NCBI RefSeq assembly: GCF_965363235.1
Contig: NC_134839.1
Location: 80,749,410-80,813,409 of the forward strand
Source: Mytilus galloprovincialis
Taxonomy: Eukaryota > Mollusca > Bivalvia > Mytilida > Mytilidae
Length of the DNA: 64,000 nt
Reading direction: 5' to 3'
In this document: positions 1 through 64,000 of the stretch, piece after piece
Layout of the letters: every line of letters starts with the position of its first letter
Position numbering within the stretch: the stretch's first letter is position 1
Program-made: the position numbers and the translations under genes
Notes under the pieces: model-generated
Seen by the model: only the letters and a program-made list of their open reading frames with translations
The model's database searches: none
What the model was told of the DNA's origin: nothing

Positions 1-330
1 ACAAGATGTCAATTAACACATAAAGTTTTAATAAGTTATCCTATTTTTATTGGTATGTTTTAAATTGTATGCCCCATTTATGGGCATTATGTTTTCTTGT
101 TTGTGCGTCCGTTCGTCCGTCCGTCCCTCTGTCCCGCTGTTCCGCTTCAGGTTAAAGTTTTTGGTCGAGGTAGTTTTTGATGACGTTGAAGTCCAATCAA
201 CTTGAAACTTAGTTAACATGTTCCCTATGATATGATCTTTCCAATTTTAGAGATTTTACCCCTTTTTCATGGTCCACTGAACATAGAAAATGATAGTGCG
301 GATGGGACATCCGTGTACTTGGGACACATT
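1..330 (-). repeat. Interspersed repeat with TGCCCATTTATGGGCA palindrome
   Basis: A palindrome around 70-88 (core CCCATTTATGGG) is followed by a GTCC-rich run near 108-140. The same segment recurs in opposite orientation at about 18768-19020, including the stretch TTTTTGGTCGAGGTAGTTTT, so this is a dispersed repeat. The short reading frames here have no gene-like features. The 5' exons of the ceramide synthase that follows must lie left of the window. Confidence 0.6.
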
Positions 331-764
331 CTTGTTTTTTTTTTGTGTTTTCAAAACAATATGCCAATATTTGAAAAGTAAAGGAATTATTGGGAATTAT
401 CGACGCCTTGGAAAAGAACAACTGAAATCGAAAATTCAGCACAGGAGAATTAACATAATCTAACAGTCACACAAACTTCTTGAATTTTCTAAAGCAAACC
501 GCCTCCCCTTAAAAAATGTCAATGCAATTATAGTGCAACATCTTGTTTCGTATGCTGAATAAACATCAACTTTTTACCAACTACAAATATACTCAGCTGG
601 TTAAAAAATACAATTTATAGCTTAAATTTTGAACAAAGGGTGTCACTTATGTGTTCCGTAGGTATTTCATTTCCAATTGTAATATTGATAACATAAGTAT
701 TTGGTCATATATACAAATGAGACAAAGAATTACAGTAAAAAAATGTATTTGTCACATTTTGAAG

Positions 765-3464
765 ATTTTGAAGAAGAAATGTGAATTAACAGAACGAGAA
801 ATTTCTAAATGGTTCCGTAAAAGGCGTCGGAACGACAAAGTCACAGACATTAAGAAGTTACAAGATGCAAGGTATACATAAGAAAACTACTAATTCATTG
901 AAAGGTAGATGAGTTCCCCTTGGTGAGAAATAATTTGAAATAAAAGTAATCGTAGTTTTTGTCAAGAATGCTTACCGATCCCAAACTACATGTTAGTCGT
1001 ACTTAAAATAGCCTCAGAGTTCCTAATATATAGATTTGTATGAAAATTGTATCCAAATTTTTTAAAACATATATATTTAAGGAAACGAGAAAACAGTCAC
1101 ATAACACAAATAAGCTCAAGACATTTGTTTTGTCGGTTATGGGCAAGGAATTGAAACTTATCACAATAAACTAATGATTCAAAGCATATAAACAAAATTG
1201 GGGATAATACAATCTAAATATTGCAAGATATTATGTATTAATTCAATGCATGTAAAAATGATAAATGTCTCATCACACCCGAAGTGATATCGATCCACAT
1301 GATTGATGCCTTACCTCAAATGTATTCTAAAACAAACTTTTTCTTTTCTTTTACAGTTGGCACTTCATGTTTTATTTGATAATGTCGTGGTATGGTTTGT
1401 TTATTCTTTGGGATGTAAGTAATTATGGTAAACCTTTTTATATTAATGACATGTAAAAATTGAAATTCGTCTCGACTACAAATATCCAATAACTTCCATT
1501 TTCTGACATTTTTAAACCTAATATGATAAAAGGCTCTAAAGAATGAAACCAATCAGGTAATCGCCTTAATTGGACAATGACTAATGCTTTATATTTGTTG
1601 GAAATTATGATACTTGCATTTAAATTTGAATATATTCTACAGGAGAAATGTTGTTGAAAAGCATTAGTTCCTAACGAATAAATAACACTGGATGCACAAA
1701 ATATTAACTTTAAAACCTTTCTAATGTAGACATGCTTGGGACGAATTTTCAAATTAACCTTTTCTACATAGAAAAATATTCACGAAATAAAACACAAAAT
1801 ATGAATATATGGAAGAATAGAAAGGTCTATCACTTGTCTAAATATATAAGAGTAGTATTTATATCAGGGAGGGAAAAATTCAGTGAATCAATGTAGAATA
1901 CAAGCACAGTTTAGAAGGAGTAACACGAATGGTAAACTAGTTTGCCTCAATTGTATTTTAGATTTTTCTCCTACTGTAATACATTGTACATATGGCTTGT
2001 TGAGAAAATTTGTTAATGAATTACGAATGAAAATTTCAGATTACTTTTAAAACATTAAAAATAAAAGAAAAGTTATTAGAAGCAAACCTTCTTAAGAAGA
2101 GGTAAACATTTCTATATCACTGATAATCCCTTTGAACATGCACATATGTTTGATATCCGCACCGCCTCCATGAAACGATTTTCACCATACGTGTCTTCGT
2201 ATTTCCAGCACGTGTAGGGTTATAAGAGAAGACCTTTTGTTTTCAGACTTGAAAAGCATTAGGTCTTATTGAAAATATAACACTGGGTGCACAAAGTATC
2301 TAACTGTACAACCTTTCTAATCTAGACATGCTTGCTACGAAATTTCAAAATTGATTTTTCTACATAAAAAAATGTTCACGAAATAAAACACAAAATATAA
2401 ATATATGGAAGAATAGAAAGGTCTATTGCTTGTCTATATGTATAAAAGTAGGATTTATATCAGGGCGGGAAAACTCAGTTAATCAATGCATAATGCAAGA
2501 ACAGTTTAGAAGAAGGAACACGAATGGTAAACTAGTTTGCCTCAATTGTATTTAAGAATTTTCTTCTGAACTGTAATACATAGAATCAAATGGCTTGTTG
2601 GGCAAATTTGTACATGCATTACGAATAAAAATTTCTGATGACTTCAAAAACTTTAAAAATATTGGGAAAGTTATTAGAAGCAAGTGTTCTTAAGGAGGGG
2701 TAAACATTTCTATTTCACTGACACCCTTTGCACATATGTTTGGTATCACCACTACCATACTGCGATTATCACCACACATGTCTTTGCATTTCAAACACAT
2801 AAAAGATAATAAGATCAGACCCTTTTGTTTTCAGATTTAAGTATAAGATCATTACAGTTCTATGGTAGCCTTTTTAAAACTGTTTTCACATTAAAAAATA
2901 AGTGTTGATTGATTCTTTCATTCATGTAATTTCTACACCTCGTTTTAAATATACAATGCGATGTGCCAGGTTAATTACGGCTGTTAATGAGTACTTGATA
3001 GTTCTCTTTTACCTGTATGAGTGGAAGATCAAAATGTAAAAAAATAAATGCAATATAATCGAACTTCACAAATTGTGAAATGAAAAAAATCCACATATTT
3101 TTGTTATTCCTGCCTGCATGCATTCTACTGGCATCTCATTTTGCAGTATGTCCTGATTACCTATATTGTTGACACAATTTGTAAGAAGCACCATGATTTT
3201 TGATATTTCAACTCTGTTTTATCCTTCGTCGTAGCGAAGGAGGCATAGCACAGTGTTATTTGCTTTTTTTTATTATAAATATATATATATATATATATAC
3301 TTAAATTAATGTTGTCATTTAATAAAACCGAAGTTTTTGAATGAAAAAATGCCAAAATGAACTTATTGCACATGTAAGAAGCACCATGATTTTTGATATT
3401 TCAACTCTGTTTTATCCTTCGTCGTAGCGAAGGAGGCATAGCACAGTGTTATTTGCTTTTTTTT

Positions 3465-3538
<74 letters not shown>

Positions 3539-6500
3539 TTAAATTAATGTTGTCATTTAATAAAACCGAAGTTTTTGAATGAAAAAATGCCAAAATGAAC
3601 TTATTGCACATTTAAGGGATCATATCTATCTAAATCTCAAATATTTGAAAATTAGTTTTGCCATAATTTGTATATAAAGCTTGTCGCATGTTGTACCAGA
3701 CACGTTATTATTCTTCGGGAAAAACATACTTATCTAATTTTTAGTTAACGTAATTATGATACAGAGTTACACAAAGGTACCAGGATTATAATTTAATACG
3801 CCAGACGCGCGTTTCGTATACATAAGACTCATCAATGACGCTCAGATCAAAAAAGTTATGAAGCCAAACAAGTACAAAGTTGAAGAGCATTGATGACCCA
3901 AAATTCCAAAAAAGTTAAGCCAAATAGAGTATTATTATTTATGTGAATGTTTTTTATTTTATTTTTAGAAACCATGGTTCAAAAAATCAATAAATTGTTG
4001 GGTGGATTGGCCTGCACAGGTATTTATGAGTGTTCAGTGTAGAAAAATAACACATTGACATAGAAATCGTATGTGCATAATAAATACAAATGAAAGAGCA
4101 AAGCCAATTCCGATTTAAAACATAATTATGAATGACACGCTGAGTAATTTATTACACCATACTTCAATTTGTGACTATCTATTTACGTTTATGTTGTATT
4201 GAGCATATACATATACCAATATTATGGACAAGTTCCTAAACGATTTTCAGGACACATGTTGAAAGTAAGCAAAATAAAAAAAAAAATACATTTAAAGATT
4301 TAAAGCATCCAGCCTAGTATGCTGTTCAGACAATATATCTAGCTATGCGACATGCAGGTAATTAATAACACAAACGTCGGTGCTATATAGATACAATCTT
4401 ATTGTGATAAAAAGAGCACTATAAATCATGCATTATTTGAAGTTTTGAAGCTCTTCGTGATCTTAAAACCTTATAAAACTACAAAAAGGAGCAAAATTTT
4501 TGAGGTCGTATAATGGTATGACGTGTTCGTCATAGTCGTCGTCCGAAAAATAAAATTAATTTTGTGTTTCAGAAAGTTTAACGCTTTCCTTATTTTTAAT
4601 ATGCGTGATGTTTTTCCTTGCTACAGAAACACAAGAGCTTGGTGTATACCCCCTTTTGTAACTTTCTTTTTGTAAATATACGTTTGCATTTTAACTTATT
4701 TCGTGTCTCTAGAGTGTTCTTGTTCTTAAACAAATACCACATTATATAAGTGAAAAAAGTTTAGTTTGAAAGACTTTTTACCCCCCAAAAAATAACATAA
4801 AAATACAGAGCTCGTATAAAAAATGATAAAATCTCTGGAAATGAATGGTTTCTCTGTATACTAAATGACATATTTTCAGACTATCTGGTTGTATATTTTC
4901 AGAGTGTTTCTAACGATATATACTGGTACTATCTGATAGAGCTTGGGTTTTATCTGTCTGCTGTATATATGCTTTTTACAGATCATAAGCGTAAAGTAAG
5001 TAATCATATATTTGATTTTACCAGAAAAAAGTGAAATATTGCTCACAAAACGATAGTCGTTCTATGTCTAGCACAGGCAACATCGTATAATAGCCACTAG
5101 ATCTCTATGATGAGTTTATTGTTAAAATTGTGTCGTTTATCTGCTCCGTCATTAATGTTTATCAAACATAATTATCTGTGTATTCATTTGATAGAAACAT
5201 TAGAGATCGACAAAAGAATATTAAAAAACCGACTGTCATTTCTATGGCCAGGAAACTAGAAATTCCCCTCAGTTAAACGTTGAAGTTATTTTAGACTTAA
5301 GTTTAAAAAGAAGTATAAAGCTTAAATTAATCCACACCATGTATCAGCCAATTGATTTATTCAATTATACTACGAGTTATAATGATATTGTATATTAACG
5401 ATATTAAGTCATTTCGTTACAGCACCAAAATATAATTTAAAAGAGGGGCGAGAGATACTAGAAGGACATTCAAACTCATTAATCGAAAATAATTCGTTAT
5501 AAGACATATGACTAAAATATTTTCTTTTTTTGTAGGATTTTACTGAGTTTATTATTCATCATGTAGTTACAATATTTCTATTGGTATTGTCATTCTCATA
5601 CAACTTATTACGTGCTGGAACTTTGGTGCTATGTATACATGATCAAGTGGATTATCTCTTAGCGGTAAGAACGTTTTATAGGTGAATACCGATTTTACAG
5701 GATCGTATAGAAACATTTAATAAATCTAATTTCAGACATTATTTTTAAGTCGTATCTTTTATAAATTATATCATATATTATATATTAACGGGGACGACAT
5801 CAAAAGATCGATGTAGGATAAAAAAAAAAACTTAAATCAAATAGTTTGGGGGTGGGGTTAAAATTCTGCAAGTTTTGTATATCTAAAATGGATTTTTACA
5901 TATATCCCTATTGGTAAATCAATTTTTCCCAAATTAAGTTAAGAGGGGGTGTGGGGGTCAGTGAAAAAACTATGTGAATTAAGTTTTTTATCCTACATTG
6001 AACTTTTGATGTCGTCCCTAAACAAAATTACAAAAGATGCAAAATTTTAGATATAAAACAAAGAGCAATTGGTGAATACCGATTTTACCGAATTTGGAGA
6101 AATGAAATATGTAGGGTTTTAATTTTCTAGTAATTTGTAGTATATGACCAAGTAATACGCGAAATTCCCCTTGCTAAAAACCTTTCTCAATATTCCTCAC
6201 ACAGTTATATCATATAGATAAAACGTTAAAGATGCCCCTAATACTTCCTCTTTTCAAACGAAGCAAGCGACTACAAAAAGTACCTTTTGAAAGAAAATCG
6301 GCCATAGTCAACGACAGAGAGGAAAATATCAATGTGGTCAAGAAAACAAATACGTACTTTTAGTTGAATTTAACCTAATTTGAATCAAGCAATCTAACGT
6401 GCATACGTTTGTCTATTATTTACATCATTATTAAGCATTATGCCCTTGTCGTTATATTACAAATGATATTGAAACTATCCATCTTCAAATGTTTAAATAG

Positions 6501-9500
6501 ATGTAAAATAATCATCTTGGAGGAATAAGGGCACGAGGATTGAAGATGAGTCAGTTGGTAAATTTAACACGGTTTGCTTCCCGGATTGTGTCATTATTCA
6601 AAGACCCTTAATAGATTGAGGGAAAACAAATCCGGGCTACAAATTAAACCCGAGGGAAACACATCAACAATATAAGAAAAAGGAAAACAAAGGAAGAACA
6701 GAAACACTGAAGCGTAACAAAAATAAACAGCAATGCAACACTCATAGAAACGAACTATTTGATAACAACTGCCATATTCCCGACTTGGTACAGGACTCAT
6801 ATATATGATTTATTCTTTTGCTTAATTATTTTATATTTATTGACAATGTTTTGAAAAAAATATCCGTTTTACTGCTACAAGATAATACATTGAATAGAAA
6901 AAATGTGATCTTTTCAGATGGCAAAAATAGCTATCTACTGCAAGAAGCCATTGATAGCAGATACATTGTTTGTATTATTTATACTTGTGTGGATTATCAC
7001 TAGACTTGGTATATATCCATATGTGTGAGTATTGCAATTCTCTCTCTATATATTATATATGTATGAAATTAAGTCAATTATTTTTTTCACCTTGCGCTTC
7101 ACTATCATATTTTCTTTTATATATATAAAGACTTTATTGGTTTTATAAACGAGTAATTGCATTGCATAGAAGATTTATACGATAATGTAAAAACTCAACA
7201 AAGAAACCATGCTTATAATTTTGTACGTCAAGAAAACTCACGCATGCCACTGAATAGAAAAAGTTAAAAGGCCAAAATAAAGTACGAAGTTGAAGAGCAA
7301 TGAGGACTCAAAATTCCGAAAGATTTTGCCAAATACAGCTGAGGTCACCTAATCCAGGAAAAATAAATCTTAGTATTTCGAACACTCAAAGTTGTGATGG
7401 GCATTGGCAAAAACAAATACATTGGATTCCGAAGCAAGCAAAAAGTAAAATCACAAAAATACTGAACTCCGAGGAAAATTCAAAACGGAAAGTCCCTAAT
7501 CAAATGGCAAAATCAAATGATAATAGTTATCAAAGATACGGCTAAAGTAATATATGCCTGGGATAAGAAAAACCTACGTTTTTCGAAAAATTCAAAGTTT
7601 TGTAAACAGGAAATTTATAAAAATGACCATGTCAACACCGAAGTGTTGACAACTGGGCTGGTGATACCCTCGGGGACGAAATGTCCACCAGCAGTGGCAT
7701 CGACCCAGTGGTGTTGATAGTTATCAAAGGTACCAGAATTATAATTTAGTACGCCAGACGCGCGTTTCGTCTACATAAGACTCATCAGTGACGCACATAT
7801 CCAAATATTTATAAAACCAAACAAGTACAAAGTTGAAGAGCATTGAGGATCCAAAATTCCAAAAAGTTGTGCCAAATAGGGCTAAGGTAATCTATGCCTG
7901 GGATAAGAAAATCCTTAGTTTTTCGAGAAAAAAAACCCACATCAAACGAATGGACAACAACTGTCATATTCCTGACTCGATACAGGCATTTTCAAATGTA
8001 GAAAATGGTGAATTGAACCTGATTATATAGCGCTAAACCTCTCACTTGTGTGACAGTCGCATCAAATTCCATTATATTTACAACGATGCATGTCAAACAG
8101 ACATAATAGGTAAAATTGTCAAAATGGTTGCAAAGTTGCTTTTATAAACTGTCTTTTAGTGCTCGTATGAGTCAAAATGTAAATTAAGTTTTATATTCCT
8201 GTTTTATTCTTTAGTTAAAATTATCACGCTTTTAATACTTACAGTTGCAAAAAAATGGTGTTCATATTCAATTTTTCCATGTTAGAGGAGAGCAATATTT
8301 AGAAAAGTAAATGACAAACTGAAATAACATTGCATGATGTAGATTGATTGATATGTTACAAAACAATGGTGCATCCGTTTAACACGTTATCATTCGGCAA
8401 TGTACCAAAGAGGTAGGGCTAAATTTTCCAAGTCTTTCAAACTTCACTAAATATAAATCATAAATAGTTCGTTATTGCGTATTTAATTATGTGTATATTT
8501 ATGGGGACAATATGTTTCGTTCAGCAGTACTTTGGTTTAGGGTATTTTCACTAACTTGTTTCTAGAATTTGGCCTTAATCATCCTTAGGGTATCAAGTTT
8601 ATAAAATGTATTCGATGACCTAGCCAATCTTCCAAGATGGCCACTATTACTAAAAATAGAACATGGGGTAAAATGCAGTCTTTGGGATATATTTCTGAAA
8701 GGGGTAAAAATGTTCATCAGCTGACTACCTATCTACCCTGAATTTGGCAGATGCATCAGACAACCCGTTGTTAGGTTGCTGTCTCTTATTTGGTAATTTT
8801 AAGGAAATTTTGCAGTTTTTGGTTATTTTCTTGAATATTATAATAGATAGAAATAAACTGTCACAGCAAGACTGTTCCACAAAGTAAGCTCTACAAAAAA
8901 GTAAACATGACCAAAATTATCATTTGACCCAATAAGGAGTTATTGCCCTATAAGGTCAATTTTTCACAATTTTTCGTAAATTTTGTAAAAATTTTCTCTA
9001 AATTTACTAGGCTAAATTAAACCATACTTGGCCTAAATCATCCTTAAGTTTCAAGTTTAAAAAATGTATCCGATGACCCCGCCAATCTTAAAAGATGACC
9101 ACCATTGCTAAAAATAGAACATGGGGTAAAATGCAGTTTTGGGGATTTTATCACTGCAGGTCAATATCTATCTGCCCTGGAATTTTCAGACGCATCAGGC
9201 AACCCTTTAATGGGTTGCTGCCTCTTAATTGGTAATTTTCAGGAAGTTTTGCAGTTTTTGGTTATTATCTTGAATATTATAATAGATAAACTGTAAACAG
9301 CAAAATTGTTCAGCAAAGTAAGCTCTTCAAATAAATAAGCATAACAAAATTGTCAATTGAACCCTTTAGGAGTTATTGCACTTTTAAGTTGGCCTTTTAC
9401 AATTTTTCGTAAATTTGTTTTACAAAAATCTTCTCCTCTGAAACTACTGGACCAAATCATTATCGATAGAGGTAACTGTTAACAGCAAGAATGTTCAGTA

Positions 9501-11560
9501 GTAAGATCTACAAATAAGTAAGCATGACCAAAATTGTCAAGTGATCCCATAAAAACACAAAAACAGGGAACTTTGTCATGAATTCTATGTTTGTCCTTTG
9601 TTTAATATGCACTGCAGCACATAGACCAAGGTGAGCGACACAGGCTCTTGAGAGCCTCAAGTTTTATATCAACTTCGAAAGTAAAAAAGGGACAGTCAAA
9701 CTCATAAATCTAAAACAAACTGACAACGCCATGGCAAAAAATATAAAGGACAAACAAACAACAGCACACACGACACAACTTAGAAAACTAAAGAATAAAC
9801 AACACGAAAGATGTGGGATTTGAATTATGTTTTGAAGTATGCTTTTTGTAGTGTAAACTCTACTAAGTACTTCAGTATAATCAAAGTATGGTCACGTTAC
9901 ATTTTAAGCATAGCAACCATTGAACATACTTGGTAAATTACGTTTCCCCAGTGCTGCCAAATGAATTGTTAGTTGGTGACAGTTCAGGGTGGTTTATTGG
10001 GTGTAACTGCTTTTTCGGATCTGACTTAAACGAACTTCCTTTTTACGGATTATTTGAATTCTAATGGAGAGAGGGTTATGTTTAGCATATAAACGCTTGC
10101 AACTTCTTATTGGTTTTAGGTTTAATAAACATTGCTTATTGGATGTTTTCTCTCTCCAAATTTTAACATCTCTTTATTGCTAACCATGTAAGAATGCACA
10201 AGTAAGTAGACTTAACTTGGCCTTTTTTATGTTTTCAGGATATTATACTCGGTATATATAGATCTTCCTGTATATGCTAGAGAATTGGGACCATATGTAG
10301 AAATGTATGATACGTGTACATTAATGAAGTTTGTCAAAGGTGCTTTGTTGGTACTTCAAATTCTTCATTTAATATGGACAGGGTTAATTGTTAAAAGTGC
10401 TGCAGCTAAATTCACTGCTGGAAAGGTGAGTAAACGTGTTCTGTTCTTTGTAATATAACACAAAGTAGAAGGTACGATAAGACCAATATTTGGCTCCTGT
10501 AAAAATGGTAAATTTATGCAAGACTTTCAAAATTCTGTAACTGAATCAGAAACATACGTTCTTTTTTTTCGTATATTGAATGTGAAATAATATTACAGAC
10601 ATACCCAAATATTTGTATCAGATTTTCTTTCTGTTTGACGAGGCAAACAACTTTTAAAACAGGAAAAAAACGACATTGCCTTATCTTTCATTACTCTGGC
10701 CAGTACAAAAATATGTGTTACTGACGTTTAACTGGTAAGTGAAAAGGCTAAAAAATCAATCGTGACACACACGGAAGTGGAAATCATTCCTTTTGCAAAA
10801 ATACGGAGTAAAACTTGGTTTATCTATCATTTAAACATTCCAGTATCATTTCATAGATATCATAATTCGAATAACATTGAGGTCTTTCTGACTTCTATAA
10901 AATGTTCTGTTGATGGTTGGTCTTTTGATCAGTCTTTAAAATTCATTCACAATCAGGCTCGAGGGCAATAGTAGATCGATGCAAACTGTATCTTTAGTAA
11001 GACTTAAATGTTATTTCTTGTTTATTTGTTAAGATTGAGAATTGAAATGTGGAATATGTCAAAGAAACAACAGCCTGACCAAAGAGCAGATAACAGCCGA
11101 GGGATATCAATGGGTCTTCAATGCAGCGAGAAAATCCCACATCCAGAGGTGGGTCTCAGCTGGTCCCCAAATAAAAATGAGTACTAGTTCAGTGATAATG
11201 GACGTCATACTAAACTCTAAAACATATAAATAATTTAAAACCAAAATGAAAAAAAAACATACAAGACTAAAAAGGCTAAAGGATCCCGACTTGGGACAGG
11301 CGCAAAAATGCGGAAGGGTAAAACATGTTTTGTGAGATCTCAACCCTCCCTTATACTATATTGTATATGTTATTGTATTATTGGTTTATTTGATACAAAA
11401 GACGTAAACGCACATATATTTAATCCGTATTTGTATACCCTTACTCATTTAGATTCAAGATGCAAGAAGTGATAACGAAGAAAGTGAGATGGAAGTTGAT
11501 GACAAAATAGAGGAAAATGGCAATTGTAAAACTTTAGACACAGACGGTTTATGTCAATGA
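765..11560 (+). CDS. CerS: Ceramide synthase, copy 1 (5' end outside window)
   Basis: Makes (dihydro)ceramide by N-acylating a sphingoid base with an acyl-CoA; a multi-pass ER membrane enzyme. Coding exons are 765-871, 1357-1414, 3969-4019, 4903-4995, 5536-5664, 6918-7024, 10239-10425 and 11453-11560, all with GT-AG borders, giving 279 residues and a stop. Exon 1 here encodes the second half of the Hox-like domain (CELTEREISKWFRKRRR). The Lag1p catalytic motif spans the 5536 exon: FIIHHVVT, then IHDQVDY, with both histidines and both aspartates present. The 10239 exon carries the last membrane helix (LLVLQILHLIWTG). The C-terminal tail begins with the conserved acidic ARSDNEESE block, a known casein kinase 2 site region in the family, and ends GLCQ. 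The N-terminal helix and first half of the Hox-like domain are absent because the window starts too late. Every exon has a counterpart of the same phase in the second copy at 26608-36160. Substrate chain length cannot be told from sequence alone. Confidence 0.93.
1655..2846 (+). repeat. Tandem duplication, two units of about 596 bp
   Basis: Unit 1 (1655-2250) and unit 2 (2251-2846) start with the same word GAAAAGCATTAG and end near CTTTTGTTTTCAGA. Shared markers include ACATGCTTG, GGAAGAATAGAAAGGTCTAT and GTAAACATTTCTAT, with scattered differences. The pair sits in the intron between the 1357-1414 and 3969-4019 exons of the first ceramide synthase. Confidence 0.85.
3181..3613 (+). repeat. 193 bp tandem duplication with TA microsatellite
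   Basis: The segment starting GTAAGAAGCACCATGATTTT at 3181 recurs at 3374. The two units look almost identical apart from the TA dinucleotide tract, short in unit 1 (about 3277-3299) and roughly three times longer in unit 2 (about 3472-3537). This suggests a recent duplication followed by microsatellite expansion. The predicted small proteins here (IYIYIY runs) are artefacts of the tract. Confidence 0.9.
3773..3935 (-). repeat. Hammerhead-bearing repeat (retrozyme-like), copy 1
   Basis: On the minus strand this contains a hammerhead-like core at 3798-3841, preceded by a stretch shared with the copy near 7724-7930 (ACAAGTACAAAGTTGAAGAG, plus strand). It lies in the ceramide synthase intron just upstream of the 3969 exon. 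The core reads TTGATGA instead of CTGATGA and stem II has a mismatch, so it is probably inactive. Confidence 0.7.
3798..3841 (-). ncRNA. Hammerhead ribozyme fold, decayed core
   Basis: Stem I strands GCGTCA and TGGCGT pair over 6 bp. GAAA and the GTC cleavage triplet are kept. The invariant C of CTGATGA is T here, and one base pair of the four in stem II is lost. Confidence 0.6.
4503..4690 (+). repeat. Fragment of the TATACGACCCC-ended element
   Basis: GGTCGTATAATGGTATGACG and the following CGTCGTCCGAA match the left end of the element at 14514-15454. Only the end is recognisable; the rest fades into intron sequence. Confidence 0.45.
5438..5500 (-). repeat. Penelope-like 3' tail remnant
   Basis: AAAAGAGGGGCGAGAGATAC and the following words up to the TCGAAAATAA match the 3' tail (minus orientation) of the Penelope-like copies at 29406 and 27866. 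Tail only, no coding part, and diverged. Confidence 0.55.
5790..6019. mobile_element. MITE with about 40 bp terminal inverted repeats
   Basis: The left end GGGACGACATCAAAAGATCG with TGTAGGATAAAAAAA is mirrored at the right end as TTTTTTATCCTACATTGAAC then TTTTGATGTCGTCCC. Internal sequence is about 150 bp, AT-rich with two G-rich runs, and has no reading frame. It is inserted in the intron after exon 5536-5664 of the first ceramide synthase. No clear target duplication could be fixed by eye. Confidence 0.8.
6560..6800 (+). repeat. SINE-like repeat, partial (family B)
   Basis: The end GATAACAACTGCCATATTCC, then CGACTTGGTACAGG, matches repeats at 7941, 54645 and 62168. The left part is specific to this copy. 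Confidence 0.5.
7285..7930 (-). repeat. Hammerhead-bearing repeat, tandem partial units (retrozyme-like)
   Basis: Three pieces of one repeat unit follow each other: a first-half piece at about 7285-7390, a second-half piece at about 7541-7723 (with CCTCGGGGACGAAATGTCCA) and a first-half piece with an intact hammerhead core at about 7724-7930. The words TATGCCTGGGATAAGAAAA occur in both the second and third pieces, showing the tandem relation. Transcription on the minus strand would place the ribozyme between units, the arrangement expected of animal retrozymes. A family B fragment lies between pieces at about 7440-7515. Confidence 0.65.
7751..7794 (-). ncRNA. Hammerhead ribozyme, intact core
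   Basis: Read on the minus strand: GCGTCA (stem I), CTGATGA (core), GTCT-TATGT-AGAC (4 bp stem II), GAAA (core), C-GCGC-G (very short stem III), TC so that the cleavage triplet is GTC, then TGGCGT closing a 6 bp stem I with two G-U pairs. Every invariant core position of the hammerhead consensus is present. The very short stem III is typical of the small variants reported with Penelope-like elements and retrozymes, which are known to work best as dimers. Activity here is inferred, not seen. Confidence 0.85.
7941..8095 (+). repeat. SINE-like repeat, 3' part (family B)
   Basis: CGAATGGACAACAACTGTCA, TACAGGCATTTTCAAATGTA and CTCTCACTTGTGTGACAGTC recur at 26958-27190 and 62168-62375 (plus) and at 54645, 55995 and 59228 (minus). 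Confidence 0.65.
8560..9660 (+). repeat. Tandem repeat, about 458 bp period, two units plus partial
   Basis: TAAAAATAGAACATGGGGTA starts at 8651 and again at 9109, a 458 bp spacing, and the similarity extends over whole units (TTTTGCAGTTTTTGGTTATT, AAGTAAGCTCT, GGAGTTATTGC). A third, partial unit follows to about 9540. The block ends in the palindromic CAGGCTCTTGAGAGCCTC. It lies in the large intron between exons 6918-7024 and 10239-10425 of the first ceramide synthase. Confidence 0.8.
9676..9810 (-). repeat. Penelope-like 3' tail, 5'-truncated
   Basis: GGGACAGTCAAACTCATAAA, GACAACGCCATGGC and AACTAAAGAATAAACAACAC match the tail of the copies at 29406 and 61140. There is no coding part, as expected when reverse transcription stops early. 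Confidence 0.7.
11035..11356 (-). repeat. SINE-like repeat (family D)
   Basis: Shares ACTAGTTCAGTGATAATG, CCCGACTTGGGACAGGCGCA and GAGATCTCAACCCTCCC with the copy at 36706-37050. The part near 11060 (GTCAAAGAAACAACAGCC) corresponds to the 3' end of the tRNA-headed plus-strand element at 49500-49805. Confidence 0.75.
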
Positions 11561-11966
11561 AAAATACTGATATGATACTGTTTTATATATCTCAGGAATC
11601 CATCAAACTCACATTGTAAGTCACATAGTCATGCATACTATATTTTATATAATCAAGTTAGATTTAAAAATGTTGTTCGAAAGTGGTAATTAGAGCTTAA
11701 TTTGAAGGGTCTTTTTGCAGTATAGACCAGTATTGTACCGAGGCATTATTGGTTGTAGTTTAAATAATTTTTATATAGAATTTTGCATTTTTCGCATCTT
11801 TTTTTATTCTATGTCAAATAGTCATTAGTTGGTGCTGTTTTAATAACTTAAATTTTGCATTTTTGTAAAATAATCGATTTTAAGGGAGTGCGGACGTCTC
11901 ATATTTCTGTGTGGTGAATTGAAAAAAATGTTTTACTGAACTTCTATGATACTCGGTTGACATGAT

Positions 11967-11972
11967 AATAAA
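11967..11972 (+). promoter_or_regulatory. Candidate polyadenylation signal, CerS copy 1
   Basis: AATAAA 407 bp after the stop codon of the first ceramide synthase. It is the first clear hexamer seen after the stop; AT-rich surroundings make chance matches easy. Confidence 0.35.
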
Positions 11973-13198
11973 AAGTGCACATATAAATTAAAGATGAATG
12001 CTTTTTTTTAACTTATGTATACACTGAGTCTGTATTGTTGTGTAAGGATATGTTAAATGTGATGGCTAGGTTCAGGTGATGCTGAGTCTAGGTCTAAAGT
12101 GGAGATTTAGACATATAACAGTGAAAGTAGCAATACATTTGAGTATGGCTAAAAATCTTGCAGAATATAAATCATGTTGGTTAACCCCATGTACATGTAA
12201 GTCGATTTCAATCCAGACAAGACATGTTAACATATTTTTTTCAAAGTGTTCTTAGTTGTAATGGCATTCAGTATAAAATGCAACTTTGATAGTTCACTGT
12301 TAACAGAAAAAATAAAAGACTTAAATGTATTTTACCAAATTCTTCATATTTTTCTTTCTAGTCATTGCTTAACTCTTAATAAATTAAAATTGTAAAAACT
12401 CTATTTTACAACCAAAATTACATGTCTGTTAAAATATGTCATGTTTAATCAGCTATGTGTTAATAATCATATTTTAATCATTATATATTTTTACGATTAT
12501 GTATATTTTTTATGCAATTGAGCATCCATCTGACACATGTTTTATTATTATATATTTTTTTTTAAATAAATGGCATTATCCATTGATTCTTGATAGAGTT
12601 TGTCATATCTTAACTAAAATATAAGTGTGTGAATAAAAACTATCATTCAGAAAGTCTTTGTAGCAAAAATGAAATTTACAATCAGAAGGGTAAACATAAA
12701 GCATCAGAAGTTTCAGTGAGAAAATACGGGATACAAAAGTACAATGAAAAGAACACTTAATAACTTTGGTGCCCGAAGTATTTATATTCATGGATTTATC
12801 CTCAGTTTTAGGTACGCTCAAACACATACAAATGAAAGCCAACAACGTTTTAATATCAGAACACGTGAGTAGCTATAAAACCGAGGCCTAAAAATAATGA
12901 CAAAGCACATGACAATTGTTTGCTAACGTCAATTTTGCCTGATGAGGGTTGGAGGCGTTTTTGAAGAGAATGATTATCTCAATATAAAACGGGCAGACTG
13001 GACAATGGCTGACAAAAAAAAAACCGGCATGTTCAACAATTTGTCAATCAGAAAGAGGAGGCATGCAAATGAATGCCGATAACACTAAGTGATGCATTAC
13101 CAAAACATTAAAACAAGCAGTTAAATAAATATGCTCAATCTTTCCAAAACGATATGAAGTGCTTCGCAGTATCACAAATTATATTGTATTTCCTGTCA
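11973..13198. other. AT-rich intergenic stretch
   Basis: Nothing coding or repeat-like could be supported here. The few open frames (such as 12603-12845 minus) lack domain features and look like chance. Confidence 0.5.
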
Positions 13199-13351
13199 TA
13201 TTTCTTCGATAGAGTGTTGCTGCTCACAAGGAAGCTATTAAACAAAGAGTCCCAAATGGTGAAGTTGAAATCATCCCCTCGAAAATTTTATTAACGCCGT
13301 CACGAGTTGGTTGACCGTTATGGACGATTCACAGATGATGTCGGATATCTG
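13199..13351 (+). pseudogene. Penelope-like reverse transcriptase remnant
   Basis: GTTGCTGCTCACAAGGAAGC and GAGTTGGTTGACCGTTATGG match the C-terminal end of the reverse transcriptase at 47098-47215 and 61640-61745. Only about 150 bp remains, with small deletions; it is an old fragment. Confidence 0.75.
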
Positions 13352-14513
13352 GAGTACCACAACTTTTGTAGTGTAGCTCGGAAAAGCAACTGATTACTGC
13401 AAGCAATTGTGTGCATGTGCAGGAATAATTTACGGTAGCAATAAACAGTTAGGAAAAAATATCAAAATTTGCTCTCATAAATCCATCCCCTTTTCAATGC
13501 TTTCTTGCAATATAAAGCTTACTATTTGTTTCATATATGTGCATATGTATGTAATCAGAATCTTCCATAGATTTTATATCCAGTATATAAAATGGTAAAA
13601 TATAGTTTCTTTTGGGTGTATCCATGGCAACAATCTGCATTTATTTGCTATAAAATATTGCAAAAAGGGGGGAAAAGATGTCACATATTTCCCCAAAATT
13701 TGGCTAAAAGTAGAATTTCAATCGCTTGAAGTAATACCTTTTCTGAAGCTGTTTACATATATCTTTCAGTTAATCCAATGAAAATCATATGTCTTTCGTC
13801 ACATTTTTTTGTAAAATTGCGTCAAAAACTTCGTGTAGAAAAAAGTGTTTGTAAACATTACATTAATTTCTGGACCGATGGCTGGTCTAGCTATTAAAAT
13901 ACGGAGAGTCAAACTGAAAACAGCCAATAAAACATGTAAAAAATAATCTTGATGATTTTATAAACCATCTTTGAAGGCTAAATTAGTACTCAGCTATCTA
14001 AAAATGAATTTTATTACACAATTCTAACTTTCATATTTGAAAAATCCTAAATCCAAAATGCGAAACTAAACTGCTAACTGTGTATTGCTACCTACAGTGA
14101 ATAAATCGGTGCAAGATACTGGTATAAAGGATATCAACACAGCCTGGCGTACCCACCACCAATTTACAACGGGCCGGCAGTTGGTCTTATCCAATATGAG
14201 CTAAGGACGATATCCCAATTAAAAAACTTAGGCACTAGTAGCTATCTATTTTTATTTATATTTCTTAAATTTGGTTTCAGTTTCTTTATTATTAGTAATA
14301 TGAAACAAAATGCGACTTAAGAAGAAATCGGCTTCGTTCTGATTATCGTTCAGAGGGAATTGTGAAAGAAAATTAAATATACCATATAACAGTTCCACTC
14401 AGTCTAACAGATTATTGGCTATATTCGGATCTCCTTGATTAAACAGACACGCGATATAGTTAATTCTGACTAAATAGTACTATTTATGTTTCATGCCTGT
14501 CATACGTGTTTTT
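13352..14513. other. Intergenic, no recognised feature
   Basis: AT-rich sequence without a supported gene. The frame at 13407-13598 is low in complexity and shows no domain. Confidence 0.45.
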
Positions 14514-15480
14514 ATACGACCCCAAAAAAATTTTGGGTTCGTAAATGGTATGATGTCGTCGTCTGCGTCGTCGTCGTCCGAAGACACTTTGGTTTCCGGG
14601 TAATAACTTTAGTTTAAGTGAATAGATCTTAATGAAATTTTTTCAGAAGGTCTAATACCACAAAAGGAAGGTTGGGATTTATTTTGGGGATGATGGTCCC
14701 AACCGTTTAGGAATTAGGGGCCCAAAAGGGTCCAAAACAAGCATTTTTCTAGTTTCAGGATAATAACTTGTTTACAAGTATTTCAATTGCTCTGAAATTA
14801 TACCGTAATGTTTAAAATCACAAGTAGAAGGTTTGGATTCATTTAAGGGGTTATGGGGCCAAATTTTAGGAAGAAAGGGGCAAAAACAAGCATTTTTCTA
14901 GTTTCCAGACAATACCTTGTGTGTAATTGCATGGATCTCTCTGAAATTGTACCACAATGTAGCATATAATAAAGGGGAGGCTTGGATTAAGTTTTGGGTT
15001 AATTGCCCAAAATATGTAGGAATTAAGGGCCAAAAAGAAGCATGTTTCTAGTTTTCAAACAATCATGACAATATCTTGTGTTTAAGTGTATGGATCTCTC
15101 TGAAATCGTACTACAAGGTTCAATATTACAAAGGAAAGCATGGGATTGAGTTTAAGGGTTATTGCTCCAAAGGGGGGTCAATAAAGTGGGGGGGATCTCA
15201 GTTTACCATTTTTTTAAGGGATTTTTTTTTTCAACATTTTTCAAATTTCGAATTTTGAAAAGTTTCAAGAAGAAATATTCAATTGCACAGTATTGTGCAA
15301 TAGATGTGTTAGATCTTTAACCACATTAATTTTGTGGCAAAAACCTATATTATGTCAAAAATTTGATCACAATCAAAATTCAGACAGTATCAAGCTTGAA
15401 TATTGTGACCAAATTTGCCCCAACTGTTCAGGGTTCGACCACTGGGGTCGTATAAAGCTGCGCCCTGCGGAGCACCTGGT
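14514..15480 (+). mobile_element. TATACGACCCC-ended element with internal tandem repeats
   Basis: The left end TATACGACCCC (14514-14524) is mirrored by GGGGTCGTATA (15444-15454), followed by AAGCTGCGCCCTGCGGAGCA. Inside, about four diverged units of roughly 150 bp share GATCTCTCTGAAAT, an AAGG-TGGGAT stretch and GGGGCCAAAA-like words. No protein is encoded, so it is a non-autonomous DNA element or similar. A fragment lies at 4503-4690. Confidence 0.7.
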
Positions 15481-15584
15481 TTGTAAATTGTTTTGTTATG
15501 AATTAGCCCGTTATTTTCTCAATTGAATTGTTTCAATTTTTATGTTGGGCTTTCTATACCAACTTTAAGGTCAGGGTTTTCTTA

Positions 15585-15690
15585 TTGTTGAAAGCCGTAC
15601 AGTTGCATATGATTGGTTACATCCACTTTATTTAGACCTCTGGTTGATAGTTGTTTTATTGTCAATCATATCACATCTATCATAATGTTG
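15585..15690 (-). repeat. SINE-like repeat (family C), minus copy
   Basis: ATTGTTGAAAGCCGTACAGT and TTGTCAATCATATCACATCT match, inverted, the family with ATGTGGTATGATTGCCAATG at 20947. It forms an inverted pair with the copy at 16207-16330. Confidence 0.6.
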
Positions 15691-16206
15691 ACGTTTTACA
15701 CTTGTTTGTTGTGTGAACCGGTGTTGAGTGTCACATTATTCTGTTCTGATTACTATTGCGTAGTAGGCGGATGCAAGATAGTAATTGCCCCTTCACTTTC
15801 AGGGATTTTCTGTGTTTGCCTCCACCTACCCAATTTTTGGTAAACAAAATAATTGCCAAAATAAGAAATAAACACAATAGAGGACACCACATATGTAACT
15901 ACTGTTCTTTCAGACTATGCAATTTTTATTTTTTTCGCTTTGTCACTCTCAGACAGACACTTCCACGGACAGAAGAAAAAGAAATTACGTTGAAATTTTT
16001 ATTTTTATTTACTTATATTATTCACTGTAAATAGAAATTAGATCCCACACACCCGCGGCATAGTAAAATCAGTGCCCGGCATGTTATCATCAGTATGTTG
16101 ACGGAGTGCTGAATTATAAAGAAGGGGGTTGTCCTCTTCTTTAGTCTACTCCTATGCCACTAAGTGCCGTTTAGGACCCCAACTTTCTAATTTGTATATA
16201 AATTAT

Positions 16207-16330
16207 AAGGTGTGGTATGAATGTCAAGACCAGAGACAGAATGACGTAGAAGTTATAACAACTGTATATCATATTAGTCTTCAACTATGAGCAAAAACCA
16301 TACCGCATGGGAAGCTATTATGGACCCAAA
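16207..16330 (+). repeat. SINE-like repeat (family C), plus copy
   Basis: GGTGTGGTATGAATGTCAAG and CAACTATGAGCAAAAACCAT are diverged versions of the family C words at 20947-21060. Confidence 0.55.
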
Positions 16331-18307
16331 ATTATTTATGTATGTTCTTTAAAATTATTTTCATTAATAATTCATTGATAAAATTAACATATAACAAGCA
16401 AGGAATGTTATTTTGCAGATGGTTAAGCCTCGGTCACACCTTACCGGATAGCACGAACGGACGCCTAACGGACGAAAATAAAAGTTGTCCGTTGACAAAA
16501 TTGTTATCCGTTGGGAGTACGTTGATGTACTGCCCCCCCCCCCAAAAAAAAAAACGGACGCGTAATGAATGCATAGCGGACACACACCGATATCTGACAT
16601 ATCAATAATTGGCATTTCTGATGCGAAAGTCTGTTACTCATTCGTTCAATATCCGTTTTATCCGTTAAACGTCAGGTAGAAGTCCGTTGATGAATTTATC
16701 TTCCAGACCTCCAACGTATGTATAACAGACACGTAACGGATACAAAACGGAAACGAAACGGATGAGTACCGTACAAAACGGATGAGTACCGGACGTTCAA
16801 CGTACATTTCATCCGTTGGACGTCCGTTCAAAGTTTTGAACATGCTCAAAAATTTCCACCGGACAGAACGGACGTCGACGGATAAAACGTACGCTAAATT
16901 GACATGCAACGGATATAGACGGACGTATAACGGACATGAACGGATTGAAAAAAAGTTATCCGTTAGGGGTGCAATCAACAGTTTTTTTCTATGACTCTCT
17001 ATATTTTGAGGGACCATACATAAGTGACCCTTAGTGGTGGACTGATTAATAAAGATACTTGTATAAAACTAGGTACATGTATCACTGGAATCAGAATGTT
17101 CTTTAGTTTATAATGAAATAAAAATATTGTGTACTTTCAATATATTAATAAAGTTCCATGCAGTGAACATGAGGAAAAAAAGGCCTAATTTGAACATAAA
17201 AAACCTGAAACCAGGTCATGTGCACACCCATGAAGACATGATCCATGCACATTTTACATGATCAAAACTGTATGAAATTCATAGGTTTTTACCTGGCCTT
17301 ACAAAAAAATCTTGTTTCAGGGTACGGTTACCTGCTCCGAAAAGAGCTACAGTGGCTGCAGATAAGTTTTCAATTTTCACTGCCACAAAAAACAGGATGT
17401 TTACAATGTTGTCTCCCCTCAAAACATATATATTTGACATATAAATTATTTCAATCATTAAACCTGTTTTAATTGAAAGCTAGTTAACTAATTTTTACAA
17501 TAAAAAAAAATACAAAAACATGATACTTTTTCACCAATAAAGTAAATAAACAGGGGTGTCCCTCCATGGTTATTTTTAGTCGGGGAATAACCCCTAGTTT
17601 TTTTTATACGAAACTGTTTATAGCACCCTAGGCATTCGTTCAAGCTATCCGTTAAGGTGTGATCGAGGCTTTACGGATAGCTCGAACGGATGCCTAACGG
17701 ATAACTTTTTTCAATCCGTTCATGTTCGTTTATACGTCCGTTCTTATCCGTTAGACCTCCGTCCATATCCGTTGCATGTCCGTTTAGCGTACGTTTTAAC
17801 CGTCGACGTCCATTCTGTCTGGTGGAAAATTTTGAGCTTGTTCAAAACTTTGAACGGACGTCCAACGGATAAAAAGTCCGTTGAACGTCCGGTAGGCGTC
17901 CGTTTTGTACGGTACTCGTCCGTTTCGTTTCCATTTGGTATCCGTTACGGATCCGTTATACATCCGTTGGAGGTCTGGCAGATAAATTCACCAACGGACT
18001 TCTAACAGACGTCTAACAGACAAAACGGATGTTGAACGAATGTGAAATGGACTTCTATCGGACGTATAACGGATAAAACGGATGATGAACGGATCTGAAA
18101 CGGATAAATGCCAATTAAAAATTCGCGTCAGAAATTGCCAGTTAGATATTTTAAGGTTCATGAATTCTTATTATTCATAATCGATCTTAGAGTAAGGACA
18201 CGTCTTCACAATCAAGCAGCTCTTATTCCGGCCAGACACTGTCCTTTGGTGGCATTTTGAAGAACAAACCAAACCAGTTACACAGAAACATTTTGAATAT
18301 TTATGCG

Positions 18308-18760
18308 ATTTACATCTTCTATACTATTAAACGAGAAGACCTCATTTTGTGTGTCGCTTCTCTTCCTTCCACGATTTATTAATCACCATGCCTCTGTGTT
18401 CTATAGGTAACATGCATAGTCGCATTTGTCATCCATTCTTATGATTATTAAGATTGAGTCATTTTTGGAGAAAAACGACAAAAAAAGGAGTCCGGATATT
18501 GATTTCGTCATCAGATTGACTTTTAGTCATATATTAGACTTCCGGCTAAAACAACCAATCGTATGATAGATAACAAAAATCGAAAAATAAATAAGCCAAT
18601 CAGAGCGTTCTCCATATCATGGTGTTTAGATCGCAAGAACCACAACTATTATACCTCCTTAGAGAGGACAATTATTTACATGTAAACTACGATTATGCTA
18701 CTTTAATATATAGATCCTCTCTGTATTCTGTCTACTGTTTTCTTTGAAATGTTTACTATT
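18308..18760. repeat. Probable dispersed repeat inside the foldback
   Basis: A block starting TTCTATACTATTAAACGAGA differs in composition from its neighbours and has no ACGGA words, so it appears to be inserted between the foldback arms. I have no second copy in the window to prove it is repetitive. Confidence 0.35.
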
Positions 18761-18767
18761 TAAGGGG

Positions 18768-19020
18768 TCATACCAGTTGCATGTATATTAAAATAAGTAA
18801 AACATGTGGAAACAAGAATGTGTCCATAGTACAATGATGCCACCTCGGCACTATATTTACTAAGTTTCGAGTTGATTGGACTTCAACTTCATCAAAAACT
18901 ACCTCGATCAAAAACTTTAACCTGAAGCGGGACAGACGGACGGACGTCACGAACGAACGAACGAACGCACGGATGTACAGACTAGAAAACATAATGCCCA
19001 TAAATGAGCATAAAAATTTA
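18768..19020 (+). repeat. Interspersed repeat, second copy of the 1-330 family
   Basis: ACTACCTCGATCAAAAACTT, the CGGACGGACGT run, an ACGA microsatellite (about 18951-18966) and CATAATGCCCATAAATGAGC match 1-330 in opposite orientation. Confidence 0.65.
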
Positions 19021-19079
19021 TTGTCGAAAGTGAAAGTAGTGATTTGGCGAAAATAAAAGTAGGACAGAGACTAGAGGGA

Positions 19080-19265
19080 GGCAAGACCTTTTCGGGACTT
19101 CGGGATCGGTTGTTTTTAAGCTCAGGATCTGGGGATTGATCACTACGGGATCCGGGGATATATTTTTCGATTTCGGTATTTCGGGATGTAAATTTTTTTA
19201 AATTCTGCATCTCGGGATTTCATGTTTTTAAGACCCGGATTTCGGGATCAGGACCCCTCCGACCA
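19080..19265. repeat. CGGGAT-word array
   Basis: The words TTCGGGAT, CGGGATCC/GG and TCGGGATTTC recur at irregular spacing for about 180 bp and stop sharply at both sides. No open frame or pairing pattern explains them. Confidence 0.55.
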
Positions 19266-20010
19266 TCCCTCAAATTAGCCTTAGTCGGCCTTAGTCATTT
19301 GTACAAGATTCGTATCCTACCATTGGCATGTTAATAAGGCTCTCAAAAGAAAAAGCACTGATGTATCTGATTGTCCTAGAAGCATATTTTATTAGACTAA
19401 TAATGGTCTATACATTGTATATAAGTAGTTACATTTATTTCATGTTTGAAGCGGTGTAAATTTTTAATTTAATTTGACTTTTACCAAAAGATGCATTGTA
19501 GCAAAGGAGAAGAATAATTGTGGTCTGAGGCCAGAAACACGAAAATAGTTGAATTTAACAGAAAGGAAACAAATATCGGACTTTGGAAAAAGGGAGAGGG
19601 CTTTTGATACCGGTTTTTCTGAAATTCTCCAGGATACATAATTATCTTTTACAAACATAATCCTACAACCGTTCACAAGCTGAATATGTGTTCTAGTGTA
19701 TTATTATAGTCGCCTTTAATTTTTCCGTATAGTTTGTTCATCCGTTTTATCCGGTACGCTTCCGTTAGGTGTCCGTTTTATGCGGTACTCGTCCGTTGGA
19801 TATACGTTCGACATCCGTTCTGTCCGGTACGTTTCCGTTTCTCGTACGTTGCATATCCGGTGTGTGTCCGTTATGCATTCGTTACGCGTCCGTTTAAGTT
19901 GGTCAGTACATCAACGGACTCCCAACGGACAAAAATTTTGTCAACAGACAACTTTTATTTTCATCCGTTAGGCGTCCGTTCGTGCTATCCGGTAAGGTGT
20001 GACCGAGGCT

Positions 20011-20946
20011 TATATTCGCGTAATTATACGAAATACGTTCGGTACGTTATCAGTCAAAAACGCAAACTCAAGGTCACCCGCTGTAAAAAGATGGCATTAG
20101 CCTAGGCGGGCACACTTATTCCATTATTCCCTAACTAGGATTACGTTAGAACACAAAACGAACTAAAATATTATTCAGACCAAAATAGTCGGATGCGAAT
20201 TTCATTTCTTATCATGTCTAATAAATAAAATTGAGAATGGAATAAATGTCTATTTTTTCAAAGATTTTTATCAAACGGGGATTTTAACGACTGCAATAGG
20301 TAAACTAACCATTATAGAAAGCATCCTCGTTTAGAAACTATGGTGTGTCGTAAACACAGAACAGAAAAATTGTATACAATATAGGCTGTCTTTTGTCAAT
20401 CTCTTATAGAGCAGAAAATAATGTATGATGATATAAAAAAAGTTTTAGCTGGTTTTAAAAATTTTGATATTGTGTAAGAATAAAACACGAACTAGGTCAT
20501 ATCAAATAAGAAAACAAAATATTTCTCCATCATGAAAAATGTTGGAAATTGAAAAGGAAGATAAGGTTATTGCTTACTAAAATACTAGATAAAAAAATGT
20601 TGACTTCGCATTTCTTATAAATGTTATTTGGATTTGGATTTTAAATATGTTCGCCTCAAGCATAACTGAAGAGACATAAGTATAAATTGTCTAAATGTGC
20701 AGCTGGTACTGTAACAGACCATGCAAGGGCTGTATAGCCAGTGAAGGTCGTTAATAACTTCCATATGTTTGGTACCGTGAAAGATTTAATTTATACGTTT
20801 AGGGATTTTTAGAGGAAAAGACGGAGTTTTTACTTCTTTTAATTTTCATGAGTGTTAAGTTATTTTTTTTTCCTTTTCGGATACCGTTTTACTTGGGTTT
20901 CTTTATTGGTTATTTATATAGTGACACAATTTTTAACAGAAATATA
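20011..20946. other. Intergenic, no recognised feature
   Basis: AT-rich, no supported gene or repeat copy found. Confidence 0.45.
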
Positions 20947-21310
20947 AAAAAGAAGATGTGGTATGATTGCCAATGAGAAAAGTCTCCCTTAAGCTTATGA
21001 CACAGTACACCGTACGGCCCTCAACAATGAATAAAGCCAATACCGCTAAGTCAGCATAGAAAGAAAGCTTCTGCAGCAAAGATGAGCGCTACTCGTTCCG
21101 AGAGTCTAGCATTAGTCCAGACGGTGAATGGAAGATAAAACATGCATTTACATTGTCATTTCGGGGCCTTATATAGCTGATTATGCGGTTTGGGCTTTGC
21201 TCATTGTTGACTGAGGCCGTACAGTGACCTATAGTTGTTAATTTCTGTGTCATTTTGGTATCTTGTGGAGAGTTGTCTCATTGGCAATCATACAACATCT
21301 TCTTTCTTTT
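20947..21310. repeat. Family C repeats as an inverted pair
   Basis: Left arm: AGAAGATGTGGTATGATTGC, then CAATGAG (about 20951-20980). Right arm: the inverse ending CAATCATACAACATCTTCTT (about 21284-21303). The pair can fold back. The middle holds unrelated sequence. Confidence 0.65.
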
Positions 21311-21370
21311 ATATAATACAATAGTTAAAAAATAAAAACGAGAACTGTATTTACGAAAATATAAATGGCG

Positions 21371-21531
21371 CAGTGGCGGATCCAGAGGGGGGGTTCCGGG
21401 GGTCCGCACCCCCCCTTTATTTTGGCCGATCAATGCATTTGAATCGGGACATATGTTTGCACCCCCCCTGCACCCCCCCTTTGCCCTGGGCTAGCACCCC
21501 CCCCTTTCGAAAATTCCTGCATCCGCCACTG
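21371..21531. mobile_element. Short MITE with CAGTGGCGGATCCA / CATCCGCCACTG ends
   Basis: Terminal inverted repeats CAGTGGCGGATCCAG and CTGCATCCGCCACTG enclose C-rich sequence (several CCCCCC runs). The flanks on both sides read TGGCG (21366-21370 and 21532-21536), a likely 5 bp target duplication. No coding capacity; the 21373-21573 frame is an artefact of the C-rich runs. Confidence 0.85.
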
Positions 21532-21536
21532 TGGCG

Positions 21537-22875
21537 TATTACGAAATATGATTATCCTATTTATTTACGTTAGAAATTCACATGCATGACCAAAATTATA
21601 ATTTTTCAAGCAGACATTGAACCATGAAAATGAGGTCAAGGATAATGGACATAAGACAGACTGAAACTTCGAAACATAATGTATATGCAAACAAGGTATG
21701 ACGCATTCATGTATTCTACCTTTTCAAATATAAAGCTTTAGGCAAATTGTTTACACAGCCGTTGCCGATTAATAAACCCTTTATCTTAGTTTAAAAAAAA
21801 AAAATATTTCCCCATATCTCGTATCTGGCGACGAAATTCACAGGCGACAAAATACTGATTCTTAATGCTCACAGCCAATTGAGTTTATATTTAACTTGGT
21901 CTGGGGCTTATCAAATAACGATTAGCTGTAAGCAATTTTTACATCACCATGCAGTTCAACCACTTCATGCTTGCTAATAATTTGCAATTTTTTAACACTT
22001 TCTCTACAAGTTAAGTTAAGTATCTTTAAGATAATATATTTTGGCACCTACTCAAACTAGTTTTTATCTTAAATCAAAAACATGCATAATATGTATTCGC
22101 TCACTCCTATACTGTGTATACCTAAGAAAATCTTCGAATTAAGACTTCAATAGATTCAGGGCTGTTTCTTTCATTGAAGCTTTTAAACCATGGTTTTAGA
22201 AGAAAAGCTTAAGTCATCCTTTTTCAAAGTTTTAATAATGTTATGATGAGTTGGCTCAACTTGGTTGACTGTTTTTGGAATACATGTGTTACATTTATAC
22301 CACGGATATGTACCAATTGTCGTATCAACAGTCTCGGTCTATTTTCTTCAATTGTGAAATTACAGCCGGGTAGAATGGCGTTCCGACTGTATGGAAATCA
22401 AGAAGGAATATTTTGCTCTTTAAACTTTTATTTTAGCAGAATGGCAAGACCGAAAAACAAACTCCAAACTAGATGTAATGTAACATACAAACAATATCAA
22501 TATATAAGCACAAACAATTAAAGGATTAAGCAGATTAACAGATGCCGAATAGAAATAAGAATACCGGTAGATTAAAAGATTAATTAATGACCGACACGTA
22601 GATGCAAATTATAGTCCTAACTGTCACAGAGAATAAATAATTAAATGAATAGAGTAATTGCATTTAAAAACTTTGTCCAAGATTATAACACATAATCTGT
22701 GTGAAACACTTATGCCTACATTTACGACAAAGTCCAGAATTATATAATAAATGCAAAACATGACCATGCATTAAAACAATTGAATTAATAAAATGTTGTT
22801 TGAAAACGAATTAAACAGTTAAAATAGTCCGGTCATAAAATCACAGAATGAGTCTACTTACAATAATCAGCAGCA
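21537..22875. other. Intergenic, no recognised feature
   Basis: No gene supported. The 22243-22521 frame (92 codons) has no recognisable domain, and no splice-linked partner could be found. Confidence 0.4.
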
Positions 22876-23090
22876 CGTCGGGTGCCACAAGAGGAACACG
22901 ATATGTTTATCCTGTCGGAGCACCTGAGATCACCCTGCTTTTCTGGTACAGTTTGTGATGCTCATTTTTTAGATTTTAAAGTAGTGTATTGTAGAGTACT
23001 TATTTGTTTTTCCGTCGTTTTTCGTGTTTTTCTGGCATGATTTTGTCCGTCTACCTTCGACTCATATGTTTTTACCATCCCTTTTTAATC
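22876..23090 (+). repeat. Diverged Penelope-like 3' tail
   Basis: CACGTCGGGTGCCACA and GGAGCACCTGAGATCACCCT match the tail of the copies at 47333 and 61867; the rest has drifted. Confidence 0.55.
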
Positions 23091-24937
23091 TACCGCTTTC
23101 TGTTTTTACCTTCTAAACTTTTACTATGTAAACAATCTAAAATATGTCTTATTTTATTCATCAAATATAAAGCTCAATTTATGTAATCAAATGTTCACCC
23201 ATATTAAAACTGAGAGCTCTTTCTAACAGGAACAATCTTTGCGATAAGAGTTTGCTTGTTTGTAATGACGATCGTTATGAAAGTCTTGATATATATGTGT
23301 GTTTATTCAGATCCTATTTTTAGAATGAAATAAGAATAGCGGGTGGATTTAACTTATTCAAACAGTGTGTGTGTATAAGAGCAATGAGATTTTTAAAGAT
23401 TATATGTTCAAGTACTAATTATCATAGGTGAACATTCTGGCTTTAAATCACTTACGGGTTGAATTTTAAAAAAAGGTAGGTAAATATTATCTAAAAAAAT
23501 CTATTATTATTACTGTTTGACTAATTGAAACAAAGATTTAGAAATAGGGTAACGTTTAATCCTAAACGAATCAAATTTATCGACCCTTCTTCACATACTT
23601 TCTCATGGAAGAAACACCAAACTTGTGGTAGTGTAGTTTAATTCCATCACGGATATTGACCTTTTTTAACGATTTTTACAGAATGCCAGCTAGTTGATTA
23701 ATTTTTTAAGACATAACGCAGGTAACATGTGTACTTTTGATTTCCTTCGTGTCTTTGTATTTTGATTACCAGTATGTTTATTTGTTTAGCGTAACTATGA
23801 AATTCTTGTCACTGAACAAAACGCTATCGAACAATGATATATATGTTGTTAAATTATTGTTTTTAGAAATTAAACCAGACTTAACTGTCAAACCCATCGT
23901 AGTGCTGGTTGTAGTCTATATTGATTATGACTTGTGGGTGTATATAAACAATTTTTTATGCACACATGATTTTGTTTGTAATTATTTACAATTTAAAAAA
24001 TTGACCTGATTTGACATGTTTAACCTTTTGAAAAAACACGAGATAATCACAGTATTCTGTTCAAATCGATACCTCTGACCTATCGTATTTCATGATTATT
24101 GTCCATTTAATTCATAAATGATCATAAATAGAATAACGCCATTTAATTTACTTGTATATACATGAAAGTTGAAATCGAAAGGATATTATGTTCTACTAGG
24201 TTTGCATATACCAAAACAAAACGAACTGCGATTGGATAAACAGATTTCAAAATAATTTGCATCAAAATTGTGAGTATGAGTTCATTTTAATTTAGAGTAA
24301 AACAAAAATAAACCGTAATTTTCATATAGCAAAGATACATACATTTGTACATTTTATATCATAATCATCCCACTGAGAGAACAGTTTATTCCTCTAATAG
24401 ACACTTATTTTTCATGGTTGATATATGTAACTATATGCTTTCAAAATAATTACACTGGACGTTAAAAAGCAACCAACAATCAATCAATCAATACAATTAC
24501 ATGAGATTGTGGTCCTTCAAGCAACTTTACATTTGATTGTTTATAAAGACATGTATGCCCGATGACAACAAAACCATCGTTATATTTACTCAATCAGAAT
24601 ACACACATGCTTTAATTTTAAAAGAAACTTTTAACAGGTAGACGAAAGCACTACACTTTTTTTTAAAAGAACCAATTTATATTGACAAATGCTTCTAAAT
24701 CAATAAATTTAAATTTAAATACTCCTCGTGCGTTTATCAGATCGACACACTCAATATACATTTCTACAACTCATTCACTACAGGATTTAATTTATCTTTT
24801 ATTAATTTCTATATAGTATTAATCTTTAACAGGGCCTAATGGGTCGATTACTGTAACGCACAAAATAAACAATCCGAATGTCCTTTGAATATCTCCCGCC
24901 TCTGTTTATATAATTCTTAACTGAAACATATAGATAT
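23091..24937. other. Intergenic, no recognised feature
   Basis: AT-rich sequence. The 23737-24009 frame (90 codons) is hydrophobic and low in complexity, without a motif; I do not call it. Confidence 0.4.
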
Positions 24938-25105
24938 AAGAAGATGTGGTATGACTGCAAATGAGACTATTCTCCATCTAAGTCGCAATTTATAAAAGTA
25001 AACCATTATATATAATAGGTCAAAGTACGGACTTCAACACGGAACATTGGCTCACACCGAACAGCAATCTATAAAGGCCCCAAAAATGACTAGTGTAAAG
25101 CCATA
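24938..25105 (+). repeat. SINE-like repeat (family C)
   Basis: AAGAAGATGTGGTATGACTG, then CAAATGAGAC near 24939-24968, and ATCTATAAAGGCCCC near 25068 match family C. Confidence 0.65.
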
Positions 25106-26607
25106 TGTAGTTTCAACTTTTTAGGAAGAAAATTTTATGAATTTGATTTTTATGGTGCATGAAAAGTATTTCTTCACTTACGGACATATTCTACTGCTTG
25201 TTATGTATCAGAATATACTTTTTCATTCTGTTCCCCCTCCCCCCGAAAATCAATTGTTCATCCCTTAATAAACTTATCACGAGGAGAAATATTTTAGAAG
25301 ATCGACGGTCTTTTGGTTCAATCCTGTAAATGGAAGCTATTATAAATCTTTTGAACTGCGAAACAGTAATCTCATATTCCATTAAAGACCGGATGTTGGA
25401 CTGGTATACATCAAGGGATGGAAGATAATGCTTTTTCTTTCGATGGTAGTTAGTTCCATTATATTTTCTGTTGTAATGTACAATAATTCAAATATATTTG
25501 GACATACTGTAGCAAGGGATACTTTGTTAATGTACGGGAAGGCAGATTTTTTTAAATAAAATTTCCATAGGTTTAGCATTGAAACAACAAAAGGATACGT
25601 TATCCTGAATGTTAAATTCTTCAACTTTAAGCATTCATAACTATTTTGTCTTAATGTTCATAAGAAGGAACTGACAAATATGGCCATGTTTGCAACGTGG
25701 TCGCAAAATATACTCTGAGCTAGGTAAATAAAATTGAAACACATTTTATGATTCGGAAATTTAAACACTTGCTTGGAATCTAGGGGAATATCTCAAACAT
25801 TTTTCCAAACTTATTCTTTTTTCGAATCTTCTGTGGAAACAAAAAACGGAAGACTTTAAAGAGTCTGTGAAGCTGACCTTGGTGTAGCTACATAATTTAA
25901 CAAAGGCACTATCCAACATTTCCGAGACAAATATAATTCATTACAAAAATCTTTTTAGTTGATCTTGTATTGCTGATCATTTAGTCTGTTTACTTTCTCT
26001 TACATGTTTGTGATTTAAAGTGTATATTTATCTATTACAAATTTTATCATGTAAGAAAAACACCCCAAATATAAAGGTGAAAATCATCACTAAAGGGTAA
26101 TAACTGCAATAAGAAGTCGTCGGACTATTTCCTACATAATTATCCTAAGGGTTATGGAAGTATTTTTTGTAATAATTCTAACGGACCAATCCTATTGAAG
26201 TATTTAAAGGTACGCTCATCATATTAAGATCAACCAGTTCATATGAATCCTCTTTAAAGAATAAAAATACGAATATTATTATTCCACTCAAGGGCCCTTG
26301 ATGGGTAGCATGACATGTACACATAAAACACAATTATACATCATGATTTGTAGCAGCAAAAGACGTGTTTTTTATATATTGAATGCAGAAGTTAAAAATA
26401 CACAGGCACACAAATATACAAATTAAGGAAAACCTGGCTCTCTAGTGGATGTATGTACGTAGTATTATCAAGATGTAACATTTCTAATATCACAATAATA
26501 GCCAACCAATACAAGACAGACTTGTGTCTTGAGTGGAAAGCTAACATCTAATCGTTCCCCCATTTTATTTTAAAGGTTTAACCGTGTACACGGGTTGAGG
26601 CTAAAAG
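25106..26607. other. Upstream region of CerS copy 2
   Basis: No gene seen. A pyrimidine-rich stretch ending AAAG just before 26577 could be the acceptor of an exon carrying the 5' leader, which would place the promoter further upstream; this is a guess. Confidence 0.35.
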
Positions 26608-29600
26608 ATGGACTGGTTAAATGGAATGATAAACAGATTACAGCCAGCCTTATTCCGTCCAGAAGACTTACAATTATTATCACCAGATGAATATGTTCCT
26701 AAACTATCAGATATTGTTCTTCCGTCCATTTTTCTGGCAGTTCTCTTCATAATAATTCGACACTTGTTAGATGGGTAAATAATTTATTTTATAAGTAGTG
26801 CCTTACCAAATAAAATTCAGATTCCTCTACTTTTTCTTGCATAAATAAATGTTTCTATTGACTACTGTTCAACATTCTCGGAACTGCGTTTGCAATTTGT
26901 TATTTTTTTTTAACAGGAGCCTTCTTGAATTTTGAATAATAACGAGTCTACATTTCGGAGAAAGTAGAATAACAAATTTACAAAACACCAAGGAAAATTG
27001 AAATCGGAAAGTCCCATATATCAAATGGGAAAACCAAAAACTCGAACACATCAAACGAATTGGAAACAAACTGTCATACGCCTTTCCTTGTGTAGAACAT
27101 GGTGTATTTAAACCTAGTTTTATAGCTAGCTAGTAAACCTCTCACTTGTTTGACAGTCGCATACATTTTAGGATTTTACAATATTTTAATATGTAAGGCT
27201 ATATACTTATATTTCATAAGTCTCACATCATAGAGAAAACATACTAATAAGTGACGTATAATGAACATTGATCTTTATCTTCAATTGAAATTTCAGGATA
27301 TTGATAAAGCCCATAGGAACTTATTTTCATGTAAATGACACAGTTAGCAAAGAAAACGTTCCACCTATTCCAGTTTTAGAAGCAGGGTATAAAGTTAGCA
27401 GAAATCCAAAGCCAGATGCAATAATGGTATAACACTTTGTCATTGTCTAATAAATTCATACGATAAAAACAAAAAGAAACAGCAAAAAGATTAAAATAAA
27501 ATAAAGCGATAATTACATCAACGGTGTAGTCAACGATATCAAAACATTCAACGAAAATAAATCAAAAGAAAAAAAGTTACATGCATCCTATTCATCACAA
27601 TCATACAAATAAGATGTGAGTTCTTCGTTGTGTCGGTTTGCCTTATTTATGTGATTTCCAAAGTTATGTCTTATTATTACTGTGTCAAGACAGACACTAT
27701 AAAACACAGGTTTCATTAAAGAATAAGGACAAAATCTTACGGATGGCCAGGGCTATAATAATCAATAACATTATATTTATTTCCATATACATAAATATTC
27801 CAACATAAATCTATAAAACTGAAAATATTCAGGATATATGAATTAGATTTGAATCCTCTTATTTGAAAGAGGGACGAAAGATACCAGAGGGACAGTCAAA
27901 CTCATAAATCGAAAATAAACTGACAACGCCATGGTTAAAAAGGAAAAAGACAAACAGACAAACAATAGTACACATGACACAACATAGAAAACTAAGGAGT
28001 AAGCAACACGAACTCCACCAAAAACTAGGGGTGATCTCAGGTGCTTCGGAAGGGTAAGCGGATCCTGCTCCACATGTGGCATCCGTCGTGTTGCTCATGT
28101 CATGAAAGTAAGACCAAAAGCTGAATATAATGATGACTATATATACAATTTACATGTTCTAATATAAATCATAATGGTTATTGCAGTCTTTGGCAAAGAA
28201 GTCAGAAATGACTGTAAGACAAGTAGAGGTTTGGTTCCGCAAACGAAAGAAGCAAGATAAGGTTACAGACATGAAACGATTAGAGGATGCAAGGTTTGTA
28301 ATATATATACTATATTCTTGGTTTAAAGTTGTGACATTATTACAAAAAAAACCTTGTGGTATTACATAGACATATAGTTTCTTTCAATGGACTATCGGTT
28401 CTTGATTGCCCCTTTGGTATCTCAAGACTATTTTGGAATTAAAATTTATGTCCCGTGCTGTAATTGTCATTTATAACTATAACCGTTACAGGAAATTTTC
28501 CGAATGAAGATTTTGACCCGAAACGACATTAACATTTATAACCATTACCGTTGCAGGAATAACGATTACTGATCCGAACTATCTTTTTCATTTATAACCG
28601 TTACCGTTTCAGAAATAAAGATTAATAACATAAACTATCAGTTCCCTTTACCGTTGCAAAGAATAGAAAATATGAAAAATTGCCAAACGGATGACTGATG
28701 TGCATGGTTGAACAAAAAATAACGTATACAACTTAAAGGGACACTAGCTACGAGATATATAAAAAAATCTTAAATGTGATTAATTTTGTTCGATCATTGA
28801 TGAAAGTGAAATAGTGAAATAATAATTCGGTTTTAGCAGTCAAAATGGTTCAATTTTGTCAAGTTATTCTAAGAAACATTAATGATGAATTAATCACTTG
28901 CAGGTGAATGATTATACGTCATTGAATCCTTATTTTTGGTGAACTTTAATTTAACCCTCAGCTAGAGACTTATAATGCATGGATTGTGCATGTTTAAAGT
29001 TATTTAAAAGAAAAATGTCAACATTGAAAGTGAAACAAAGATTATTCATTTGATAAACTGATTCGACCCAGAAAAAAACATTCTTTTACAGGTAAAAACG
29101 ATGACTAACATATATTTTTAATCTATAATATGAAATTAAACAGACCTAAAACAATCTAATTGCACGATTTCGCGTTCTATTGATATATATATTTTATGTT
29201 TGTATCGCTTATATGACCATCAGAGGTATTCGGAGGTCAACTCGATAGTTAATTAGATGGCGTCAAAACTAAAATACACACGAAACGAAGCTTCATATTA
29301 TCGAGCCCATGCCCTGCAAATTGTTTATTTTAGACTTTTTATAATTTGGATAAATGTTTTACATAGTTATAAATCAAATATGAGAATTTGACAGCTAGTT
29401 CTCCTTTAAAAGAGGGACGAAAGATACCAAAGGGACAGTCAAACTCATAAATCTAAAACAAACTGACAACGCCATGGCTAAAAATTAAAAAGACAAACAA
29501 AAAACAGTACACATGACACAACATAGAAAACTAAAGAATAAACCACACGACGTCGTGTTGCTTATGTGATAACAAATCCGGTAAAAAGTCTAATTCGGTA

Positions 29601-32600
29601 TGTCACATTCATGACAGGGAAGGGGATTGTAGTTACGATGTAAGGAACATATCCGATATCATTTGTGAAACGGTTATTCCATGGTCAACCAACTCGTGAT
29701 GCCGTCCGTAAAATTTACGAAGGGATGATTTCAACTTCACCATTTGGAACTCTTGGTTTAATAGCTTCCTTGTGAGCAGCAACCCTCTATCAAGAAAATC
29801 ATGATAGGAAATGCAAGCACGGGAATATCGTATCAATTGGGAGATATATACCCCGTATGCAGGTGCTGCTGGAATTTTGCTACTTAGAAATGGAAAGTTC
29901 ACAATTGGAAAGCTGAAATCATCTCTTTTGTCGTAACGTTTTGTTTTTAACCGATCCTCATTGTCAATTTCTAGATGTAAGTCAAGATATGAGGCCGACT
30001 TAACTGTATCTGTGGTATCCTTTATCTCTAGCTCGATGGGATAGATGCGTTCCACATAGTAACCAAATTTTGATTTATTTAGTGAAAGAACATCATCTAT
30101 ATAGCGGAATATTCATTCCAACCGAGAAAAAAAATCGATGTTATTTAATAATTTGTTGTACACGTTCATAAATATCAATGAGCCAATTATCTTCTTTAAA
30201 CAAAAAAGACAGGATGCATATTAAATCATTAATACCATCGATAGTGCTGACATTAGAGGTAAATGTCTTAAACAAATAATTGAGATTGTACTTAGGTGTC
30301 TATGAGGGTTGTTTTTTTTGTTTCGGATGTTCGTACTTTTTGGATTTTTTTCAACTATACCGGTTAAATTTATCCCCAATATCGATCACTTTTCTTTTCA
30401 AAGTAGACTTCAATAGTTCAAACTATTAACTCATTACCAAAATTTAAATTCCTGCCAAGGGGGACAATTCTTCCTGTTATTGATAGTAACCGAGTAGTAC
30501 AACTTATTAAAAATGTGGTCAACAGAGGAAAGAAGGGACCAAATAGAGGTGACTGCCTCGTAATAATGAGTTCAACTCCAATACATGAGCCGGATGTCAG
30601 ATCCATGTGAAAAACTTTGATATATATATATATATACGATTATTGATAGGTCAACAATATTTGTTTTGATAATCCTCCAAAACATGCATTTGTAATGGGT
30701 GTTTTATATATATAGTTCTAATCATAGGGTCAAGTTAATTCTGAAATAATAGGTTAAATGTATTTCAACATTGAATAAGTTTGATGTAACGATCTGCTAA
30801 ACCAACAACTTGGGTTTTCTTGTTTAAATTCGAGCCCCGTCAGAATACTTAACGTTACGCAGAAATTTGATGAAAACAATAATAAGAATAATATATATCT
30901 TATTTGCATTTCAGCTGGCAATTCATATTTTACTTCATTATGTCATGGTATGGAATATATGTACTATGGGATGTAAGTACAGTTACTATTTTTGTAAATA
31001 CGTATATTGATTTACATTCATACATTATCAAAGCAAACTAAATACTAGCGGCTGATTTCATTGAAGTTGCTTTATGTTTAATAACGATAAGGAGAAACGT
31101 TTTAAGAATTACATTTTTTCTATACATTTTAATCTAAATTTAGCTTTTAGAATTTACTAACTAAATAATAATAATAAAAAAGAATTGACGAAAATAGCTT
31201 AAAATTATGGTTTGTGAAACTTTTAATTCGCCTGTTAAATTGACATTGATGATGTTATACAAGAGAAGTAAAATAATTTGGTTTTTTACTTTCAGAAGCC
31301 ATGGTTTACCAAATCCGTGCACTGTTGGACTGGTTATCCAACGCAACAGGTGAATCATTTACTTCTAATTATGAAATATATAACTTTCGTCGATGATTAA
31401 CCATTCTAAAGAAATGTTAAAAGTTCACAGATAACACTGTATTATATCAATGCGTCTTTGCGTACATTTTCCCCCTCTGCATTATTTTATTCATAGATAG
31501 TTTCTGTGTCATTTCCTAACGAGCTGTAAACATTTTGAATGATTTCAGTGGATAACAAATGTTTTTCTTTGCATTAACTACATCTGTAAGCTTTGTATAT
31601 GAACTTGTAATTGAACTTGCTGACCGTCATTGCAATAATTTTAAACTTGTGAGTGAAAATTAAAATTAAAAAAAAAAGATCTCCAAAGAAAATTCAAAAC
31701 TGAAAGTTGTTTATAAAATGGCAAAGTCAAACGCTCAAAAAAGTAAAAGAACACTATTTTCATATGTCATTGTCACAATTTTTAACAGGTAGTAAAAGAC
31801 AACTTTTTGATATATGATAATCCCATTTTAGGGTAAATGACATTTAACACATTGTTATTTTATTGTTGTAGACGGTTTCTGATGGTATATATTGGTATTA
31901 CTTGTTAGAGTTAGCATTTTACATTTCATCAATAGTCACCATATGTACAGACCATAAAAGAAAGGTAAAAATAACAACACCTGTTTTATTCAAATTGGGT
32001 ATCTAATTTTCCCATCATGACAATACTTTTTAAATGAAAAAAAACTTGTTTTGGAACTATTCTTAAGAAATGTTTGCAATTTTAAAAAAAATCTTGTGAT
32101 AAATAAAAAGAAATTAGGATAATACTTCAACGAGGAAGCATCCCAACGACAAATTATCTAGCAATCATAATTCACTTTTGCTAAATAACCTGCCAATTTT
32201 ACTTTTAATAAGCCATATAATGTCAGAAAAGATAATGATATAACATTCCAGAATAGATTTTGGTGATATGATCTTCGCTATAACGATTGATATGATATCC
32301 ACAACTTTCTTGTAAACATTTAAAAAGTTCAGTTAGTCAAATTATTTCGAATGTTCTACTAATTTATGTGGGAGCAGTGAATGCCATCTTTCACTTCAAT
32401 AGAAACGTAAATGAGCATTCATACAAGTCCTTTTTTTGGTAGGTTTGAAATGAATTTTTGAGTATTATGGCAATGCCTTCTACTTTCAGGATTTCGTTGA
32501 AATGTCTGTTCATCACATAGTAACAATACTCCTCATAGGACTATCATGGAATTATAATGCTGTAAGAGTTGGAACACTAGTAATATGCATACACGATCCT

Positions 32601-35600
32601 GTAGATTATATCTTAGCAGTAAGTATTTTGCAGATATTACTTAACCAATAATTTTAAAATTATATTTTGGTTTGTCAATCTCGTAAACTTTATTTTGTTA
32701 TGCATATGTTTTTTTGTTTGTTAGTTTTTAAGTTTGGCTATATATTGCTCATCATCGATAATGCAAAGTTACAAGAAATTGTTATGCTTTGAATAGCTCT
32801 ATAACACGTTGACGAAAATGCGGGATTGTAAATCGAAGAATCATGTTGATTTTCAAAGTTTACATTGCCAATTGATTGATATCTATTTGCTAACGTTTAA
32901 GTATCAAATAGTTCATGCAAATCGCCAAGACAAGAGTGTATTTTAAAACAATAAATCCAACAACTAGATTAACAAGGATAAAGGGTTGGAAATTAAGATT
33001 GAACAACAGTCCACCTTAGAATCCATCAACGAGTTTTAGCGGGATTCCTTCTACAAGCAGAGAGCCGCTCGGTCTCCCTGCGCGAGGCATCTGATTTACC
33101 CTCACAATGAATCAAATAAACCTTCTAAATTGGTTTCACTGCCGAGTTTTGCCAAATTCTACTGATTTACTCTTTTTGTTCTGAACTCAAATTTGCAGGT
33201 CTCACGCCAATTTTTATTGACATATATAAGAATATAATTGTACACTGATGTTTGAAAGTCTTGTTGGATTTTGAAATAAATCTTGTTTTATTTGGGTATG
33301 TGGCGTAACAATGGAAAAATTGTTGAATTTTACTGCCGTTTATTTAAATATATATATTTATAGTGGATTGGGAAACAAGTTTTTCCACTTTGCGGGTGCA
33401 AGTGCTGCCTTGTAGAGGCATTAGCCTATTATTTTTCGAAATCTACAAGGGTGTCTTTTACGTGCAAGAGATATGGCTCGCTCTTAACATGGGTCAGCCA
33501 TTTACCGTCCCCTTCCGACGGACTATCATCGTTTCATCCAGACCATACTCGCAAATGGTGTCAAGGGAGAGCCGAAAATTTTCATCCTGGAACGGGAATC
33601 GAACCAGGAACCTCCGTGTTAGTAGTCCGATGCACTAACCACTACACCAAGACTATCTAATTATTTCTGGCGTTATTATGCTTACACAGAAAACAATAGT
33701 ATTTTAAATCAAAATTAATACTGCTTTGAATAGGCACGAAACAGAGTGAGAGCTATTAACATAATCTTGTAGTGTAGTTGAAGACATTGACACACTAAAC
33801 TAGTAAGATTTACAATATTCGAGAAGTAAAAAAAAACACGCTTCTGGTTATTTGATGATTGTAAATAACATTTATAATTTGTGATTCTGTCAAAATTTCG
33901 TAATTAGTTTTATAAATAAGTACATTTATTTTTATTTACAGTTTGCAAAAATGAGTAACTACTGTAAATATATTAAAGTCTCAGATTTATGTTTTGTACT
34001 GTTTGCTGTAGTGTGGATTGCTACACGACTAATAATATATCCATACATGTAAGTATCCAACATAATAACCATTCTGAGAGTAGTACACTACTGGTTAAAA
34101 AAATCATTTTACTGGAACAAAACGCTAACCTGATCTATTATAACTGGTTATGGTGTAAACTATATAAACAATATCAAACCATTATATTCAAACATGACGA
34201 AAAAAGTGTAAAAACTCTGAAGACCATAACGCTGCAATTAAAAAAACCTATATCCGAAAAAAAAATATTCAAACTTGATCCGTACGGTAACTAGTCATCG
34301 TTAAACTATGTGCCAAATATCAAAGTAATTTCTTGAAGCAAGACCAGAAAACTGATTACTTGTGTGGATTTCTATTTCAAAGGAACATAAATTAGCACAA
34401 AATCATCAGACCGGAACAAAATTCACACTGTTTATGGTTAAACTATATGTCAAATATTAATATCTTCAAACAAGAAGAAAGAAATTTGGAAAACTTATTT
34501 GCCAAATTGACGGATTGAGGGAAAGCAGTCTTAAACTTTGAACTTGTTTGGCTTTATAACTATTTTGATATGAGCGTCACTGATGAGTCTTATGTAGACG
34601 AAAAGCGAGTCTGGCGTACTAAATTATAATCCTGGTACCTTTGTTAACTATTGATACCGTCGACAGTGGACCAAAAATCATTATCAAATGTATATTATTA
34701 ATATATCATATAGAATATACCATTAAATGAAAACAGTCAACCGTTTTTGGAGAGAAATAAAAACGAGTGTTTTAGTTCATATATTTAGATTAAATCATTT
34801 TAACATACCATATCATATAATATTGACCGTATTTTCACCGAAAAGCAATTCCTTTGAGATCATTTACTGTCTTACTATGTAATAAGTTATAACAGGCGAC
34901 ATGTACAATTAGTTTGTTTTGTTGAATTTTTGTATTCATATATTTATTAATTCCCAATGCATTTACTCTTTATAATATGACCGTATTGTATGACGTTACC
35001 GTGAACAAAAGAGAAATTCTCAAAAAAAGAATTAAAAAAAATACTTGACAATCCCTAAATGTTTTAAATTGCTAAATAGTTCATTCACATGAAGCTGACC
35101 TTTAATAATTAATCTGTTTTCTGTACATTAACCATATCAATTTTGACAAAATGATGTTAATAATATATTTGTTATCTAGGGTTTTATATTCCGTTACAAT
35201 TGAACTTCCTGAATATGCAAATAATAGTGGGCCTCATGAACAGTATTATGGAAATAGCTTTGTAATGCAGTTATTGAAAGTCATGCTGGGAGTGTTGCAA
35301 ATTCTTCATATATTTTGGTCTATACTGATAGCTAGAACAGCTGCAACAAAGTTCACTCAAGGTCAAGTAAGTATTAAACACTTCATGGTTTTTATTTGAT
35401 TTGGGATTAGGAAATATTTTGCCGCAGTCACTGAAGAGACAATTATTTTGTATAATTTGGTGCAAAAAAAAAATATCAACATAGAAATACGTAAATATGG
35501 TATGATTGCCATAAGACAACTATCCACCAACGTTCAAATGAAGTGGATGCGAGTAATTATAGACAACTGTACGGCATTCAACAATGAGAGACCTTATACC

Positions 35601-36160
35601 ATTTGGTAAGCAATATATATAATGGGCCGACATGAAAAATGCAGAAAAATATGTTAATATTGTAAAATTATTGATTTTCGAGATGTGCATTTTTCTAAAT
35701 ATATATAAAAACCAATATAACAGCCTTCATATTATACTCAAACTAATTTGTTTGTATAATCAAATGCCACGAAAAATATTTATAAAACGCGATGAAATTG
35801 ATACACCCATCCTTTAACTAATTGTTTTAAAAACAAATATTGGTTTTGTGTATCTTCCTTAGTGTTTTATAGAAATGTGGATACCAATCAATTTCAAAAA
35901 GCCAATGGGACACGAAACAACTAAGTAATGATGTACATATGGGTACTATCCCAAGATATCTATCAAACAAAATACATGATGTTGTTTCATACATTAGTAT
36001 ATTCACAGACTGTTGATAATTTTGTCTCCTTTTCTAGCTACAAGATGTACGGAGTGATAATGAAAACAGTGAAAAGGAAGATGAGTCCTCTCATAAACAT
36101 CATACAGAAGATACCTCACATATGAATGGACATATACAAAGAGTAAAGAAAATCTCATAA
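26608..36160 (+). CDS. CerS: Ceramide synthase, copy 2 (complete)
   Basis: Acylates a sphingoid base to (dihydro)ceramide at the ER membrane. Ten exons: 26608-26774, 27297-27426, 28187-28293, 30915-30972, 31296-31349, 31872-31964, 32490-32618, 33942-34048, 35180-35366, 36038-36160; 384 residues, a normal length for the family. ATG 26608 is chosen because it opens MDWLNGMINRLQPALF and is followed by the first membrane helix (residues 35-52). Residues about 70-125 form the Hox-like domain, ending WFRKRKKQ (115-122). The Lag1p motif has H211, H212, H238, D239 and D242. The last helix (about 305-330) is followed by the acidic QDVRSDNENSEKED tail. The last four residues are KKIS, which fits a KKXX ER-retrieval signal on a cytosolic tail. 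Exon lengths equal those of copy 1 from the 107 bp exon onward, except one extra codon in the KPWF exon and a longer last exon. Confidence 0.96.
26958..27190 (+). repeat. SINE-like repeat (family B) in CerS intron 1
   Basis: AATTGAAATCGGAAAGTCCC, AACACATCAAACGAATTGG, TTTATAGCTAGCTAG and CTCTCACTTGTTTGACAGTC place it in family B. Confidence 0.7.
27866..28104 (-). repeat. Penelope-like 3' tail in CerS intron 2
   Basis: Antisense to the gene. It reads (minus) CAACACGACGGATGCCACAT, GGAGCAGGATCCGC, GCACCTGAGATCACCCCTAG, CCATGGCGTTGTCAGTTTAT and ends TCTTTCGTCCCTCTTTC. No reverse transcriptase part, so a 5'-truncated insertion. It ends only about 80 bp before exon 28187-28293. Confidence 0.8.
29406..30116 (-). 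mobile_element. Penelope-like element, 5'-truncated, in CerS intron 3
   Basis: The reverse transcriptase C-terminal part runs from about 30116 down to 29633: RYIDDVLSLNKSKFG carries the YxDD catalytic motif, followed by ELEIKDTTDTVKSASYLDLH, YDKRDDFSFPIVNFPF and PAYGVYISQLIRYSRACIS. The 3' tail follows to 29406 but lacks the middle part present at 61867-61940. The family call rests on resemblance to Penelope-like reverse transcriptases. It is broken at its 5' end and cannot be autonomous. Confidence 0.75.
30408..30607 (+). other. Open coding-like stretch in CerS intron 3, unassigned
   Basis: One plus-strand frame stays open for about 65 codons up to TGA at 30605-30607, with ordinary composition: it contains INSLPKFKFLPRGTILPVID, then RVVQLIKNVVNRGKKGPNRG and IMSSTPIHEPDVRSM. 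There is no visible link to ceramide synthase and the adjoining sequence is not open. It may be a fragment of an unrecognised mobile element or a captured exon. Confidence 0.3.
31660..31745 (+). repeat. Family B fragment in CerS intron 5
   Basis: AAAGAAAATTCAAAACTGAA and AAAATGGCAAAGTCAAACG match the 5' part of family B at 7455-7520. Confidence 0.5.
33365..33660 (-). repeat. tRNA-headed SINE in CerS intron 7
   Basis: On the minus strand it begins near 33660 with a tRNA-like head: a box A-like TGGTGTAGTGGTTAGTG and a box B-like GGTTCGATTCC about 40 bp further. The acceptor and T stems do not pair well, so it is tRNA-derived rather than a tRNA gene. The body contains GACGGTAAATGG and CGTAAAAGACACCC-like words, resembling conserved central domains of metazoan SINEs, and ends in an AT-rich tail near 33350. 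It lies between exons 32490-32618 and 33942-34048. Plus-strand frames here are artefacts. Confidence 0.75.
34545..34665 (+). repeat. Hammerhead-bearing repeat, copy 3, in CerS intron 8
   Basis: Contains GAACTTGTTTGGCTTTATAA, a hammerhead-like core and TAAATTATAATCCTGGTACC, the same order as the (inverted) copies near 3773 and 7724. Confidence 0.75.
34574..34617 (+). ncRNA. Hammerhead ribozyme fold, stem III damaged
   Basis: GCGTCA, CTGATGA, a 4 bp stem II (GTCT/AGAC), GAAA, GTC and TGGCGT are all kept. The base after GAAA is A where C would pair with the G of GTC, so the already minimal stem III is weakened. Confidence 0.65.
35478..35615 (+). repeat. SINE-like repeat (family C) in CerS intron 9
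   Basis: AAATATGGTATGATTGCCAT, AAGACAACTATCCACCAACG and GTACGGCATTCAACAATGAG identify family C. Confidence 0.65.
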
Positions 36161-36250
36161 TGTTTCTATCTTTAATTAATTTTATATGGTTTATAAAATA
36201 TTATTTAAAAGTTAAATGCATTTTTTAAATGACTTATTTTATTTTTCTTG

Positions 36251-36256
36251 AATAAA
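36251..36256 (+). promoter_or_regulatory. Candidate polyadenylation signal, CerS copy 2
   Basis: AATAAA 91 bp after the stop codon, followed within 20 bp by a T-rich run. Good position for the 3' end of the transcript. Confidence 0.6.
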
Positions 36257-36705
36257 TGTTTATTTTTTTACTGTTTGTTTCACATCTTGTGTTAATCTAG
36301 CTTTTGCCCTGTGCATGGAAAGTCGTGTGTTTGATCCCAACATAGTAAAAAAAGGATCTTGAAATTATTTTCTGAGGTTTCCCTTTAGCTTTAACCAGTA
36401 AGAAAATGAATGTTATGTCGGCTTGGTGTCTAAAAATGTTGATAGTTTTCCTGCATACTTTTATATAAGGGCTATCGTATTAAAATTCCGATTTTGTGTG
36501 CCAGACTGCTACAAAGCAAGGAAAATGCATATCTCTTCAACATTTATTTTCAACATTTGCATGTAAAACTTGATAACGGTCGTAAAGCAGCCGTATCAAG
36601 CAGTTTACCACTTTTGGTGATCATGTCTTCAACATTAGGAAAATGAGTACTAGTCTATATACTAGATATATTTTGTTAAAATTAGTGTCACTGAAGAAGT
36701 CTATT

Positions 36706-37160
36706 AAAATTGAGAATGGAAATGGGGAATGTGTCAAAGAGACAACAACCCGACCATTGAAAAAAACAACAGCAGAAGGTCACCAACAGGTCTTCAATGT
36801 AGCGAGAAATTCCCGCAACCGGAGGCGTCCTTCAGCTGGCCCCTAAACAAATATATACTAGTTCAGTGATAATGAACGCCATACTAATTTCTAAATTGTA
36901 CACAAGAAACTAAAATTAAAATAATACAAGACTAACAAAGGCCAGAGGCTCCCGACTTGGGACAGGCGCAAAAATGCGGCGGGGTTAAACATGTTTGTGA
37001 GATCTCAACCCTCCCCCTATACCTCTAGCCAATGTAGAAAAGTAAACGAATAACAATACGCACATTAAAATTCAGTCCATGAGAAGTCCGAGTCTGATGT
37101 CAGAAGATGTAACCAAAGAAAATAAACAAAATGACAATAATACATAAATAACAACAGACT
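36706..37160 (-). repeat. SINE-like repeat (family D)
   Basis: ATTGAGAATGGAAATGGGGA, then GTCAAAGAGACAACAACCCG, CAGCTGGCCCC, CCCGACTTGGGACAGGCGCA and GAGATCTCAACCCTCCCCC. A longer version of the copy at 11035-11356. Confidence 0.75.
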
Positions 37161-37379
37161 ACTAGCAGTAAACTGACATGCCAGCTCCAGACTTCAATTA
37201 AACTGACTGAAAGATTATGATTTCATCATATGAACATCAGACACAATCCTTCCCGTTATGGGTTTAGTATCATACCATCATAACATATATGAGAAGAACA
37301 TAACCCGTGTCATGCCAACAACTGGTTTTTGAATAAATGTGTTTAGTTCCGATGCAAAGACCCTATAAGTGAATCAATA

Positions 37380-37780
37380 TTAACGCCAAAATATGAGTTT
37401 TTGAGGTGAATACTGACACCTTTGTGCTTTATAAAGAACATTTCCATAAAAAATTGGATGTGAAATACCTGAACGTATAAGAAGTCTGCATGTTGAGATG
37501 TATTTACGAATGATGTCCTTATACCGATGATAAAATTTAGTAAATGTTTTAACTAGTTTGTGATATCGAAAACCCTGGTTTAATAATTTTTCAGTAATAC
37601 ATAAATTTCTCTCGTTAAAATCTAAAACATTGTTACATATACGAGCGAATCGTACAAGTTGAGATAAATAAACACCGTAAGATGGTGACAAGGGAACGTC
37701 ACCATCTAAAAATGGATAATTAACGATAGGAAATGAAAAATCATCTCTTTTATCATAAATTTTAGTATTCAGCTTAGTAT
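37380..37780 (-). pseudogene. Reverse transcriptase fragment, second Penelope-like family
   Basis: The minus-strand reading contains KIYDKRDDFSFPIVNYPF, then PSYGVYLSQLVRFARICNN, LLNQGFRYHKLVKTFTKFYH and ISHPIFYGNVLY. It aligns over its length to the C-terminal half of the copy at 29633-30055, but with many replacements, so it is a distinct family. No 5' part or tail is recognisable. Confidence 0.75.
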
Positions 37781-38229
37781 ATATATAATTTTCCTATACA
37801 AAAGTACGGGAAAATATTTGATTCCACCAAACAGTCAAAACTGTTTACTTTCAGTGTATAATTCATACACAGTAAATAGTTTTTGAACTGTTAACTGGTT
37901 GGTATTTACGGAGAACTGTTTGCTTAATCTGTATCATTGTTGCTTTTATGAATATTGTTTCTTGTTGACAAATCATGTTGTTAAACAAAACTTTAAGAAT
38001 ACACAATATAACTTGGACATACTTGTTAACCTGACGTTAACGTAAGATTATAATTAAATTTATTCACATTAAGATGTAGTATAAAACATTACAAAACATA
38101 GAATTTTTGAAATACTAAGGTTTTTCTGACTCCGGAATCGATTTCTGTAGCTGTATTTGGAAAAACATTTTCAAATACTTGTTCCTGACTGCTCTTAAAT
38201 TTCGTACATTACTTGGCCTTTCGAACTTT

Positions 38230-38320
38230 TTTTTAGATTCGAGCGTCACTGATGAGTCTTTTGAAGACAAAACGCGCGTCTAGCGCAAATACAAAATGTC
38301 AATCCTGGTATCTATATGAT
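38230..38320 (+). repeat. Hammerhead-bearing repeat, copy 4
   Basis: GAGCGTCACTGATGAGTCTT followed by ACGCGCGTC and ATCCTGGTA, a shorter and more diverged version of the 34545 copy. Confidence 0.65.
38243..38286 (+). ncRNA. Hammerhead ribozyme fold, catalytic G lost
   Basis: CTGATGA, a 4 bp stem II (GTCT-TTTGA-AGAC) and CGCGCGTC are present, but the GAAA box reads AAAA, removing the invariant G that acts as general base in hammerheads. Stem I also has a mismatch (TAGCGC). Confidence 0.6.
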
Positions 38321-40084
38321 GACTTCAATACTTCAATTGTAAAATGAAAATGAAAACTATGTTTCAAATATTTTTTATTCAAAACTTCGAATCACACTAA
38401 GATATTTTTCCATTTCAAAAAATACTTATACTAAAAATGTATACATAATATAATAAAACATACTCTGAACAACGCAGCACATTTTAATCACATGAAAATT
38501 GAAAGTCAATTTGCTTTCAAGAAAAAATGAAAAAACATACAATACGTTTTACTAAAAAAATGTACAATTTAAAGATGTAAAAGCTGAACCTAGCACCATG
38601 GTGGAGGAACACAAAGTAATTATACTTACATCCTGTATTAAATAAAAGGCTTAAATAATCATGATTGTTGATATATTATCTCCAATTCTTGTAACTTATA
38701 ATAAACACCTGGAAAAAATATCGCTCCACCCTGATTTTTACACAAATCCAAAATATATAACATATTTGCTTCTCCCTTTGCGACCTTGAGTTTCAGTATT
38801 TTTTGTTAATGCTTTAATTTCTCTCTTTCATATATAAAATAAATAATTTTGAAAATAAGAATGTTCCTATGTGCAAACATTGCGATTGAAGGTAAAAGAA
38901 TAACACATATTAATTATCGACCAAATAAAGGTTCCAAAACATTTTATAATAATGTGGATGAAATAATAGACAACATGTTAACTATCAACAAGTTATTCTG
39001 ACCGAAGATTTTAAGTAAGTCCGCATCAAGCGTGAGATACTTGTATCTATCAACAAATAAGTAATCAGCGAGCAATAGAAACGTTCTTTGAACTTATCGA
39101 AACCTGTGATCTCATTGATTCCTACGAGAATTAACCTGATATAAAAAAAAATATACAGTCAAGTGGAGAAAAAAATAGACCCCTGAAAAAGGCTAGCCTT
39201 GTTTTTTTTCAATGGGATCTCAGAGTTTCTTTTAAGAAATGCATATTAAAGAGAAAAAACATATCTAAATATGTATATATCTGATCATTCACCAATTGTT
39301 AACATTATAAAATAAGTGATTTCAATTTTGGAAAGGGTCAATTATTTTGAGTAGTTGTCTATTGTATGATTAAGTATAGATTAAAATTGTTCATGAAATA
39401 ATAACAAAACACAAGGGATGCACCTTTAACTTTAGTATATAATAGACATTCCTAGATCAAAGATTTCTTAGTTCACAATTATTAAAAATTTAAAACAACT
39501 GATCTTAGAAAATTTGTTGACAGAAATAGGAAAGTAAAATATTTCATTTGCATCCTATGAAAAAGAATGAAAAATGGAAAAGGCAAATACCCTCATAGTT
39601 GAGATGGAATTATAAAAAACACAAAGGGTTTTGAAAAACTTGTAGTTCAAAAGAAATCATAATTGCAAATTTTATGACAAGTAAAAATGCAAGGTCAAAA
39701 CGTCTTTAAATCATCAGTGGGAAATCCGCGAAATGCTTCCTTAATTTAAGAAAACTAAGAAGCTTGTTCATAAAACATTTCAAAGACTACTTAATTATAA
39801 ATGTATCTGCTTAATCAATCATATTAGCAGAACCCAAAACGTCCATAACGATTAATATTTAAGAAAGAAACAATCGAACAAATCAGACTTTATAACAAAT
39901 TTATGTATTTGGTGTCTCCAAAATCTGGGATTCCGATGAAAAATGACTTATTTTGAATTAACAGTATGTAGCCATCCAAAGAATGAAAATTAACAAAAAG
40001 TCAAAGATCAGATGAATACACAAGAGAGTTTTTTTACCACGACCTGTGCGAATATAACAAACTTCTTAAAACAAAATACTATTA
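38321..40084. other. Intergenic, no recognised feature
   Basis: Very AT-rich. No gene, no family copy found. Confidence 0.45.
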
Positions 40085-40224
40085 GTTACATAATGTGCTA
40101 GTGACCTAATACGGTATAAATGGGGTCAGTAAGTTCCATATGGGGTGAGAGCGAAGCTCGAATCCCCATTTGGAATTTACTGACCCCATATATACCGCAT
40201 TACGTTACTAGCACACTATATAAC
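40085..40224. repeat. Long hairpin, about 60 bp arms
   Basis: The left arm (GTGCTAGTGACCTAATACGG, then TATAAATGGGGTCAGTAA and TTCCATATGGGG) is mirrored by the right arm ending CCGCATTACGTTACTAGCAC, with a loop of about 20 bp (GAGAGCGAAGCTCGA). The arms differ at about one position in eight. It is a compact MITE-like palindrome just 3' of the beta-lactamase-like gene. Confidence 0.85.
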
Positions 40225-40587
40225 GAATTTATCTTACCGACTATCTTAATGTGTGAAATTTAGACTAGTGACCTATCAAAATGAGCAAGTCTTCAATACT
40301 GTTAGCATTAAGAAACTACTTCCACTGATCCTACAAAAACAGATGCCAACAATAACAACTTGTTAGGTTTAAATGTGTTTATGAATTCATTTCAATCTTA
40401 AACATGAATTTCTTCGTCTGTTGAAATTTTTCTCAGTACCGTTTTGTTTTTATAAAGGGACGTAACACCACTTCTAACCGTGTATGAAATAAGCCCCGCC
40501 TCCCTACTACCTAATATGAAATATACACGGTCTCCACGCGGACGTTTTTAACTAATCATATTCCTTGAAATGCATAGGAGGTAAGAT

Positions 40588-40626
40588 AAAAGAGGGACGA
40601 AAGATACCAAAGGGACAGTCAAATTA
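40588..40626 (-). repeat. Penelope-like tail end, very short
   Basis: AAAAGAGGGACGAAAGATAC, CAAAGGGACAGTCAAA match the extreme 3' end of the Penelope-like copies; about 40 bp only, consistent with extreme 5' truncation. Confidence 0.6.
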
Positions 40627-41245
40627 TGTAACATCTCAAAAATGACAAAAATGCAATTGTTTAAATGAATACATATAAATTAATGAGTTGAAAATTGTAG
40701 CTGCTGAAATAAAAAAAACATATTTGTATAACAGTAAATGGAATGTAAAATCATGCAATCACTAAATATTAACTCACTGTGCATTATCGTAGATCGAAAC
40801 AGCTGTTACAAATACAAAATGTACAATTTCAGAATCTGGAGCTATCTGGGTAATATCTTCAAATGATACATCATTTACAACGTACAGCATTATAGACCAT
40901 GATTGACATGATACCTATTTGACATTATTATCATTTTGGGATTTGATCAATAAAATTACCCAAAGGACTCTAGATTCTCATAAAGTTAACCGCATAGAAA
41001 TGATCCATCAACAACATACTGTACAACAAAGCAATATACAGTACACTAAAGTTATACTATCCTCATGACATATAACTGTTGTAGAGAACAGTCTATAAAT
41101 GCTTACAATATTGCCATTTTTTAAAATTTAATCACAAATTATCACATTGTTCACCAGTTTATAAAAAAATAATAAAAGATATAGGTGTATATAATAAACG
41201 ACCTTCTTTTTTTACATAAGAGATTCTGTTTATCTTTATAAAATC

Positions 41246-44200
41246 TCATTTCTTGTATTGTTCTAAAGCTTTGTAGAATTGTCTTTGTAAGGCAAGAAAC
41301 TTGGGATCATTTCCAACTCCATATACAGAAAGATCATTCGTCAGATAGGCCATTCCAATGTTTTCCTTCACATCTGAAAATCCCATCTGTCCGCCATAAC
41401 CCGGATGACCATAGCAAATACCTCCCTACAAACAATCGATTAATACATGAGAAAAGGGAGCAAATAATATACACACACCCCTTTTTTGGCTATAATATAG
41501 AAGGGTACCAGTGCTTCTTATTTCTGTACTATAGATAGCGATGTGTCGGTATAGCATATTCTTGAATCTTGGTGTAAAAATAAAGAAGCTCTGTAGTTCT
41601 ACCGAAACATGCAACTAAAATTTGGTTCTGGTTTGGACGTTTGGACGGTCGTATAGCTTTTACCAGTTTATTCATTTCCTTTGGAATGGAGGTATAATTA
41701 TATTTGACAGCAATTCAATTTTCAAATACTCTAAATGACCATCTAAATGAAGCAAGTTTGACGTAAAATATTGATTCTGGCATCGTATTTCCTCATTTGT
41801 GTTGTAAAAAATAAGACAATCATTTAAGGGAATCACTTGATTATGTCATGGTCAACTAAAGAAAATTATGATAAAAAAAAAACCAATACATTTAATATTC
41901 CTCGGCATGGCAGTGATGCTACCTAAGTTATGTTTCAAACGTCTCTGATTACTCACCTCAGTATTGTGGTATTCTGCTAAACCTCGTCCTAATACCTCAT
42001 ACTCTCCAAGGTCTAATGTATGACCAGAGATAATTGGTGAAAATAGTGTACGTATGGTTTCTAATGACATTAGAGTTTTACCCTTGTCTTCCCCACCATT
42101 TGCCAGGATTCCATATAATTTAGCCAATGATCTTGCATTGCCGTGACCATTAAAAGACGAAAGTGGTACGCACCTTCGCGCAGGATCATTTGTAATCTAA
42201 AATTATTGAAAGAATTGACGTATATTAATATCTCGCCTGCAGAACTTATTTATAAAAATCTATAACCTCTTTAACCTACATCACTTTACTTGTTAAAACA
42301 AATATGTGCCCTTGATCATATACGAAAAATGATTACACGTTCAATAATTTAAATTTTGTCAAATATTTATAGACCATATTTTTTCACTATGAAAGAAGGT
42401 GTTTGATGAGTTACAGTAATACATATACAGTAAAGATTTAGAATGACCATTTAAAAAAATGACAAAACATCTGTTTGATCAAATTGTGTGAAAGAAGGAT
42501 TTCGTGGGTACGGTTCAACTACGAATTTATTAGGCTAACCCATTACAATTCTACATAAGCTTGTATGCAGACTTTGACAAAACATCAAAATAAAATATCC
42601 AGGAAAAAGCAAATTTGCTTTTTCCACCCACGAAAATTTATTACCCTGAAAATAAGCGAATCCCCAATATTTGACTCTCAACTGAGCGAATAGCATTAGA
42701 ATTTATAATTCAGTTTTTTTAAAGTCTGTTTAGAAATAATTTCATAGCAGTATCAACTGCAACATTGTTTGTTGCGTTTTCAGCCGATACCAGCATCAAT
42801 CTTTTTGCCAGAACTTGAGAGATTTCTTTATTTGAACCATTATTCTTCAGTCATGGTTACCTTGACATTAAAGTTGTCTGTTGATTACCTACTCCATATA
42901 TTATTGTAACTGTCGGTTAAAATAGCTATTATACTTACTGGGTCTGTCATAACTCGTGTCCCTTTAGTTGCAATGCTATCTGGATACCTTAAGAATATCC
43001 ATAGTCTTTTCCACAGTGACGGTGTAAATATTAACTTTGCAACGTATTTAGTAACAGTAACTAATTCAAATCTCGCAGTACGGTAAACTTCGCATTTTGG
43101 TAGACCAATATATAATTCTAAATCTATCAAAACACAAAATGATCATTAATGAAAAACCAATTCTGTTTTGTACGTAAAATTAGTGCTAAGGAAACGTAAT
43201 TACTATCGTACTTCACAATTATAACAGTAATTAAAAAGACAAGCTTCAGCCTAGAAGCTATAAAGCAGACAAAATATATACATCGGGTTTACATGCTTAC
43301 GCTAACGTATCCAGTCTCACTCATTTTGGAGTTCATGTTCATCCCTCGATTTGCCACTCCCTAGTCGATTGACGAGATTTGAACATCGCTAAACTTCTGT
43401 TGCCTTTATTTCTAGTTTATTTGATTTAGTTTTAGGCAAAAACTATAAGTAAATGTTCACATCAATAACGGTCAATATTTTTTATTCAACAAAATATTGC
43501 TCGCTGTAAACAATTCATTTCACTTGTCCAGCATTCTAGTGAAGGGTCTCTTTATTTTATTACAGGAAATCAACGGTTACTATCTGGTTATCATTATTAC
43601 ATTACATTACATCTAAACTAAATCATAATGTTCCATTTTAAATCATGAATAAACTAGTATATATGAAATTTTTTATCTATCAATATAAATTATCCAGCTT
43701 GTTTGGTAAAAATAGTTTCCGTAAATAGTTCTTACTTTCTGTTATCAATTAACTAGTATTGTATTGAAATCTCTACCTGAATTTGAAATTACCAATTCTA
43801 ATATCGATTCAAAATATGAGCATGAGCTATTCACAGTAGTGTTTAAATAAGAATTTTCATTTTTCAACAAAATAATGTTGATGAAATACCGAGTAGTCAA
43901 AATTACAGCCTCGTTTTACATGCATTCTATACAATTATAGATCTTCTTATAAAAGGGTAATTGATAGTATCTTTGGAGGTAAACATGTTGCCTATATCAT
44001 TTTTTCAGCAATCAAATTCAATACAAGGAGAAGTTAAAGAATACCAAATTTAAAAAAAAAATCCGATATACCACACAATTATGCACGCTTTACTTGAAAT
44101 CATCACTGAAAAATATAAGTTGAATACTTTAAGCAAATATAGTTTTTAGGTACAATAATTAGAGTATTTCGCATAAAAACATTTTGCAATATGATGTTTC

Positions 44201-47200
44201 GACTCTAGATGTATCCCTTTCGGTATGATTGCTATCTCATTGACTAAAACCAACGCACTTTTATTACTATTATTAGGTAAAACCGACATTTAAATTATCT
44301 TTTCTACAGAGTTGAGATATTTGTTCTTCAAAAACTCACTGTTCAATTAATTACAAATGTTAAAAAATATTTACTAAATGGTTTTGCTATTTCTTCTATA
44401 AGCAGTTTGTCAACTCTTCTCTTCTGTGGATCAGCCAGTTGTAACAGTTGGTCAATATAAAATCCGAAAGTAATACCATGATAAGCAAAACCTGTGCCTG
44501 TTGATATATATATCGAATTTTTACTTGGGTTGTTACAAATTTTCCAATTCTCAATCATATCAATATTGTAATTCATATTATATTTGACCATTTTCAATAA
44601 CAAGAAAATATATTTTATAAGGTAAATGGAGAATAGTCATAATATATGCATCTCTCTCTTCACTGTTAAATGAAGGAAAATCCTAATAAAAATTTGTAAG
44701 GGTTCTGCGGAACCCAGTGTCTCGACTACTTATGCTGTTCATTGCAGGCTCAACAAAAAAAAACATTCAATAAAAATATTCCTCTCTATACTATTTTTTG
44801 ATAGTAAGAAGCTTCTGTCCAAGTTTTGTAATAATACATTTAAAAGAAAAATACTGAAAACAGGTATTTTATTTTAACAAAATTTACTTCTGGATAATAT
44901 CTTATGATTATAAACAAGCTCCTGTCCAAGTTTGGTAGAAATCAGGATAGTTTAAGAAAGTTCAAAAACTTAACCACAGAGTGAATATTTGTGACACCGA
45001 CGACGGAATGTAGGATCCTAATGTCTCGCTTTTTCGACTAATGTCGAAAGCTCGACAAAAATGAATAATGAGATTGAAGCAAATCTGTAGGTTAAACTGA
45101 ATTCAAAGAACAATTACAATATAAAAATACAAACTTGCATCTAGATATTACATGTTTTCATAGAAGATATATTTTTTTTATTTTTGTCCACTCTTACCTG
45201 GCGGCCATTTTGGACGTTCATTCCCTAGTGTTTTTCTTAACATTTCTGGATCCGATACCACATCGTTTAAAGTTAATTTTTCATCCATGTAAGAAAGTCC
45301 AGCCTATAAACATTCAAATACAATAATTTATTTTTCAAAGTTAAAAGTGGAACAAATCTCTAAAAATATCCAAACTTAAAAGTATAAATGACTAAAATAT
45401 TTCTATACAACGTTTAAGCTATTGTAGAAACAATTAATTAGCTATCGGAGATTCAACATCCTTGATCTGATGCCCTATCACTGTTGTCTCATGACTTTTA
45501 AATTAATTTAGATTGGTTCAATCGCCTCCGTTGCACCAACAATCAAAGAAAACACTGGCCATTGCTGACATGAAACACTTGATCTGGAAATCTGAGGAAT
45601 AATGTTTAAACAGATAATATTTCCAATGTCTAAATACTAGTGTAGAATGATATTTGAATGTTTGTACCCTTACAGATCTTCGGCGTCTTTTAGGCTCACA
45701 AACAGATCTTCATACAGGTTCTCATAGACTCCACGTCTGATTCATACAACCCTTAGATACATTGGATACATTGCCACGTCCTTGAACATTGCTACATCGA
45801 GAGTAGCAGTTCAGGTGAGGTTCCCGAAAACAATATCTGGACAATATAAGGTCTGTCCAATCACCTACTTGATTCCATATTTGTATATTATCAGGCAAAT
45901 TTCAAACATGTCTTCTCAAAAAGAATTAAATACATGTCTCTTTATCCTTAACATTACGTCCGAGTAATTCAGTTTCACATAAACTTTGAAGTTCGGATTT
46001 GGTTGCTGACAGAGAAGATATTAACAGAAGAAGGATAAAAAAAAAAAGCATTTGGTAGACATAAGACAACATTTGTATAGAATATTTTAGTTCTCTGAAT
46101 ATCCAGTATGTGATGATCAGTCATTCCTCTTGTTTGACCTTCCAAAGGAATTTAAACAGACCTGTGATTTTCAAGATATTGTTTTTGATGACAAAATATT
46201 TGTTATGGGGTATGTAGTGGTTTAAGAAAATTTGAGTGAATAGATTTTAGTTCCAAGTTGTATCAATGAACTCTCAGATTTTACCCATCTTCTTTTTTTT
46301 CTCATTTCGTCCATTCATGATAGAATATATTTAAATTCCAAGTAGTGTTTCAATGTAATTGATTTAGGCTCGTGCCTAAAAGATTTCATTTAAAATTGCA
46401 ATATTATATACTTATACGGTGGCCATTCGAGTGAATTGTGAACTTGTGCTGGAGTACTCAGACCAAGGTGGGTGACAAAGGCTCTTTAAAACCTGTGTTT
46501 GTTTTTGTTAAACAAAAATGCATCAGTAATGGTAAGTTTTATGCATTAGAGATGATTGTTGCAGAATTGGTTTTTTTTTACATAAGAAGGAATTTCAGTC
46601 ATGATCAATTAAATGACAACGTATTTGTTACGTTCGGAGGACCGTGTTTTTCAACAGACTGTCGGGATTCCAATGGGAACCAATTGTGCCCCTCTTCTTG
46701 CCGACTTGTTTCTTTATTATCATGAGGCTGACTTCATACAGGAACTTCTTGGGAAGAAAGATAAGAAGTTATCAATATCCTTTAACTCTACTTTCCGCTA
46801 TTTAGATGACAAAAATTCAAAATTTGGTGACTGAACGCAACTATCACATCGAACTGGAGATAAAGGATACAACAGATACAGTTAAGTCGACCTCATATCT
46901 TGAATTACATCTAGAAATTGACAATGAGGGTCGGTTGAAAGCAAAACTTTACGACAAAAGAGATGATTTCAGCTTTCTAATTATGAACTTTCCATTTCTA
47001 AGTAGCAACATTCCAGCAGCACCTGCATACGGGGTATATATCTCCCAATTGAAACGATATTCCCGTGCTTGCATTTCCTATCATGATTTTCTTGATAGAG
47101 GGTTGCTGCTCACAAGGAAGCTATTAAACCAAGAGTTCCAAATGGTGAAGTTGAAATCATCCCTTCGTAAATTTTACGGACGCCATCACGAGTTGGTTGA

Positions 47201-50200
47201 CCGTTATGGAATAACCGTTTCACAAATGATATCGGATATATTCCTTACGTCGTAACTACAATCCCCTTCAATTCATGAACGTGACCTACCGAATTATACT
47301 ATATACAGGATTTATTATAACATAAGCAACACGACGGGTGCCACATGTGGAGCAGGATCTACTTACCCTTCCGGAGCACCTGAGATCACCCTTAGTTTTT
47401 TTGTGGGGTTCGTGTTCTTTAGTTTTCTATGTTGTGTCATGTGTTCTATTGTTTGTCTCTTTGTCTTCTTTCATTTTTAGCCAGGCGTTGTCAGTTTATT
47501 TTCGATTTATGAGTTTGACTGTCCCTCTGGTATCTGTCGTCCCTCTTTTAAAAGGTCCCTCATTGCCTGAATCAATGTCTTCTGGACCACTCTGGCAATA
47601 GAAAGATTTAGAATTGAGCTTTTATATTTGTTAGTCATTTTTCTTTCATAGATTGTAGTGTTTAATAATTCTGACGTCTTGGAATGCTTGTGTGTAATTA
47701 TTTTAGTGTTTGATGTGAAGCCTTCTTACGATCAATGACGGATCTATAACTGTTAAAATTGAAATTCTATCAGCAAACGACATGTTTATCTAGACACCAT
47801 GACTTACAAAACAGTGAAATGTAGAGGAAACAATCCTTACCTGATGACTTAACAACATCTCTACTGTAACATTCTGTTTACCGTTAGACTCAAACCCAGG
47901 CCAGTAATGTGATACTAGTTCTCTGTAATCTAAATGTCCTCTGAAAACGAAACATTCTGCATAAATGAGATCATTAATGTAACACATTCAGAGAAAATGA
48001 CTACTTGTTAATATTTTTCTCCATACAGTAAATCGAAAATAAATATACAACACAATTTTAAAGCTTTTTTTAAAATGAAAGATTTCGGGGTGCGATTTTT
48101 CGTATACTTTGATCTTCAGTTATCTAATCTTGTGTCAGTATAACTGGCTGCCTTCTTTTTCAGTGGAACACGTCTATGTTATTTTCTTATGAATTTGAAA
48201 TCACTGTGAAAACTGAACTTTGATGCTTGGTGCTTTTGAACACTTACTTGTCTACAAGTTTGGCTGCAAGTATGGCTGCTACTCCTTTTGTGGTGGAAAA
48301 CAACGTGGCTAGTGTATCGTTTTTCCATCTCTGGTGAGAATCTCTGTCAGCATAGCCTCCCCACAAATCTATCACCAACTCTCCTTTATAATATACAGCG
48401 AAGTTGCCTCCTTTCTCTTTATGATTTTCAACTTGATTCCTGCAGTATAAACATGTTAAAATTAACAAATCAAAATAAAAAAAATCAATTCTGTTTCTTA
48501 CAGAAAGTAAACTTTACTTTTAAACGTCGGTGATGCTTTTGTTCGATTTAAGTTTATTAGATTTCACTCTTTGTTTTTGTTAGATGAATTTCTATTTGTA
48601 TCCATCTAATGAGTTCAGCCTTTTCCAACTGCTTTTTATAGTTCGTTCTTATGTTGTACTGTTACACCACTGTCCGATGTTAGAGGAGGGTTGGGATCCC
48701 GCTAACATGTTTCATCCCGCCTCATTCTGTATGTATGTACCTGCTCCAAGTCAGAAGCCCGTAATTCAATGGTTGCCGTTTGTTGCTGTGTTACATTTTT
48801 GTTTTTCGTTCATTTTTGTACATTACTGTGTGCAGTGATTTGACAAGACAAAACGTTTACATCGAACCAAGTGAATAGAACTGTAGAGTTCGATCAGAAT
48901 TCATATTTGTTTAGTAACTTTTCAACTATGAAAGGGTCAAATATCTACATTTTCCTGACCTTATGATTGAAGATTTATTGCCTCAGTGTTTGTTTGTTGT
49001 TGTGATTTGTTTCTTATAAAACGATTTATGAGATATGTACATGGGTAAATGATTGTCGTCTTAATTCATATAAATCAATAAAAAAGAAATTGCATGTTAT
49101 CAACAATTCGACAGGGACCATAAAAACTAGTTTGTCATATAAGAAAATGTTAAGTCCCTTAGTATAAATGATATATTTTATCACTAGATTTCCTGTTACA
49201 ATGATTATGCAGTAAAACGGAATGAAATCACTACTATATGCCATTGTTCCGTAGACGGGTTTCGAGAAATTCATTGTGAAATAAATATTTTTCACCGTCT
49301 TCTGCATTCATTCTATACATTCATAGATCTATATTTTAAATTGATAGTATCTCTGAAAGTGCTGAAAATATCATTGTTTCGATATTCAGATGCAGTTCAG
49401 CGACAACCACTTTACATTGTGTTGTGTAAGAACCCTAGATAAAGCCAATGAGGAAAGACATTACGTAGTACGTGCTCGACTTAAGAAAGCTTAAATTTAT
49501 AAAGCCTAGTTGGTGGAGTGGTCTAGGGCGATGGAAACAGCACAGGGGGTGTAACCACCATGTCACAATAGCAGGGGTCAAAATCCATTTAGAAATTTAG
49601 TTCTTTTTAATGTTTTGGAATTTAGTATGACGTCTATCTTCACTGAATTATTACACACTTTTATTTAAGGCCCAGCTGAGCCCACCTCCGAGTGCAAAAT
49701 GTTCTCGCTGCATTTAATACTCATTGGCGGCCTTCGTTTGTTATCTGCTTTTTGGTCGAATTGTTGTCTCTTTGACCTTTTCACAATTTCGATTCTCAAT
49801 TTTCTTAACGATAATTTGCAGATTTAACATTGTTATGATTGTAGGTATAAATTTGAGATGAAGTTCAAGTATATATAAATTATGGTGGTAGCTTTATATA
49901 AACAAGGGTAATCCGATGGGGAAAGACTGTTGAAAGTTTTCTTATGTTTAAACGTAACTACATCTTTCTGTCTGACTTATATACGAACAATTTTAATCGC
50001 TAACTTTCAGCAAACTGAGCAGCGGAAGTAATATATAGCCGAATGCATCCCTCTCGTAATGTATGGTTCATTAAATTAATTAACCGGAAAATGATGGTAG
50101 GTCAGATGAACTTTGTCATGAACTCATAGCTTCGATAATATGAGTAATAAGTCAATTGTATTTGGAACTAATTGGACCTCACATGACAGCTCATGGGACG

Positions 50201-50917
50201 CATTGAATGCAGTTTCAGGAGTACACAGGGTACGGTGAATTAACCTCAGGAACTGTCATAAAGATGTATAAACGCCATGCCTATACAAATTAAGGTACCT
50301 GTCCTTGAATATGGTACGTTTAGGATCACCACTAACAACAATAAATCCATCAACTAGTAAACAGGAGAAGATAACTAAAACAGGGACCCTAGCTCTAGGA
50401 CGAAACTGATTCAACAAAGCGAGTTGGGAACTACTAGAAAACAGGACGGCAAGGAGCAAAGAACTATTCTACAAAACTGTACAAAATGTTCTTAAATTTC
50501 TTGTTTGCCACAATATGGCAGTCTCAAAGATATATTTTTCAATCAAAGTGGGGATGTAGAACCTCTACGCCCCCTTTTTAATCCATTGCGGCTTTACACT
50601 TAGTTTCTAATAGCTAAAATTAGCTATCAGTATTTTACACTTAAAAATGAGTTTACTACTACTCTTGATCGCAAAACAAATAAAAGTGAAATTAATTAAT
50701 GGAATGGTAGTGATCATACGGTATAAATTTACAGTATCATGTGAGCATGTACATGTATGTAAAAGCCGGCTTACCTAAATAATTCTGCAACAGATCTAAA
50801 CTCTGGAAGAAAGAATCCCTCTACGACTGGTGGAAGATCATCTTCAAAAATGTTCTTAAAATAATATAAAATAAATGCCAAAATAACAATAAACACAGTA
50901 TTTTTTCCTGTGGACAT
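41246..50917 (-). CDS. Membrane-anchored serine beta-lactamase-like protein
   Basis: Eight exons in transcript order: 50775-50917, 48248-48439, 47841-47940, 45198-45303, 44375-44497, 42939-43123, 41957-42196, 41246-41425; 422 residues, complete. ATG 50917 opens MSTGKNTVFIVILAFILYYF, a single N-terminal membrane anchor, then ELFRNQVENHKEKGGNFAVY. The serine hydrolase motifs of the class C beta-lactamase/esterase family are all visible: S96-T-T-K99 (nucleophile and base), Y186-H-G188 in YHGITFG (the YxN equivalent) and H370-P-G372 in GHPGYGGQ (the KTG equivalent). NGHGNARSLAKLYGILANGG in exon 7 is another family signature. Relatives in animals are beta-lactamase domain-containing proteins (for example the LACT proteins of nematodes), mostly of unknown substrate. 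With HPG in place of KTG, esterase or peptidase action is likelier than antibiotic hydrolysis. Introns hold repeats but no damage to the reading frame was seen. Confidence 0.94.
42490..42655. repeat. Possible small inverted-end element in intron 6
   Basis: TTCGTGGGTA near the left and CCACCCACGAA near the right face each other about 145 bp apart in the intron between exons 42939-43123 and 41957-42196. The ends are short, so this is tentative. Confidence 0.35.
44680..45065. repeat. Dispersed repeat with GGGTTCTGCGGAACCC palindrome
   Basis: The perfect 16 bp palindrome at 44700-44715 opens a block whose wording (CAGTGTCTCGACTAC, CAAGTTTGGTAGAAATCAGG, AACCACAGAGTGA) resembles a dispersed mussel repeat. 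It fills intron 4 of the beta-lactamase-like gene; a related-looking internal pair, CTGTCCAAGTTTTG and CTGTCCAAGTTTGG, lies 110 bp apart. Confidence 0.5.
46090..46215 (+). other. Coding-like stretch in intron 3, unassigned
   Basis: One plus-strand frame reads FSEYPVCDDQSFLLFDLPKE, then FKQTCDFQDIVFDDKIFVMG, and stops soon after. A tract ending TTTTAG precedes it, as at a splice acceptor. It is antisense to the host gene and too short to name; possibly a fragment of an unrecognised mobile element. Confidence 0.25.
46600..47550 (+). mobile_element. Penelope-like element, 5'-truncated, in intron 3 (antisense)
   Basis: The reverse transcriptase part reads VGIPMGTNCAPLLADLFLYY, then SFNSTFRYLDD, and after a short deletion and frame change ELEIKDTTDTVKSTSYLELH, DDFSFLIMNFPFLSSNIP and AYGVYISQLKRYSRACISYH, ending at 47255. 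The conserved tail follows (ACACGACGGGTGCCACATGT ... CCCTCTTTTA). It lies between exons 47841-47940 and 45198-45303 of the beta-lactamase-like gene, on the opposite strand. Very similar to the copies at 61140 and 29406. Confidence 0.8.
48645..48838 (+). repeat. Probable dispersed repeat in intron 1
   Basis: CCACTGTCCGATGTTAGAGG, GGGATCCCGCTAACATGTTT and CTGCTCCAAGTCAGAAGCCC form a compact block of unlike composition. I recognise the wording as repeat-like, but there is no second copy in the window. Confidence 0.4.
49500..49805 (+). repeat. tRNA-headed SINE (full-length relative of family D)
   Basis: The head TAGTTGGTGGAGTGGTCTAG carries a box A-like motif and AGGGGTCAAAATCC a box B-like motif. 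The body then matches family D inverted: CAGCTGAGCCCACCTCCGAG, TTATCTGCTTTTTGGTCG, TTGTTGTCTCTTTGACC and GATTCTCAATTTTC. Intron 1 of the beta-lactamase-like gene. Confidence 0.65.
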
Positions 50918-50958
50918 ATTTACTTTGACAACTGTAAAGTGTCAGTATGTAGAACGGA

Positions 50959-50969
50959 ATTATATATAG
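50959..50969 (-). promoter_or_regulatory. Candidate TATA box of the beta-lactamase-like gene
   Basis: On the minus strand CTATATATAATT lies about 45 bp before the ATG at 50917, which would put transcription start roughly 15 bp before the ATG. In AT-rich DNA this could be chance, but there is no better candidate near the start. Confidence 0.4.
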
Positions 50970-53565
50970 CCAACAAAGACGGAATAGATATTATACTGAT
51001 TACGTGCAGATAAATAAAATCATTCCGGGTTCCTAGTAATATTAATCATCGATTGTAGCATTTGAACTCTGCATAATTATGGTCCTGTTCTTCGTAGATT
51101 ATTATTCTGTATCTGATAGCAGGATACCCCGATACAGAAATGTAAGTGCCTATTTTTCCTTATCCTTATAGAAGAAGAAGAATATATTCTTAATGTCTTC
51201 TTCTTCTACATTTCTTTTCTTCTGATGATGATTCTCTGATGTATAATCATTTGATAAAAATTTTGATTAATCATTTGAGTAAGTACAATTATACTATCTT
51301 TTTATTTTCTTCTTTTTATTGAATAAGATATTTTTTAAATGAAAAACAAATATTTATAGTCATATTTATGTCGTTATCTTTACACATACGAAATTAAAGG
51401 TCTTTAGTTACTTTTGCTTTTCTGTGTGGAAATACTGTACATGTTATGTCTGATTTATATATAATATTCCCTTGAATTTTGGTAGTTGTAGGAAATTAAT
51501 CCTAGTACATTTTATTACAGTGAAAAAAAAATGAAACATAAATCAAGAACGTTAGATATAGCTGTTCCCAGCATAAACATATACATCTTGTGTGCTTCAA
51601 AGCACCATTCTTTTTTAATTAATTGGTGTTTTTATGAAATATTTTGGAAACTTGAGAGGACATGTTTACTATAAAAGCTTCTAAATGGGAGAAAAGGATG
51701 AAAATTTGATCATGATTGTTTTTCTTTTGATGATGGTAATTACCTTATACGCAATGACATCACATGGTTTTGTGAAATTTTCACAGTAGTACTGGACAGG
51801 ATAAAAGTTTACTCATGCCAAGTATTTTTTTTTTTATTTGAAACAAAGATATATTAATTTTTTGAATAAATGCCAATTTTACAATGATTTATAGGGGGAA
51901 ACAATGTTGGCATTACACCACTATGGGAGATTCTATGATAGTTGTTTGGGGATTGAAAAAGTCACATCACGTTACACTTTTTTATATATACCCGCCAAGC
52001 TATTCACACATGCGAATTAACTTGAGCAAATGGCATGATTTACGATTTTTAAAAACATACACACTTTTCTTATTTGAGTGACTCGTCACTCTTTTAGGTG
52101 CCATACTTAAAGTATTACGAGGAAATGGAATGGGGATATCAGTCTTCGCATTACATTAATTACTAATCGGTTATTTTCTCCTTGGTGTCAGGGTCCCTAA
52201 CATATTTTTGTAGTTGCGCATCTGTTAAGATTGTCCCCGTGTTGTTATGTATGGCAAATGTCGCTTCCAGATTGCTAACCCACAACTATTAGATGATACT
52301 AACTTAGTTATAACTAATGTTCTACTGAATTAACCTTTATCTTTCTTTTTATAGATCTTTTATGTGAAGGTCCCTGGTCGATACAGTTCACCAGTCATAA
52401 TGTTGCCACACATAAAACATCCCTACCAGTCGCTTCAACTAAAATATTTAACTTTATAGATTTTAATAGGTTACTGGTATTGAAGTGTGAGGCATAGAAT
52501 ATCAGGGTGACAAGGTTTGTCTAATTATAAGTTTTTGTTTTTGTTTGTTTAATATTTAGTTTTTATATTAGTATCATGAGTGTAGTAGTACAATATAGAG
52601 TAGTTTACAACAACTACTTATTAATCGATGAATGCATCAATCAAGTAATTTGCATCACTGATGATTTGCCAGTGATTTTTTGTATCGATCAGCGGAGTAC
52701 GCATACGCAATATGTATTTCCTGTTCTAAATTTATCTACTTTTTTATACACTACACGCTTGTCATACGGTAAGATAAACAATAATACATAATTCTTATAT
52801 ACTTAAATGACTTATTATACGAAATGTTTCTCGTTATCATATGTTACCTCAAACAATATAGATTATCATGTAAACTGCAGGTAGATATTCATTACATTTA
52901 CAAAGATGTCCAGAAGTCAGTATATAAGCCGCAAACAACTAAGTCATATATTTATCAAAGTACAGAGTACATATGCAAATGACAGTATACTATAAAGAAC
53001 CTCAGACCAAAAGTGAGAGGCCTTGGCATGTTCTAATACTAGAGATTTAATTTGTAACATTATTCGTCTACCTAGATTTAGTGTTGGTTTTACTTTTGAC
53101 TTTTCAGATGTTATTGACCCTTTATATTGTAATGATCTCGGTGTTATCTCTCTGTGTAAAAACCAGTTGAAGGTTTGATTGATTGTTGGAGATTGAACGC
53201 ACTGTGGTCAAGTATACAGCACACACACAAACGGATTTTAACAACGTTCTAATTCTAATCGTTGATTGGTACATGTTTAATTTGTTTTATTTCATTCATG
53301 TATTGTAATAAACTATATATATACATCCGTGTTTATTCTCAAGAGATTTATCGATACTATGTTTCCGATTCTACGTGAATACTACTTGCGGAAGTCATAA
53401 TCTATAAACCTTTAGAATTATAAGCAACATAATTGTACTTATGGTTAAGACTCTTGCCACAAGGAAAACTTATATTTCGAGCACTTGAATTAGAATACAA
53501 GTGACTTTTTATTTACACTTCTGATAGGATTAACATCACATTTGTTTCATATCTTTGCTATTTTC
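50970..53565. other. Intergenic between divergent genes
   Basis: Separates the minus-strand beta-lactamase-like gene from the plus-strand four-helix gene. No gene or family copy recognised. A short GAAGAAGAAGAA / TTCTTCTTCTTC hairpin lies at about 51170-51212. Confidence 0.45.
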
Positions 53566-53660
53566 TACTAAAAATTGAGGGAAATAGGGAATATGGCAAA
53601 GAGAAAACACCCCGACCAAAGAGCAGAAAACAGCCGAAGCCTCCAATGGGGCTCCAACTT
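53566..53660 (-). repeat. Family D fragment
   Basis: AAATTGAGGGAAATAGGGAA and ACCCCGACCAAAGAGCAGAA match the 11040 and 36715 copies. Confidence 0.6.
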
Positions 53661-53819
53661 CTGTCCGTTTTGTCGTGATCTTTTATTTATGCCATACCTA
53701 TGCTTGTACACACACATATTAATTTATATTATCATTATCATATAACTGCATATACAGTTTAAACTATACAGAAAGATTAACATGTGTGTTTGTTTATATT
53801 TTCAAGGTAAATAGAAGAG

Positions 53820-55387
53820 ATGTTTTCTCTAATTGGGATATTGGCTTTCATTTTATTTGGACTGGAGTCTTTCCATTTTGTGGGACATTGCTTGATTATG
53901 TTCCGAGTTCGTCAGTTACCAAGAAAAGATTTCGTAAGAATGCGTTTCTATTTCCTGGTTGATACATTAACTGTTTTCCTGTCTTCTTTTGTTGTTTTGG
54001 GAAAGTTGCAGTGGTTAACAGGTATCCAGTTGATACAGCATTTGTATTATTATCTTATGTGGGAAAAGACTGATACTGCTAAAAAGGTAAACACACGTTA
54101 ATATCTTAAGTATCAGCGAGTGTTACATGTATATGTATATGTATACACACACACTATTATTCATTTAAAAGTTATGGATTTTAGAAAATCACACAATTTA
54201 AATGAGCATAATGAAAAGAGAAAAACTTGAAAACAAGTGTACAACAAAGTAAAAACCATATATCATGAGAAGATCTTAAAACACAATCGGCAAAGAGCTC
54301 AGTTGTGCAAATATAAGTTACAAATTTACGACACTTTGGTGTTTCTTCTAAAGTTATGATTGCAAATGGGACAACTAGACGTTAAGACCAAATGGCAAAG
54401 ATGTCAAACAATTACAGACCTGTCCATTGACTGCCTTCAACCATGAGGAATCCCATACTATTAGTATGCTTTAAGTAGCCCCGGAATGAGAAAACGTAAA
54501 ACAATTAAAAAAAGAAAAATAACTACTTATTTTTACTACAACAATAAACGTAAAACAAACATAACAACAGACAGTAACAATTGACAACCATTAAATTACA
54601 GGGTCCTAACTTGATATAGGCGCTAATAGACTGAGACGGGTTGCGAACGTTTAATTCTACCCGTAACTCCTTATCATATAAGTGGGAGGTTTAGCTAGCT
54701 ATAAAACCAGGTTTAAACAACCATTTTATACATGGAAATGCCTGTACCAAGTCAGGAATATGACAGTTTTGAAGAGCTTTCGATTTTGCCTTTGATTATG
54801 GACTTTCCGTTTTGAATTTTACTCGGAGTTCGATATTTTTGTTTTTTACTTTTTCTGTTGTAACAAAACGATGTAGTAGGCTATTTGACACACATTAGAG
54901 GATATACTCAACATATCTGACACAAATATACATAGAAATAAACATTCAACTTACTGTTTTATCTTCAGTCCGAACATATCAAAGCATTTGATAAAAAAAA
55001 TATACAAAATAACCATAACACAGAAATATTCAAACGAAACAATATATCAATACAAATTCCTAATACTTCAGAAGAGTGTACAGTTATTATTGATAAATGC
55101 TTTTGAAATTATAGATTGTAAGCTGGAGTTCTTTAGATTGGACTAGGAGTACGAAGTACAAAGAATGGCATATCTGGTCGATTCTAGGCACATTATTTGA
55201 CGTATTTGTTCATATGGTCATGGGTATTTTGCTGTCCCAACAGCTCACAACAGTACAGATCATATCCTCACTATTAATCGCACAGTCATGGTTGATTTAT
55301 GTTTTAAATGTCCCAAAGTATGCTTGGAGCAGCCCTTGGGCAACCCCACAGTGGGTGGAAAAAAGAATTAAGCCATTAGACAAGTAA
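53820..55387 (+). CDS. Unrecognised four-helix membrane protein, two exons
   Basis: Exons 53820-54086 and 55115-55387 join in phase 0 at AAG|gtaaac and ttatag|ATT to give 179 residues. ATG 53820 opens MFSLIGILAFILFGLESFHF. Four hydrophobic segments are visible: about 3-27, 43-61, 112-131 and 134-152. Between helices 2 and 3 lies a polar loop (HLYYYLMWEKTDTAKK, then SWSSLDWTRSTKYKEWHIW) with many tyrosines, tryptophans and lysines. The C-terminal tail is YAWSSPWATPQWVEKRIKPLDK with no signal I know. There is no N-terminal signal peptide apart from helix 1. The clean splice and the open second exon without stops support a real gene. I do not recognise the family; a tetraspan or TMEM-like host protein is a loose description, not a call. 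A further upstream non-coding exon is possible because TTTTCAAG at 53801 resembles an acceptor. Confidence 0.75.
54645..54855 (-). repeat. SINE-like repeat (family B) in intron of the four-helix gene
   Basis: TTTAGCTAGCTATAAAACCA, CTGTACCAAGTCAGGAATAT and GGAGTTCGATATTTTTG are family B words inverted. Confidence 0.7.
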
Positions 55388-55627
55388 TTTATCTTTAAAA
55401 TTGATTTTAATACACGTAAGCTTCAAAATATAAAACCACTATAGTACGAATATGATGAGAGGACATATTTATTTTTAAAATACTGATAATGAAGATAATT
55501 CTTGTTTCGCAAAACATGGTCGGAGAAATAATATTCATTGAACTAACGTTGACAAATTGTTGATTGTAAATATGATCCACTTGGCATTATTATTTTTCGC
55601 AATTTTATGTAAATAATTAATTTGTAC

Positions 55628-55633
55628 AATAAA
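55628..55633 (+). promoter_or_regulatory. Candidate polyadenylation signal of the four-helix gene
   Basis: AATAAA 241 bp after the stop codon, followed by a T-rich tract. Confidence 0.45.
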
Positions 55634-55994
55634 ATTTTTATCCACATGTTTCTTATTGTAGTTCGAATGCGCCGCTTCTAAATGCACTACTTTATTATTT
55701 GTGTATTACAAACAATTTAAACACGGGCACAATTAAAACGATAATAAATAATACAATATCAATTTAGGTTACTAAAAGCAAGCTCAGAGTTCTTAATCTG
55801 CTGCTATAGAAATTCTGATTTCCTACACATTTACATCGGCCACTATGTTTCCGATTAGATTTTATACAGCAAACGTTGAGAAGTTCAAAATAACAATATT
55901 CTATGCAGTGCCGAATTAAAGATAAATGTGAGAAGAGTTTCAGTGCAGAAATGGTAAAACAGATGAAATATTAAGACCGCGTGCTTCAAACTGA

Positions 55995-56135
55995 CAGCAC
56001 AGGAATATGACAGGTTTTTTTTCTCCATTCGTTTGATGTGTTTGGGCTTTTGATTTTGTCATTTGATAAGGGACAGTTCGATTTGAAATTACATGGAGTT
56101 CGGTATTTTTATTATTTTAATTTTTCACAATTATC
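55995..56135 (-). repeat. SINE-like repeat (family B), partial
   Basis: CCATTCGTTTGATGTGTTTG and TGGAGTTCGGTATTTTTATT match family B at 54645 and 59228. Confidence 0.6.
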
Positions 56136-59100
56136 TGACAACACCAGTGAAACTTTAACTTATTCAACATCGGAAAACAAATGTGCGAATAGCCTTTCTT
56201 CCTTCTGGAATATTCAATTTTTACAAATTGTTTAGACGAGCTAAACTTTTGTTAACTATTTTACTGTCGGAATGAGACTATTTTAGGAGATCTAAATTAG
56301 TGATTTATTGCCTTAATGGCTCTATGGTACACTTTCCCTTTCCCGTAGCCTTTTATATTTGTGCTACTGTGTTACAATATCCCCATTTAAGGGTAGATAC
56401 ACTAAATAGGTTAAGTCTCAGATGTTTATACCAATATGCATACAACATCGGCTCTTGAAACTATAACTGAAAATCGAAAAAATAATTCATATATCTCTTT
56501 TATTTTTTTCGAAATGCAATTACAAATTCATTGATGTTTCTTTGAAATTGATAGGTTGTTGGGCTTATGTTTTTAGCATGTGGATTAATGAATTAGAATT
56601 GGAAAACTCTTGGTCGTAATGTTGTTGTTAAGAAGCCTAGTTTTTGAAAAGAACGACAGCACAATTGCCAAAAGAAAAGTACAAACGACTTTCACACAAA
56701 AAATAAAACCATAGATAGAACACTTTCAAAACCATTTTCAAAAGATCATGACAAAACAGACATAAGAAGAACATACAAATGCATTATAAAATATCAATAT
56801 CATTCCAAATAGCATAGATATGTAACAAATGCAATACCAAATTAAGGACCTCAATTTAAAATAAGTTATTAAAATAAAAACAGTTATTTCTATACTGAAG
56901 TGCCTGGAACACGAGTTTAGTTAAATTGAGCAAGTCCTTTTATCAGACAAGCCAAATAATTGTAAAAGTTTATCAAACATTAATGATATTAGAATGTAAT
57001 GGACAAAATAAAATTAGATGAAACTCATTTTTTTATATCAACAGATGAGAACACTGGACTTTTCAGTTTTTTTATTTGTTTTAATTTAAGAAATATTTTC
57101 TAGATTTGTAAATAGGATGAGATTAAGTTAAATTGCAGCACATATTGTGCAGGACAAAACAGACTATCTGAAACCATTTGTTTTGTTTATGTGTCTATTT
57201 TTATCGGAGGACACAGTTGAAGGTTGATGTAGTCTGCTGCCGAATATATTTGTATTTCATCATTCCTTTTTGTGTATTAGTCAATTAACAAAATACGACA
57301 CAGAAAAAATAAAAATAAAGAAACAGATCATCCAACCAAACCAGGTATGAACTCATCTGCTTCATAAAGGTAAACAGTTTCTCTGGTTTCATAAGATACA
57401 CCTATCGTGTTGATCGTGTTAGAAAACGTCAAGGTGATACTAGTCGATAAATATTCATAGAATAACATATATGAATGTATTTTGTCTAACATTAAAAGAT
57501 TAAAAGATTAAGATTTATATATTTATGGACTTTCTTCCTCTTAAACACGAAATATGTGAAATATTGAACAAAATGATGATGAGACTCAGAGGTAAAAGTA
57601 AATGAGATAGATACCTTAAGACCCAAACAAAACAAGTCATATCCACAGGTCATCTTGCAACATCTTCAACAATATATGTTTATACCTACGTATAATTCAT
57701 GAGTTCAGCTACATATAGATATTGACAGTTGATTGTCGTTATTACAATAAGTCGAGAGACAAGACCGTGCTCTAGAGATAGTATCATATGACACAGCATT
57801 AAAATAAGATAATACAAAAAAAAGTGAATAGTAAAGCAAAGTAACATGAACCCACTTCAAAAAGTTGTGTGTGCTCATGTTCTTTAGAATGGTACAGCAG
57901 TTCCAACTCCACTGGTTGCTGTCGCTGCCGTGTCGAGATGTTAGGGAAGAATGATATCTAGGGTCTTTAAGATGGCTTTGATACGTTTCTGTGCATGTGC
58001 CTCGAGATTAAATATTTGAGATCATGGTTCACTTTGTAGAAGTAGATGCAAGTAGTGAACATGGACCTTAGGGTTTTGGTTTGAGTGTAATTTCGTCTAT
58101 ATGAAAAGAAGGATTTCTAAGTATTAAATCTACCCAGACGTCCATCCCGTTTATGACTTTACAACTGATTCCATACTTTCTCTGTTTAATCATCGACAGA
58201 CTCTATTTCAGTGTAAGCAAATTCTGCTTTTCATTAGTCAGCAGTCGATTTATTTGATGATCTCAATCAGTGAAATGGATCAGAACTAGCCGAATAAAAT
58301 GAGATCGCGTGGTTCAAAAACTACTTTCATTTTCATAATTTTTTTTTCATGATTATTAATTGCACCTTAGATGTTTATTAAGCATGAATAAAAATGATAT
58401 TCTAAGTAATGATATAATATTTATACAAGGCGTTATGAAATTTTTAATAAACGTTATTTTATACAAATTTTAATTAATTCAATGGCTTTTGGCAATGTGA
58501 TTTCAATCATGAATATATCAAAAACACATACAAGAGGCTCCCCTGACGTTAATTGCTTGCTTGACTACAATGACAAGTGAGCTATAATCGTTCTATATCA
58601 AAATGAAACATTCATCTGGAAACCATATTGAATGTCATATGAGTAGAAATATAATGATACACAGATGGCTTGGTTTCAAATAGGTGTAAGAAAATGTTTT
58701 AAAACAATTAATATATAAAACTGAATTCGTCATTGACCTTTCTATTGTTAATATGCAGAATTACATATCAATTCTTTACATAGAAACTTATTTTTTCGTT
58801 CAATTTATTCAGTGGTTCTATAAAAGTTCTGTCAGACACATCGATAACTACTGCATTTGGATTTTTTTTTAACTTACCTATTAACATTATATGTATATCG
58901 GCATCTTTTCGGAACATTCCTGATATACTTTGTTAAGTTAACACGCGGCATACTAGAATAAATGGGTAAGGCAACGTGTTTAATTCATTTTAATTGTTAC
59001 TTTGTGAACTACCACGTAACAAATTCGGTACATCCTGTCGGTCCAGTATATTAAGCTGAATTAATATTCTGAAGACAGTAACATATGTCATATTGTCGTC

Positions 59101-59227
59101 CGGATATGTATGTAATATTTACCAATAGACGTTAAATAGCAATTTATTATCACCATCCTTAGATGCAATTCAACTGCGTTTTCTTATTTAATGTAATATA
59201 AATTATTATAATGGATTTTTATGCGGC
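56136..59227. other. Intergenic, little recognised
   Basis: AT-rich without a supported gene. A less AT-rich block at about 57880-58260 has a short minus-strand open stretch (EAHAQKRIKAILKTLDIILP) that may be a decayed coding fragment, but nothing ties it to a family. Confidence 0.4.
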
Positions 59228-59440
59228 TATCATCCAAGTGAGAGGTTTTGCTAGCTAAAAAAAAACAGGTTTAAACTCCTGTTTTTGTTTTTAAAAAGAC
59301 AATGCTTGTACCAAGTTAGTAGCATAACAGTTGTTTTCCGTTCGTTTGATGTGTTTGAGATTTAAATTTGCCATTTGATAGATGACTTTCGTTTCTTCAA
59401 TTTTCCTTGGAGTTCGGTATTTTTGTTATTTTACTTGTTC
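59228..59440 (-). repeat. SINE-like repeat (family B)
   Basis: AAGTGAGAGGTTTTGCTAGC, TTGTACCAAGTTAGTAGCAT and CCGTTCGTTTGATGTGTTTG. Confidence 0.65.
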
Positions 59441-60690
59441 ATTCAGTTCAACTCGTGTCGAATGATAGTAAAATAGGAACTTGGAAGATAACATGATAAA
59501 ATCATTTATATTTCACATAAATACAGTTAGTAGCTTTTGGAGAGATTGATTGATAGTTGATCTCTTATTCGCAAATTAAGGAAGGTGAAAACCGAACACT
59601 ACCACGAAATGGCGTATGATTTTGACTATCACTTAATACGTACGATATATAGGGTAAACTTTCTGTCTTACGATAGGCGAATTAACTTGTATTTTAAGAA
59701 TTTATTCACCGCACACGTAGCCACGAAAATACTTATAGAATAATTAATGATTAACTTTCTTCGTAGAAGGAGGCGTTATTTTCAACAACTCCAGAGTTGT
59801 TTTTTGCATGTGTATATCAAATTACCGTAACGCAAACCCCTCCCGTACATGCAAACGTTTTTACGAACTCCAACATACGAAGATTTTCAGATCAAAACCA
59901 AAATCACATTTTTTTGTTTTGCTGGATTAAATATGAAACGTGTTTACTATTCAAACAGAACCAGATTGAAACCATAATTTGTATAGGACTTAGTTGTAGT
60001 TGGTTTTGTCAAGTGTGGGATTGAAAACAATTTATACAACTACAGAAGAATTGAATATAGACACAGGATAGTTGTCAAATACATGACATATGTTCGAATG
60101 CATATGGCTGTTTCTAAGGTGAACAATCAATGTGCTTTTTTGGCATTATGTAAACAAATCAGGCTAAATGGTTTCTTATTCAAATATGAAGTTATTTCCA
60201 TATTGATTGGGGAGCATACGTGCTATGATTTTTCGTTCATTTGTTTGTAAAAATCTCAATTTTAATGAATAAATTTTCTATCAATTTATAAATTCTCTAC
60301 ACGTTGAGTTGTCATTAAGAGTAACAATTTGTGTTAATACGTGTATAATTTGCAGATTGAAAAAAGAAGAAGATAATAACCAGATAATTATATAAGACAT
60401 TGAAAGGCACAAAAAAGTTCCATCCTGGTTCTTGTTCGGATACATATTACCAAAACTTGGACGTAACATAAGGGGGATATACATTTTCAAAGTATCAGTT
60501 GCAAAAACAATTAACACTTTATAAGTCTTGTGCGTCAGTCAACTTTTTTTGGAATTTGCCTTCATCAGGAAGGCTCAAACCCAAAAATTTGAAAGCCAAG
60601 AATGTATTTTGGTTCTTTTTATTTGATGATGCGACCAATGTTTTTATTGTCGAAATCCTCTAATGTGGCATCACCAAATTTGTACTTCCA
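59441..60690. other. Intergenic, no recognised feature
   Basis: No gene or repeat copy supported; the frames at 59797-60024 (plus) and 60281-60517 (minus) show no domain. Confidence 0.45.
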
Positions 60691-60880
60691 TGAGTAGCAT
60701 GACGGGTTCCACATTTTGAGCAGGATCGGCAAACCCTTCTGGGGCAGCGGAGATAAAATAAAAATAAAAATAAAAAAGTGTTTTGTTGGGTTTCGTTTTT
60801 CTCGGTATTTAGTCTTCTATGTTGTGTTTTGAAGACTGTTTTGCCTTGGTATTATTGGTTTGTCTTTGGTAGCATAGAAG
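60691..60880 (+). repeat. Diverged Penelope-like 3' tail
   Basis: GTAGCATGACGGGTTCCACA, TTGAGCAGGATCGGCAAACC and TCTTCTATGTTGTGTTTTGA are drifted versions of the tail at 61861-62000. It lies 260 bp before the younger copy, in the same orientation. Confidence 0.6.
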
Positions 60881-61139
60881 TATAAACGAAAAGAAATGGA
60901 TTTTTTTCATACTATGCAAAACGTGTATGTCCAAAAAATATTTAGATACTTATAAATACTGGAGCTTTTACTCAAACTTCAGGTTGTGAAGAAATTATCC
61001 ATGTTGTGTACTATTAGGCTACACAGGGAAAAGGCATCATTATGTGATAAGTTGACCAAATGATAGAATTTGAAAATTAAAATTTGAAAACTAGGTATTT
61101 TTAAATGCTTTCAGAATTTTAAAAGGAAAAAAAAGGTCA

Positions 61140-62090
61140 CCACACGTCTTTTCTATTGACAACATATCTGTTACGTTCGGAGGACGTGTTTTTCAACAGA
61201 CTGTCGGTATTCCAATGGGAACAAACTGTGCCCCTCTACTTGCCGACTTGTTTCTTTATTATTATGAGGCTGACTTCATGCAGGAACTTCTTAGGAAGAA
61301 AGATAAGAAGTTAGCAATATCCTTTAACTCTCCTTTCACTAAATAATTTAAAATTTGGTGACTATGTGGAACGCATCTATCCCATCGAGCTAGAGATAAA
61401 AGATACTACAGATACAGTTAAGTCGGCCTCATATCTTGACTTACATCTAGAAATTGACAATGAGGGTCGGTTGAAAACAAAACTTTACGACAAAAGAGAT
61501 GATTTCAGCTTTCCAATTGTGAACTTTCCATTTCTAAGTAGCAACATTCCAGCAGCACCTGCATACGGGGTATATATCTCCCAATTGATACGATATTCCC
61601 GTGCTTGCATTTCCTATTGTGATTTTCTTGATAGAGGGTTGCTGCTCACAAGGAAGCTATTAAACCAAGAGTTCCAAATGGTGAAGTTGAAATCATCCCT
61701 TCGTAAATTTTACGGACGCCATCACGAGTTGGTTGACCGTTATGGAATAACCGGTTCACAAATGATATCGGATATGTTCCTTACGTCGTAACTACAATCC
61801 CCTTCAATCCATGAATGTGACCTACCGAATAAGACTATTTACCGGATTTGTTATCAGATAAGCAACACGACGGGTGCCACATGTGGAGCAGGATCTGCTT
61901 ACCCTTCCGGAGCACCTGAGATCACCCCTAGTTTTTTGGTGGGGTTCGTGTTGTTTATTCTTTTGTTTTCTATGTTGTGTCATGTGTGCTGTTGTTTGTT
62001 TGTCTTTTTCATTTTTAGCCATGGCGTTGTCAGTTTGTATTAGATTTTTGAGTTTGACTGTCCCTTTGGTATCTTTCGTCCCTCTTTTAA
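61140..62090 (+). mobile_element. Penelope-like element, 5'-truncated
   Basis: The reverse transcriptase part runs from TVGIPMGTNCAPLLADLFLY (about 61200) to 61791, including ELEIKDTTDTVKSASYLDLH, DDFSFPIVNFPFLSSNIPAA and LRKFYGRHHELVDRYGITGS. The YxDD catalytic segment is missing through a small deletion near 61340. The tail to 62088 is the most complete in the window. The 61366-61791 frame reads through without a stop. Confidence 0.8.
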
Positions 62091-62167
62091 TGTATTACAT
62101 TAAGTAGAAAAACAATCCCGTAGATACCTTTATGAACTAAGTGAATTGTAAAAAGTAAAATAACAGA

Positions 62168-62375
62168 AATAGCGAAGTCCGAGGAAAATTCATAATGGAA
62201 AGTCCCTATTAAAATGGCACCATCAAAAGTTCAAACACATCAAACGAATGGACAACTGTCACACTCCTGGTCGGCACAGGCATTCTCCCATGTAGAATAT
62301 GGTGGATAAAATCTGGTTTAACAGCCAGCTAAACCTCTCACTTTTATGGCAGTTGCATAAAAATTCCTTTATATT
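62168..62375 (+). repeat. SINE-like repeat (family B)
   Basis: CGAAGTCCGAGGAAAATTCA, AACACATCAAACGAATGGAC and CCAGCTAAACCTCTCACTTT. It sits less than 100 bp after the Penelope-like tail. Confidence 0.7.
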
Positions 62376-62689
62376 GACATCGATGCGTCAACAAAACAAA
62401 CATACATAATAGACATAAAGGTCAAAATAGGGTACAAAAGTCAGCATTGTGCCATAATTTCAATCACTATAAAAACAAACAAATATGCAACAAAGAAACA
62501 CAAAAAGGCATTTTGACAGAGCACATAAGCAAAAACGAAATACAAGAATACAAAAAATCACCATAACACAATAACACAATTCCAGGATGTATTAGAACCG
62601 AGCCACTTCAAATAGATATCACCAAAAGTAGACTAAACAGTTAAAGTAATATTTAAAAAGACAAACAAAAGAATACCAACACACGCTAT

Positions 62690-63049
62690 TCAGATGATAA
62701 ACAAAGTCAGTTCCCGGAATCTATACTTCAAGACCATCGTGTAGTATTTGTGAAGTTGATACGGCATGTGTATCAACAAGGTCTTGGTACCTTCTGATGA
62801 TTTGTTAGAAAAAGGACGAGACGTTCTTTGACATACCCCTGGTACGTCAACTTTCTGTTCAGACACTTGCCAAAGGCTCGACATATCGAAGTCTGCAGTT
62901 CAGCAACTGAAACAAAACTTCAAGTCAATGAGGGATTGAGTCGAGAACTAGGACAGATAATGTCCAAACGCAAGCAAGATGATCCGAAACTGGACATTTT
63001 ATCTGAACGCCTCAAAACTGTTCAGTCAAGCATTCAGAAGCGTATTTAA
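62690..63049. other. Unassigned coding-like block
   Basis: Frames on both strands stay open: plus 62828-63049 contains KLQVNEGLSRELGQIMSKRK and KLDILSERLKTVQSSIQKR, a charged, possibly coiled-coil stretch; minus 62690-62884 contains MSSLWQVSEQKVDVPGVCQR. Only one, if either, can be real. Its position just before a reverse transcriptase remnant suggests mobile-element origin. Confidence 0.3.
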
Positions 63050-63079
63050 AATATAGAATAAAGAACGAGTTCACGGGAT

Positions 63080-63490
63080 TCTGGATTCAAATAGGTACAA
63101 ATAGTGTACCACTACTCGCCGACTTGTTTTTGTTCTCATACGAAGGAAAATTGACACAGAACCTTCTCAAAGACAAAAAGATAAAGCATCTCGTAAAATA
63201 CTGAAATATCACTTTCAGATAATTTGATGATTCTCTGTGACTACATAACCAACATTTCATTGAAGGTGTTCATCTCATATATCATAGTGCAATTGATATA
63301 AAGGATACTATCGAAAAAAGAAGGTCTGCATCATATTTTTGTGCATCGATATTGTCACAGACTTCACACAAGAAACTTGATGCTGTCAACTTCTCATTTC
63401 TCAGCAGTAACATGCATGCTGCTCCATCGTATAGCGTTAACATATCTCATTTCACATGTTTCGATCCTTCATATTTACTTTACGGGCTCC
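63080..63490 (+). pseudogene. Old reverse transcriptase remnant (Penelope-like)
   Basis: The reading near 63085-63160 includes VPLLADLFLFSYEGKLTQNL, resembling the APLLADLF block at 61230. Later words (AAPSYSVNISHFT near 63415) resemble AAPAYGVYISQL. Heavily decayed, no open frame across it. Confidence 0.6.
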
Positions 63491-63634
63491 ATTCACATCA
63501 TTTTGTTAACTGACATAACCTAAAAATGCCTTATTTTTATTCTTTTACATGGATAAGCTTTGATTTTTAAAGGAAGGGCTCCCGATTTTATGCAACAAGA
63601 CATCTCTTATATTTGACTTAACATATTCAGATCA

Positions 63635-63879
63635 TCAATTTATTTCGCATATATATGCCTTTGTTTGTAAACAATACTCGTCGACTAATACCCTTTTAGT
63701 GACTCTTAAAGCCGCACAATCAGCATCTAAACCAGGATGATGAATGTCGATATTATTTGGTTGATTAGTCTTAAAAGTCATAAAATCTGAAGAATTTTGG
63801 GAAATCCACTTCCAGTTACCTTCTTCAGAAATGTCTGAAGCACCAACATAATAAGCGTCATCAAATTGTGGAAGATGAT
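63635..63879 (-). CDS. C-type lectin domain, last exon (gene continues right)
   Basis: Final exon of a C-type lectin domain protein, probably secreted, in the sugar-binding family widely used in bivalve innate recognition. The acceptor TTTTTTCAG precedes 63879, and the exon ends in TGA at 63635. It encodes about 80 residues, the second half of the fold: YYVGASDISEEGNWKW (the WIG-like strand), QPNN (the sugar-specificity loop, QPN in place of EPN or QPD), GLDADCAALR (conserved cysteine) and VDEYCLQTKAYICE (last two conserved cysteine positions). The usual WND calcium motif before the penultimate cysteine is reduced to LVDEYC. The first half, including the signal peptide, must lie beyond 64000. 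The exon is phase 1 at its start. Sugar preference cannot be settled from one exon. Confidence 0.9.
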
Positions 63880-64000
63880 CTGAAAAAATAATAAAAGTAA
63901 GATAACTTTGCAATGTTGTAAAAAAAAACCACTCAACAGTTTTATGTTCACAACTCTGAAATTCGCATTGATACTATATCTACATGTATATATTGAAACT

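Follow-up and report, generated by a model that had tools for sequence, protein, structure and literature searches.

A hammerhead-like motif lies on the minus strand within an intron of a gene of Mytilus galloprovincialis that we take to encode a ceramide synthase, raising the question of whether the motif serves its host locus or belongs to a mobile element and, in the latter case, how that element is copied. The window referred to below is the whole stretch of 64,000 nucleotides of DNA analysed around it.

The hammerhead motif and its family

The initial annotation had claimed that all invariant core elements of a hammerhead stand in order on the minus strand, that stem III is minimal, and that the motif lies inside a dispersed repeat. 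The motif is the following:

7751–7794, minus strand: type I hammerhead ribozyme with intact core (Rfam RF00163, 33.0 bits, E = 2.4e-4)

Each element was located. CTGATGA, stem II, GAAA, GTC and stem I follow one another with none missing; stem II is GUCU/AGAC (4 bp, loop UAUGU) and stem I is GCGUCA/UGGCGU (6 bp, including two G-U pairs). Stem III is minimal as described, ACGCGCGU forming 2 bp with a 4-nt loop within one molecule or, alternatively, an 8-nt palindrome that pairs two molecules. All three helices can be formed in this way, and cleavage is expected between 7757 and 7756. The covariance search that had been proposed as a check supported the motif over the whole 64-kb window, though its score is 1 bit short of the gathering score of 34, which is a curation cut-off and not a chemical criterion. 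Three copies from one locus (L010) of the family to which the motif belongs, family 1 below, likewise scored 33.0 bits, and two copies of a second family (L078) scored 32.5 bits, so the shortfall is a family trait arising from the minimal stem III and not decay of the window copy. The minimum free energy fold of the isolated 44-mer differs from the hammerhead (z = +0.85), which is weak evidence against it. A score below the gathering threshold might also point to a chance match, but the exact core pattern occurs 16,560 times (8177 + 8383) in the genome searched (1.38 Gb, 331 contigs), a lower bound on intact cores, while the reversed pattern occurs 0 times, making coincidence hardly credible. 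Judged by sequence, 7751–7794 on the minus strand was confirmed as a genuine type I hammerhead motif, of an already known kind.

The dispersed nature of the repeat was borne out as well: 18 of 50 retrieved loci contain the identical 44-mer, a few of them coming from one array or duplication. Tandem units occur in two families, spaced mostly 353–358 bp apart in family 1 and 363–366 bp in family 2. Real units are 356 bp long in family 1 (GC 0.38, longest stop-free frame 86 aa) and 363 bp in family 2 (GC 0.36, 48 aa), and both families show the features of metazoan retrozyme units, namely a length of about 300–400 bp, no coding capacity, GC under 45% and a type I hammerhead. When one real unit from each family is compared with the other, 43 of 44 hammerhead positions are identical, against 252 of 312 in the rest of the unit (p = 0.0024). 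Two further observations concern copies on contig C1. At C1:56126972-56133756, 20 exact tail matches at 354-bp spacing mark a long retrozyme array, apparently recent. Three hammerhead copies about 6.2 kb apart (C1:2395892, 2402107 and 2408320), identical over the stretch shown, are a tandem duplication of genomic DNA carrying a retrozyme; a 114-aa frame inside this duplication presumably resembles a LINE endonuclease.

By its sequence, the window hammerhead appears to fit the ~350-bp mussel retrozymes already described by Cervera and de la Pena (2020). The parts of that paper (PMC7229834) used here report two ribozyme families with 350–390-bp repeats in Mytilus galloprovincialis, circular RNA in mussel tissues, demonstrated self-cleavage and a kobs of about 0.1/min for one mussel retrozyme. 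Our elements resemble these in their type I hammerhead, two similar families, unit length, thousands of copies, low GC and lack of coding capacity, a likeness drawn from the published description and not letter by letter. The same parts give about 5000 copies, against at least 16,560 intact cores here, and mention target-site duplications in animal retrozymes, longer than 4 bp 'when present', whereas none stands out in our loci.

The window copy and its host intron

The repeat that carries the hammerhead, its surroundings and the flanking exons are as follows:

7523–7924, minus strand: retrozyme copy carrying the window hammerhead (aligned by BLAST with an actual L010 unit; the ends of its two tails are 7717 and 7523)
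7717–7756, minus strand: first-unit tail, beginning at the cleavage site and ending in ...CTTTGATAACTAT
7523–7540, minus strand: 3' end of the insertion, with the same tail end, beyond the deletion
7440–7517, no strand assigned: left flank, part of another dispersed repeat, the target of the window copy
6915–7025, plus strand: ceramide synthase-like exon 5' of the intron (tblastn to the paralogue exon at 33939)
10237–10452, plus strand: ceramide synthase-like exon 3' of the intron (tblastn to the paralogue exon at 35178)

The copy begins near unit position 188 and is thus 5'-truncated, yet it is longer than one unit. It contains one full hammerhead, after which a second unit continues to position ~236 and is interrupted by a gap of ~147 nt; this internal deletion removed the second hammerhead, and the copy finishes at the canonical 3' tail, 7523. 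Most insertions of the family end close to the point marked by the last base (7717) of the CTTTGATAACTAT tail in the first unit. The repeat that was the target resumes at 7938–8000, and other copies of it lie near 54733–54854, 59298–59439 and 62150–62294. Comparison by eye with four other copies of this host repeat suggests that the insertion cost a few target bases and produced no duplication.

The initial annotation had envisaged self-cleavage when two units are joined. Elsewhere in the family, tandem units each bearing a hammerhead form arrays of 2 to 20, but the window copy has lost its second hammerhead, so neither a circle nor a unit can be released from it. Going by the motif that is left, an antisense transcript through the copy could be cut at most once, without release of a unit. 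The copy, a product of more than one unit, looks like a fossil that can no longer move.

The plus strand of the window carries two paralogues in tandem, each with a PF03798 (TRAM_LAG1_CLN8) domain; we assume both to be ceramide synthases. In the first, PF03798 matches at 5533–5760 (plus strand), and its exons, placed by match to the second paralogue, are 4903–5001, 5536–5670, 6915–7025 and 10237–10452. The antisense placement claimed earlier therefore stands, with plus-strand exons on both sides of a minus-strand hammerhead. This placement and the intact core are what a host role would call for, with the intronic hammerhead cleaving antisense RNA from the ceramide synthase locus. However, the core recurs 16,560 times in the genome, 18 of the 50 loci sampled contain the identical 44-mer, the second unit of the window copy is itself partly deleted, and no mark of selective retention was seen on this copy, making such a role very improbable.

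The window holds four additional retrozyme copies, every one with an altered hammerhead:

3772–3927, minus strand: older copy with a mutated first core base (TTGATGA; 24.2 bits)
7186–7393, minus strand: older family-2-like copy, hammerhead decayed (unit alignment)
34529–34651, plus strand: short 5'-truncated copy with tail end GGTACCTTTGTTAACTAT, core kept, stem III changed
38109–38331, plus strand: family-2-like copy with AAAA in place of GAAA (27.1 bits to RF00008)

A shared 3' end and a proposed copying cycle

Insertion anatomy was examined at the first 30 places listed on C1 and at 20 hand-picked from places 31–100, with evident arrays omitted. Because they belonged to the same array or to a tandem duplication, six of the first 30 were excluded ahead of the count, leaving 44 loci (36 of family 1 and 8 of family 2). 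In family 1, 28 of 36 copies end soon after the hammerhead, 23 of these 28 at 39–47 nt past the cleavage site; the exceptions end at 20 (L020), 32 (L024), 26 (L084), 31 (L089) and 0 nt (L096). The remaining eight (L009, L013, L014, L018, L021, L022, L097 and L099) run on into further units, L097 and L099 reaching the edge of the locus. Five of the eight family-2 copies end 44–56 nt past cleavage and L086, measured in the same way, at 39 nt; the last two, L027 and L091, either continue further or are cut. Arrays of both families behave alike: judged by eye, 13 of 14 distinct arrays, which came from 20 loci and are not an unbiased draw since 11 lie outside the sample (7 best BLAST matches, 3 hand-picked places and 1 next to a GIY-YIG match), stop at the tail or a few nucleotides from it, and only L079 runs on past it. 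Genome-wide, the 45-mer ending at the tail has 3182 exact copies (controls, 0); 937 (29%) remain when the next 14 nt into the unit are added and 2113 (66%) when the preceding 14 nt upstream are added. The 5' ends of sampled copies are scattered across the unit. Linear cut templates should give an excess of 5' ends at the cleavage site; no such excess was seen in the sample, where only L081 starts exactly there.

Most sampled copies therefore share a fixed 3' end while their 5' ends vary, copying crossed the junction, and single copies and arrays end at the same point. Since the shared 3' end lies downstream of the cut site, the template must have been joined across that site, either as a circle or as an uncleaved multimer; likewise, because arrays and single copies have a common end, both seem to result from a single start followed by copying over a variable length. 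Against a joined template stand L081, which starts at the cleavage site, and L096, which ends there, as cut linear RNA would give. L096 (C1:6566490-6567120) is a fold-back: its retrozyme sequence stops precisely at the cleavage position and passes into a retrozyme piece in inverted orientation, as though a cut RNA end had served as template.

The reading we consider probable places the window's type I hammerhead in a degraded copy of a non-coding retrozyme of ~355 bp, an element moved by an RNA cycle. In this cycle, a tandem copy would be transcribed, the hammerheads would presumably cut the RNA into units, and the cut units would be circularised. A reverse transcriptase (RT) supplied by another element would then start at a fixed site ~40 nt past the cut-and-joined junction and read back through the hammerhead. 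A variable stop would yield 5'-truncated fragments, and going round more than once would yield head-to-tail arrays. We infer that the template was a circle rather than an uncleaved multimer, although the two predict nearly identical DNA, and that the enzyme came from another element.

The arrays might instead be ordinary satellite DNA expanded by unequal crossing over, with the hammerhead as a passenger. Near-identical head-to-tail units, including one array of 20, would suit this explanation, and long arrays such as the 20-unit C1 array may indeed grow by recombination. Satellite amplification does not account for scattered single copies, 5'-truncated and mostly with a common 3' end, for the ending of 13 of 14 arrays at the same point as the single copies, or for a hammerhead conserved above the rest of the unit between the two families, and we regard it as unlikely.

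Target-site duplications were sought at 33 of the 44 loci, the other 11 being run-on, cut or fold-back. The longest flank match averaged 5.06, against 4.69 for mismatched pairs, so no duplication rose above control in these 33 loci. Matches of at least 7 nt numbered 4 where 1.72 were expected, possibly a weak duplication signal. The flank composition of retrozyme loci is close to that of the window.

SINEs are short, non-coding and 5'-truncated and have a fixed 3' end, as do the ~355-bp retrozymes. The ~355-bp class differs from them in carrying a hammerhead, in forming tandem arrays with one fixed end and in lacking a detectable target-site duplication. Plant LTR retrozymes likewise have a hammerhead, a circular RNA intermediate and a non-autonomous lifestyle, according to the parts used here of a 2020 review (PMC7761336), but they have LTRs, a PBS, a PPT and type III hammerheads, whereas the mussel unit is ~355 bp long with a type I hammerhead. 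The same parts of the review state that animal retrozyme repeats contain no conserved motif from which an autonomous partner could be deduced. A common 3' end ~40 nt past the cut is a feature of this sort, from which a priming site on the circle can be predicted. The insertion anatomy, with a fixed 3' end marking the start of copying into DNA, may be the new part of this analysis. In the main text of PMC7229834 the words 'truncat', 'boundar', 'SINE' and 'inverted' are absent, the parts of that paper used here hold no description of a fixed 3' end, and none was reported in the titles and abstract openings of the open-licence papers searched. The window motif is one more copy in a known family; it is the mover of animal retrozymes that could matter.

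Candidate partners and a second, ~1.07-kb class

An abundant RT element of the window ends in GGTATCTTTCGTCCCTCTTTTAA, resembling the retrozyme tail. As a partner it was rejected, a local-alignment null of 600 random stretches giving fractions of 0.105 and 0.35. The element adjoins retrozymes at L017 and L026, and L034 is an insertion inside it without duplication (by eye); these chimeras were too few to count. Its fragments lie at 29633–30112 (minus strand, with a YIDD box), 46806–47255 (plus) and 61315–61791 (plus) and have a common 3' end. Four RT fragments gave no Pfam match at E 0.01, two of them none at E 10, and one compared with the PDB matched only two dehaloperoxidase chains (E ~0.9). 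We assume that they may be Naiad-type Penelope-like elements. SECIS-like matches were seen at 37227–37291 of the window (minus strand, 27.1 bits) and at 2901–2965 of L010 (28.8 bits), against a gathering score of 35. The first lies downstream of a degenerate RT frame (37380–37793) and the second near a relative of that frame, so a selenoprotein RT element is possible; a selenocysteine reading of the fragment at 37380 was rejected, its frame also holding TAA and TAG.

The published candidate for moving the ~355-bp retrozymes is the Penelope-like elements, as proposed by Cervera and de la Pena in the parts of PMC7229834 used here. Both kinds of element carry a type I hammerhead near a 3' end, and Penelope-like elements are characterised by reverse transcription that begins internally, the enzyme starting at two such sites and extending both target strands according to the parts used here of Frangieh et al. 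2024 (PMC11167929). Penelope-like elements were collected by a GIY-YIG search (147 matches from 150 candidates scored of 1001), and 30 loci and three larger stretches were inspected. Copies of family A have one of two ends, each followed by (TA)n, and include several inverted pairs; (TA)n also follows the end in family C at two of the three loci looked at (L051 and L065, not L064) and in family E (L077, L048 and L072). In contrast, none of 33 retrozyme loci tested has a (TA)n 3' junction or opens its 3' flank with (TA)4, and none of 43 retrozyme loci with flank has an inverted copy abutting the 5' end (in L096 the inverted copy abuts the 3' end). Among the first 100 listed C1 places, with clusters defined within 2.5 kb, 2 of 16 retrozyme multi-copy clusters are of mixed orientation, both plus-minus with tails inward. 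No RT or GIY-YIG frame, nor any long frame, was found in the ~355-bp unit.

A single locus joins the two kinds of element. L076 (C11:45820800-45825600) is an inverted family-A-like pair with arms 96.5% identical over 452 nt, and in both arms the (TA)n is followed by a family-2-like piece with a hammerhead remnant and tail, ending there or within a few nucleotides; the two arms end in different flanks. This join favours a Penelope-like mover, and a chimeric template or 3' transduction are possible readings of it. However, the hammerhead core of L076 is changed and unlisted by Rfam, and the same type of join was absent from the other loci among 40 candidates scored of 2347. We consider a Penelope-like mover of the ~355-bp class possible but doubtful. 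Of the kinship with Penelope-like elements and animal retrozymes proposed in the initial annotation, the retrozyme part stood, since the ~355-bp unit fits, while the Penelope part found no support in this class, which as sampled lacks the RT/GIY-YIG frame, the (TA)n junction and tail-out inverted copies.

Such copies characterise a second class of tandem unit. L045 contains a frame of 387 aa that includes a YIDD box and GIY-YIG, together with its own minimal hammerhead, identified by motif and unlisted by Rfam up to E 10. A tandem unit of ~1.07 kb (1074 bp in L101, longest stop-free frame 83 aa) has 249 nt in common with L045 at 89.6%, including an identical 33-nt hammerhead stretch, and tblastn of this unit against the L045 frames gave no match at E up to 1. 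Judged by eye, a long 3' end falls ~164 nt past cleavage in the plus copy of L045 and at nearly the same place in the minus copies of L101 and L102 and the plus copy of L103, and a short one ~56 nt past cleavage in the minus copy of L045 and ~60 nt in that of L103. One apparent fixed Penelope-like end, suggested by most matches ending at query position 289, was discarded as a product of construction, the query past 289 being flank.

The tail of the ~1.07-kb class (a 48-mer) has 64 exact genome copies in 34 clusters, 14 of them multi-copy. Thirteen of these 14 are mixed, all with minus first and then plus, so that tails face outward, the opposite of the order in the two mixed ~355-bp clusters (13/14 vs 2/16 mixed, Fisher p = 2e-5). 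Two classes of hammerhead tandem element thus seem to exist, one of ~1.07 kb linked to a Penelope-like element and one of ~355 bp, the window's own, for which such a link is doubtful. To the joint reading that the two are mechanistically distinct we give about an even chance. The ~355-bp class would arise by reverse transcription of RNA circles from one fixed start past the ligation junction on one target strand. The ~1.07-kb class would be an ORF-less retrozyme-like parasite of a Penelope-like element, with the same hammerhead and the same two 3' ends; priming on both target strands, with arms going several times round the RNA, would produce inverted arrays with tails outward. If this is true, genomic junctions alone identify the mover of an animal retrozyme for the ~1.07-kb class and speak against the published Penelope candidate for the ~355-bp class. 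The ~1.07-kb element would form a matched pair of Penelope-like element and hammerhead-bearing passenger; a Penelope-tailed tandem hammerhead element was unreported in the titles and abstract openings of the open-licence literature searched. The tail variant of the L045 type has seven exact copies, including two minus-plus pairs on C2.
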